Below, one piece after another: positions 1-42,242 of a stretch of 42,242 bases of DNA. The stretch's first letter is position 1, and each line of letters begins with the position of its first letter. The stretch is from Rivularia sp. MS3 (GTDB lineage: Bacteria; Cyanobacteriota; Cyanobacteriia; Cyanobacteriales; Nostocaceae): contig JAHCMI010000079.1 in assembly GCA_019192545.1 (NCBI GenBank), forward strand, positions 1 to 42,242, in the 5' to 3' direction. The position numbers and the translations under genes were made by a program. The notes below the pieces were generated by a model that worked only from the letters and a program-made list of their open reading frames with translations, was not told where the DNA came from and did not search any database.

Positions 1-52
1 CCCACTCCCCCACTCCCCACTCCCCCACTCTGCCCCTCTCCCACTCCCTTCA
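1..52. repeat. Heptad (STRR-type) C-rich tandem repeat at window edge
   Basis: The tract is a run of CCCACTC/CCCCACT units of about 7 bp. It is followed at 53-66 by ACCCGTCAATTTT. The same 13-mer follows the heptad tract at 19651-19690, so the tract and its flank appear to move or be copied as a unit. This class of short tandem repeat is typical of heterocyst-forming cyanobacteria. Confidence 0.7.
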
Positions 53-175
53 CCCGTCAATTTTCATGGGACAGACAACTAGCAACGCTTATCTTAATGC
101 CATTTATTTTTGATAGTTTTGAGATATTTTGTGTGCTGTAATACATCTAACTTGCATAAAACTATTTATAATAAT

Positions 176-204
176 TTGCAATAAGTCGCAAGTTAGTATA
201 TAAA
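176..204 (+). promoter_or_regulatory. Candidate promoter of the HugZ-like gene
   Basis: TTGCAA (176-181) and TATAAA (199-204) are separated by 17 bp, which fits a sigma-70 type promoter. It lies about 120 bp upstream of the start codon at 324. The region is AT-rich, so the match could be chance. Confidence 0.2.
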
Positions 205-323
205 GATTTCACAGAAAGTTGTAATTACTCGCAGATTGTAAATATTGGGGGATAGCCGAGGTTTTAGTAATAGATGGGGGTAAACTAAATTCTTATTTTT
301 ATAGGTAAAGATATATATTAGGA

Positions 324-830
324 ATGAATACAGCAAGAGCGAAAGCAGCATATGCTTTATTGATTAATACTGTTAGAACGGTAGTTTTAGGGACAGTTAG
401 TGCAGAGAATACGCCTAATGTTAGTTACGCGCCGTTTATTATAGATAAAGCCAAAAATATTTATATTTTTATCAGTAAGATTTCTATCCACGCTGATAAT
501 CTTCAAGCAAATCCGAAAGCTAGCTTAATGCTAATTGAAGATGAAAATAAAAGCAAGCAGATTTTTGCCCGTCGTCGTTTAACCTATTCTTGTAAAGCGA
601 CTACGGTAGAGAGAAATAGTACGGAATGGGATTATATCGCTAATAATTTTGAGAAAAGATTCGGAAATATTGTTTATATATTCCGCAACTTACCAGATAT
701 TAAGATTATTAAATTTACTCCTTATGAAGGTCTTTTTATCATGGATTTTGGCTCAACTTATAAAATTAGATCTGATGATTTAGAGCGTCTCATTTATATT
801 GAAGATGTAATTAATGATTCGGCAAGTTAA
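324..830 (+). CDS. HugZ / pyridoxamine-5'-phosphate-oxidase-like split-barrel protein
   Basis: The 168-aa protein has the split-barrel pattern of the HugZ/PNPOx-like family. The N-terminal strands VVLGTVSAENTPNVSYAPF and NIYIFISKISIHADNL are followed by PKASLMLIEDE and the helix-strand segment FARRRLTYSCKAT. Family members bind FMN or heme, and HugZ-type members degrade heme to release iron. No signal peptide is present, so it should be cytosolic. The C-terminal histidine-containing extension of true HugZ enzymes is absent, so heme oxygenase activity is not assured and a general FMN/heme-binding role is possible. The ATG at 324 has a short AGGA just upstream. Nearby iron-uptake genes (FutA-like, SLH porin) support an iron or heme link, but only by proximity. 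Confidence 0.75.
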   Translation: MNTARAKAAYALLINTVRTVVLGTVSAENTPNVSYAPFIIDKAKNIYIFISKISIHADNLQANPKASLMLIEDENKSKQIFARRRLTYSCKATTVERNSTEWDYIANNFEKRFGNIVYIFRNLPDIKIIKFTPYEGLFIMDFGSTYKIRSDDLERLIYIEDVINDSAS

Positions 831-882
831 TTATATATTTTTTTATAACTATATTATTTACTAAGCAAGAGGGAAGAATAAT

Positions 883-900
883 TCACGTTTTAAAACGTGA
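883..900. repeat. Perfect 18-bp palindrome TCACGTTTTAAAACGTGA
   Basis: The two 9-bp arms pair without a loop, 53 bp past the HugZ-like stop codon. No T-run follows on the + strand. It is therefore either a weak bidirectional transcription end or a dimeric regulator site rather than a classic Rho-independent terminator. Confidence 0.45.
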
Positions 901-1088
901 TATTTAACCTCTGAAAGCAAAGTAAAAAAGCGAGTTTGTAAATGCAGATATAGTAAGTACGGCATATTTAATCTTTGTAAGATTTATTTTCCCTGCCCCT
1001 GATGGAGAATATATGTGTACCTGATTTATATAAAATCTGCTGTGTATATAACATTTGAAAAATAGTTAAAAATAATTATTAATATACT

Positions 1089-1103
1089 TAATAATTATTA
1101 TCA
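1089..1103. promoter_or_regulatory. Zur-box-like site TAATAATTATTATCA
   Basis: The site matches the cyanobacterial 7-1-7 Zur consensus TGATAATNATTATCA at 14 of 15 positions; the consensus is recalled from the family literature. It is embedded in a longer AT inverted repeat (1071-1082 with 1088-1099). No gene start lies next to it, since the flanking genes converge here. It would need an unseen small RNA or ORF, or it is an AT-rich coincidence. Confidence 0.3.
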
Positions 1104-1296
1104 ATAACTGTATTATGCCAAAAATATTGTGAGAAGCAAATATCACCAGAAATGAAAACTATCTGACGTTTGTTGGCATTAGATTTAGTAGCTTTAAGCC
1201 TAGTACTCGAACAAGCTAAAATTGCCGGATGGAGGTAGAGAAAGCAGGGGGGAAAGAAATTTTTTCTTATTGTTAACCCTCTTCTTTAGTAAAATG

Positions 1297-2040
1297 TCAT
1301 ACAACTTTGTATGTAGTTACATATATCTTTTCTATAATTTTATGTAAAGCTATTTTATTCAAAGAACAACCTACAATTTCTATAGCGCTGAAACATTTTG
1401 GTTCGCCGTGCAAATAACCCGATAGATTTAAATTTAAAAAATCGATGCATTCTACACCATAAACAAAATCGGCATAAATTATATTGCCATCTTCTAAATG
1501 AAAAATTCCTTTCACGCGCATAACTTTTCCGTAAGCACCATTTATTAATTCATTCCAAAAATTATTAAATTTATCTCCCGGAATAACTTGTCCGATAGTT
1601 GGTACACGTAAAATTTCTACTGGCTCAATAGAAGTTTTCATTGCTGCGCCCGTTAAAACTTCTTTTGCCCAAGAATGCCACTTACAACGCTTACATCCTG
1701 GAGGTAAAATAGCCACCGGATAGTAAGGTAAATCGTTTAAAAGCTGGTCGATATAACCTAATCCGGAGTTATTATCTAATTCTATATATGCTATATCTGC
1801 TGACTCTAGTTCTTTAATAAAATTAGCTTTTTGAACATCGCAGAAAACTTTAACTTTAGGAAAATCTATACTAATTCTTTTTTGGTCTATATTAACTTGC
1901 TCGCTTCCAGCTTTTAAATATATAATTTTTTGACAAGATTTAGGAAAAGCTTTTTGCTTCAAAGCTATCTGCTGATAAATCCAAGCAGTTTTACCGCAAC
2001 CTATATAGCCACCAACCACTACTATTTTATCTTCGTCCAT
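1297..2040 (-). CDS. Degenerate CobW/G3E-like P-loop protein
   Basis: The 247-aa protein opens with a Walker A motif GGYIGCGKT at residues 10-18. It ends with a CobW C-terminal-like segment (RVKGIFHLEDGNIIYADF, about residues 174-191). The hallmarks of COG0523 metallochaperones are missing: there is no GCxCC motif and no NKxD guanine-specificity motif. A CKRCKWH cluster near residues 116-122 could instead bind metal. It is shorter than the usual 300-350 aa. It may be a divergent metal-handling NTPase. The ATG at 2040 abuts the P-loop in the usual way. It runs in the same direction as the FutA-like gene but about 580 bp downstream of it, so a common transcript is unlikely. Confidence 0.6.
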   Translation of the reverse strand: MDEDKIVVVGGYIGCGKTAWIYQQIALKQKAFPKSCQKIIYLKAGSEQVNIDQKRISIDFPKVKVFCDVQKANFIKELESADIAYIELDNNSGLGYIDQLLNDLPYYPVAILPPGCKRCKWHSWAKEVLTGAAMKTSIEPVEILRVPTIGQVIPGDKFNNFWNELINGAYGKVMRVKGIFHLEDGNIIYADFVYGVECIDFLNLNLSGYLHGEPKCFSAIEIVGCSLNKIALHKIIEKIYVTTYKVV

Positions 2041-2421
2041 TCTGTATTTGGTTTCTTTTTACTTAATGATTTTGTTTTGAGTATTGGTTTTTCTAGGATA
2101 ATAAATCAAATTTTAAATATATTATAAAGAATCGGTGGCAAAGTATTCAACAAAATTTTTATAGTTTCAAAACTTTTTCATCAAAAATATTATTTGTATT
2201 TATAAATTATTTTTATCTTCACTATTTACTATTTGTTGGAATAAAGTTCATATATTTGCTCAGCCATGTATGACTAAATATTTAATGCTTTTGTTCGGCT
2301 AGATAAGCTAAGCCAAAACTCTTATAACTTAAGTAATTATACATGTTTTAAAAGTAATTATAACTATCTTCTAGATTCTGTATATATTATACACAAACAA
2401 TAATTATTTGCAATAAGCTGA

Positions 2422-2457
2422 AATAGGCCGGAAGTGATAAACAGTTTCGGGCCTATT
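2422..2457 (-). terminator. Stem-loop downstream of the FutA-like gene
   Basis: AATAGGCC (2422-2429) pairs with GGCCTATT (2450-2457), with partial pairing inside (GAA/TTC). On the minus strand it follows the FutA-like stop codon by about 165 bp. The run after it is only weakly T-rich, so termination is possible but not classic. Confidence 0.35.
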
Positions 2458-2470
2458 GTCAGAAATTAGC

Positions 2471-2594
2471 AGGAATGACCGCAATTGTCATAATGACTGG
2501 CTGGTGCCGTACACTGATTGCCTTATTCCTTCCCTTAAAAATTAGTCAGTGTACAAGCACCCTGCGAAAAAATGTGCCGGTTGCGGTCATTCCT
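2471..2594. repeat. Nested inverted-repeat (MITE-like) element
   Basis: An outer perfect 14-bp inverted repeat, AGGAATGACCGCAA (2471-2484) and TTGCGGTCATTCCT (2581-2594), encloses a second imperfect one. The inner arms are GGTGCCGTACACTGA (2503-2517) and TCAGTGTACAAGCACC (2546-2561). The whole can fold into one long hairpin. It contains no ORF. This looks like a small non-autonomous palindromic element, or a long structured 3' end of the FutA-like mRNA. Confidence 0.55.
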
Positions 2595-2622
2595 AATTAG
2601 AAAAGAGAATAGCTCTTAATAG

Positions 2623-3642
2623 TTAAATAACTCCAGCTTGTTGCAGCAGCTTTAGAGTTTGTTCTAGACTATGCAATTTAGTCAAGTCGATTCGGGGAGA
2701 ATTGAGTCTATAAAGAGGAATCTGCCCCTTGGGAGACCTCATTCCTTTACGTAAAGGATACTCTTTGGTTTTTTGAGAGAAGTAGCTTTGTGATTTACGG
2801 CTGAGTAAGTAGTTAATTAAGGTTTCTACATCTTTTCTTTGGTCGGTAGTTTTTAATACGGCTACCCCGGCGACATTAATCATTGCACCTGCATCTCCAC
2901 GGGTAGAGTGATGTGCAACAGGGAATCTAGGATTGGTCTTTTTGAATCTAGCTAAGTAGTAATGGTTTACTAAGCCTAAATGAACTTCACCGCGTCCCAA
3001 AGCTTTGACAATTGCAGAATTTTTCGGGTATTTTCTCGCACGGTTAGCTTTCATAGCTTTGAGCCATTGCAAAGTCTTTTTGTCACCGTACATAACTCGC
3101 ATTCCAGTTACAAAAGACTGAAAAGAGCCATTAGTAGGTGCCCAAGCAACTTTTCCACGCCATTTGGGCTTAGTTAATTCCCAAATATTTTTTGGTAACT
3201 GACTTCTTTTAACTAACTTAGTGTTGTAGTCAATTACCCGAGCGCGCCCGGAAATTCCCATCCAATGACCCCAAGGGGAACGATAACGAGAAGGTACTTT
3301 CCGAAGTGTTTGAATGCGGATTGGTAAAGTGCGTCTTCTTCTTTCCAAAGCACCTAAAGCCCCAGCATCTTGAGCAAAGAATAAATCTGCACGGCTATTC
3401 TTGCCTTCTTCAAGTAGTGCTATTGCTAATTGCGAGGTTTTACCGTAACGCACTTTAATGTCTAAGTTCAAATCTCTTCGAGCCTGTTTAATCAATGGCC
3501 CTATCAACTTTTCGCTTCTACCAGAGTAGATAATCAGAGTCCTTTTTTGACGTGCATCTGCTACGTCTCCAAACCAAGCGAAACTAGCTAATGTTGTAGC
3601 GAAAGCTGCTAACCCAGCTAATAAAGACTTTCTATGCATCAT
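2623..3642 (-). CDS. FutA/FbpA-type periplasmic ferric-iron-binding protein
   Basis: The 339-aa protein is the substrate-binding subunit of a ferric-iron ABC transporter. An N-terminal signal peptide (KSLLAGLAAFATTLASFAWF, AxA cleavage near VADA) precedes the periplasmic fold. The mature part starts with LIIYSGRSEKLIGPLI and has RADLFFAQDAGALGALERR and LVNHYYLARF; the paired Tyr is in the position that coordinates iron in FutA-type proteins. The permease and ATPase subunits are not in the window, which is common in cyanobacteria. Two ATGs are adjacent at 3642 and 3639. It is divergent from the lipoprotein/porin pair across a 617-bp gap, consistent with an iron-uptake neighbourhood. Confidence 0.88.
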   Translation of the reverse strand: MMHRKSLLAGLAAFATTLASFAWFGDVADARQKRTLIIYSGRSEKLIGPLIKQARRDLNLDIKVRYGKTSQLAIALLEEGKNSRADLFFAQDAGALGALERRRRTLPIRIQTLRKVPSRYRSPWGHWMGISGRARVIDYNTKLVKRSQLPKNIWELTKPKWRGKVAWAPTNGSFQSFVTGMRVMYGDKKTLQWLKAMKANRARKYPKNSAIVKALGRGEVHLGLVNHYYLARFKKTNPRFPVAHHSTRGDAGAMINVAGVAVLKTTDQRKDVETLINYLLSRKSQSYFSQKTKEYPLRKGMRSPKGQIPLYRLNSPRIDLTKLHSLEQTLKLLQQAGVI

Positions 3643-4259
3643 GGTTTAATTGCTTTGAGAAAAATTTAACGCTAGCATCGATGAATTGATAGTAGAGATA
3701 ACAACTAATTATTTCTCTACTTTTTGATTGCAGTGCGAACTAATCGGAATGCACCGTGTCAGCAGTAGTTCATAGCAGATGTTCTTACCAATATTCGCCA
3801 GCAAGAATCATTAAAGTTTGAACTTACTTTTAATCAACACAAGCTTAACAATAACATTTATCAATAAGCATGTAATGTCTAAGCAATACATTTTGATTAT
3901 TAGTTTATGAGTATTTTAACTTCTGTAGAACTTAATTTATAGCTTGCTTTGTGTATAAAGTTGGCGATAATAATGAATATTCCTTTATTCGCTATTTCTA
4001 TTAATATTTAATGAATTCAAATGGCGTAATGTAGCCATGTGTTTTTAGCATCTTTAATATTTAATTAAGAATAATAAAAAAAACGATTATCAATTTGTAG
4101 CCTATCTTTCTTGCTTATTGAGCTTAATGCAACTTACTATCAGCTTTGATACCTGATATTAGTAATCCTTACTTTTATCAAATACGTAGCATTATAGCGA
4201 TAGCTAACCAGCGACGATAAAGCCGAAAACTGTTAATTAAATTTGTGAGGAGTCTGGAA
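3643..4259. other. Divergent intergenic region, 617 bp
   Basis: This AT-rich spacer should hold the promoters of the FutA-like gene (minus) and the lipoprotein gene (plus). A weak Fur-like string GATAATAATGAATATTC lies at 3966-3982, and a half-site-like GATTATCA lies near 4085. Neither is strong enough to call an operator. No ORF was seen. Confidence 0.5.
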
Positions 4260-4481
4260 ATGAATTCTAAATCAGTTGCTTTGTTTCTAGCTTTAGGTTT
4301 AGCTGCAAGTATTACTGCTTGTGGTGGTGCTGATGTCGGTGGTGAAGGTGGTGAAGCTGAAGTTGCACCAACCACTTTAGAAGAAGGTTTTGAAGGCGGC
4401 GAAGGTGGAGAAGGTGGAGAATCTTCAGAAACCTATGAAGGCGGCGAAGGTGGAGAAGGTGGAGAAGGCGGAGAAGGATAA
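4260..4481 (+). CDS. Small Gly-Glu-repeat lipoprotein
   Basis: The 73-aa predicted lipoprotein has a short hydrophobic signal (SVALFLALGLAASITAC) ending in a lipobox ITAC. The mature chain is almost entirely acidic and glycine-rich, with repeated GGEGGEGGE blocks (about residues 41-53 and 60-73) separated by SSETYE. The ATG at 4260 was chosen over the upstream GTG at 4245 because GAGGAG lies 7-12 nt before it and the signal peptide then starts correctly. No fold is expected; a flexible, highly acidic surface tail could bind cations such as iron or calcium. It lies just upstream of the SLH porin on the same strand and opposite the FutA-like gene. The family is unknown to me by name. Confidence 0.7.
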   Translation: MNSKSVALFLALGLAASITACGGADVGGEGGEAEVAPTTLEEGFEGGEGGEGGESSETYEGGEGGEGGEGGEG

Positions 4482-4505
4482 AACCACCGTTTTCTAATCT
4501 GGTTT
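4481..4505 (+). terminator. Weak hairpin between lipoprotein and porin genes
   Basis: AAACCA (4481-4486) can pair with TGGTTT (4500-4505) right at the lipoprotein stop codon. No U-run follows. If functional it would attenuate rather than end transcription into the porin gene. Confidence 0.25.
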
Positions 4506-4585
4506 GAATTTGTATTGAATCCCTTACAGCCATCATGCAGTTATTGCATTGGCTGTTTCTTATATTTCGACGTTTATTTAATTGT

Positions 4586-6091
4586 GTGAGTGAAGAAGTG
4601 AGAAAAATTTGGAAAACTTTATTAGCAAGTCCATCTGTTTTAGTTGCAACATTGATTTTGAACGCTACATCAGTTGCAGCGCAAACAGCAGCGACATCGG
4701 AAAATATCCCAGGAGAGGCTTTAGCACAGGTAACTTCTGTTTCTCAATTTTCAGATGTACAGCCTACAGATTGGGCATTTCAAGCCCTGCAATCTTTGGT
4801 AGAGCGTTACGGATGTATTGCTGGATATCCTAACAATACTTTTCGGGGTAATCGAGCTTTAACAAGATATGAATTTGCTGCGGGTTTGAATGCTTGTTTG
4901 AATAGGATTAACGAATTAATTGCTGTTGCCACAAGTAATGTAGATAGTGGAGATACAACTACTATCAAAAGATTGCAGTCAGAATTTTCTTCTGAGTTGG
5001 CAACATTGCGCGGTAGGGTAGATGCAATAGAAGCAAAAACTGCTCAACTTGAGGCAAATCAATTTTCTACTACTTCTAAATTAGAGGGAGAGGTTGTTAT
5101 TGCTGCAACCGATGTTTTTGAGGGTAATACATCAGATAAGAATACTACTTTAGGTACTAGAGCGCGGATTAATTTCGTTAGCAGTTTTACTGGTAAGGAT
5201 ACTTTATATGCTCGTATCCAAGCTAATAATATTCCCGATGTGGATGAAGCTCCTTTAGCTTTTGCTGGTGATGCCGATACTAATGCTTACTTAGATGGAT
5301 TATGGTATAGTTTCCCTTTAACTAAATCAACTAACGTGATTGCGATCGCGAATGCAGGGGCGGCGGATGATATAGTTGATACCGTGAACCAATTTGATGG
5401 AGATGGTGCAGAGGGAGCTTTATCAAAGTTTGGTACTCGTAACCCTATTTATTATCAAATGGATGGTTCCGGGTTGGGGATTACGCAAGAGTTAGGGGAC
5501 AGTTTATCATTTAGTGTGGGTTATTTAGCAAGTGAAAATAATGACCCCAGTCAAGGCAGCGGTATATTTAATGGCCCTTACGGTGCTGTAGCTCAGTTGA
5601 CTTTTGAACCAAGCAAGCGTTTTAAAGTCGGTTTAACTTATATCAATGCTTACAACCAAGGTTTAGACGCTCAAGGTGTGAATATAGCAACACCATATGA
5701 AAGCGATTCTTATGGCGTACAAGCAACATTAGGTTTAGGCGATAAATTGGTGTTAGGAGGCTGGGGAGGTTATACAAACACTCGTAGCTTAAATGCAAGC
5801 GGTGATGCAGATATCTGGAATTGGGCTGTAACATTAGGATTACCTGACTTTGGTAAAAAAGGTAATTTGGCTGGAGTAATTTTCGGTATGAATCCCAAAG
5901 TTACAGATTCGAGTATTGCTGGTTTAAATGAAGATGACGATACTTCTTATCATATCGAAGGATTTTATCAGCATAAAGTTAATGATAATATCAGCATTAC
6001 TCCAGGAGTTATTTGGGTAACAGCACCTGGTAACAACAGTAATAATGATGAAGCGGTAATTGGTACTCTTAGAACTACCTTTACTTTCTAA
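4586..6091 (+). CDS. SLH-domain OprB-type 'iron uptake' porin
   Basis: This is an outer-membrane porin of the cyanobacterial SLH-OprB class. A signal sequence (IWKTLLASPSVLVATLILN...VAAQ) is followed by an SLH domain with FSDVQPTDWAFQALQSL, YGCIAGYP and LTRYEFAAGLNACL. A coiled-coil segment (ELATLRGRVDAIEAKTAQLE) comes next, then a long beta-barrel ending in the aromatic TFTF. The SLH domain is thought to bind periplasmic peptidoglycan or its polymer. The frame is open from ATG 4535, but that adds a non-signal-like hydrophobic leader; GTG 4586 or 4598 gives a normal signal peptide and 4586 is used here. A paralogue with the same SLH signature lies at 40545-42149. The FutA-like neighbour supports a role in iron entry. 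Confidence 0.9.
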   Translation: MSEEVRKIWKTLLASPSVLVATLILNATSVAAQTAATSENIPGEALAQVTSVSQFSDVQPTDWAFQALQSLVERYGCIAGYPNNTFRGNRALTRYEFAAGLNACLNRINELIAVATSNVDSGDTTTIKRLQSEFSSELATLRGRVDAIEAKTAQLEANQFSTTSKLEGEVVIAATDVFEGNTSDKNTTLGTRARINFVSSFTGKDTLYARIQANNIPDVDEAPLAFAGDADTNAYLDGLWYSFPLTKSTNVIAIANAGAADDIVDTVNQFDGDGAEGALSKFGTRNPIYYQMDGSGLGITQELGDSLSFSVGYLASENNDPSQGSGIFNGPYGAVAQLTFEPSKRFKVGLTYINAYNQGLDAQGVNIATPYESDSYGVQATLGLGDKLVLGGWGGYTNTRSLNASGDADIWNWAVTLGLPDFGKKGNLAGVIFGMNPKVTDSSIAGLNEDDDTSYHIEGFYQHKVNDNISITPGVIWVTAPGNNSNNDEAVIGTLRTTFTF

Positions 6092-6137
6092 TTTAGAATT
6101 AGTTCGTAATTACGCCGTCTTGGTTAAAGCTGTAATT

Positions 6138-6206
6138 GTAGGTTGGGTGAAACGTAGTGTAACTCAACACCCGTATTGGGTTGCGCTAACGCTTCACCCA
6201 ACCTAC
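6138..6206. repeat. Small palindromic intergenic repeat
   Basis: A 13-bp inverted repeat GTAGGTTGGGTGA (6138-6150) and TCACCCAACCTAC (6194-6206) encloses imperfectly pairing inner arms. It sits just after the porin stop codon. It resembles, but is not identical to, the GTAGGGTGCGTT-type core at 10724-10804. Both look like short hairpin repeats common in cyanobacterial intergenic DNA. Confidence 0.55.
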
Positions 6207-6241
6207 GAAGCTAGGAAATCAAAATTTACAAGTAGAAAAAT

Positions 6242-6267
6242 GGCCCCTCTCCCCCTCCTCCCCCTTC
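6242..6267. repeat. C-rich heptad-type repeat tract
   Basis: Short CCCCTCTCC/CCCCTCC runs lie between the palindromic repeat and the converging COG0523 gene. Confidence 0.45.
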
Positions 6268-6305
6268 TTATTCAATAGGTAATTATAAAGCCGGGAAGGG
6301 AGTAG

Positions 6306-7271
6306 TTAAGCAAGACATTCTTCTAATTGACTTGTAATTGTTTGTGCGTCCAAATTATGCCCGATAAATACCAGTTGATTGCGAGGGGGAGAAGTCCATT
6401 CATCTCGTTGAAAATTACAGCGCTTACCGCAAAGCTGTAAAATATGTCTTAGTTTGCTTCCTTTGTACCAGATAATTCCTTTTGCTCTAAAAACTGTTTT
6501 TGGCAACTGCTCGTCTAAAAATTTGTTGAATTTCTCGACACTCAAGGGTTTATCGCTTTGGAAGGAAATTGACATAAAATTTTCTGCTGCTAATTGAGTT
6601 TTAGAAGATGATTTAACATCATATTGTAAAGAAGAAGGTGAAAGTGCTTTATAGTTAAATTCGCCGACATCTAATATTAAAGGTAATGAAACTTTTCCCT
6701 GTTCCGAACGAATAATTTTTGCTCCGACTTTTATTAAATTAATCGATTCTTCAATTTTACGTAACTGCGATTCTGAGACTAAATCTATTTTATTTAAAAT
6801 AACTATATCGCCGTAAATAAGTTGTTCTAAAGCGATTTTGTTTTCAAAATGGTTGGGATTGAAATTTTCTGCATCTACAACAGTTAAAATCGAATCTAAA
6901 CGAGTGACATCTCTTAAATCGCTGCCAGAAAAAGTCATCATTAAAGGTACTGGCTCCGCTAAACCAGTAGTTTCAATCACTATATAATCAACGCGATCGC
7001 GCTTTAAAACAGCATTGACAGCATCGATTAAACTAGCGTTAATAGTGCAACATATACAGCCATTACTCAAAAGCATCATATCCTCATCGATAGATACTAA
7101 AAGCTGAGAGTCAATATTAATTTCTCCAAATTCATTGACTAAGACAGCTACCTTTAAATTTTGACGATTATTTAAAATATGATTTAACAAAGTAGTTTTA
7201 CCACTTCCGAGGAATCCCGTAATAATTGTTACTGGAGTTTTGTGGTTGGGAAGTTTTAAGGTATGAGTCAT
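6306..7271 (-). CDS. COG0523 (CobW/ZNG1/YeiR-like) GTPase metallochaperone
   Basis: The 321-aa G3E-family GTPase has a complete motif set. Walker A GFLGSGKT lies near the N-terminus, followed by the metal-binding GCICC loop, the switch region ETTGLAEP, the NKID guanine-specificity motif and a CobW C-terminal domain (FRAKGIIWYKGSKLRHILQLCG). These proteins deliver or safeguard metals such as zinc or cobalt. The frame is open to 7397, but the ATG at 7271 puts the P-loop at the usual distance from the N-terminus, and the upstream extension is low-complexity. No convincing Zur box was found upstream. It lies tail-to-tail with the SLH porin. Confidence 0.9.
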   Translation of the reverse strand: MTHTLKLPNHKTPVTIITGFLGSGKTTLLNHILNNRQNLKVAVLVNEFGEINIDSQLLVSIDEDMMLLSNGCICCTINASLIDAVNAVLKRDRVDYIVIETTGLAEPVPLMMTFSGSDLRDVTRLDSILTVVDAENFNPNHFENKIALEQLIYGDIVILNKIDLVSESQLRKIEESINLIKVGAKIIRSEQGKVSLPLILDVGEFNYKALSPSSLQYDVKSSSKTQLAAENFMSISFQSDKPLSVEKFNKFLDEQLPKTVFRAKGIIWYKGSKLRHILQLCGKRCNFQRDEWTSPPRNQLVFIGHNLDAQTITSQLEECLA

Positions 7272-7379
7272 AACTATAGGAATTATATTTAATTCGTAGT
7301 AACTACCTATATGATGAGAGAATAGCAAAAAAGAGTCTATAGTAATCTTATCTGATTTACAAGAATTTGAAATGCCTGT

Positions 7380-7406
7380 AACCCGGTTTTTTGACAAAAT
7401 CGGGTT
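7380..7406 (-). terminator. Hairpin between PAS gene and COG0523 gene
   Basis: AACCCG (7380-7385) pairs with CGGGTT (7401-7406), with A/T pairs extending inward. On the minus strand it lies 56 bp after the PAS-protein stop codon. No clear T-tract follows, so it may be a weak terminator separating the two minus-strand genes. Confidence 0.35.
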
Positions 7407-7461
7407 TATTGATTATTACTTTGAGATTTAGAAATGGTATATTACAGTATTGAGATTATTT

Positions 7462-8805
7462 TTAAACATCTTCTGACGGATTTTCTTGAATGCTGAGAAG
7501 TAATTCCCATCTTTTGATAATTTGAGCAATTAACAGTTGTAAAGATGTAGGTAAACTATCAAGCTGTTGCTTAACGGTTTGTAATTCTTGCTTTGCACTC
7601 ATAAATATTTTTTCTTGTACGCGAGATTCTGCCATCGTTTGATGTAAATTAACAGTCAAAGCAACTTTACCTAGATTGATAATCGCTAATTGTAATTCCG
7701 GTTGAATATTAGCGGCGATTTTTTCGGGTTTTGTAAATTTAGTTAATTTTGCGATATCTTCGATATTTGCTACATTTAATGCCTCGAATAATGCTGGTAT
7801 TTCCCGTGCTGATTTTAGTATAGAATTAGTTTCTTGCAGTTCTTCGACGATTTTTTGAATCTGTTTTCTTAAATCATTACGTATTTGAAAAAGTTTATCT
7901 TCTGCCTTTTTTAGTTCGCTGACATCTTCAATTAGTCCTTCAAGAGCCAATGATTCATCATTATTAGCTAGATTATTATAAAATATTCCCTGACCTTTTT
8001 CCCATAGCCACTTTATTTCTCCACTTTGTGTTTGAATTCTATATAAAATTTCATAAGCTCTCTTTTGTTCTAAAGCTTTTTGGATACTCTCCCATACATA
8101 CTGTTCGTCATCTTTATAAACAATAGATGCATAAGATATTTTATTACTAATAAAATCATTAATTGTATAGCCAGTAATCCTTTCACATCCGTAACTTACA
8201 TATTTCATTGTATAATCGGGGTCATTAAGGCAGCGATAAGACATACAAGGGTTATGGGTAATATTAGTAATATCGCTAGCCATGTAAAATACTAAATTCT
8301 GTTCGTTTATAGCTATGACTTCTGCTGACAGGAGAAAATCTTTTATGTCCCCAGATTTTGTACGTAATTGAAATATCTGTTGTTTAATTATTTTAGATTC
8401 TTGTAATAAATTTTTGATTGTAATAGGGTCTTGATTATTAACCCAAATGTTAACATTAGTATAAAGTTTACCGATTAAATCTTTAGAAGCATACTCTAAA
8501 ATACGACAAAATGAATCATTTACATTAATGATTTCTTTTGTATTTTCGCTAACAACCATTAAAATACTTCCGGAAGAATGAATATTTAAAAATAGCTTGT
8601 CGTCTAGTATTTGTAATTTTGCCGTTCTTTTATCGCTTAATTTATCTCGCTCATCATTAGTTTGTTTGAGCATTTGAAAGCTATCTTCTAAATGAGTGCT
8701 TAACTCTTGAATGTATTCGTAATGAATATTATTTTCATTTTCACTAGTTTTGGTAATATTCTTATAGGTAGTATTAAGACGATGCAACAGATTTTTCCAG
8801 CACAT
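7462..8805 (-). CDS. Double PAS-domain protein with C-terminal helical region
   Basis: The 447-aa cytosolic protein has no kinase, GGDEF or phosphatase output. A helical N-terminus is followed by a PAS domain with PAC (about residues 70-180; INVNDSFCRILEYASKDLIGK). A second PAS-PAC follows (about 185-300; MKYVSYGCERITGYTINDFI ... GEIKWLWEKGQGIF ... LEGLIEDVSELKKAE). A coiled coil (about 300-335) leads to an all-helical tail ending near LPTSLQLLIAQIIKRWELLL. It probably senses a small ligand or redox state and signals by protein contact. The gene starts 29 bp after the caspase-GUN4 stop codon on the same strand, so the two look co-transcribed. The tail's function is not recognised. Confidence 0.75.
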   Translation of the reverse strand: MCWKNLLHRLNTTYKNITKTSENENNIHYEYIQELSTHLEDSFQMLKQTNDERDKLSDKRTAKLQILDDKLFLNIHSSGSILMVVSENTKEIINVNDSFCRILEYASKDLIGKLYTNVNIWVNNQDPITIKNLLQESKIIKQQIFQLRTKSGDIKDFLLSAEVIAINEQNLVFYMASDITNITHNPCMSYRCLNDPDYTMKYVSYGCERITGYTINDFISNKISYASIVYKDDEQYVWESIQKALEQKRAYEILYRIQTQSGEIKWLWEKGQGIFYNNLANNDESLALEGLIEDVSELKKAEDKLFQIRNDLRKQIQKIVEELQETNSILKSAREIPALFEALNVANIEDIAKLTKFTKPEKIAANIQPELQLAIINLGKVALTVNLHQTMAESRVQEKIFMSAKQELQTVKQQLDSLPTSLQLLIAQIIKRWELLLSIQENPSEDV

Positions 8806-8834
8806 AGTTAGTTAATTTGAATCAAAAAATAGAG

Positions 8835-10106
8835 TTATACTTCACACTGCGTAAATCTCTGCAATATGTATGAGAAAATTGGATCTCGAAAAAGTCCTCC
8901 GAAGCTTCCCGGAAGACGAACTAAAGATACTCCCAAACAAGGAAAATGTCCTATAGGTGCTTTAAGACTAAAAGTTAACTGAGAATGTATTAACCAACTG
9001 TTGTTAATTCTCCACCCGAGACGATAACCTACTTCGCAATCAGTCTCGTAGTCTATATTTGTAACGATTTGCTTCCAGACATCTTTCTGAGCGCTAAATC
9101 CAAAACGTCCCTTGCTAGCTTCAACCCATAAATTATCTATCGTAGATAAATCCAAACAAGAAATATGACGAATATCTTCTTTAACTAAAAATTCGCTTTC
9201 TTGTTTTCCCGCTGCATAACGCAGTACTCGGCGAGTTTCGATATCGGCTTGCTGCCAATTTTGGGCAATTAAATAATCCCTCAACCTGCTGTAGTCAACT
9301 TGCCGCTGGCTTTTTAATTCTATTCCATCTAAATGGATAGTTTGCACAACTGTTTTTTGCTCAACTGATTTGATATCGACTTTTGCTAAATTAATTTTCT
9401 TCGTTTCTGGAGATGAATAAAGTTGAGGTGCCATATTCGGAACATTATCAATATTAGAAGTAATATACTGATGTATTTCTGCCAAAGTTATCCAACCATC
9501 ATTGTCAGATGCTGCTACACCTTCTTTTATCCCTTTAACTAAAAAGTTAGTATAGGTTGAAAGTTCTTTATCTTCCTTGAAATGGTAATCGATAGAATCA
9601 GATGATATGAGTATAGCTCGTCCTTCATCACCTAATTCAGCTTCGATGTCTACTTTATTTTTGGTATAACTATCGCTTCTGAAAGTTTCGCTATAGCAAC
9701 AGTCAATTATGATTACTTTATTCCGAGATTTACTAGCATCCATTCTTTCTTTAATAAAGCTAGCCGGTATTGCCGTACTTTCAATCAATTCACCACCATA
9801 ATCATATTTTTTAGTATCCGTTGCCGCAAAAAAAAGATTACCTTTATTGTTTATTAAAGCGTGTCCTGAGAAATACATCAGCAATAAATCATCTGCATTT
9901 TTATTTGCAAACAATTCATATATATACGCTTGTATTTTTTGTTCGGAATCGTTAATTGAAACTGTGATATCTCTTTCATAAAATCTACCTACTTCAGAGT
10001 CTTGTAATATTGTTTGTACCTTATCAACATCTTTTTCAGCTTTTGATAGAGGTGAAAAGTACTGTTTATATTCACTGATGCCAATTAGCAAAGCTAGTTT
10101 TTTCAT
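8835..10106 (-). CDS. Caspase-like peptidase (C14) fused to a GUN4 domain
   Basis: This 423-aa protein is a cyanobacterial orthocaspase-type fusion. The N-terminal p20-like domain (residues 3 to about 225) starts MKKLALLIGISEYK and has the catalytic dyad: His82 in YFSGHALI and Cys137 in IIDCCYSE. The usual Gly after DxCxS is Glu140 here, which is unusual next to the active site. A linker (230-270) leads to a GUN4 domain (271-420; DYSRLRDYLIAQNWQQADIETRRVL and a final GYRLGWRINNSWL-type stretch), a fold that binds porphyrins in the chlorophyll-pathway protein GUN4. ATG 10106 was chosen because MKKLALLIG is the usual domain start; the frame is open to 10190. It probably cleaves after basic residues, perhaps gated by a tetrapyrrole; that gating is inference. 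Confidence 0.85.
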   Translation of the reverse strand: MKKLALLIGISEYKQYFSPLSKAEKDVDKVQTILQDSEVGRFYERDITVSINDSEQKIQAYIYELFANKNADDLLLMYFSGHALINNKGNLFFAATDTKKYDYGGELIESTAIPASFIKERMDASKSRNKVIIIDCCYSETFRSDSYTKNKVDIEAELGDEGRAILISSDSIDYHFKEDKELSTYTNFLVKGIKEGVAASDNDGWITLAEIHQYITSNIDNVPNMAPQLYSSPETKKINLAKVDIKSVEQKTVVQTIHLDGIELKSQRQVDYSRLRDYLIAQNWQQADIETRRVLRYAAGKQESEFLVKEDIRHISCLDLSTIDNLWVEASKGRFGFSAQKDVWKQIVTNIDYETDCEVGYRLGWRINNSWLIHSQLTFSLKAPIGHFPCLGVSLVRLPGSFGGLFRDPIFSYILQRFTQCEV

Positions 10107-10426
10107 AGATACACAATAATAATTAGTAGGTAGGCGTTGAAAATAGTAATTAGGACAAGGGAATAGGGAATAAGAATGGTTCTTCAGCACAAGGGGGTGC
10201 TATTTAAATAGTCGTTGTTAGGCAGTAGGTAAAAGCAGAGTAAAATTATCAAAATTTAACCATCTAAAATATAAACTCTTTATACAGCAAGTATTTCGGT
10301 AATTTTGGTAAACGATTTAGCATACTAATAACTGATGAGCCATAAGAATAAGGTATTGAAGTAAATTTATATTCTGTAACATAGCACCCATTTATTTGTA
10401 TCGTTACTTAGCTAAAAAAAATATTT
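10107..10426. other. Intergenic region, 320 bp, upstream of the caspase gene
   Basis: The AT-rich stretch lies between the ribbon-helix-helix gene and the caspase gene, both minus strand. It presumably carries the caspase promoter. No ORF, repeat or clear operator was identified. Confidence 0.5.
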
Positions 10427-10579
10427 TTATAAACCTTTTAATTGTTGAATGAGATAACGTATTACTTGTCTTTTTGTATGCTGCTTTTTTATGCAATATT
10501 CTTCTAGCAATCTGTATTCACTTTCCGGTAATTCAATTGTTAAACGTTTTATTGGTTCGGTGGTTATTTTTCTCGGCAT
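10427..10579 (-). CDS. Ribbon-helix-helix (CopG-like) mini-protein
   Basis: A 50-aa frame, translated by hand, begins MPRKITTEPIKRLTIELPES and ends TKRQVIRYLIQQLKGL. It shows the RHH pattern: a basic beta-strand with alternating residues (KRLTIEL), then PESEYRLLEEYC helix 1, a short turn, and TKRQVIRYLIQQL helix 2. Such proteins bind DNA as dimers and often act as antitoxins or autorepressors. No toxin of a known family lies next to it; the following same-strand genes are the caspase-GUN4 and PAS genes, 320 bp downstream. No strong Shine-Dalgarno precedes the ATG at 10579. It could regulate those genes, or be an orphan antitoxin. Confidence 0.7.
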   Translation of the reverse strand: MPRKITTEPIKRLTIELPESEYRLLEEYCIKKQHTKRQVIRYLIQQLKGL

Positions 10580-10680
10580 AATATAACCATGAATTTCATG
10601 TATCGATATTATTAATGCACAAACTTGATATGTTGTTAAGGTTAGCTTTATACATATTATATTTTTTTTGAATTATTAAT

Positions 10681-10839
10681 ATATATAGGAATCTGGTTTG
10701 AATATTGAAAAAATTAAGTATTTGTAGGGTGCGTTATGACTCTAGTCTAACGCACCGAAAGCTTTATGTAATGGTGCGTTGCGCTCCGCGACAACACACC
10801 CTACGTATTGTTCAAAAATCAATTAGGATTCCTATATAT
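10681..10839. mobile_element. MITE-like element with nested inverted repeats
   Basis: Outer perfect 13-bp inverted repeats, ATATATAGGAATC (10681-10693) and GATTCCTATATAT (10827-10839), enclose an inner GTAGGGT (10724-10730)/ACCCTAC (10798-10804) hairpin with GGTGCGTTGCG-type arms. Matching TTATTAATATA strings overlap and flank the two ends (10673-10683 and 10843-10853) and could be a target duplication, though the region is AT-rich. It has no ORF. Confidence 0.55.
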
Positions 10840-10919
10840 TTTTTATTAATATACTTGATTATAGATTTTAGTTAATTCAAAATTTATCAGAGCATAGTAT
10901 TTATTCTTGCAGGCATAAT

Positions 10920-12068
10920 ATGAAAAGCAGAATCGGTTTTGAGCCATATTTTATTTTTAATTGGATTAAAAAAATTGCTGCGAGAACTTTCATGGCTGTA
11001 ATTGTTTTTATTTTAATTATTGGCTCTATTAAATTTATCAAAAAATATTCTAATATAGAAGAAAATTCACAGTCGGAAAACTCTAAGGGAGAGCAAATTA
11101 ATAATCAGGAAAATCAAACTGATAATAAAGACAATCAAGCGAATCCAAATAATAATCACGAGTGGTTGCAACAATTTCTTCGAGTTATTTTTGAAGACGT
11201 AGATAACGTAGAACATTTAGTTGCCATTATTACTGTAGTTGTTTTAAGTTGGGATGCCCCCAGCCAACGCAAGCGCACTCATTACGAAGCATGGCAGGTA
11301 GTCAACTCAGCCCAAGGTCAGGGAGGAAGCGGCGGACGTATCAAAGCATTAGAATATTTGAATAAAGAACGCGAAAGTATAGCAGGGTTAACTGCTTATC
11401 GTACCGACCTTACAGGTATTAAACTACAAAAAGCAGATTTATTCAGAGCCAACTTTAGAGATACTTGTCTGAATAATTCCAATTTTAAAGGTGCCATGCT
11501 TAGAGAAGCTAAACTAAATGGTGCTAAATTGAGAAACACCAATCTTCAAAAAGCAGACCTCAGCCGTGCCGACATCGAAAATGCTAAATTAGAAAATGCC
11601 GATTTGAGAAAAGCTAACTTGAGTGCCGTCAATTTTAACGATGCCGACTTAATTGATGCGAATCTCGAAGATGCTAATTTAACTAATGCCAATCTGCAAA
11701 ATACAGACTTGCGAAATGCTAACCTTTGTTGTGTAAATCTTAATCGGACTCAACTAACAAGCGCTAACCTCTGCCGTACTGATTTAAGAGCATCAAAACT
11801 TATAGACAGCAATCTTAAAGATGCCAATCTCTGGAGGAGCAACTTGAGTAATGCCAATCTTCATAATGCTAACCTCAAGCGTGCTAATCTTAGCCTTGCT
11901 AACCTTCAAGGTGCCGATTTCAAAAATGCCAATCTCAATAACGCAGACCTGTATCATTCTAATCTCAAAAACGCCAAAAATTTGACTGTAGAACAAGTTC
12001 AAGCTGCAAATAACTGGGATAGAGCCTACTATGACTTAGAATTTCGTCAAAAACTGGGTTTAAGTTGA
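10920..12068 (+). CDS. Membrane-anchored pentapeptide-repeat protein
   Basis: In this 382-aa protein an N-terminal TM helix lies at residues 21-41 (ARTFMAVIVFILIIGSIKFI). A polar Asn/Gln/Glu-rich linker follows, then a second hydrophobic stretch (about 98-112, VEHLVAIITVVVLSW). A conserved segment TSHYEAWQVV-like (THYEAWQVVNSAQGQGGSGG) comes before about 200 residues of A(D/N)LXX pentapeptides forming a right-handed quadrilateral beta-helix (about 165-360). This N-terminal arrangement is seen in several cyanobacterial pentapeptide proteins of unknown function. The RHH/caspase genes lie divergently across a MITE-like element. The beta-helix probably provides a protein-interaction surface at the membrane; function is unknown. 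Confidence 0.88.
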   Translation: MKSRIGFEPYFIFNWIKKIAARTFMAVIVFILIIGSIKFIKKYSNIEENSQSENSKGEQINNQENQTDNKDNQANPNNNHEWLQQFLRVIFEDVDNVEHLVAIITVVVLSWDAPSQRKRTHYEAWQVVNSAQGQGGSGGRIKALEYLNKERESIAGLTAYRTDLTGIKLQKADLFRANFRDTCLNNSNFKGAMLREAKLNGAKLRNTNLQKADLSRADIENAKLENADLRKANLSAVNFNDADLIDANLEDANLTNANLQNTDLRNANLCCVNLNRTQLTSANLCRTDLRASKLIDSNLKDANLWRSNLSNANLHNANLKRANLSLANLQGADFKNANLNNADLYHSNLKNAKNLTVEQVQAANNWDRAYYDLEFRQKLGLS

Positions 12069-12275
12069 ACTAAAAATATGAGTTTAAATTCCTATACCAA
12101 TGCCATCCTTCTTCCTTCCTTTTAATCAAAATGAGTGAAATAGAAATATCAAAAAAATCTTTCTGGTAACTGTTTTTAAAGATTAAACGAAATATTATGT
12201 GGTTGAAATGCAGTTTTGTGAAACTTTAATCAAGTTCTATTCGCAAAACTGAGCGCCTTCAGGAGACAGCAGCCA

Positions 12276-13442
12276 ATGCTTCGCCATATTTTTACTAAAA
12301 CCCCCATAGCTTGGCGACAGTTGATGAAAGATAAGAACTGTTTTGTAATTGCTGTGGCTGGTATTGCTTTCGCAAATATTTTAATTTTTTCGCAAATGGG
12401 CTTTGAAGCCTCCTTATTCGATAGTTCAACCGCACCACACAAAAGCCTAAATGCCGATTTGGTCATCGTTAATCGTTATTTTGAGTCAATATATTCAGTC
12501 AAAAACTTTCCTCGACGACGGTTATATCAAGCTTTAGGATTTGAAGGAGTAGAATCCGTCAGCCCCTTATACATCAGTCCCGGAAAGTGGAAAAATCCGC
12601 AAAACCTTCACTCCCAGACTATTTTGGTTTTTGGTACCGATCCCCGCACCACCGCATTTAAATCTCCCCAAATCAACCGAAATATTTCCGAATTACAGAA
12701 ACCAAACACTATACTATTTGACCGCATATCCTTACCTATTTTTGGCCCTATCGGCTCCTTATTTCAACAAAAGTCAACCGTTGAAACCGAGCTTAATGGC
12801 TTAAAGATTCGCGTTGGTGGTTTATTTAGCTTGGGTGCTTCCTTTGCCGCCTATGGCAACGTAATTACTAGCGATACCACATATTTACATTTATTCCCTA
12901 ACTCTTCTGTTACTAAAGTTAAACTTGGTTTGGTTAAGCTGAAAAATAATGCCAACCTCAAGCAGGTTAGACATAACTTAGAAGCTGGTTTACCCGACGA
13001 CGTAAGAATTTACACGGTGCCAGGTTTTGAAGACGCAGAAAAAGCTTATTGGGCAAAAACTACACCCATCGGTTTTGTATTTGGTTTTGGTGTAATTATT
13101 GCTTTTATTGTCGGTACTATGGTCGTGTATCAAATTATGTATTCCGATGTTGCCACACACTTACCGCAATACGCCACCCTTAAAGCAATGGGTTATCGCG
13201 ATCGCTATTTGATTGGGGTGTTAGTACAAGAGTCATTAGTCTTAGCAGTATTCGGCTACATCCCAGCATTTGCAGTATCTTGGGGAATCTATAAGCTTGC
13301 AGCTTACGCCACACTGCTACCAATTTATATGACCGTTCAAAGAAGTATTATAGTATTTCTACTAACAGTAACTATGTGCTTAATTTCCGGGTTAACGGCG
13401 ATTAAAAAGTTACAGTCTGCCGATCCAGCCGATGTATTTTAG
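12276..13442 (+). CDS. devC-like: DevC-type ABC exporter permease (orphan)
   Basis: This 388-aa FtsX-fold permease of the DevC family starts with the diagnostic LRHIFTKTPIAWRQLMKDK. TM1 (FVIAVAGIAFANILIFSQMGF), a large periplasmic domain (about 50-260) and three C-terminal TMs (about 265-290, 320-345, 355-378; the first is FVFGFGVIIAFIVGTMVVYQ) follow. It ends LTAIKKLQSADPADVF, as in DevC. AGGAGA lies upstream of ATG 12276. In heterocyst glycolipid export DevC works with DevB (periplasmic adaptor) and DevA (ATPase). Neither is adjacent; ExbB/ExbD follow instead. It may use partners encoded elsewhere. Confidence 0.88.
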   Translation: MLRHIFTKTPIAWRQLMKDKNCFVIAVAGIAFANILIFSQMGFEASLFDSSTAPHKSLNADLVIVNRYFESIYSVKNFPRRRLYQALGFEGVESVSPLYISPGKWKNPQNLHSQTILVFGTDPRTTAFKSPQINRNISELQKPNTILFDRISLPIFGPIGSLFQQKSTVETELNGLKIRVGGLFSLGASFAAYGNVITSDTTYLHLFPNSSVTKVKLGLVKLKNNANLKQVRHNLEAGLPDDVRIYTVPGFEDAEKAYWAKTTPIGFVFGFGVIIAFIVGTMVVYQIMYSDVATHLPQYATLKAMGYRDRYLIGVLVQESLVLAVFGYIPAFAVSWGIYKLAAYATLLPIYMTVQRSIIVFLLTVTMCLISGLTAIKKLQSADPADVF

Positions 13443-13528
13443 GTATGTTTTGAATCTTGTATCTTACAAGGTATTGTAAAAAGCACTCTGTTAGTTTAAG
13501 TTTGCTTTGTTGAGGAGTGGATAAGCTT

Positions 13529-14182
13529 ATGGGAATTACCAATTTGCTGAGTGCAGGTGGAATAGTAATGATACCCCTGCTATTTTTCTCGATATTAGTA
13601 GGGGCTTTAATTATCGAACGCATCCGGTTTTGGGTCAAAATAAGTAATCGTCAAAACCGCATAGTAGAAGAAGTACTCAAACTTTATCGTCGAGATAATG
13701 TTGTTAGTGCCTTGGAAAAACTCAAGCAAAATACCGATTTACCCATAGCTCGAATATTTTTAGCAGCTTTAGAGTTAGAAGAAGCAAACCCAGAAGAATT
13801 TCGTCTTGCATTAGAAAGTGAAGCACAAGCCGAAATACCTTTACTAAAACGCTTCCAAAACATCTTCGATACGGTGATTTCTCTTTCACCACTCTTAGGA
13901 CTTTTAGGAACCGTTTTAGGATTAATTGCTTCTTTTGCTTCACTCAATCTCGGTAACGTTGGCGGTACCCAAACAACCAACGTTACCGGCGGAATCAGCG
14001 AAGCATTAGTTTCCACAGCCGCTGGATTAATAGTTGCTATCTTTACATTATTATTCGCCAACACATTTCGCGGACTTTATCAGCGACAAATTGCATTAAT
14101 TCAAGAATATGGCGGACAATTAGAACTTCTTTATCGTCGTCATTATGAACGGGATAAGAAGTTAGGAGTAAGTAGTAAGTAG
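13529..14182 (+). CDS. exbB-like: ExbB/TolQ/MotA-family proton-channel protein
   Basis: The 217-aa inner-membrane protein has TM1 at about 8-28 (AGGIVMIPLLFFSILVGALI) and a cytoplasmic loop. TM2/TM3 carry the family signature LSPLLGLLGTVLGLIASF and GISEALVSTAAGLIVAIFTLLF. With ExbD/TolR it forms a proton-motive-force-driven motor that energises outer-membrane processes. ATG 13529 is chosen over GTG 13517 because GAGGAG lies before it at a good distance. It starts 86 bp after the devC-like gene and is followed by exbD. No TonB gene is seen. Confidence 0.9.
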   Translation: MGITNLLSAGGIVMIPLLFFSILVGALIIERIRFWVKISNRQNRIVEEVLKLYRRDNVVSALEKLKQNTDLPIARIFLAALELEEANPEEFRLALESEAQAEIPLLKRFQNIFDTVISLSPLLGLLGTVLGLIASFASLNLGNVGGTQTTNVTGGISEALVSTAAGLIVAIFTLLFANTFRGLYQRQIALIQEYGGQLELLYRRHYERDKKLGVSSK

Positions 14183-14227
14183 TAAGTAATGAGTAGTGAG
14201 TAATGAGTAATGAGTAATGAGTAAAAA
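14164..14227. repeat. Heptad tandem repeat GAGTAAT/AGTAGTA (STRR)
   Basis: About eight 7-bp units begin inside the last codons of the exbB-like gene and run between exbB-like and exbD-like genes. They are followed by AATGCCC-type units (14232-14249). The tract lies in the transcribed spacer of the pair. Confidence 0.75.
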
Positions 14228-14278
14228 ATGACCAATGCCCAATGCCCTACTCTCAATTCCCAATTATCAAATTAAATT

Positions 14279-14683
14279 ATGAAACTACCAGAAGAACCTG
14301 ATATTCCAGCACAGATTAATATTGTGCCGATGATTGATGTCATATTCGCTATTTTGGCTTTTTTCATTATGTCATCGTTGTTTTTAACAAAGTTGGAAGG
14401 ATTGCCAGTAAATTTACCATCAGCCTCATCGGCACAACAGCAACAAGCTACCGAACCAATAGCCGTTACAATTGACGCTCTCGGTACAATTAGCTTGAAT
14501 CGTACACCAACTACCCTGGATAATTTAGAAACACAAATCAAAAAATTAGCTAGCGCAAATCAACAACGATTAGTGATAGTTAATGCAGATGAAAAAGTTG
14601 GTCACGGACAAGTAGTAGCCGTCATGGATAGATTACGGCAAATACCCGGCGTTCGATTGGCGATCGCTACTGAAAAACCATAG
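14279..14683 (+). CDS. exbD-like: ExbD/TolR-family protein
   Basis: This 134-aa protein has a cytoplasmic N-terminus and one TM helix (INIVPMIDVIFAILAFFIMSS), in which Asp of MID is the conserved proton-carrying residue. The periplasmic domain ends with AVMDRLRQIPGVRLAIATE, typical of ExbD/TolR. It pairs with the ExbB-like protein 96 bp upstream to form the energising complex. The missing TonB and the DevC neighbour leave the partner unknown. Confidence 0.9.
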   Translation: MKLPEEPDIPAQINIVPMIDVIFAILAFFIMSSLFLTKLEGLPVNLPSASSAQQQQATEPIAVTIDALGTISLNRTPTTLDNLETQIKKLASANQQRLVIVNADEKVGHGQVVAVMDRLRQIPGVRLAIATEKP

Positions 14684-14846
14684 ACAATTTTCGATTATAA
14701 TTACTAAGTATTAGACCACATAAATTATGAGGGATAATACCAATTTTAATTAAAACAAGATTAATCCCTTAAACTCTCTTACTCAGCGCCTTAGAAGGGT
14801 TTTATCTCTTCCCGAGCTTATAACCCATCAGCTACCTTTTGAATTC

Positions 14847-14877
14847 AAAACTAATAACTAAAAACTAAAAACTAAAC
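14847..14877. repeat. Heptad repeat ACTAAAA/ACTAATA
   Basis: Four to five 7-bp units end 2 bp before the start codon at 14880, occupying the place of a ribosome binding site. Confidence 0.6.
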
Positions 14878-14879
14878 AC

Positions 14880-15092
14880 ATGAAAAAAACTATTTGGGTA
14901 AACGAACAAATTGACCCCTCGGGATTAATTTACGCTTGTATCGCTTGCTGCAACGAGTCTCAAGCCCAACATTGCCACGAATCTTTCAAAAATAACTTAA
15001 GTGATGTACAGCTAGCAGCCGGTTGGACAGCACGAATAAGAACCGTAGAATCATGGGATGATGTTCCAGTGAACTCACTCAAACTCAATTAA
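14880..15092 (+). CDS. Small Cys/His-containing hypothetical protein
   Basis: The 70-aa soluble protein has a cluster YACIACCNESQAQHCH (residues 19-34) that could bind a metal or act in redox chemistry. It ends with TARIRTVESWDDVPVNSLKLN. No family is recognised. The coding bias resembles its neighbours. No Shine-Dalgarno precedes ATG 14880, since a heptad repeat occupies the spot, so the start is chosen by frame alone. It could be translated poorly or from a leaderless transcript. Confidence 0.5.
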   Translation: MKKTIWVNEQIDPSGLIYACIACCNESQAQHCHESFKNNLSDVQLAAGWTARIRTVESWDDVPVNSLKLN

Positions 15093-15098
15093 TAACTA

Positions 15099-15215
15099 AT
15101 ATCAAATCCGTAGATACCGGAATGATATAAAAACCCTTCTAGAACGCAAAGAGCGCAAAGGAAGGAGAAAAAAAAGCAATCTCTAACCCCAAGCCGATAC
15201 AAACGGATTTGATAT
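15099..15215. mobile_element. MITE-like element with terminal inverted repeats
   Basis: The left end 15099-15120 (ATATCAAATCCGT then GATACCGG) and right end 15194-15215 (CCGATACAAACGGATTTGATAT) are near-perfect inverted repeats of 22 bp around an A/G-rich core containing CCCTTCTAGAACGCAAAGAG. The core recurs at 38376-38465 and a fragment at 20897-20924. No ORF is present. It is probably a non-autonomous element. Confidence 0.6.
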
Positions 15216-15347
15216 CAAAACTAAGTCACAATTTTTTATTGATAATTGTTCGTTAATAACTGATAATTAATAATTGATGATAATTATTTTAAATAATAGT
15301 TATAATCGATACAAAGAATCAAAATTTGGACAAACCCTATTCAATTA

Positions 15348-15902
15348 GTGAGCTATCCACAAATCTACCCTTTCAAAAAAGATTATAAAATCAACTTAGT
15401 CAGTGAAAGGAAAGAAGAAATCCAAATTTCCATTCATGCTCCTACTCGGTATGTTCGTAAAAACACTCAGCGGATATTACCAGATTGGAGCAACAACTTA
15501 GAAATGTCGGTAGCAGTTGTCTTACAACAATCTCAATTTGCCCTTACAGAAAGTACACCTAGAATAGAAACAGAAAAACAACGCTTGCGAGCAAAATTTA
15601 TGAGATTTGCAAGTGAAGTTGCCTTCGATTTAAAAGATAAAAATTTTTTCAGTGACTTAATAGATCCCCGCACCGGATACCCACTTTTATCTCGTCCCGG
15701 ACAAACTCCTCACGACGATACCGCAGTTGTCAAAAAACTACTCAAATACCCCATAATTTGCAACAAATGTCGCGTATTGATTCATCCAAAATGGGGAACG
15801 GCAGTTTATCCGAGTATTCTATTATCAGCAGCACCAAAAATCATTATCGCTCGCACAATCAAAACCAACGCTATTTTACACGGTTGGGAAGAAATCAGTT
15901 AA
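15348..15902 (+). CDS. MMADHC-like (methylmalonic aciduria/homocystinuria type D) protein
   Basis: The 184-aa protein matches the cyanobacterial MMADHC-type family. It has IQISIHAPTRYV near the start and VVLQQSQFALTE in the middle. The conserved block DPRTGYPLLSRPGQ...HDDTAVVKKLLKYP is followed by RVLIHPKWGTAVYPSILLSAAP. The human relative helps route cobalamin between its two enzymes by thiolate contact with the cobalt; here a Cys pair (CNKC, about residue 140) is present. The bacterial role is unproven. The start is the GTG at 15348, the first start codon giving the full N-terminus; no strong Shine-Dalgarno is visible. Confidence 0.7.
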   Translation: MSYPQIYPFKKDYKINLVSERKEEIQISIHAPTRYVRKNTQRILPDWSNNLEMSVAVVLQQSQFALTESTPRIETEKQRLRAKFMRFASEVAFDLKDKNFFSDLIDPRTGYPLLSRPGQTPHDDTAVVKKLLKYPIICNKCRVLIHPKWGTAVYPSILLSAAPKIIIARTIKTNAILHGWEEIS

Positions 15903-15960
15903 CAGTGAGCAATTACCAACTACCAACTACCAATTACCAAGATTAATTAATAAAATTTTT

Positions 15961-16001
15961 TCTTCCCCCTCACTCCCTCACTCCCCCTCTCCCCCTCTCC
16001 T
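15961..16001. repeat. C-rich heptad repeat between convergent genes
   Basis: CCCTCACT/CCCCTCT units abut the K+ channel stop codon. ACTACCA-type heptads precede them at 15911-15940. Confidence 0.65.
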
Positions 16002-16002
16002 C

Positions 16003-17079
16003 CTAACTCTTCTTCGGCTTTCGCAAAGATTTAGAATCAATAGGTCCGAGTATTCTATTGAGATCGCGTAATTGATCTGCTGTTCCCATGCTTATCATTA
16101 CGTCTCCTGTCATTAAAATAGTGTCTGCTGTGGGGCCACCAATTAGTTCTCCACTAGCGCGACGGATGGCAAGTATTAAAGCTCCAGTTTTTGCTCTTAA
16201 TCTAGCTTCCCCTAAAGTTTGACCGACGAAGGGACAGGATTTGTAGTCAATTAAAACTTCTTCCATGTATAATTCGCGGTCTGTTCCCGAAATTATTCCG
16301 TCTACAAAATCCATTACTTGGGGTCTCAAAGCCGCAGCCGCCATTCTTCTGCCGCCGGTGATATAAGGAGAAATTACAGCGTCAGCACCACCCCGCTGAA
16401 GTTTTTGTAATGCTTCTTCCGTACTTGCGCGGGCGATCGCTCGAATTCGGGGATTGAGTGTTTTAGCAGATAAAACGATATATAAATTTTCAGCATCTGA
16501 TGGGAGGGCAGCAACAATACAAGTAGCTCTATCTATTCCGACACGCATCAGTGTTTCATCCAAAGTTGCATCGCCTTGATATATGGTATAACCTTCCTCT
16601 TGGGCTGCTCTTACAGTTTCCACTTCCGAATCAACAATTACAAAACTTACCCCTTCCGCTTCAAATTCTTGGGCAATTTGACGACCTGTACGACTAAATC
16701 CACAAATAATATAATGTCTAGATAATGATTCCATTGTTCGCCGCTGCTGCCTAAGTCGAATTCCTTCTTGAAAATATCCTTGAATTACAGCTTCTGTAAA
16801 TCGATTCACAATATAACCAATGGTAACTATCCCCATTAAAATTAAGGCGATAGTAAATAATCTGCCTCGGCTTCCTAAAGGTCGAGTTTCTCCATAACCA
16901 ACGGTTGACAAGGTCACAAACGTCATATATGTTGCGTCTTCCCACGACCAACCTTCTATAAATCTGTACCATAAAGTTCCTGTCAGCAATACCCCACAAA
17001 GTGATAGGGTTCCAATCATTAATTCTTTTTGGATGCGACGATATTTTTGCTCTAATATCGAAAAAACCGGTCTTTTCAT
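16003..17079 (-). CDS. Two-TM potassium channel with RCK (TrkA-N/TrkA-C) domains
   Basis: This 358-aa MthK-like channel has TM1 at 21-41, a pore helix at 48-58 and the K+ selectivity filter TVGYGE at 59-64. TM2 lies at 74-93. A linker leads to RCK-N (121 to about 235; HYIICGFSRTGRQIA binds a nucleotide or other ligand, with IVDSE and GDAT motifs) and RCK-C (about 265-345). It forms tetramers gated by a ligand ring of RCK domains in the cytosol. The start at 17079 gives the usual short N-terminus before TM1. It stands alone, convergent with the MMADHC-like gene. Confidence 0.92.
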   Translation of the reverse strand: MKRPVFSILEQKYRRIQKELMIGTLSLCGVLLTGTLWYRFIEGWSWEDATYMTFVTLSTVGYGETRPLGSRGRLFTIALILMGIVTIGYIVNRFTEAVIQGYFQEGIRLRQQRRTMESLSRHYIICGFSRTGRQIAQEFEAEGVSFVIVDSEVETVRAAQEEGYTIYQGDATLDETLMRVGIDRATCIVAALPSDAENLYIVLSAKTLNPRIRAIARASTEEALQKLQRGGADAVISPYITGGRRMAAAALRPQVMDFVDGIISGTDRELYMEEVLIDYKSCPFVGQTLGEARLRAKTGALILAIRRASGELIGGPTADTILMTGDVMISMGTADQLRDLNRILGPIDSKSLRKPKKS

Positions 17080-17694
17080 CGCTCTCCAAGTTTACAAAAG
17101 GTTTGCTAACACAAATAAAACTACAAATAAAATTACAAATAACCGTAAATACTCTTGTAATATTAGTTATTAATTATTTAGTTATCAAGCGATTATAAAT
17201 CTTTGACGCAAGCGATTACGACATCGAATCGTAACATTATTCTCGTTGCTTTGATATTATTCTCTAAAAAAATGATTTAATTTATTCTTCTCTTACACCT
17301 AACTTAGTCCTCTTAAGAGGACTTTTGCTATAAGACAGGGGTTTTCAACCCCTGACGGATTAGATACACGCCCCGCTTTCATTAATGTGGTGAAGTACTA
17401 GATTCGATATTCTTTATTATTTCTTCACTAAATAAAAATAAGAATGACACATATCAATCTAGTTGAATTCCCCGATGCCCGCTTATATTGTGTATAGACA
17501 TCAGAATTTTCTCGTATTTGCAATCGAAAGGATAGCATTTGGAAAATTTAGCCATAATCTCAAAGCTTCCGTTTTCATATTGCAGTGATGCATAAAATAT
17601 TGTTTGCTCCCATCAATATGATAATTGATGCAAATTTAAATCTCTTTTTATCTTAATAAGACAACCAATTTAACAAATTTAAAATCAGAAAAGC
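17080..17694. other. Divergent intergenic region, 615 bp
   Basis: The spacer lies between the K+ channel gene (minus) and the RTX gene (plus). The only structure noted is the hairpin pair at 17306-17354. Otherwise it is AT-rich, with no supported ORF. Confidence 0.5.
17306..17354. repeat. Paired hairpins (palindromic intergenic repeat)
   Basis: AGTCCTCTTAAGAGGACT (17306-17323) is a perfect palindrome. Thirteen bases later CAGGGGTT-TTC-AACCCCTG (17336-17354) forms a second strong hairpin. The pair lies about 340 bp before the RTX start codon. It looks like a dispersed cyanobacterial repeat and could also block read-through. Confidence 0.5.
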
Positions 17695-19335
17695 ATGAAA
17701 ACAATCATTGATGAATCTCAATTAAAATCCTATGTTCCTTCAAGTTTATATACACAAAATTTATCGCTTTTCTATAACATAATTATTGGCACTCCCTTCA
17801 ATGACTATATCCCTACCACATTCTTAAACGATTTTGTTGTTGCTTTAGGGGGAGACGATAGAATCCTCGGGAGTTTCGGTAACGACATTATTGTCGGAGG
17901 TACCGGTAAAGATACTGCTGACTATAGTAATTTAGGTCAAGCTGTTACCTTAGAAGCCGCAGGTGTAGTAAATAAAGGATTTTTTGGCAGAGATCGACTC
18001 TACGAAATCGAAACTATTATTGGCGCAAAAGGACAAGCTAACGCTATTGATGGCTCTACCGGGAAGAGTACAACAACATCATTTGATATTAATCTTGCAA
18101 AGCAAAGTCTGATTGTTAATGGTGTTCCAGGGCTGGGTACATTAAAATTTCAAGTTCAGAATTTTGTCAATGTCATTGGTACCTCACAATCTGACAGCAT
18201 TATTGGCGATAACAACAATAATCTTCTTGATGGTAGAGGAGGCAACGATAGAGTTTTTGGACTTGGTGGCAACGATACCGTGCGCGGTGGTGCTGGTAAT
18301 GATGTAATTGGTGGAGGAAATAAAGGCAATATCTTTATTTCTTTATTTAGCGACGGTAACGACATTGTTGAAGGAGGTAGTGGCAACGACTCGTTGATTG
18401 GCGGCACTGGTAAGGATGTTTTAGATGGTGGTAGTGGATTTGATACTGCTGACTATAGTCATCTAGGTAGAGCAATCACTCTAGAGGCTGCCGGTGTTGT
18501 TAATAAAGGCTTTGCCGGTACAGACCAAATTCTCAACATAGAAAAGATTATTGGAGCTAAAGGTAGAGCTAACGCCATTGATGGCTCTACTGGGCAGAGT
18601 ACGACAACCTCATTTAATATTAATCTTGCCAAGGAAAGTTTAGTTGTTAACGGTATTCCAGGCATTGGTGCTGCAAAATTTCAAGTTCAAAATTTTGTCG
18701 ATGTTACCGGTACCTCACAGGCTGACAGCATTATTGGTAATAGCAAAAATAATATCCTTGAAGGTGGTACGGGCAACGATAATATTTTCGGTTTAGCTGG
18801 TAAAGATACTTTAATCGGTGTTGATTCCAAGAGTTTTAAGCCAGGTAGATATGAGGTAGATATTCTTACCGGAGGGGCTGATGCAGATAAGTTTGTCCTA
18901 GGAGATGAGAAAAATGCTTACTATACCGGAGGCGGTGGATTTTTCGGCTTGAATGACTTTGCCTTCATTAGTGATTTTGAAAGAGGTGAAGATAAACTTC
19001 AACTGAACAAATCCCAGAGCTATATCTTTGGAAGAAACTTCATTGCTGTGAGCAACTACTTCAAACCATTACCTCTCCCATACGAGGCAGCGAGCGATGA
19101 ATTGTTAGTTGGTGGGAAGACATTGGTTAATAATGACTTCGGTTATTCTGAAGTAGACAGCGCTGTTGATGACATCATTCAAAACAATGGTATTTCGAGT
19201 ATATCAAGTTTTGATGCCTCAACAACAGTTGCAAAAACCAGCCTTGAATCATCTTTGTTTATTCCTTTCCCCAGTTTCGATATCGTTGCAGTTGTCGCCG
19301 ATAGCTATAGCTATAGCGATATCCACTTTGTCTAA
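17695..19335 (+). CDS. RTX-type Ca2+-binding protein with internal duplication
   Basis: The 546-aa protein has hemolysin-type GGxGxDxLx nonapeptides (e.g. GGRGGNDRVFGLGGNDTV). Two long copies of one module, about residues 65-200 and 238-370, share DTADYSxLGxAxTLEAAG, the string IGAKG and NAIDGSTG, and KFQVQNFV. The C-terminal 170 residues include FAFISDFERGEDKLQL, a usual end of such proteins. RTX repeats fold into a Ca2+ beta-roll after secretion, commonly by type I export; no cleavable signal peptide or exporter is seen nearby. The enzymatic or adhesive role is not evident. A good terminator follows at 19409. Confidence 0.85.
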   Translation: MKTIIDESQLKSYVPSSLYTQNLSLFYNIIIGTPFNDYIPTTFLNDFVVALGGDDRILGSFGNDIIVGGTGKDTADYSNLGQAVTLEAAGVVNKGFFGRDRLYEIETIIGAKGQANAIDGSTGKSTTTSFDINLAKQSLIVNGVPGLGTLKFQVQNFVNVIGTSQSDSIIGDNNNNLLDGRGGNDRVFGLGGNDTVRGGAGNDVIGGGNKGNIFISLFSDGNDIVEGGSGNDSLIGGTGKDVLDGGSGFDTADYSHLGRAITLEAAGVVNKGFAGTDQILNIEKIIGAKGRANAIDGSTGQSTTTSFNINLAKESLVVNGIPGIGAAKFQVQNFVDVTGTSQADSIIGNSKNNILEGGTGNDNIFGLAGKDTLIGVDSKSFKPGRYEVDILTGGADADKFVLGDEKNAYYTGGGGFFGLNDFAFISDFERGEDKLQLNKSQSYIFGRNFIAVSNYFKPLPLPYEAASDELLVGGKTLVNNDFGYSEVDSAVDDIIQNNGISSISSFDASTTVAKTSLESSLFIPFPSFDIVAVVADSYSYSDIHFV

Positions 19336-19408
19336 GCAAGATAAAATCACAACAAATAATCATCGGGAGCATACGGTTTGAGAAGCTCCTCTCAATAGAC
19401 AGATTAAG

Positions 19409-19438
19409 TCCACAGCCTCAAAACTGTGGATTTTATTT
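19409..19438 (+). terminator. Rho-independent terminator of the RTX gene
   Basis: TCCACAG (19409-19415) and CTGTGGA (19424-19430) form a 7-bp stem with an 8-nt loop, directly followed by TTTTATTT. It lies 74 bp after the stop codon. Confidence 0.8.
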
Positions 19439-19976
19439 GTGTCAAATACATTCGTAAATGAATAACAGCAACTTAAGTAGAATGTTATGATGCAGCGATC
19501 GCCATTTGGTAACTTAAAAATTATTGCTGTAAGCGCTACTCAAATTTTCTGTTTTTTACGATACAGCAAGCCTTCATTGACTATTAGACTACTATTAGTC
19601 CATTTCATTAATTTTAACGAGTTTATGAAAAAGGGTTTTATTATTTTCTTTCCCCATTCCCCCACTCTCCCCCTCTCCCCCTCCCTGCCCTTACCCGTCA
19701 ATTTTAATGAAATCGAGTACTAGGCAGCAGTTTAAATAAAAATTAATTGAGATACAAGTAAATATAAGAAATTTTTCGGCAAACTGCATAAGTCAAGATA
19801 AACAAACCCTATATAGAAATATAGAAAACAATAACTGCACAATTTTCATAGCAGTTTCTATAACTTTGGCAAAATAGATGAAATTTCTTTGTAGTGCTTT
19901 AGAATCCTAAATCCTATATTGAAAATTTTGCTTTGATTTAGCATCAAGTCCAAATACAGTTATTAAAGATTGAAAA
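19439..19976. other. Intergenic region, about 540 bp
   Basis: It holds a C-rich heptad tract (19651-19690) followed by the ACCCGTCAATTTT string also present at 53-66. A 78-codon frame across it (19487-19723) runs into the repeat and is not credible. Nothing else was recognised. Confidence 0.5.
19651..19690. repeat. C-rich heptad repeat (STRR)
   Basis: CCCCACT/CCCCTCT/CCCTGCC units are followed by the same ACCCGTCAATTTT flank as the tract at the left window edge. Confidence 0.65.
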
Positions 19977-20159
19977 ATGTTTCTTACTTATCGCGGTTTA
20001 TCTTACGAAAATCATTCTTCTGCATCAAAAACTGTAGAAACTAATAGAATTGGCATCTATCGCGGCATTGCTTATTCCATTCATAGTTCCATTGTTCGCA
20101 AAAATAGTCAATGCAGCAGAATTCTAATGTATCGCGGTATTCCTTATTGCAGAAATTGA
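19977..20159 (+). CDS. DUF4278 mini-protein
   Basis: The 60-aa protein is built from three YRGxxY motifs: LTYRGLSY (residues 3-10), GIYRGIAY (27-34) and LMYRGIPY (50-57). This is the pattern of the cyanobacterial DUF4278 family, whose function is unknown. It is soluble, basic and has no signal peptide. It stands alone, with no clear Shine-Dalgarno. Confidence 0.75.
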   Translation: MFLTYRGLSYENHSSASKTVETNRIGIYRGIAYSIHSSIVRKNSQCSRILMYRGIPYCRN

Positions 20160-20460
20160 TTATTCATATTCTCATTCAAGGAAAGTAAGTACAAAAAATA
20201 TTTATACTAGGTAAACCAGGGTAGACGACAAATACATTTATAGCTATTTAGTCTCAATAATATAACCCTTAGATTGTCTTACTTACTTCTTTCTCGCTAA
20301 TACTCGTCATTATAGCTGTTTTTCAACTTCTTCAATGTATATGCAAATTATTAACAAATGTTTCAACAGATGAAGATTAGTTGATTTATATACGTTTTGT
20401 TTTGATTAATGCGCTAGCAGAATTTAAATTAAGTAATTGTGTTCGAGGTAAATATCAATC
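20160..20460. other. Intergenic region, 301 bp
   Basis: AT-rich spacer between two short plus-strand genes. AAGTAAGTA and TACTTACTT form a distant 9-bp inverted repeat. No terminator with a T-tract and no ORF were seen. Confidence 0.45.
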
Positions 20461-20691
20461 ATGGCTAACAATTCTTTTATCACGTTGCAAGAAGGTTCAA
20501 CCGGAGATGCTGTAGTTAATTTACAAGATTGTTTAAAGATAGTTGGTGTTTACTCTTGCAGAAGCAATGGTGTTTTTGACGAAAGAACTAAAGCTGCCGT
20601 GATTAAATTTCAGAAAAATAATGCTATGACTGCTGATGGAATAGTTAGAAGGGCTACAATGTCTGCATTAGTTAGATGTTGGTGGTATTAG
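20461..20691 (+). CDS. Peptidoglycan-binding (PG_binding_1) mini-protein
   Basis: The 76-aa protein is a single PG_binding_1 three-helix domain: LQEGSTGDAVVNLQDCLKIVG, then the signature NGVFDERTKAAVIKFQKNN and ADGIVRRATMSALV. It ends with WWY. Such domains usually anchor hydrolases to the cell wall; here there is no catalytic domain and no signal peptide, so export is unclear. It could act as a small wall-associated or cytosolic adaptor. Confidence 0.8.
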   Translation: MANNSFITLQEGSTGDAVVNLQDCLKIVGVYSCRSNGVFDERTKAAVIKFQKNNAMTADGIVRRATMSALVRCWWY

Positions 20692-21058
20692 AGGGTATCA
20701 AATTCATTTTTTATTTTTTTATTAACTTCTTCGCATCGAGGGCTTCTTATTTAATAGGAGTTTTACCTGTTGAGATAATCATCACCTCACTTTCTCAAGC
20801 TTAGGAAGCCACTACGTTGCGGTGAATATAATTCGTGACGGTAACAATACATCTTCAATACAAACACAACGCCGGAAGCTTTACCGTTATATCAATTCCG
20901 GTTACATCATAATTATAAAAAACGTCACAGGAAAAGTTATATAAGCTAGTCGAAAAAACAAGATTTTGTTATTTTTAGCAAAAATTGACAAGATTTATCA
21001 GATAAAAGTTAGTAATATTTTTTTATTTGCGATTAGTTAAAAAATATGAATATAAACA
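20692..21058. other. Intergenic region, 367 bp, with repeat relic
   Basis: 20897-20924 (TCCGGTTACATCATAATTAT onward) resembles 38372-38395 and the start of the MITE-like element at 15099. The rest is AT-rich with no ORF. Confidence 0.4.
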
Positions 21059-21931
21059 ATGAAAAACCAATCCAAAATTTTAGTTCTTGGAGCAACTGGT
21101 AAAGTCGGTGGGAAAGTAGCTCAATTATTAGCAGAATTGGGAATTAAAGTTATAGCTGGAGTACGCTCCCCCGAAAAAGCAATTAAGTTAAAAGAGCGAG
21201 GAATAGAAATTCGTCATCTCGATTTAGATAAACACGAAACCTTGCAACCAGCTTTACAAGGAATAGACAGAGCGTTACTTATGACTGGTTACACCGTTGA
21301 TATGCTCAAACAAAGTAAAGCCTTCCTTGACACAGCAAAACAAACGGAAGTCAAACATATAGTTCATATTGGAGCATCGGGGGCACCTACAAACGAAGTA
21401 GCTCATTGGGGATGGCATCAATATATAGAAAAGTATATTGAGTCATTAGGATTTAATTTTACTCATCTACGTCCCGAAGCTTTCATGAAGAATATAACTG
21501 ATTTCGGCTGGTTGAATAAAGATGTCGTCACCAACTATATCGGTGATTGTCGTTGGAGTTGGGTTGATAAGGATGATTTGGCTTTGGTGGCGGCGGAAAG
21601 TTTACGAAAACCAGAGAAACACGCTAGTAAAATTTATCCTTTGGGTTACGATACCGCTACTATTCCGGAAGTGGCACAGATAATGTCAGAGGTAATTGGT
21701 AAGCCCTATCGAGTCAAAAATCATTCTCCGGATGAATTTTTGCAAAATATGCTTGAATTTGGTGCAGAGCCAGCTTATATTCACTGCGTCTACACTCAAT
21801 TTAAATTAAATATTGCCGATAAGATTCCCGATGCTGACGCTACTTTTGATAATTTTGAAGCGATTACGGGACGCAAACCTACTAGCTGGAGAGAATTTGT
21901 AGAAAAGCATCGGGAAGAATTGCAGTATTAG
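21059..21931 (+). CDS. NmrA-like NAD(P)-binding SDR-fold protein
   Basis: The 290-aa atypical SDR has Rossmann motif VLGATGKVGGKVAQLL at residues 8-23. AGVRSPEKA follows beta-2 and LDLDKHETLQPAL is the acidic strand. There is no YxxxK catalytic pair, as usual in the NmrA/QOR2-like group, which sense NADP(H) or reduce quinones. SWVDKDDLALVAAESL (about 176-191) and the C-terminal RKPTSWREFVEKH match this group. It is first of several same-strand oxidoreductase genes, but more than 200 bp separates each pair, so co-transcription is uncertain. Confidence 0.85.
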   Translation: MKNQSKILVLGATGKVGGKVAQLLAELGIKVIAGVRSPEKAIKLKERGIEIRHLDLDKHETLQPALQGIDRALLMTGYTVDMLKQSKAFLDTAKQTEVKHIVHIGASGAPTNEVAHWGWHQYIEKYIESLGFNFTHLRPEAFMKNITDFGWLNKDVVTNYIGDCRWSWVDKDDLALVAAESLRKPEKHASKIYPLGYDTATIPEVAQIMSEVIGKPYRVKNHSPDEFLQNMLEFGAEPAYIHCVYTQFKLNIADKIPDADATFDNFEAITGRKPTSWREFVEKHREELQY

Positions 21932-22051
21932 TTATAAATGGCTCTTCATTAGATAGTATGCTAAATCTTTAGTTGAAAATTATAAAAAACTTGTTATGTA
22001 AGGGGTTTGGAGTATTAATTCGCATAAAAAACGTTCTACAGTTATTTTTCC

Positions 22052-22087
22052 CTTCTGCCCTCTGCCCTCTGCCCTCTGCCCTCTGCC
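22052..22087. repeat. Heptad repeat (TGCCCTC)n
   Basis: About five perfect 7-bp units lie between the NmrA-like gene and the VOC/SDR chimera. No reading frame uses them. Confidence 0.8.
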
Positions 22088-22159
22088 TTTTTACGACTAT
22101 TTAATTAGCATACCAAGTGCTAAAGAACCTTATAAATTGAGAAATTGAAAAATAAAGCA

Positions 22160-22537
22160 ATGAATACAAGCAATAACCTGAAAAATATAAAAGCAGACCA
22201 CGTAGCATTAAGGGTTGCAAATTTTGAAGAAACTCTTAATTGGTATAACGTTTCTAGCGGATTTGGGGAAATCAATGGATTGTCTGCCGATTATCCCAGC
22301 TACTGTTTATCAAAATTAGCGTTGAATGGTGCAACAATCATGTTATCCCAAGCATTACGCTCTGAAAATATAGCAGTTAATGCCATGTGCCCCGGTTGGG
22401 TAAAAACAGATATGGGTGGAGATAGCGCACCTCGTACACCTCTTCAGGGAGCAGATACAGCGATTTGGTTAGCTACTGAAGCATCTCGCAATGAGACAGG
22501 GAAATATTGGCGCGATCGCAAAGTAATATCTTACTAA
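22160..22537 (+). pseudogene. In-frame chimera: VOC (glyoxalase) start fused to SDR C-terminus
   Basis: This 125-aa frame joins two unrelated families. Residues 8-28 (IKADHVALRVANFEETLNWY) are the first strand and helix of a VOC/glyoxalase domain. From about residue 29 it becomes the second half of a classical short-chain dehydrogenase: NVSSGFGE with the catalytic-loop Ser, YPSYCLSK carrying Tyr-xxx-Lys, NAMCPGWVKTDMGG and WLATEA. The SDR Rossmann half that binds the cofactor is absent, and so is most of the VOC domain, so activity is unlikely. The junction falls near 22245-22250, best explained by a deletion between two neighbouring genes. ATG 22160 is chosen; TTG 22145 is possible. Confidence 0.75.
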
Positions 22538-22540
22538 GAA

Positions 22541-22788
22541 GGCATTTCAAAAAAAACTCTGCGTTACTTTGCGTTTGCCTTTGCGCCCCTCTGTCTTGAA
22601 AAGTTGTACTCTGCGAGAAAGCTCCGCTTACATGGGGAGTCACTCCGTTGCGGAGGTTCCCTCCGTTGTAGGAAGTGACGTGGAAACCCCCAAGACCACA
22701 CTTTATGTCCTTCGGACACGCTTAGTCTAACGACTCACTTCGTGAACGCTAACGCTGCGTCAAAAAAATAAATTATAAGGTACTAACC
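22541..22788. repeat. Repeat-rich spacer with dispersed palindromic element
   Basis: Several small hairpins occur here, e.g. GGAGGTTCCCTCC (22652-22664) and TCCTTCGGA (22708-22716). The 26 bp at 22646-22671 are, on the opposite strand, identical to 39358-39383 inside trpD. The left part carries CTGCGTTACTTTGCG/TTTGCGCCCCTCTG strings, another common cyanobacterial spacer repeat. Confidence 0.65.
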
Positions 22789-23793
22789 ATGAGCCAAGAA
22801 TTAATGCAGGCTGCTTATTACGAAAAACAAGGTGCAGCTAAAGAGGTAATTGAATATCAACAGATGCCAATACCGCAACCGGGTGCTGGTGAAGTACAAG
22901 TCAAAATCCATGCTTCCGGTGTCAATCCATCGGATACAAAATCCCGTGCTGGTTGGGGTGGTATTGAAAAGAAATTTGAAAGAGTTATTCCCCATCAAGA
23001 TGGTGCGGGTGTAATTGAAAGTGTCGGTGAAGGAGTTGATAATTCTCGTGTCGGTGAAAGAGTTTGGATTTATGAAGGGCAATTAGGCAGAGCTTTCGGT
23101 ACTGGTGCGGAATATATTGTTATTGAAAGTGAAAAGGCGATTAAATTACCAGATAATACCAGTTTTGCTGAAGGTGCTTGTTTGGGAGTTCCCGCAATGA
23201 CTGCTCATCGTGCTGTTTTTGCCGATGGTGATGTCAAAGGACAAACAATTTTAGTAACTGGGGGAGCCGGAGCAGTTGGTAATTACGCGGTACAGTGGGG
23301 GAAATATGGTGGTGCTACTGTAATTACCACCGTCAGCACTCCCGAAAAAGCCAAAATTGCCGAAGCTGCCGGTGCCGATTACATTATTAACTATAAAACC
23401 GAAGATGTAGTTAAACGCATTCAAGAAATTACAGGTAGAAATCGAGGAATTAATCGTATTGTTGACGTTGATTTTAGTCATAATTTAAATGTAGCTGATG
23501 CAGTTTTACGTACCAACGGCGGAATAGCTATGTATTCTGCCAACCCAGACGATGCTCCCGCTTTACCAATTCTTTCGTTGATGCTGAGAAATATTGTTAT
23601 TCGTACAATATTGGTATATACCATGCCGCAATATGCCAAAGCAGCAGCAATAAAAGATATTACAACTGCATTGTCCCTTGGTAAATTACATCATAATATT
23701 GCTCAAATATTTCCCTTAAACGAATTAGCATCCGCTCACGAAGCTCAAGATAGCGGCAAGATGATTGGTAAAGCAATTGTAGAAATTTCTTAA
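22789..23793 (+). CDS. NADPH:quinone reductase-like MDR oxidoreductase
   Basis: The 334-aa medium-chain dehydrogenase is of the zeta-crystallin/QOR type. An N-terminal GroES-like domain has KIHASGVNPSDTKSRAG and PHQDGAGVIESVGEGV. The Rossmann motif GGAGAVGNYAVQWGK lies near residues 157-171. No zinc-binding Cys/His set is present, so it is the zinc-free class that reduces quinones or enones with NADPH. Start ATG 22789; RBS-like AAGG lies about 8 nt before it. It lies between the VOC/SDR chimera and the aldo/keto reductase. Confidence 0.88.
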   Translation: MSQELMQAAYYEKQGAAKEVIEYQQMPIPQPGAGEVQVKIHASGVNPSDTKSRAGWGGIEKKFERVIPHQDGAGVIESVGEGVDNSRVGERVWIYEGQLGRAFGTGAEYIVIESEKAIKLPDNTSFAEGACLGVPAMTAHRAVFADGDVKGQTILVTGGAGAVGNYAVQWGKYGGATVITTVSTPEKAKIAEAAGADYIINYKTEDVVKRIQEITGRNRGINRIVDVDFSHNLNVADAVLRTNGGIAMYSANPDDAPALPILSLMLRNIVIRTILVYTMPQYAKAAAIKDITTALSLGKLHHNIAQIFPLNELASAHEAQDSGKMIGKAIVEIS

Positions 23794-23926
23794 TTACTTC
23801 CTTCCCTTCACCAAATCACCAATATCTCTCCCTACCTCTTCCCTCTGCGCTCTTTGCGCCTCTGCGGTTTTTTTAAAATCAATAATCTTCTGTCAAACGA
23901 ATAATTTTCCTTTCACTTACAAAACC

Positions 23927-24799
23927 ATGCCAACAAAATCAATCTCTCAAACATTCACCATAGCCAACGACTTAACAGTAAACCGTATCGGTTACGGAGC
24001 AATGCGACTTACCGGAAAACCCGGTAATTTCGGCCGTTATCCAGATTGGCAAGCCGGAGAAAAACTTTTACAACGTGCAGTTGAATTAGGTGTCAACTTT
24101 ATCGATACCGCCGAAGCTTACGGTCCCGGTTACAACGAAGAAATCATTGCTTCAGCTTTATATCCTTACAAAGAAGGAATCGCGATCGCAACTAAGGGAG
24201 GGATAAATAAACCCGCTCCCGATAACATTAAAGCCGATGGAAGTCCCGAATTTCTCCGCAGTGGTGTGGAAGGAAGTTTGAAAAGATTGAAATTAGAACA
24301 AATCCATTTATATCAACTGCATCGTCCAGATTCTAAAGTACCGTTTGCAGAATCAATTGGTGCCTTAGCAGAATTGAAGAAACAAGGAAAAATCCGTCAT
24401 ATCGGCATATCTAACGTTAATTTAGAGCAAATCAAAGAAGCCAGAGATATTGTTGAAATTGCTTCTGTACAAAATCGGTTTAGCATTACCAATCGGGAAA
24501 AGGAAAACACATTAAATTACTGTTCCAATAACGGAATAGCTTTTCTTCCCTACGGCTCATTAGACGCTCATCCTTTAAAACAGGGGGCACCTTTAGCGAA
24601 TGCAGAAGGTACTATTGGAGATATTGCAGCAAAATATAAAGTTAAACCCAATCAAATTGCTTTATCTTGGTTATTACATCGCTACCCTAACGTAATCTTG
24701 ATTCCCGGTACAACCACTATTGCTCATCTGGAAGAGAATATTAAAGCTGGGGAAATTCAATTGACGAATAATGAGGTTGCTGCTTTGAATACGATTTAA
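23927..24799 (+). CDS. Aldo/keto reductase
   Basis: The 290-aa (alpha/beta)8-barrel NADPH-dependent reductase has the catalytic tetrad. Asp and Tyr are in NFIDTAEAYGPGYNEE, Lys in AIATKGG and His in HLYQLHRPD. IRHIGISNVN and the C-terminal cofactor segment VILIPGTTTIAHLEEN fit the family. It reduces aldehydes or ketones; the substrate is not predictable. It follows the MDR gene by 133 bp on the same strand. Confidence 0.9.
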   Translation: MPTKSISQTFTIANDLTVNRIGYGAMRLTGKPGNFGRYPDWQAGEKLLQRAVELGVNFIDTAEAYGPGYNEEIIASALYPYKEGIAIATKGGINKPAPDNIKADGSPEFLRSGVEGSLKRLKLEQIHLYQLHRPDSKVPFAESIGALAELKKQGKIRHIGISNVNLEQIKEARDIVEIASVQNRFSITNREKENTLNYCSNNGIAFLPYGSLDAHPLKQGAPLANAEGTIGDIAAKYKVKPNQIALSWLLHRYPNVILIPGTTTIAHLEENIKAGEIQLTNNEVAALNTI

Positions 24800-25395
24800 T
24801 TTTCTCTACAGCTAAATTTCTCAATCTGCTTCGCTCAATTCTGAAAACAGCAAGCAGATTTACGTCATTTCGCTTTGAGTAGGTAGAGGTCGATTTTGAA
24901 CACAAAAGATTACGCTACTTATTTTAATGTAAAGCAAAAAGTTGTTTTGATTTTCAATTTTATTTAGATGAAAAAAATTTTTAGGATAGCGAAAATGTGA
25001 GATGATATAGGTAGTATATAAGAAGTATTTAATAATGGAAATATAAGCAAAATTTTTATGTAAGCCAAGCCTCCCCATTATTAATAATATCATAAAATTA
25101 CTGCTAACGAAAAATTTTGCAGTATCCATATTCAAAAGCAAAAGTTAAGTAATTTTATGATTATAAGCGAGATAATACAAAAGACTTTTGTAAAAAATAG
25201 AACATCAACATGAATAATTAGTTAAAATAGAATAATGAATAGATTTTAGATTAATAAAAACTTATTTGATACTCACTCCTCGCCAATCAATAAAGAAGCG
25301 GTTTGGCTGATTCGGTTATGATAGATGACTAAAGTCATTACTACACACCTATTCAAATCGTTAAAATAATTGTGTAATCAATCCATATCTAGAAA
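24800..25395. other. Intergenic region, 596 bp, nothing recognised
   Basis: Strongly AT-rich. A 93-codon minus-strand frame (24860-25141) has no family resemblance and a skewed Phe/Ile/Asn composition, as expected of AT-rich noncoding DNA. No hairpin terminator was found. Confidence 0.5.
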
Positions 25396-25608
25396 ATGAA
25401 TTCTCAACCATCAATCAAAAGATTTTCCGTAGGTTTATTAATTGGACTTATGATTAGTGGATTATCATGGCTATGTTCAGTTTATTTTCACGTTAATATT
25501 CCCTTAATTCAAGGAATTATTGGCAGCTTATTATTATCAATCTCTTTCGGCATCCTTGCTACCTTTACCGGCATAGAAAAAATATTAGATAATCTGCCGG
25601 AATTTTAA
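25396..25608 (+). CDS. Small two-TM membrane protein
   Basis: The 70-aa protein has two hydrophobic segments, VGLLIGLMISGLSWLCSVYF (about residues 12-31) and LIQGIIGSLLLSISFGILATF (about 37-57). It ends TGIEKILDNLPEF. Both helices and the polar tail look like a real conserved cyanobacterial protein. The function is unknown. It lies 59 bp before the glycoside-hydrolase pseudogene, possibly once co-transcribed. Confidence 0.6.
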   Translation: MNSQPSIKRFSVGLLIGLMISGLSWLCSVYFHVNIPLIQGIIGSLLLSISFGILATFTGIEKILDNLPEF

Positions 25609-25667
25609 TGTGGAACTTTTAATATTAAACGTAAATCTTAACTAGGTGGTGTTTCCTGTGACTCAAG

Positions 25668-26411
25668 ATGACATCTATTTTTAACAAAAAAGCAATTCTA
25701 ATTAGTCTAGTATTAATTGGAATTGCTTCCCCCGTACAATCCAGGGGCAACGCCACGACAAGAAATTAAACCACCAACTGTTACCAGAGAATTTTGCGCT
25801 GCATGGATTGCTACCGTCGCAAATATAGATTTTCCGTCAAAACCCGGTTTAACAACTGAAGAACAAAGGGCTGAATTAATCGCTATTCTTGATAAAGCTG
25901 CTGAAATTAACTTAAATGCTGTATTTTTCCAAATTCGTCCTATAAGTGACGCTCTATACGCATCTCCCTACTAACCTTGGTCGGAATTCCTTACTAGAGA
26001 AATGGGGCGATCGCCACAACCATTTTACGACCCTCTAGAATTTGCAGTTAAAGAAGCGCATAAACGAGGCTTGGAATTACATGCTTGGTTTAATCCCTAT
26101 CGCGCCCATCATCCAGAAACTATATCACCTATATCGGAAAATCATCTCAGCAAAACAAAACCGGAATTAGTCAAAAAATACGGTAAATATATGTGGTTAG
26201 ATCCCGGTGAAAAACAAGTTCAAGATTATTCTTTGAAAGTAATTTTAGATGTAGTAAATCGCTACGATATTGATGGAGTTCATATCGACGATAATTTAAT
26301 CCCTATACCCAACGTAACGAAGCAGACGACAAAGATTCTACCTGGGAATAAAAACTCGTATTTTGTAAACGATATTGATATTGAGAATATTGCAGTTTCC
26401 GGTTTTAGTCG
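25668..26411 (+). pseudogene. Broken family-10-like glycosyl hydrolase (YddW/GHL10, COG1649)
   Basis: ATG 25668 opens a signal peptide (MTSIFNKKAILISLVLIGIA), then the frame shifts near 25740-25755. The family start follows: REFCAAWIATVANIDFPSKPG, then AELIAILDKAAEINLNAVFFQIRP. A TAA at 25972-25974 interrupts SPY*PWSEFLT in the same frame. Translation-like sequence then resumes through DPLEFAVKEAHKRGLELHAWFNPYRAHH and YDIDGVHIDD. A second frameshift near 26300 is shown by NEADDKDSTW appearing in another frame. The 3' part is gone, and sequence joins the antiparallel PKD pseudogene near 26340-26411. At least three lesions make it nonfunctional. Confidence 0.85.
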
Positions 26412-27700
26412 TTATGGGTCGGAATAGTTTCCGTTGAATTGAACTCCCTGATTTTCTATTGTTGTTTGGTTTTCTCCTGCTGTCACGGTGGGAGCAATAT
26501 TGTTGACATTCAAGGTAATTGTTTCTACTGTTGATGCTCCTTGAGAATCGGTGACGGTAAGGGTTGCGGTGTAGGTGCCGTTATCGGCGAAGGTGTGGGT
26601 AACGCTTTGTCCGTTTAACTCAGGAGTGTTGTCTCCGAAATTCCAGGTATAGATAATTTCTCCTTCATCGGTTGCATCTGCGCTAAATGTGGCTGCTATT
26701 CCTTCTGCTAGGTTGGGTTCTATATCAATTTTATCGATACTGGGAGCGCTGTTCTTAATCGTAATATTTACTGTTGCGGTGTTGGATGTGTTGTTGTCGT
26801 TGTCTTTGACGGTATAGGTAAATGTATCAGTAGCTTCTGCTGTTGATAACTCCGGCGAGAAACTTTCATCAAGCCCTACCAGTAATTGCCGCGTCATATT
26901 TGTTGTTAAAGTTACGGCTTCTGGGTATAGCTGCAAACCATCTTGTTCGGCTAATGCTACATAAAACTCCGAATCATTGCTAGGAGCCGGAATATCCCCC
27001 ATCCTAACAGCAGTAACAGCGGATATCCCATTCTTCCGTACAGTAACAATCTCCACCCTATCACTTAACCCACTCAGCACCCCATACTCATTAACATCCG
27101 CAACCAACCCACTTTCAGAACCAAACCTTACATAAGAAGCTGGTAAAATCACATCCTCCTGGTCAGAAAAATCACCAACCACCACCAATTCCGTACTCTC
27201 CCCAGCATCCAACCGTGGACTCCTGTTAACAATATCCAAATTAATCAAAGGAGCATTACTGACATCAACCTTGATTTCAACAGGAGCAGCAGTACTGTAA
27301 CCATCATCCGCAATCAAATTAAAACTAGCATCACCAAAATAACCATCCTCCGGAGTAAACCTTACAAACTTACCATCCGGCGTAAAACTAACATTTCCGT
27401 TAGAAGAATCAGCAAGACGGAAATAAATCGGGTCGCCTTCCGGGTCAGTAGCAATTGTATCTAACTCAATAAACGTCTCTAAATCATTGTGAGTAAGCAC
27501 AGTAGTCGGAGTAACTATCGGTGCAACATTCGCCGCAAAGTCATAATTACTACCTAATATTTGCATGTCGGCAGCATTTACCACACCATCGCGGTTGAAA
27601 TCGTAGCGAACATCGTAATTTCCCTTCGCGATCGCTGTTGCTAACTCATTACTATCAGCACCGTCAACCTTGTCGTCAAAGTTAACATCACCAGCGATTC
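26412..27700 (-). pseudogene. Giant exoprotein remnant, part 4: dockerin, cadherin-like and PKD domains
   Basis: This frame starts, reading leftward, with a dockerin-type pair of Ca2+ loops: GDVNFDDKVDGAD and DFNRDGVVNAADMQILG (about 27545-27692). A cadherin/VCBS-like repeat follows (ATDPEGDPIYFRL...FTPEDGYFGDASFNLIADDG), then further beta domains, then a PKD domain (YTWNFGDNTPE...HTFADNGTYTATLTVTDSQGAS). It stops abruptly at FNGNYSDP. It lies in a different frame from the upstream pieces (27688-31286); the shift falls at the heptad repeat 27701-27746. The 3' end is cut off at the glycoside-hydrolase pseudogene. Confidence 0.8.
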
Positions 27701-27746
27701 GGAGAGTGAGGGAGTGAGGAGATGAGGAGATGAGGGGATGAGGAGA
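27701..27746. repeat. Heptad repeat at a frameshift
   Basis: GAGTGAG/GATGAGG units sit exactly where the exoprotein frame changes between parts 3 and 4. A 7-bp unit changes the frame by +1 per copy. Confidence 0.75.
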
Positions 27747-28085
27747 TTAAATTCAACCCAGGATTATCTATTGCGAATAGTGCATAATTTTCATTACTTA
27801 CAACAGGGGTTAATCCGGCGATACTTGGCAAACCACCACCAGTAACTTCCGCACTTACAAGTACAATCCCCGTGGCAGTAGATTCAATTTCACCTTCTCG
27901 TAAACCAAAGGTATATTGTTCAATTCCCTGCGTTAAACTACCATTTACCGTAGAACCATTCCATTGAACAACACCGCCCAAATCCCCTTGTATATCGGTA
28001 ATTTGAGAGGTTTCATTATAGGCGTTAAGCGAAGCTCTACCGAAGGTAATCGCTTTCCCACCACTCCCCGGATTTCCGGTTATTA

Positions 28086-28161
28086 GAGTGAGGGAGGGAG
28101 AGAGGGAGGGAGTGAGGGAGGGGGAAGAGGAGGGAGGGAGGGAGGGAGTGAGGGAGGGAGA
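28086..28161. repeat. Heptad repeat inside coding frame
   Basis: GAGTGAGGGAGGGAG-type units, about 76 bp, are read on the minus strand as SPSLTPSLPP-type sequence between RYGY and LITGNPGSGG. Confidence 0.8.
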
Positions 28162-28784
28162 GTATCCGTAACGTTGTGCTTTTCCTGTGGAAAGGTTTCT
28201 TACAGAAACTAAGTTTCCATCTTGATAATCGTAAACAACCTTTGTTCCGTCGGGAGCAATTATTTCCTTTAAGAATCCTTGCTCGTCATTGACAAATTGC
28301 ACCGTTTCCCCAGTGGAAGATGTAATTCCGCTATCGCTATAAATCAAACTTATTCCATTCGCTGCAATTTGCTCCGTAATCCCCTTCTTACTATCAATTA
28401 AATATTGCGTTCCTTCTGCGTCAGTTAACGTAAATTCGGCACCGTCAAAATCCCCACTCGCCGGGTTGTAAGCGTAACCAGTATTTAGTTCGTAGAAGCG
28501 ATTTCCGGCTAAAGTTAAGTTCGCGATCGCCGAATTCAATTTATACTCAACCCCTTCATCAGCAACCCATTCGGGGGAATAATAAGTTAAACCGGAGATT
28601 TCCTTTCTTTGAGGAGCAAAAGTAAATCCGACACGCTCCCCAGTTGGAGTATTTAGATAAAGTCTCCTTCCCACACGGTAGGGTTCATAAACTCCTAATT
28701 CTTCCCTACCAGTAAGCGCAACATTCGTTTGGATATCGGTATCTGTACTAAATCTCCAGGTGTTGTCTAAGGAATTGTAGGTAC

Positions 28785-28840
28785 GAGTGAGGAAGAGGGA
28801 GAGAGGGAGGGAGGGAGAGAGTGAGGGAGGGAGGGGAGAT
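28785..28840. repeat. Heptad repeat inside coding frame
   Basis: GAGTGAGGAAGAGGGAG-type units are read on the minus strand as SPLPPSLSPSLPLSLFL between GDD and TRTYNSL. Confidence 0.8.
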
Positions 28841-29175
28841 GTAGAATCATCACCTCTTCCTTCTTCCTCCTTCCTTCTTCCTTCAAAGATATATTTTAAA
28901 TCGGTTTCGGTGCGGGAAAGTGATGTTTTTGCGGTACTATTAATTTCGACAACGGTATTTGTAGTTGATGTACGTCCGCTGATATCTGTTGCTGTCAATC
29001 GTAATTGGTAGAATCCGTTATTTAGCTTATTGGGGTCAATTTGTGCGAGAATTTCATCGTTAGCTGTATTCTCACCATTGGCGATCGCCCTATAATCATC
29101 TTCCCCAAAGCTTGCTATTTCCAACTTCCAACTATCTAAATTAACGTCAGATACCTCACCAACGATATCAGTAAT

Positions 29176-30837
29176 TTAACTTATCCTATCGGCATTAATC
29201 GCAGAATCTAACCCAACAACCGGAGCCTTGCTATCAAAGGAATTGCGTACCTTAATTACCGTAGAAGTTTCACCAACCCTACCGTCAGCGTCGGTAGCAA
29301 ATGCTTCAACAAAAACTTTTCCGGGAGTGGTAGGGTTAATATGAAATCTACCAAACTCATCAATCTCTACTTTTTCACCATTAACAAAAGCATCGATATT
29401 GGTAATTTCTGCAAAACTATCAGCAAAAGCGGTGACAATAACGCTTTGATTTGGCGTTACGGGGAATCCGGGAGTTAAATCAAGATTTACAGTTGGATTT
29501 TCTGTTGTCAGAGCAACTTTAATTAAAGCGTTTTCTGTAACTGTGGAAATTCCATCGCTAACGGAGAAGTTAATGCTGTAATCACCAACTTGCCCTGGAT
29601 TTGGTATCCATTTGAATTCACCAGTTTCTTTATTTAAAGTCGCACCTTCTGGCAAGATATCGGCAGAGTATGTTAACTGTGAATTTTCATCTTTGTCGGA
29701 AGCATTTAACGTAAAGTTGAGAGTTTCACCAAGAGCAACACCACGGTTAGATACTTTTAATTCGGGATTGCGGTTGCTATCGGTAATTAAGATATCAACA
29801 TCTCTTCTTCCAACTTCTCCAGCGGCATCTTTGACTTCAAAGGTTAGTTTATATTGCCCGCTTTGGTTGTAATCGGGTTTCCAAACAAATTCTCCTGTGC
29901 GGGTGTCGAATGTCGCACCTTGGGGGAGATTGGTAATTGGGGAAAAGACAACTCCTTCAATATCGTAATCAACGGCATTTAAATTAAATCGTAAAAATTC
30001 GTTTTCTGACGCTATTTGAGTTGGAAGGGGAATAATTACTGGTGCGCGGTTAGTATTTTCTACTTCTATGGAAAAAGTTTTTTCGGATTGTTTATTGCCA
30101 TCGGTGGCGATGATGGTGATATTTTCGTACAATCCTGCTTGAGAATAATCTGGTTTCCATGTAAGTAAACCGGTTTTTGCGTCGAGAGAAGCGTTTTGAG
30201 GAAGATTCTTCGCTAAATAGGTGATTGTGTCGTTGTCGGAATCTTCTGCTTGTAGTTGTAACGAGAAAGTTTCTGCTTCTTTGATTGTGAGAATCCCTTG
30301 CGGGGATAAGTTGGTGATTGGGTTTAGTTGAGGAGCATTATTGTAATTACGTACAACTATATTAAAAGTTTGCTCGTGGCTGAAGATTTCATCATTATTA
30401 CCATTACCACTATCCGTTACCTTAATCGTAACAGGATAGGTTTTATCTAAAATACTTTCATCCGCTGCCACTGCCCACTCAAACGAAGCTTTACCATACC
30501 CACCTTTTTGAGTAAGCGTAATACCCGCTGGTAAATCTTGTTTATTAAGGATTTCAAAGGTTAAATTATCTTGATTGTTATCTTCAACTAAAACATCAAA
30601 TTTGAGAGTTTCTCCAACAACTGCTACCTTGTCACCGATATATTCAATTTGAGGTGCATCGTTATTCCCTAAAACATTGATATTAAAATTTTTTTCCGTA
30701 TAAAGCGGAGTTTCATTATCTATACGATTAATTTCTTCTGCTATCAACGTAAATGTGTAGCTGCCGCTAATATCTTTATCTGTGGGGGAGATATTTAGTG
30801 TTGCTGTGCCGTCAGCAAATAAATAATTATTGTCAAA
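29176..30837 (-). pseudogene. Giant exoprotein remnant, part 2: tandem Ig (He_PIG) domains
   Basis: About 550 residues hold at least four putative-Ig repeats with the He_PIG signature LPxGATFDxxTGEFxWxPxxxQxGxY. Examples are LPQNASLDAKTGLLTWKPDY, LPQGATFDTRTGEFVWKPDY and LPEGATLNKETGEFKWIPNP. The frame is open from FDNNYLFADGTATLNIS right after the TAA of the small gene at 30838 and is closed by a TAA at 29176-29178. Beyond that stop the same frame continues as part 3. It is a fragment of a secreted or surface adhesin-like protein, not a complete gene; no start or signal peptide survives. Confidence 0.8.
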
Positions 30838-31116
30838 TTATTTCTGCTTCTTTCTAGCTTCCATTTGTGCTATTTTATCCCTTAATAACTTCTCGGTTTT
30901 TTCGGTGGCTGCTAACTTATCTAAAAGTCTTTGTTTTCTCTGCAATATCCCTTCGAGATACTTGTTAAAACAACTTCCATCGATTACCGATTGAATTCTT
31001 CTGTCTTTTTCTTCCTGAGACATAGGTGTACCAAACATTGCAGTCATACCTAATTCATCTAATCTTTCCCATCTTTCTAAATCTTCTTTTGTTGGCTGGT
31101 ATTTTTCGTTACTCAT
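30838..31116 (-). CDS. Small coiled-coil hypothetical protein embedded in pseudogene debris
   Basis: The 92-aa soluble protein starts MSNEKYQPTKEDLERWERLD. It has GMTAMFGTPMSQEEKDRRIQ and a charged C-terminal coiled coil (YLEGILQRKQRLLDKLAATE onward to KKQK). An AAGGA lies 7 bp before ATG 31116, a good ribosome site. The frame is also open upstream into a duplicated exoprotein fragment, and its TAA directly abuts the Ig-domain remnant, both in the same frame. No family is recognised. It may be an independent small gene dropped into the wreck. Confidence 0.5.
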   Translation of the reverse strand: MSNEKYQPTKEDLERWERLDELGMTAMFGTPMSQEEKDRRIQSVIDGSCFNKYLEGILQRKQRLLDKLAATEKTEKLLRDKIAQMEARKKQK

Positions 31117-31286
31117 TGTGCATTCCTTCCACTGTACAACACCCAAATTCCCTTGTATATCAGTAATTCGAGGAACTTCATTGTAAGCGATCGCCTTACC
31201 ACCACTCCCCGGATTTCCGGTTATTAGAGTGAGGTAAGTTGTAGTGGAAGTACGTCCGCTAATATCTGTTGCTGTCAATCGTAATT
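31117..31286 (-). pseudogene. Duplicated, internally deleted exoprotein fragment
   Basis: This fragment reads TATDISGRTSTTT followed at once by YLTLITGNPGSGGKAIAYNE and ITDIQGNLGVVQW. The same segments occur about 900 bp apart in part 3 (about 28957-29007 and 27958-28100). The join lies at GAGTGAGG, the edge of the heptad tract, so a deletion or template switch at the repeat created it. Confidence 0.7.
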
Positions 31287-31538
31287 AAAGGACTTCTCTG
31301 TAAGCGAAAAAGAATCGAGCGGGTTTTAAAGCGGAACCCTGAGAGTGTCAACAAGAGTTTCTACAAGCTTTATTTAATGTAACTCTTTTAGAACACACAG
31401 AGCGCAAAGGCAAAGGAGAATAGAAATGAGAAGTTTATTTACTTTTCTTCTTCGCGCCCCTATGGGTAAACCTCCGCACCCCAAAACTGAAAAAATAAAC
31501 ATTTTCCTTTCAACTGCATAATTATCTGCTGCTGACCT

Positions 31539-31573
31539 CTATATAGAAACAGAAGATGAATTACTATATAGAA
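31539..31573 (+). promoter_or_regulatory. Direct repeat before the RebD-like gene
   Basis: CTATATAGAA occurs at 31539-31548 and again at 31564-31573, 25 bp apart, just before ATG 31582. It could be a tandem regulator site or include a -10 element (TATATA). No Shine-Dalgarno is visible, and the rest of 31287-31538 shows only CGCAAAGG-type spacer repeat. Confidence 0.25.
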
Positions 31574-31581
31574 CTTTCCAC

Positions 31582-34500
31582 ATGAGCGTTTTAGATTTTC
31601 CTCGATTACATTTCCAAGGTTTTGCCAGAGTTCACGCTCCTACGGGATATAAAAATGGTTTAATCGACCTTAGCGACAATACCTGTTATATGAATGGTGT
31701 CCCGTACAAGGAAAATCATTCGGCTTCTGAATATCACGAATATCTTTATAATAAAGGTCAAAAATTTAATGCGGAAGGGAAGTTAGATGAAAACGGCCCT
31801 TTTAGTATGGCTCAAGGATGGAATTTTGGCGGCAACGGTCATTTTTCAATTGATGCGAAAATTATTAGTACTCAAACAGAGTTTGGGAAAGTTGATGAAA
31901 GTGACCCGGTTATTGGTAGAAGTGTAGATTTTTGGGGACACTATAACGAGTACGTCAAAACAAGTTTTAATAGAGCCAGGATATTTGAAAATGACCCGGC
32001 TTCTAATTGGACTAATACGATTATGTTGGGACAGTTAGCTTTTGGTAGGTTGGGTGAAAGTAATCAAGTGCCTTATATGGTAACTGCTCCTATTGAAGGT
32101 TATCAGTTAGCTCGCTGGCAAGATTTTGATTATATTCGCGATTTACCAGACCATATTTTAAATCATGAATTTGGTAAAGCTGCTGTTTACCAGTTTGTTG
32201 TTTCCAAGGGTGAGGAAGATTTTTTATGGAGTGATGAGGTAAATATTTCGCCGACGGTTTCTTTGTTAAAGGAAGCGATGCAGCGAGAAGATGTTTTGGG
32301 TTTGGTGGTGCAGTTTAGCATCAGCAATATGTCTTCTCCACAGCAACCAGATTCTCCTAGTTTTTGGGAATTACATGGAACTATCGGTTTATGGTGTAAG
32401 GATGAATTAAAAACTTATCCGGGTGGAAGGTTGTTAACTCCTCAACCAGAATTGAAAGAAATGGGTAATTTGACGTTGAAGTTAAATTCCCAGGGGATAA
32501 GTTTAAATATGATTACAGCTGTTCCTTGTGTTGGAAGGTCAAACAAAGCAGAAAACGGAATTCACCACATTTTTTCAAAGTTGGATTTGGGTGATTTAGA
32601 AATTCGTACTGTTGATAGCAATCGTTTGGTTGGAGTAATTCCTCAGAAGTTGTACAAGAAGGAAGCTCATGATTTAACCAGTGGTTTGGTTGATATTCCC
32701 TACCTTGAAAATGAAAGTTGGCAAGATTTACGAGAAGATGTTGAAAATCAAGGTTTGTGCATTATCGGAACGGTTGAGGGGATACGAAAAGTTTTAGTTA
32801 AGGAGAAGGAAATTAATCTTCAAGTTGACGATGCTTGTTTATTTCTTGAATTCCCTAACTATCAGAAAGGGGAAGATAATGCTTACGAAGTTGAAGTGCG
32901 CTCTTTTGTTAGAGGTGTTCCGACATCGGTACAGTCAATTTACGTAAATCAATTTTATAATCCTAGAGCTTTTCCTCAATTACGCTACCAATTTGAAAGG
33001 GATAGTAATAATAAAGATGAAATTTTTCATTATCCCCAAAATTCAGAATTACAGATTGTTGAATTAAAACCTGGATTACAAGATGAGAAAGGAGAATTTT
33101 TATCAAGCTGTGAAATATCTACTAATAATCAAGGAAGAGGTTGGTTTACTTTAAGAGGTGCTAAACCTGGTACTGCGAAAATTTTAATGTCTCACAATTT
33201 ACCATCATTTGTGAGCGATCGCCATCATGCAGACGAAGCGGAAATTGCTTACGACAACGACAATAAACTCGGATTTTGGAATACTTCCGGCTTCTGCGCT
33301 GTTAGAGTCATGGGTAATGATTGGCACTTAGATGATATTCCGCAACAAGATGTAGATTTCAACTTAATTTACGAAAAAGTTTTAGCTTTCTACGAAGCCA
33401 GTTTTTCGTTTATGAAAGCCGAAGTTTTTAGCTTGGCAGATAAATGTAAAGTTGCTACCTACGCTCGTTTAATGTGGCAGATGTCAGACCCCAAAAATAA
33501 AAATAAAACTTACTATATGCCCCCCACAAGAGATATGTCCGAATCACAATCAAAGCTTTTACTCAAATTCCTGCAAAATCAACAGCAAATTGGCTATATT
33601 CCACAATCGGAACAGTTACCGAAGCCCGAAATTCAATCTCAAAATAAAGATAAATATAAAATTAAAACCAAAGAAGAATTAATTAAAGCATTAAAACAAG
33701 CAGCAGAATTAGAAGTTGCCGTAATGCTGCAATATATTTATGCCGGATATTCGGTTCCCAATTACGTTACCGGAGAAGAATACGTGCGTCGGGGATTGTG
33801 GACAGAAGAACAATTACATTTAGCTTGTGGTGACAATAAAGAAGTTGATAATTATGGAATGCGGGGGGTATTAATAGAAATTGCCCGCGAGGAAATGATT
33901 CATTTTCTTTTGGTTAACAATATATTGATGGCAATTGGCGAACCATTTTACGCAGCAGTTCCCGATTTTAAACAACTTAACGCCCTTTTCCCCATAGATG
34001 TCGATTTTGCTTTAGAACCTTTAAATGCTTTATCCCTACAGTATTTTATGCGTTTGGAAATGCCAGATTTTCTTAATGAAGACCTTGTTGACGAAAATAT
34101 TCCGACAGCGGAACAGTTACATACATATGGTTCGTTGAGTGAATTATACGGTCAAATCCGCGACGGATTACAAAACATTCCCGATTTATTCAAAGTTGAT
34201 AAAAACAAAGTTGGTGGAGAACACCGCTTATTTATGCGGGATAATCTCAATCAAAAACACCCAGATTATCAAATGCAGGTTTATGACCTCAAAAGCGCAT
34301 TATTTGCAGTTGACGTAATTGTAGAGCATGGAGAAGGCAGCCAACAAAGCAGCGAAACATTTGCTAAATCCCATTACCAAAAATTTCGTCAGCTAGCAGA
34401 CGCTCTTTCCCAAGAACAAATTTACGTTAACAATAATAATAAAAATCAATCCCGCAACGGAATAGTTAAAACCTGGAATCCTTCCTACCCATCATTAAGA

Positions 34501-34944
34501 AATCCCAGCGTTTCTTATCAAGATTGTAATTCCAACGTTGTCACCATTCCTCAAACTAGAACGGTGATGGAAATATTTAATCAAAGCTATTTCTTAATGA
34601 TGCAGTTGATGGTTCAACATTTTAATTCAAATCCCCAAGGAAGTTTAAGACGCTCCAAATTAATGAACGCTAGCATCGACATTATGACAGGAATGATGCG
34701 ACCTTTGGGAGAACTATTAATGACTTTACCATCCGGGAAACGCGGTAAAACAGCAGGGCCATCCTTTGAAATACCAACACCGGAATATATTCCTGACCCC
34801 GAAATTGCAGCTTCAACAATTTCAAATCATTTTAAGGATTTAGCCAAACGCTCTTATGAATGCAAAGTGATTCCCGAAGCTGTTTGTGAAATGTTTGATT
34901 TTTATTGTAATTTCTTCGAGGAATTAAGGAATGATATTTTTTAA
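31582..34944 (+). CDS. RebD/StaD/VioB-type bis-indole (chromopyrrolic acid) synthase homologue
   Basis: The 1120-aa protein matches the RebD/StaD/VioB family along its length. It begins MSVLDFPRLHFQGFARVHAP. It has NHFS-like NGHFSIDAK, VDFWGHYNEYVKTSFNRAR and GRLLTPQPELKEMGNLTLK. The strongly conserved KVFSLADKCK-like segment EVFSLADKCKVATYARLMWQ is followed by NKTYYMPPTRDMS. A C-terminal ferritin-like domain (about 690-930) has ELEVAVMLQYIYAGYSVPNY and IAREEMIHFLLVNN, and then LMNASIDIMTGMMRPLGELL. Family enzymes couple two indole-pyruvate imine units from tryptophan. RebD/StaD give chromopyrrolic acid; VioB feeds violacein. The RebC-like gene next door favours the indolocarbazole branch. 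No export signal. Confidence 0.88.
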   Translation: MSVLDFPRLHFQGFARVHAPTGYKNGLIDLSDNTCYMNGVPYKENHSASEYHEYLYNKGQKFNAEGKLDENGPFSMAQGWNFGGNGHFSIDAKIISTQTEFGKVDESDPVIGRSVDFWGHYNEYVKTSFNRARIFENDPASNWTNTIMLGQLAFGRLGESNQVPYMVTAPIEGYQLARWQDFDYIRDLPDHILNHEFGKAAVYQFVVSKGEEDFLWSDEVNISPTVSLLKEAMQREDVLGLVVQFSISNMSSPQQPDSPSFWELHGTIGLWCKDELKTYPGGRLLTPQPELKEMGNLTLKLNSQGISLNMITAVPCVGRSNKAENGIHHIFSKLDLGDLEIRTVDSNRLVGVIPQKLYKKEAHDLTSGLVDIPYLENESWQDLREDVENQGLCIIGTVEGIRKVLVKEKEINLQVDDACLFLEFPNYQKGEDNAYEVEVRSFVRGVPTSVQSIYVNQFYNPRAFPQLRYQFERDSNNKDEIFHYPQNSELQIVELKPGLQDEKGEFLSSCEISTNNQGRGWFTLRGAKPGTAKILMSHNLPSFVSDRHHADEAEIAYDNDNKLGFWNTSGFCAVRVMGNDWHLDDIPQQDVDFNLIYEKVLAFYEASFSFMKAEVFSLADKCKVATYARLMWQMSDPKNKNKTYYMPPTRDMSESQSKLLLKFLQNQQQIGYIPQSEQLPKPEIQSQNKDKYKIKTKEELIKALKQAAELEVAVMLQYIYAGYSVPNYVTGEEYVRRGLWTEEQLHLACGDNKEVDNYGMRGVLIEIAREEMIHFLLVNNILMAIGEPFYAAVPDFKQLNALFPIDVDFALEPLNALSLQYFMRLEMPDFLNEDLVDENIPTAEQLHTYGSLSELYGQIRDGLQNIPDLFKVDKNKVGGEHRLFMRDNLNQKHPDYQMQVYDLKSALFAVDVIVEHGEGSQQSSETFAKSHYQKFRQLADALSQEQIYVNNNNKNQSRNGIVKTWNPSYPSLRNPSVSYQDCNSNVVTIPQTRTVMEIFNQSYFLMMQLMVQHFNSNPQGSLRRSKLMNASIDIMTGMMRPLGELLMTLPSGKRGKTAGPSFEIPTPEYIPDPEIAASTISNHFKDLAKRSYECKVIPEAVCEMFDFYCNFFEELRNDIF

Positions 34945-35030
34945 ACGCTAAGGAACGCTAAGGAAAGCGCAAAGGTACGCAGAGTTTTTTTATAAATATA
35001 AGGTTGAGTCGAGGATTAATAATTTAATTT

Positions 35031-35069
35031 TCCCTCACTCTCTCACTCTCTCACTCCCTCACTCCCTCC
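35031..35069. repeat. Heptad repeat in the RebC-like leader
   Basis: CCCTCACTCTCTCACT units end 11 bp before ATG 35081, replacing the expected Shine-Dalgarno region between the RebD-like and RebC-like genes. Confidence 0.8.
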
Positions 35070-35080
35070 AAACAAAAATC

Positions 35081-36679
35081 ATGAAAACAAACACACAAGT
35101 CTTAATAATCGGTGGCGGTCCCGTCGGAATGTCAATGGCAGCCGAACTACGCTACCAAGGCATTGATTGTATTCTTATCGAAAAAACCGATGGAGTTGTT
35201 CGCGACCCGAAAGTAAGTACAGTTGGATATCGTTCGATGGAATTCTGCCGTCGTTGGGGTATTTCCGATTCGATTAGAAATGCTGGCTGGAATAAAAACC
35301 ATACTTTAGATGTGGCTTGGGTAACTTCTGTCGGAGAACATGAAATCTTCCGGGTTAATTTACCTTCCTACGCCGAACGTCCTCAACCTAATTATGCTCC
35401 GGAAACCGAACAGGTATGTCCCCAACATTGGTTTGCTCCGGAATTTCTCAAATATATCGGAATATATCCCCAAGGAATTGTAAAACTTAATTCTGAATTA
35501 CAAGAATTTTACCAATCCGATAGCGGAATAGTTGCGAGCATTAAAAATCTAGAAACTGGAGAAACTGAAACTATTGAAGCTAAATATATGGTGGCAGCCG
35601 ATGGCGCTCGCGCTCAAATTCGCAAACAATGCGGTATCGACGCAATTCAATATCACGATACACAAACTTTTCAAAGCGTTGTTTTCCAAGCTCCCGAATT
35701 AGCATCACAATTGGGTGACAAGAATGCTATGGTTTTCTTTTTAGTAAATCCTACAATCCAAGAACCATTACGAGCGGTTGATGGCAAAGGACAATATCGT
35801 TTAATTCTCAAACCTAAAGAAAATGGCGAAATTCACGACGCTTATGATGCAATCAAAGCAGCTATCTCTATAGATACCCCCGTAGAAATAATTTCTAATT
35901 TACCTTGGCGTTTAACTCACCGAGTTGCCAAACATTTTCGTAAAGGAAACATTTTCTTTATTGGCGATTGCGCTCATACTCTTTCCCCTTCCGGCGGCTT
36001 TGGTATGAATACCGGCATCGGTGATGCTGTTGATTTAGGTTGGAAACTCGCCGCTACTATTAAAGGTTGGGGAGGAGAAAATTTACTTGATACCTACGAA
36101 ATTGAACGTCGTCCGATTGCGGTACAGAATCTCGAAGCAGCAAACGCTAATTTACAACGTACTCAAAAACGCTCCATTCCTCCCGAAATTGCTAGTAATT
36201 CTCCCAAGGGTGAAGCGATTCGCAAACAAATGGCTGAAGGTATGGAAAAAAGTGGAGTTAAAAAAGAATTTGATGCTCCCGGCGTTCACCTCGGTTTACG
36301 TTACTCTTCACCAATTGTCATTCCCGACGGAATACCATCAAATAATTCCCAACAATGGACGCAAAGTAGCTATCCCGGTTGCCGCGCACCTCACGCTTGG
36401 CTAAACGAAGGATTATCAACTTTGGATTTATTCGGTCATGGATTTACGTTGATGTGTTTTAACTCAAATTCAAATTCTAGAATTGAAGAATTAACGAAAA
36501 TCTGTCACCAAAAGCAAATTCCTTTGACAATCCATCATATTGATAACCAGGCGATCGCCAAACTTTACGAACGCACTTTCGTCTTAGTAAGACCGGATGG
36601 ACACGTCGCTTGGAGAGGTAATGAAATTCCTCAAGATGTGGAAATTATGATTGATAAAGTTAGAGGAGCTTTAGACTAG
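35081..36679 (+). CDS. RebC/StaC-type FAD-dependent monooxygenase
   Basis: The 532-aa class A flavoprotein monooxygenase has GGGPVGM (residues 10-16, FAD Rossmann), the DG motif VAADGARAQIR (about 171-181) and the GD motif FIGDCAHTLSPSGGFGMNTG (about 292-311). Segments specific to RebC/StaC are present: AGWNKNHTLDVAWVTSVGEH, VCPQHWFAPEF, EPLRAVDGKGQYRL, FDLFGHGFTL-like LDLFGHGFTLMCF and LVRPDGHVAWRGNEIPQD. In rebeccamycin/staurosporine assembly this enzyme acts with a P450 (RebP/StaP) on chromopyrrolic acid and sets the oxidation level of the aglycone. It follows the RebD-like gene by 136 bp on the same strand. Confidence 0.87.
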   Translation: MKTNTQVLIIGGGPVGMSMAAELRYQGIDCILIEKTDGVVRDPKVSTVGYRSMEFCRRWGISDSIRNAGWNKNHTLDVAWVTSVGEHEIFRVNLPSYAERPQPNYAPETEQVCPQHWFAPEFLKYIGIYPQGIVKLNSELQEFYQSDSGIVASIKNLETGETETIEAKYMVAADGARAQIRKQCGIDAIQYHDTQTFQSVVFQAPELASQLGDKNAMVFFLVNPTIQEPLRAVDGKGQYRLILKPKENGEIHDAYDAIKAAISIDTPVEIISNLPWRLTHRVAKHFRKGNIFFIGDCAHTLSPSGGFGMNTGIGDAVDLGWKLAATIKGWGGENLLDTYEIERRPIAVQNLEAANANLQRTQKRSIPPEIASNSPKGEAIRKQMAEGMEKSGVKKEFDAPGVHLGLRYSSPIVIPDGIPSNNSQQWTQSSYPGCRAPHAWLNEGLSTLDLFGHGFTLMCFNSNSNSRIEELTKICHQKQIPLTIHHIDNQAIAKLYERTFVLVRPDGHVAWRGNEIPQDVEIMIDKVRGALD

Positions 36680-36720
36680 GCTGTTGAAAATGCTGCTTAA
36701 TTTAATTCAATAATTTTTAA

Positions 36721-37257
36721 TTAAGCAGCAACTGGAGTATTGACTTTCTTTCCAAAACCTTTTCCTGAAGCTTTTTTGGGTTTAGTTTTTGGTTTAACTA
36801 ACCGTGGATTTTTATCCATAATTTCTCTAAAAGTGCAACCATCTTGGATTTCGGGTTCAGAAAAAGTCTTGAGACATACGGTTGCACCGCAATTCTTTTG
36901 AGGATTTTCAAAATCGTAGATTAATACGCAAGGACCGGGAATTACAACTCTACTCGAATAGGTATTTTTGTTCCGACACTTGACGGCAATCGGTGGAGCA
37001 TAAGTCCCATCATCCATCTTTTTCCCTATCAATTGACGATTGATGTGAATAATATTTTCAGCGGGAGCTTTTACTCTTTTCCAAGTAGGTTTAGGACCGC
37101 GAGAGGCTGTTGATATCTGGGGATAACCATTTACTGTTGGTATTGCCCAAACCCCTCCAATTTTATAGGCTCCGTGGACTCTGCCTTGGGCAATTAATTT
37201 TCTAATCCGACGAGCAGAAACATCTAGTAATTCTGCTGCTTTTGTAGTTCCTATCAT
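36721..37257 (-). CDS. HTH (excisionase/MerR-like) DNA-binding protein
   Basis: The 178-aa protein has an N-terminal helix-turn-helix of the excisionase/MerR type: TTKAAELLDVSARRIRKLIA then GRVHGAYKIGGVWAIP. A central region with four Cys (about 90-140; CRNKNTY, GPCVLIYDF, KNCGATVC) and a Lys-rich tail (KPKTKPKKASGKGFGKK) follow. ATG 37257 is taken; TTG 37269 would add four residues. It is convergent with the RebC-like gene (41 bp) and divergent from the GST gene, so it could regulate either. The central domain is not recognised. Confidence 0.6.
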   Translation of the reverse strand: MIGTTKAAELLDVSARRIRKLIAQGRVHGAYKIGGVWAIPTVNGYPQISTASRGPKPTWKRVKAPAENIIHINRQLIGKKMDDGTYAPPIAVKCRNKNTYSSRVVIPGPCVLIYDFENPQKNCGATVCLKTFSEPEIQDGCTFREIMDKNPRLVKPKTKPKKASGKGFGKKVNTPVAA

Positions 37258-37463
37258 CTTTATGACCAACTCACTCTATAAGTACATACTACTATTCCGA
37301 TGATGGAATATATCAACCTCGTTAATTTTTATTTACACAAATAAAATTATATTTTGCCTTAAAAAGGTATATTTGGCTTTTATAGTCTAAAAATATACTT
37401 TAATGTAGAAATTACTTGACTTAAATTGCTTATTGTCTTATTTAATCTAGGAAACAATCAAAA

Positions 37464-38135
37464 ATGAAACTCTACCACGCACCAGCTTCGTCTTATTCCC
37501 AACGTGTATTAATAGCTCTTTATGAAAAAGAGTTGGATTTCACGCCTATTGAAGTAAACTTATTTGATGCAGAATCGAGGAATCAATATTTACAGATAAA
37601 TCGTTTTGGTAAAATTCCGACTTTAATAACCGATGATGGGGAAGTTCTTTTAGAGGCAAGTATCCAGATTGAATATTTGGATAGCTATAACAAGAAAATT
37701 CTGTTAATTCCTCAAGATAGTAAAGCCAATTTAGAAATGCGAATGCTCGAACGGATTATTGACGTTTACGTTAACGGGGGCAGGGAAGCATTATTTAAGG
37801 ATAGTCAGCGATCGCCTTCTCTAAGAGGTGATAAAGAAGTTGTCAAAGCAAAGCGATTGTTAGAATCAGCTTGTAATTTACTTGATGAGAAATTAGCAAA
37901 TCGTACCTGGTTGATAGGGGATGCGTTTACATTGGCTGACTGTAGTGCGGCTCCGACTCTTTCTTATCTAAGGATTGTTTACGATTACCAGCATTTACAG
38001 AATTTGACAGCTTATTTTCAAAGGTTGTCAGAAAAACCTTCTGTGAGAAAAGTTTTTGCATCTGGAAACGAGCAGATGAAGCAGATGTTATCTAATTTAA
38101 AATATCCCGTTGAATTTGAAGATGGGTTCGCGTAA
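37464..38135 (+). CDS. Glutathione S-transferase family protein
   Basis: In this 223-aa protein, residues 1-78 form a thioredoxin-fold GST_N: MKLYHAPASSYSQRVLIALY with candidate catalytic Ser/Tyr, GKIPTL with the cis-Pro, and LLEASIQIEYLD. A helical GST_C domain follows, with LIGDAFTLADCSAAPTLSYL (about 152-171). It conjugates or reduces electrophiles with glutathione in the cytosol. The gene is divergent from the HTH gene and 785 bp past the RebC-like gene. A role in handling reactive indole intermediates is possible but not shown. Confidence 0.88.
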   Translation: MKLYHAPASSYSQRVLIALYEKELDFTPIEVNLFDAESRNQYLQINRFGKIPTLITDDGEVLLEASIQIEYLDSYNKKILLIPQDSKANLEMRMLERIIDVYVNGGREALFKDSQRSPSLRGDKEVVKAKRLLESACNLLDEKLANRTWLIGDAFTLADCSAAPTLSYLRIVYDYQHLQNLTAYFQRLSEKPSVRKVFASGNEQMKQMLSNLKYPVEFEDGFA

Positions 38136-38477
38136 CTATAGACAATTCCTGCTGACCTATGCAGTGTCAGTGCGCTTTAATTATCGTTAAAAGCTAGTTT
38201 TTAAGCCGTGCCTAACGGCGAACGTGGTGAGTGCATCCACTCCGCTCCGAAATTTTGGATTTTCAGCTTTACATTTTGTCGGTCTGCTGGACAATTATAA
38301 AGTTGATAGCGAACTTGTTAATAGGGCGATCGCTACAAATAACTATGTCATTAATTACGATTTTCACCTCCGGTTACACCGGAATTATAAAAAAACCCTT
38401 CTAGAGCGCAGAGGGCACAGAGGAAGAAGAAAAGAGAGAAAATTTAAACAATTCCGATACAAACGGAAACGGATAAG
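38136..38477. other. Intergenic region, 342 bp, with repeat relics
   Basis: 38205-38265 has palindromic fragments (CCGTGCCTAACGGCGAACG). 38371-38465 is a degraded copy of the 15099-15215 element: it shares CCGGAAT, AAAACCCTTCTAGA-like core and GATACAAACGGA, but not the outer ends. A 100-codon frame across it is not credible. Confidence 0.55.
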
Positions 38478-38691
38478 ATGGTGTTTACAAATGCAGCTAA
38501 CAATTATAAAGGTTTTGGTTTATTAACTATTACGTCGGATGACCCCACCAGTTTTGAATCGGTTTCTAAGAAAGATTGGTTGGATTTGGTATCTCCTGGT
38601 GATGTAACTGAAGATAATACTCCTACCTTTGAATGGAAATTCGACCCCGGTTACGAAGATGTAGAAGAAGTCAATTTGTTTGTAAGTAGTT

Positions 38692-38898
38692 TTAGTCAAG
38701 GTAGTTGATTCCATGCATCCAAAGAGTAATTTTTTGCAAATCAGCACCCTTAAAAATCGCTCCGCTGAGATTAACTCCTTGAAGTTCCCACTCATCAAGT
38801 TCCCTGAAGGGAGTATCCAAAACCAAAGTGATTCCAGAAAATTTTCTTTCCCCAGCAGCGTACAATCGCAACAAATCATCGAAAATCATCTCTCTCAT
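38692..38898 (-). CDS. Short (possibly truncated) pentapeptide-repeat protein
   Basis: The 68-aa frame starts MREMIFDDLLRLYAAGERKF, the usual opening of cyanobacterial pentapeptide proteins. It then has only about four repeats (LQGVNLSGAIFKGADLQKIT) before ending WMHGINYLD. A GGGAGG lies 6-11 bp before ATG 38898, so translation is plausible. Full members carry many more repeats, so this is probably a truncated gene. Confidence 0.5.
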   Translation of the reverse strand: MREMIFDDLLRLYAAGERKFSGITLVLDTPFRELDEWELQGVNLSGAIFKGADLQKITLWMHGINYLD

Positions 38899-38982
38899 AC
38901 CACACCTCCCACATTAACCAATACATTAAAAGATAACCCCTTTAACATAACCCTAGAAATAACCGACCTCCCCTGTTTTAAG

Positions 38983-39013
38983 GAGTGAGGGAGTGAGAGA
39001 GGGAGAGAGTGAG
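38983..39013. repeat. Heptad repeat inside PKD pseudogene
   Basis: GAGTGAGGGAGTGAGAGAGG-type units sit between two PKD-related segments. Together with the following element they interrupt the domain. Confidence 0.7.
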
Positions 39014-39075
39014 ACCACTCGCGTGGGTCGTCTCCCTCCGTTGAGCGAAGTGGCGAACCCGAAGGGTGAGGGAAG
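39014..39075. repeat. Dispersed palindromic element (related to the trpD insert)
   Basis: It contains TCCCTCCGTTG (39032-39042 region) and an AGCGAAGTGGCGAACCCGAA-type string at about 39043-39068. That string matches the trpD insert (opposite strand, about 39308-39333) at 22 of 26 positions. In the PKD frame it reads SEVANPKGE; in trpD the same frame reads SKVSNPKDE. Confidence 0.55.
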
Positions 39076-39190
39076 CAATTTACTCCAGCAATCTCATACT
39101 TATAAGCAAAATGGGACTTACACGGTTACGTTAGCTGTAGAAAACGCGGGAGGAAGCTATAGCGAATTTCATTTAAGTAGAATACAAATT

Positions 39191-40372
39191 TTACCTCAAA
39201 AACCCCGCCAATTCTTCCAATTTCCGCCAAGGTTCTCCACTATTCAAAGCATCTTTAGCCATGACTACAGCATCAGCAAAAGCCTGGGAATAATCACCAC
39301 TATCCGCAACAGCTTCATCCTTCGGATTCGACACTTTGCTTATGCCGGCGGCAGTCGCTACAACGGAGGGAACCTCCGCAACGCGCTGCCTTGGGAACCC
39401 TTCCACCGCAAGTGTCTCACCCACATAAAGAGCTAAAGCAGCATTCAAAGCCACAACATCTTGCTGCTGCTGTGTACCTTTACCTTGCAAAACAGCTTTA
39501 AGTATGGTTGCATTTTCTTGAACTTCTCCACCTTTTATGCTGGTAATCGGTGCTGGAGTAATACCCAATTGTTCGGGATTTAATTCTAATATTTGTATTT
39601 TCCCGTTTGATAATACTGCTAAATCGGTTTTGTCTCCTAAGCCAGCTTCGTCTAATTTTTCCCTGCCGTGAAGAGTAATAGCCCGACGAGTTCCGAGTTG
39701 ATTGAGAACTTTAGCAAAAGTTTCTATTAAAACCGGACTATTAACTCCGATAACTTGCCCTGTCGGTTTGAGAGGATTGAGTAAGGGACCAAGTAAATTA
39801 AATACAGTACGGACTTTAAGTGTTTTTCGTAAAGGTGCGATCGCCTTTAATGCAGGATGCCAATCTGGTGCAAACAAAAAGGTGATTCCTACCGATTCTA
39901 AAGCAGCTTGGGTTTTGTGAGTATCGGCTTTGAGATTAACACCTAAAGCTTCTAACACGTCGGCAGAACCAGTTTTACCAGAAGAAGAACGATTACCGTG
40001 TTTTGCTACTTTTACGCCACAAGCAGCCGTGACAAAAGCGACTGCTGTAGAAATATTAAAAGTAGAAGCACCATCTCCACCAGTGCCGCAGGTATCAATA
40101 AAAGGTAAATTTCCGACAATGTTTTCGCGATTCGGTTTAACAGACTGAGAATGTAAAACCTCCACCATTCCCAACAATTCCTCAGCCGATACTCCCTTGG
40201 CTTGAATAGCCGTGATAATAGCACCAGACAACACATCGGGAATACTTTCCGTCAGCCAACCTTGCATTAAATCCGATGCTTGAGAAACTTCCAAAGATTC
40301 ACCAGAAAGTAATTGTTGCAAGATTGCAGACCAGTTTTTAGGTAAAATTTGTTGTGATTTGGTTTGAGTCAT
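39191..40372 (-). CDS. trpD: Anthranilate phosphoribosyltransferase (with in-frame insert)
   Basis: The 393-aa enzyme transfers phosphoribose from PRPP to anthranilate, the second step of tryptophan synthesis. Key motifs are [14 protein letters not shown] (PRPP loop), [21 protein letters not shown] and [15 protein letters not shown], followed by [14 protein letters not shown] and a C-terminal [19 protein letters not shown]. Relatives are usually about 340-360 aa. The excess is an insert of roughly 35 residues (about 319-355, [20 protein letters not shown] onward) between ALYVGETLA and DYSQAFA, made of dispersed-repeat DNA. It lies away from the active-site motifs, so the enzyme is probably still active. 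It may supply tryptophan for the RebD-like route, but it is a housekeeping gene. Confidence 0.93.
39305..39415 (-). repeat. Dispersed palindromic element inside trpD
   Basis: 39358-39383 is identical over 26 nt to the complement of 22646-22671, and 39308-39333 resembles 39043-39068. It contains CGGAGGGAACCTCCG, a 6-bp-stem hairpin. The element is open in the trpD frame and adds about 35 codons. Confidence 0.7.
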
Positions 40373-40380
40373 CTGTTTAG

Positions 40381-40523
40381 GTCAAAGGTTAAAGGTCAAA
40401 GGTCAAAGGTTGGAAATCGGAGGTTTGATTAATGTTTAACTGGTAACTGGTAATTGTTTAAGTCAAAGGTTAAAGGTCAAAGGTTGGAAATCGGAGGTTT
40501 GATTAATGTTTAACTGGTAACTG
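40381..40523. repeat. Tandem duplication with GTCAAAG heptads
   Basis: GTCAAAGGTTAAAG heptads followed by GGAAATCGGAGGTTTGATTA and TGTTTAACTGGTAACT occur twice (40381-40449 and 40462-40523). The first copy has one extra heptad. CTGTTTA-type heptads follow. It fills the spacer between trpD and the porin, both minus strand. Confidence 0.8.
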
Positions 40524-40544
40524 TTCACTGTTTACTGTTTACTG

Positions 40545-42149
40545 TTAAAACGAAAAAGTAGTTCGCAGCGTGCCGGTATAAATTGTTCCGTTTTCATTTT
40601 GATTGGCGGCGTTATCAATTATTTGCAGTGTAGGAGTAATTTGTACATTTCTGCTAATTGGATAGTTGTAAAATGCTTCGTAATTCGTTTGGGTTGAATT
40701 GCCGACTTCTGTTGCGATAAAAGGCTGTCCTACTGCAACACCAGCTAAAGCTCCTCTAGTAAATAAGTCTCTAAATGCAACTCCAGCCATCCAATAATTA
40801 GGATTAATATCGCCAAAGTTTGTATTATTGTAACTACTGTAGCCGTAGCGTCCGAATATACCAACTTTTTTGGCAAGGGTAAATTCTAAATTAGCTCCAA
40901 CTGCGTCAAAACGGTTATCAAATATTTCTCCGCCGCTATACTGCAAACGTAAAGCTAAATCCCTCGAAGGAGAAAATTCTACTTCCACTATACCTTGATA
41001 ATTATCCCCGAATAAACCGCGTCCTCCTCCACTGGGAGCATTGGGAATGTTAGGATTGGGAGCGTCATACAATACATTGATGAAAGGCGCATTACCAATA
41101 ATTATTCCATCGTCGCCAGGATTTGCTGCATCTGTTGCGCTATAGGCTGCTCGGATGGCAAAAGGTCCCCGCTTCGAGGGTTTCCAATCAATTACTGCAC
41201 CAGCGCTGGGAAATTCAATGGGAAAGAGAATATAGTTATTAACAAAGGCTTGAGTACTAAAGTCGCGGAAGCTGAGTTTGGCGTAACTGTTAAAGTCTAC
41301 AAAATCGGCAGCACGCATATTTGGCCCAATAGTAACTGCTAAATTTTGACTGGGCTTAAAAGTGTAATAAAGTCTGGATAATTCAATATCTCTATCTGTA
41401 GGGGGATTGATAGAATAGTCCAAAGCACTTCCGAAAGAAGGTTCTAAGAAACCTGCGGCATTATCTCTACCACCGTCGGGTTGCCCGTTTGGCCCTAATA
41501 TACCGCTTCCAGTTTCCAAACGCAGTTTTAACAAGTCAGTTTTATTAAAGCTGGTGTCTAAATCGATGCCAGCCCTAAATATCATCGTAGCATTGGGGTC
41601 ATCGTTAGCAACTGTTCTACCAGTAGCATCAATAATACTGTCTCCATCAAAACCACCACCGTTAACAGCAAAAATTGCTTGTCCCCTCAACTTAGTAGTT
41701 GTAGAAAACTGATTAGCTTCTAATTCTGCGCTGCGTGCTTCTAAACTATCTACCCTACCGCGTAAAGTCGCTAATTCAGCAGCAAAACCTTCCTGTAACC
41801 TCTGCAAAGTCGCTAAATCTTCCCTACTAACTGTATTTTCTGTAGCAGTAGCAATCAACTCGTTAACTCTATCTAAACAAGCATTTAGCCCAGCAGCAAA
41901 TTCATAACGAGTCAATGCCCGATTGCCGCGAAAAGTACCGTTGGGATATCCAGCAATACAACCATATCTTTCAACCAAAGACTGCAAAGCTTGAAAAGCC
42001 CAATCAGTAGGTTGAACATCGCTTAATTGATTGACATTCGTAACCTGACTCATCCCAAAATCTTCTACCTCTGCCTTAGCCGGAGATATTGTTAAAACAA
42101 AATAGAAGCTCGAAGACAGAAGAAACAATAATCTAAAATTTTTAAGCAT
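40545..42149 (-). CDS. SLH-domain OprB-type 'iron uptake' porin (second paralogue)
   Basis: The 534-aa outer-membrane porin has a signal peptide (MLKNFRLLFLLSSSFYFVLT...AKA). The SLH domain (about residues 40-100; LSDVQPTDWAFQALQSL, YGCIAGYPNGTFRGNRALTR) is nearly identical to that of the porin at 4586-6091. A coiled coil (AAELATLRGRVDSLEARSAE) and a beta-barrel ending in TTFSF follow. The barrel differs clearly from the first porin, so specificity may differ. ATG 42149 is chosen; the upstream ATG at 42173 lies in an ATGCCCAATTACCAATT heptad-type repeat and would spoil the signal peptide. The trpD gene follows, separated by a repeat. Confidence 0.9.
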   Translation of the reverse strand: MLKNFRLLFLLSSSFYFVLTISPAKAEVEDFGMSQVTNVNQLSDVQPTDWAFQALQSLVERYGCIAGYPNGTFRGNRALTRYEFAAGLNACLDRVNELIATATENTVSREDLATLQRLQEGFAAELATLRGRVDSLEARSAELEANQFSTTTKLRGQAIFAVNGGGFDGDSIIDATGRTVANDDPNATMIFRAGIDLDTSFNKTDLLKLRLETGSGILGPNGQPDGGRDNAAGFLEPSFGSALDYSINPPTDRDIELSRLYYTFKPSQNLAVTIGPNMRAADFVDFNSYAKLSFRDFSTQAFVNNYILFPIEFPSAGAVIDWKPSKRGPFAIRAAYSATDAANPGDDGIIIGNAPFINVLYDAPNPNIPNAPSGGGRGLFGDNYQGIVEVEFSPSRDLALRLQYSGGEIFDNRFDAVGANLEFTLAKKVGIFGRYGYSSYNNTNFGDINPNYWMAGVAFRDLFTRGALAGVAVGQPFIATEVGNSTQTNYEAFYNYPISRNVQITPTLQIIDNAANQNENGTIYTGTLRTTFSF

Positions 42150-42182
42150 TTTTGATAATTGGTAATTGGGCATGGGGGATTG

Positions 42183-42242
42183 GGCATGGGAGAGAGGGGA
42201 GAGAGGGGGAGATGGGGAGATGGGGAGATGGGGAGATGGGGA
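42183..42242. repeat. G-rich heptad repeat (GGGGAGAT)n at window edge
   Basis: GAGAGAGGGGAGAGAGG followed by GATGGGGA-type units lies about 35 bp upstream of the porin start. It continues past the window end. Confidence 0.75.

Follow-up and report, generated by a model that had tools for sequence, protein, structure and literature searches.

A cyanobacterial RebD/StaD- and RebC/StaC-type gene pair as part of a probable, physically dispersed indolocarbazole pathway

Can two adjacent genes in a cyanobacterium, with surroundings that do not look like a classical cluster, really be part of a pathway to an indolocarbazole? Indolocarbazoles are classic kinase and topoisomerase inhibitors reported chiefly from actinobacteria, with tjipanazole as the known cyanobacterial case. 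The question arises from the window, by which we mean the whole stretch of 42,242 nucleotides of Rivularia sp. MS3 analysed here, where a sequence-only reading had proposed that such a pair forms the core of a probable indolocarbazole pathway. Judging from the comparisons described below, we think that the answer is very probably yes, and that the pair belongs to a functional pathway which is complete in its core enzymes and physically dispersed in the genome.

The two genes lie next to each other on the same strand just as had been claimed, with open reading frames at exactly 31582-34944 (+) and 35081-36679 (+) and 136 bp between them; a D-C fusion, suspected from a merged protein cluster, was not found on checking. 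The first gene, D, opens with ATG and encodes a RebD/StaD/VioB-type protein of 1120 aa with a ferritin-like domain at residues 704-939 (Pfam Ferritin-like, 129.3 bits). Its proposed kinship with RebD, StaD and VioB stands, since the NCBIfam VioB model TIGR04492 scores 911.6 bits (E 5.4e-274) and D, which is full-length, is 43-45% identical to its counterparts in three actinobacterial clusters and 67% identical to that in a cyanobacterial one. By family match, a chromopyrrolic acid synthase of the RebD/StaD type is thus present. D and the oxidase O discussed below were judged against plasmid or genome clusters that resemble the staurosporine and rebeccamycin ones, the characterised enzymes in the comparison being RebC and StaP (PDB). 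Because 911.6 bits is below the equivalog cut-off of 1250, we treat D as a relative of VioB and do not give it that name.

Could D nevertheless work in violacein or prodeoxyviolacein formation? We consider this highly improbable, even if VioB is the sole NCBIfam match for D and two cyanobacterial relatives, whose D proteins lie inside the cyanobacterial D group, have VioC and VioD above cut-offs and, adjacent to D or not far from it, a VioE-family gene. With cyanobacterial VioC, VioD and VioE as queries, neither the window nor four other stretches of its genome (L139, L140, L141 and L210) gave a match at E 1e-8, while C directly follows D here, is absent from the violacein-type loci as fetched (L071, L078, L131, L133-L138), and is joined by a StaP-type P450 in the same genome. 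The D tree came from a quick, unrooted search with SH-aLRT as its sole support measure; it carried a warning of long branches meeting and was built without L063, L083, L088, L094, L100, L103 and L110 (near-duplicate, split or partial D) and L130 (short). Since violacein-type D proteins nest within the cyanobacterial D clade of this tree, D alone cannot tell indolocarbazole from violacein use; the tree by itself is compatible with D being VioB, an identity that we rejected on the score and on the presence of C and P.

The second gene, C, also opens with ATG and encodes a RebC/StaC-type FAD monooxygenase of 532 aa, which exceeds the cut-offs of Pfam FAD_binding_3 and Rng_hyd_C and scores 550 bits against NF004780/PRK06126 (cut-off 445). 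Among solved structures RebC (2r0c) comes top at 561.6 bits, and the next match beyond RebC and a RebC mutant has 160.4. On these scores the family similarity of both D and C is far above chance. The sequence-only reading had thus recognised the family of C correctly, and needs amending in that RebC/StaC is the flavoprotein partner of the P450 and not a P450.

That reading had also asked whether C would group with generic phenol hydroxylases, and in the C tree it does not. With five outgroups (H39, H40, H43, H45, H52), the bisindole C proteins form a single clade (100/100) which includes RebC and C proteins from indolocarbazole-type loci of actinobacteria. These outgroups are more distant relatives from loci in which no D gene was seen, and not the five nearest, H41, H42, H44 and others having been passed over; of the 50 C rows, seven were left out as near-duplicate or partial (L060, L081, L083, L100, L120, L126, L129). 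A generic phenol-type hydroxylase was rejected on structure matches, homologue comparison and this tree together. As for placement within the RebC/StaC clade, which that reading would have taken as support, C is in the bisindole clade, but cyanobacterial C proteins are the sister group of the actinobacterial ones including RebC (98/96 versus 100/99), and the window C falls outside the subclade with RebC or StaC-like rows. Because of this sister position, RebC or StaC activity is not readable from the tree.

Individual residues tell a similarly mixed story. The window C carries Arg230, which was found in each of the 50 locus C proteins compared and in none of the five outgroups. Where RebC (2r0c; EQTRGQFART) and 4eip (DAGKSAVSNV), which we take to be the StaC-like RebC-10x, differ at ten positions, the window C reads EKTKSQVARI, so that five positions are RebC-like (36, 38, 117, 231, 239), three are 4eip-like (46, 48, 216) and two are neither (37, 241); K46, S48 and V216 are thus as in RebC-10x, and Q117, A231 and R239 as in RebC. 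E36, Q117 and R239 also occur in 5/5 outgroups, and since all of these carry both Q117 and R239, we regard those two as ancestral and as weak support for RebC activity.

How widespread are such loci? From 133 relatives, 80 D loci were kept, and 36 of the 80 are cyanobacterial, so that such loci are less scarce than the sequence-only reading had it; of 16 loci without C, 12 entered a follow-up check, and in Scytonema sp. NIES-4073, a strain with the genes in a cluster, this check found no C. The four strings that had been called family-specific are indeed all present (EVFSLADKC at D 614, IAREEMIH at D 767, CPQHW at C 113 and RPDGHVAWRG at C 504), but they are less diagnostic than they seem. In six-frame readings of 36 cyanobacterial loci (some of them partial or without C), 40 actinobacterial and seven Oxalobacteraceae loci, EVFSLADKC was found in 7, 0 and 0, REEMIH in 27, 29 and 0, CPQHW in 5, 11 and 0, and RPDGHVAWRG in 17, 28 and 0, respectively. 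The fuller cyanobacterial clusters have the order O-D-C-GST-P-GLO-P2-exporter.

The sequence-only reading had not seen the other two core enzymes, whose relatives lie elsewhere in the genome and lend support to its central proposal. A putative L-Trp oxidase of the StaO type, O, is on contig C110 and a paralogue is on C1, both by family match to in-cluster O; the C110 protein is 73% identical to its counterpart in Tolypothrix brevis, where the cluster is intact, and 41-45% identical to O of the three plasmid-borne actinobacterial clusters. Other amine oxidases of this genome, put forward as an outgroup for the O tree, matched over too short a length to be included. On C140 is P, a P450 with the heme motif FGSGIHYCLG whose top solved match is StaP 2z3t (372.7 versus 283.2 bits), and which is 65% identical to the in-cluster P of T. 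brevis. In the P tree, which like the O tree is quick, unrooted and supported by SH-aLRT alone, it sits among the in-cluster P proteins of cyanobacteria, with StaP-like P450s of actinobacteria next to them. The P450 next to the C1 paralogue had been considered as the missing P and was dropped, the StaP-like P450 being the C140 gene. C140 has the order P-P2-P2; a c22-type P450 was also looked for in the loci examined from this genome and rejected, the best candidates being about 33% identical. On C122 c9 (53%) and c12 (62-63%) genes come after an MFS-FHA gene whose product is 49-50% identical to in-cluster exporters, arranged as in intact clusters. The stretches of this genome that were examined contained neither GLO nor RidA. 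The core genes are thus spread over three contigs, with D and C together and O and P on others, and do not make up a single cluster. A single cluster is a usual feature that the chemistry does not need.

The window itself holds more than the pair. A GST-family protein of 223 aa (37464..38135, +) is 64% identical to the in-cluster GST of T. brevis; GST is present in 23/36 cyanobacterial D loci, and its protein cluster has no member from actinobacterial loci. Because the fuller cyanobacterial clusters contain a GST, we assign this one to the pathway. A TrpD (anthranilate phosphoribosyltransferase; 39191..40372, -) is one of two genome copies above the family cut-off, and TrpD was also found in 5/36 other cyanobacterial D loci; it is probably a pathway member giving a dedicated tryptophan supply. 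The impression of unclassical surroundings was incomplete as to GST, and probably TrpD, nearby, which are recognisable only against intact cyanobacterial clusters. Between C and GST lies a small HTH_17/excisionase-like protein (36721..37269, -; 24.8 bits, cut-off 27), whose gene occurs in four of the loci compared (the window, L059, L061 and L069) and whose pathway membership is uncertain. Glycosyltransferase, NDP-sugar and halogenase genes were absent from the 30 scanned of the 31 window ORFs of at least 120 aa, the other being 13684-14064 (-).

Is the dispersed pathway still maintained? O, D, P, C and GST of this genome are intact and under purifying selection relative to Calothrix parasitica NIES-267 (omega 0.053 for O, 0.167 for D, 0.077 for P, 0.110 for C and 0.103 for GST), and matches to O and P are retained in 5/5 clade relatives examined. 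Among the matches listed from 386 cyanobacterial genomes, O was found in two, the same two that have a full-length D; without the window's own genome, the source of the queries, this is one shared match in 385, and since the survey scored at most two and at most three candidates per genome, absences are not proof. In NIES-267, a TnpB-like IS605 gene sits between D and P. One might imagine a remnant, in which the cluster has broken up, the pathway no longer runs and the genes are kept for other uses. The dispersal of core genes here and in relatives, that TnpB-like gene, the fast divergence of the P2 P450s (64-66% identity) and MAG G388, a relative with O and P each in two pieces and an internal stop in one O piece, would all fit this, but the intact, selected genes and their retention across the clade make it improbable.

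What, then, might a functional dispersed pathway make? From gene identity, family placement, co-presence in the genome, conservation and purifying selection, we infer the joint action of these enzymes, every reaction and the product. O would convert L-Trp to indole-3-pyruvate imine, D would couple two of these imines to chromopyrrolic acid, and P would join the indole C2 positions. C would then capture the unstable dicarboxylated indolocarbazole and direct its decarboxylation and oxidation, steering the P450 product to one aglycone. The product is probably an unchlorinated arcyriaflavin-type aglycone, the C7-oxidised arcyriaflavin A type appearing more likely than the K252c type. Without a C partner, StaP is reported to yield K252c, 7-hydroxy-K252c and arcyriaflavin A side by side (PMC10851217). 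GST, the two P2 P450s beside P and the C122 MFS-FHA exporter are probable tailoring and export parts, and more Trp would probably be supplied through TrpD and through a DAHP synthase encoded near O.

An end product of another kind strikes us as unlikely, if less so than a remnant: GST and the P2 P450s, joined by GLO in other strains, would then rework the pyrrole ring to give an indolo[2,3-a]carbazole like the tjipanazoles, or some other rearranged bisindole. Pathways with a RebC-type C usually keep the pyrrole ring, which argues against it, and GST has no assigned step. The recurrence of GST, GLO and P2 in cyanobacterial D loci is in its favour, as are GST and GLO clusters without any actinobacterial-locus member and the description of tjipanazoles, mostly lacking the pyrrolo ring, as cyanobacterial products (PMC10300848). 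Tjipanazoles are also described as halogenated, and the only Trp halogenase candidate in this genome, at 22.3 bits against a cut-off of 21, is a partial match that spans positions 157-219 of 458 and overlaps a FAD_binding_3 match; we dismissed it as unconvincing.

If the pathway does run, what looked like an orphan gene pair is part of a full pathway of four enzymes, and many Nostocales become candidate producers. Moreover, the C of cyanobacteria, which is mixed in its diagnostic residues and forms the sister group of the RebC and StaC-like proteins of actinobacteria, would offer a direct test of how the choice between arcyriaflavin and K252c evolved, and the dispersal would exemplify a working pathway overlooked by clustering-dependent tools. 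We would also venture, quite tentatively, a broader picture of a cyanobacterial indolocarbazole branch that predates the RebC/StaC split, in which recurring companions of its own (GST, VOC/glyoxalase, extra P450s, RidA, an FHA-domain exporter and sometimes a Ser/Thr kinase) may remodel a kinase-active product, carry it out of the cell and perhaps also sense it. Along the lineage of the window, the cluster would have been taken apart with all core parts still selected, leaving a working pathway that cluster-based mining misses.

How does this compare with known systems? With the actinobacterial staurosporine- and rebeccamycin-type clusters (StaO/D/P/C, RebO/D/P/C) the genome has all four core families in common. 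Identity to the three plasmid-borne clusters is 43-45% for D, 45-47% for C and 41-45% for O, and for P it is 43% in Pseudonocardia and 39% in S. clavuligerus, the sole P450 of the Nocardiopsis stretch being at 31%; unlike in those clusters, C belongs to a sister clade with mixed residues, and the companions are specific to cyanobacteria. Violacein VioA and VioB share the oxidase and dimeriser chemistry, and D matches TIGR04492, but below the VioB equivalog cut-off, with C and P present and no match to VioC-E in the window. Closer to home is the tjipanazole pathway of Symphyonema bifilamentata 97.28 ('Fischerella ambigua 108b'), described as comprising a Trp oxidase, a chromopyrrolic-acid-synthase-like protein, a P450, an FAD monooxygenase and a Trp halogenase (PMC10300848). 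Set beside it by that description only, our system is likewise cyanobacterial with the same four core enzyme types, and differs in having no convincing Trp halogenase, a dispersed core, and GST, P2 and MFS-FHA companions. Finally, PRISM is reported to predict an indolocarbazole cluster in four Chlorogloeopsis genomes (PMC11392904), and in Chlorogloeopsis fritschii PCC 6912 protein clusters place DAHP synthase and trpE/C/A/B/D ahead of O-D-C-GST-P; what is dispersed here is clustered there, and the Chlorogloeopsis cluster is probably an intact version of the window's system.

Two forward-strand reading frames, D (31582-34944), a RebD/StaD/VioB-type protein, and C (35081-36679), a RebC/StaC-type FAD monooxygenase, are both open and lie exactly where the sequence-only reading had placed them on the window, the complete 42,242-base contig C151 of the 9.19 Mb Rivularia genome (G000). 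D carries a Pfam Ferritin-like domain (129.3 bits) and scores 911.6 bits against NCBIfam VioB, under that model's cut-off of 1250, while C reaches 561.6 bits against the solved structure of RebC (2r0c) and 556.9 bits against 4eip, which we take to be the RebC-10x mutant and which differs from 2r0c at ten positions within the aligned part; the next solved structure scores only 160.4 bits. These matches confirm the gene pair, and the indolocarbazole pathway that had been proposed for it is supported with amendments, the joint action of the genes and their product staying putative. Among 30 of the 31 window reading frames of at least 120 aa, each scanned against at least one library, we found no bisindole, sugar or halogenation-like genes besides D, C, a GST gene and TrpD, and cyanobacterial VioC, VioD and VioE, used as queries, gave no match in the window or in four other stretches of the same genome. 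Elsewhere in the window, consecutive minus-strand reading frames at 26412-31278, two of which carry Ig/PKD/cadherin-like repeats, resemble the fragments of a single large gene for a surface protein, and 8835-10190 (minus strand) encodes a caspase-domain protein of the EACC1-associated type with a fused GUN4-like domain, which is outside the present finding.

When 84,980 named species genomes were searched for D, 133 relatives were obtained, and the 80 loci kept comprise 36 cyanobacterial (from 32 genomes, judged by title), 37 actinobacterial and 7 from Oxalobacteraceae. Flanks of at most 10 kb on either side were covered, often less because of contig ends, and within these stretches the 36 cyanobacterial loci contain a StaO-type oxidase (O) in 24 cases, some of them partial, GST in 23, C in 20 and a StaP-type P450 (P; at least 60% identity to that of Tolypothrix brevis) also in 20. 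The fuller clusters read O-D-C-GST-P-GLO-P2, where P2 denotes further P450s, followed by a c7-cluster gene, RidA, an MFS exporter (with an FHA domain in T. brevis) and sometimes a Ser/Thr kinase; the protein clusters of GST, GLO, RidA and MFS contain nothing from actinobacterial loci. The layout of the window, D-C-HTH-GST with O and P not nearby, is shared with Calothrix parasitica NIES-267 (L069), a Richelia (L059) and a Plectonema (L061). Directly upstream of O-D in three loci lies a trpE/C/A/B/D set, assigned by protein cluster (L090, 273-8332, and L078, 1-8081, both with DAHP synthase; L086, 1781-8331, whose stretch lacks it), which is probably a dedicated tryptophan supply. In addition, the MFS exporter adjoins a Ser/Thr protein kinase in L111 (18855-22224) and in L072, L075 and L079, the L111/L053 exporter bearing an FHA domain; these four clusters are expected to yield kinase-inhibitor-like alkaloids, and a link of this adjacency to target sensing or self-protection is possible.

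L078 8133-20854 (Nostoc flagelliforme FACHB-838) and L071 9887-16637 (Anabaena azotica FACHB-119) are violacein-type operons, with VioC and VioD above NCBIfam equivalog cut-offs in both; VioE exceeds its cut-off in L071, and L078 has a gene from the same protein cluster. A quick tree places their D proteins together with those of cyanobacterial indolocarbazole loci and apart from the VioB-type D of Oxalobacteraceae, and none of the literature matches listed reports violacein genes native to cyanobacteria. In L084 9995-16435 (Calothrix sp. PCC 7103), a VioE-cluster gene comes after D and O in a stretch that has no VioC or VioD; the product is possibly prodeoxyviolacein or a related bisindole.

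Candidate partners for D and C lie on other contigs of G000. Amine oxidases on C110 and C1 share 73% and 74% identity, respectively, with O of the T. brevis cluster, and the best solved matches of the C110 enzyme are L-amino acid oxidases. C140 encodes a P450 with 65% identity to the T. brevis P and with StaP as its best solved match (372.7 bits; next 283.2), and two P450s adjoining it show 57% and 52% identity to a cluster P2. C122 encodes an MFS-FHA protein (49% identity to the exporter of T. brevis, 50% to that of Brasilonema); after it come one c9 gene (53%) and a pair of c12 genes (63% and 62%), members of families that come after the exporter in intact clusters too. Quick trees with no outside root put the Rivularia P, and likewise its O, within the in-cluster cyanobacterial groups. 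At 6170-10145 of the C1 stretch (L140), the second StaO-type oxidase adjoins a P450 and a methyltransferase and perhaps represents a separate Trp-derived pathway. Another StaO-type amine oxidase, 69.7% identical to the Rivularia O, lies at 588-2111 of a 16-kb plasmid of Scytonema sp. HK-05 (AP018198.1, L222), where it adjoins a phage-type integrase and D, P and C are not annotated.

On the NIES-267 chromosome these pieces are spread out. GST/HTH/C/D occupy 938-945 kb; RidA follows at 957 kb, with matches to FHA and MFS at 958.5-960.4 kb and P-P2-P2 at 966.9-971.2 kb. Farther along come O (1039.3 kb), DAHP synthase (1042.7 kb), and OprB with TrpD (1049.6-1052.5 kb), and the genes in the D-to-P interval include a TnpB-like IS605 gene. 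In the window, TrpD and OprB are the next main reading frames after GST. In NIES-267 the right-hand ends of C110 and of the window correspond to about 1044.9 and 1049.6 kb, and by this synteny the distance between O and D in Rivularia may be some 20 kb, spanning a contig gap. A second TrpD above the family cut-off lies on C152, so that one of the two is an extra copy.

The core genes are maintained. O and P are kept in all five clade relatives examined (G386, G387, G388, G389 and G393), at 85-96% and 75-96% identity; in the MAG G388 both genes are split into two pieces, and one of the O pieces is interrupted by a stop. Comparison with NIES-267 gives omega values of 0.053 (O), 0.077 (P), 0.103 (GST), 0.110 (C) and 0.167 (D), the P2 P450s diverging faster (0.19-0.24 at 64-66% identity). 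Across 386 cyanobacterial genomes, with at most two (D) and three (O) candidates scored per genome, nine match D at E 1e-3 or better, only G000 and G300 at full length, and these are exactly the two with O at E 1e-80 or better; G000 being the query source, the informative co-occurrence is one shared match among 385.

For C, the best 18 matches in a plasmid collection (44.8-46.7% identity) come from exactly the 18 records in which a full-length D is also present, namely 16 from Streptomyces clavuligerus and one each from Nocardiopsis and Pseudonocardia, and the following record drops to 40.0%. Five relatives from beyond these 18 served as close outgroup in a careful tree; four of them are annotated and show no D gene in their flanks, and around the two closest no relatives of O, D or P were found at E 1e-8. 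Here the C proteins of bisindole loci form one clade (100/100), in which the 18 cyanobacterial rows (98/96) are sister to the 26 actinobacterial rows that include RebC (100/99), with StaC represented by rows with StaC-like residues in place of its own sequence. Arg230, a substrate-carboxylate contact, is shared by all 50 locus C proteins compared and missing from each of the five outgroups. Where 2r0c and 4eip differ (ten positions), the window C reads EKTKSQVARI (numbering inferred as chain index minus 20): RebC-like at 36, 38, 117, 231 and 239, 4eip-like at 46, 48 and 216, and neither at 37 and 241. E36, Q117 and R239 also occur in all five outgroups and are therefore ancestral. PMC10851217 reports arcyriaflavin A as the outcome with RebC and K252c as that with StaC or RebC-10x, and with this residue pattern we lean somewhat towards an arcyriaflavin-type product, if the pathway runs.

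C is not universal among cyanobacterial D genomes. We checked 12 genomes drawn from the 16 loci without it, several being drafts; four carry C elsewhere, and eight have none at E 1e-60 or better. This is consistent with the statement that StaP alone already yields several indolocarbazoles (PMC10851217). Five loci have D, GST, P and GLO in genomes where no C was found at E 1e-60, and in all five an extra P450 (c22 or P2) comes after GLO: L064 (Tolypothrix), L066 and L080 (Scytonema), L068 (Cyanomargarita) and L089 (Iningainema).

How does this compare with what is known? In the relevant literature, which also includes PMC3640393, the tjp cluster is described as five enzymes (PMC10300848) that cblaster found in no other NCBI genome by 2021 (PMC8065813), PRISM predicts indolocarbazoles in four Chlorogloeopsis genomes (PMC11392904), and tjipanazole D is mentioned as a metabolite (PMC4558948). 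Among the open-licence literature matches listed, none describes a cyanobacterial indolocarbazole pathway with dispersed genes. O, D, P and C would act together towards a putative product; the reaction type is not new, and what is new is a pathway completed from dispersed genes, together with companions specific to cyanobacteria.
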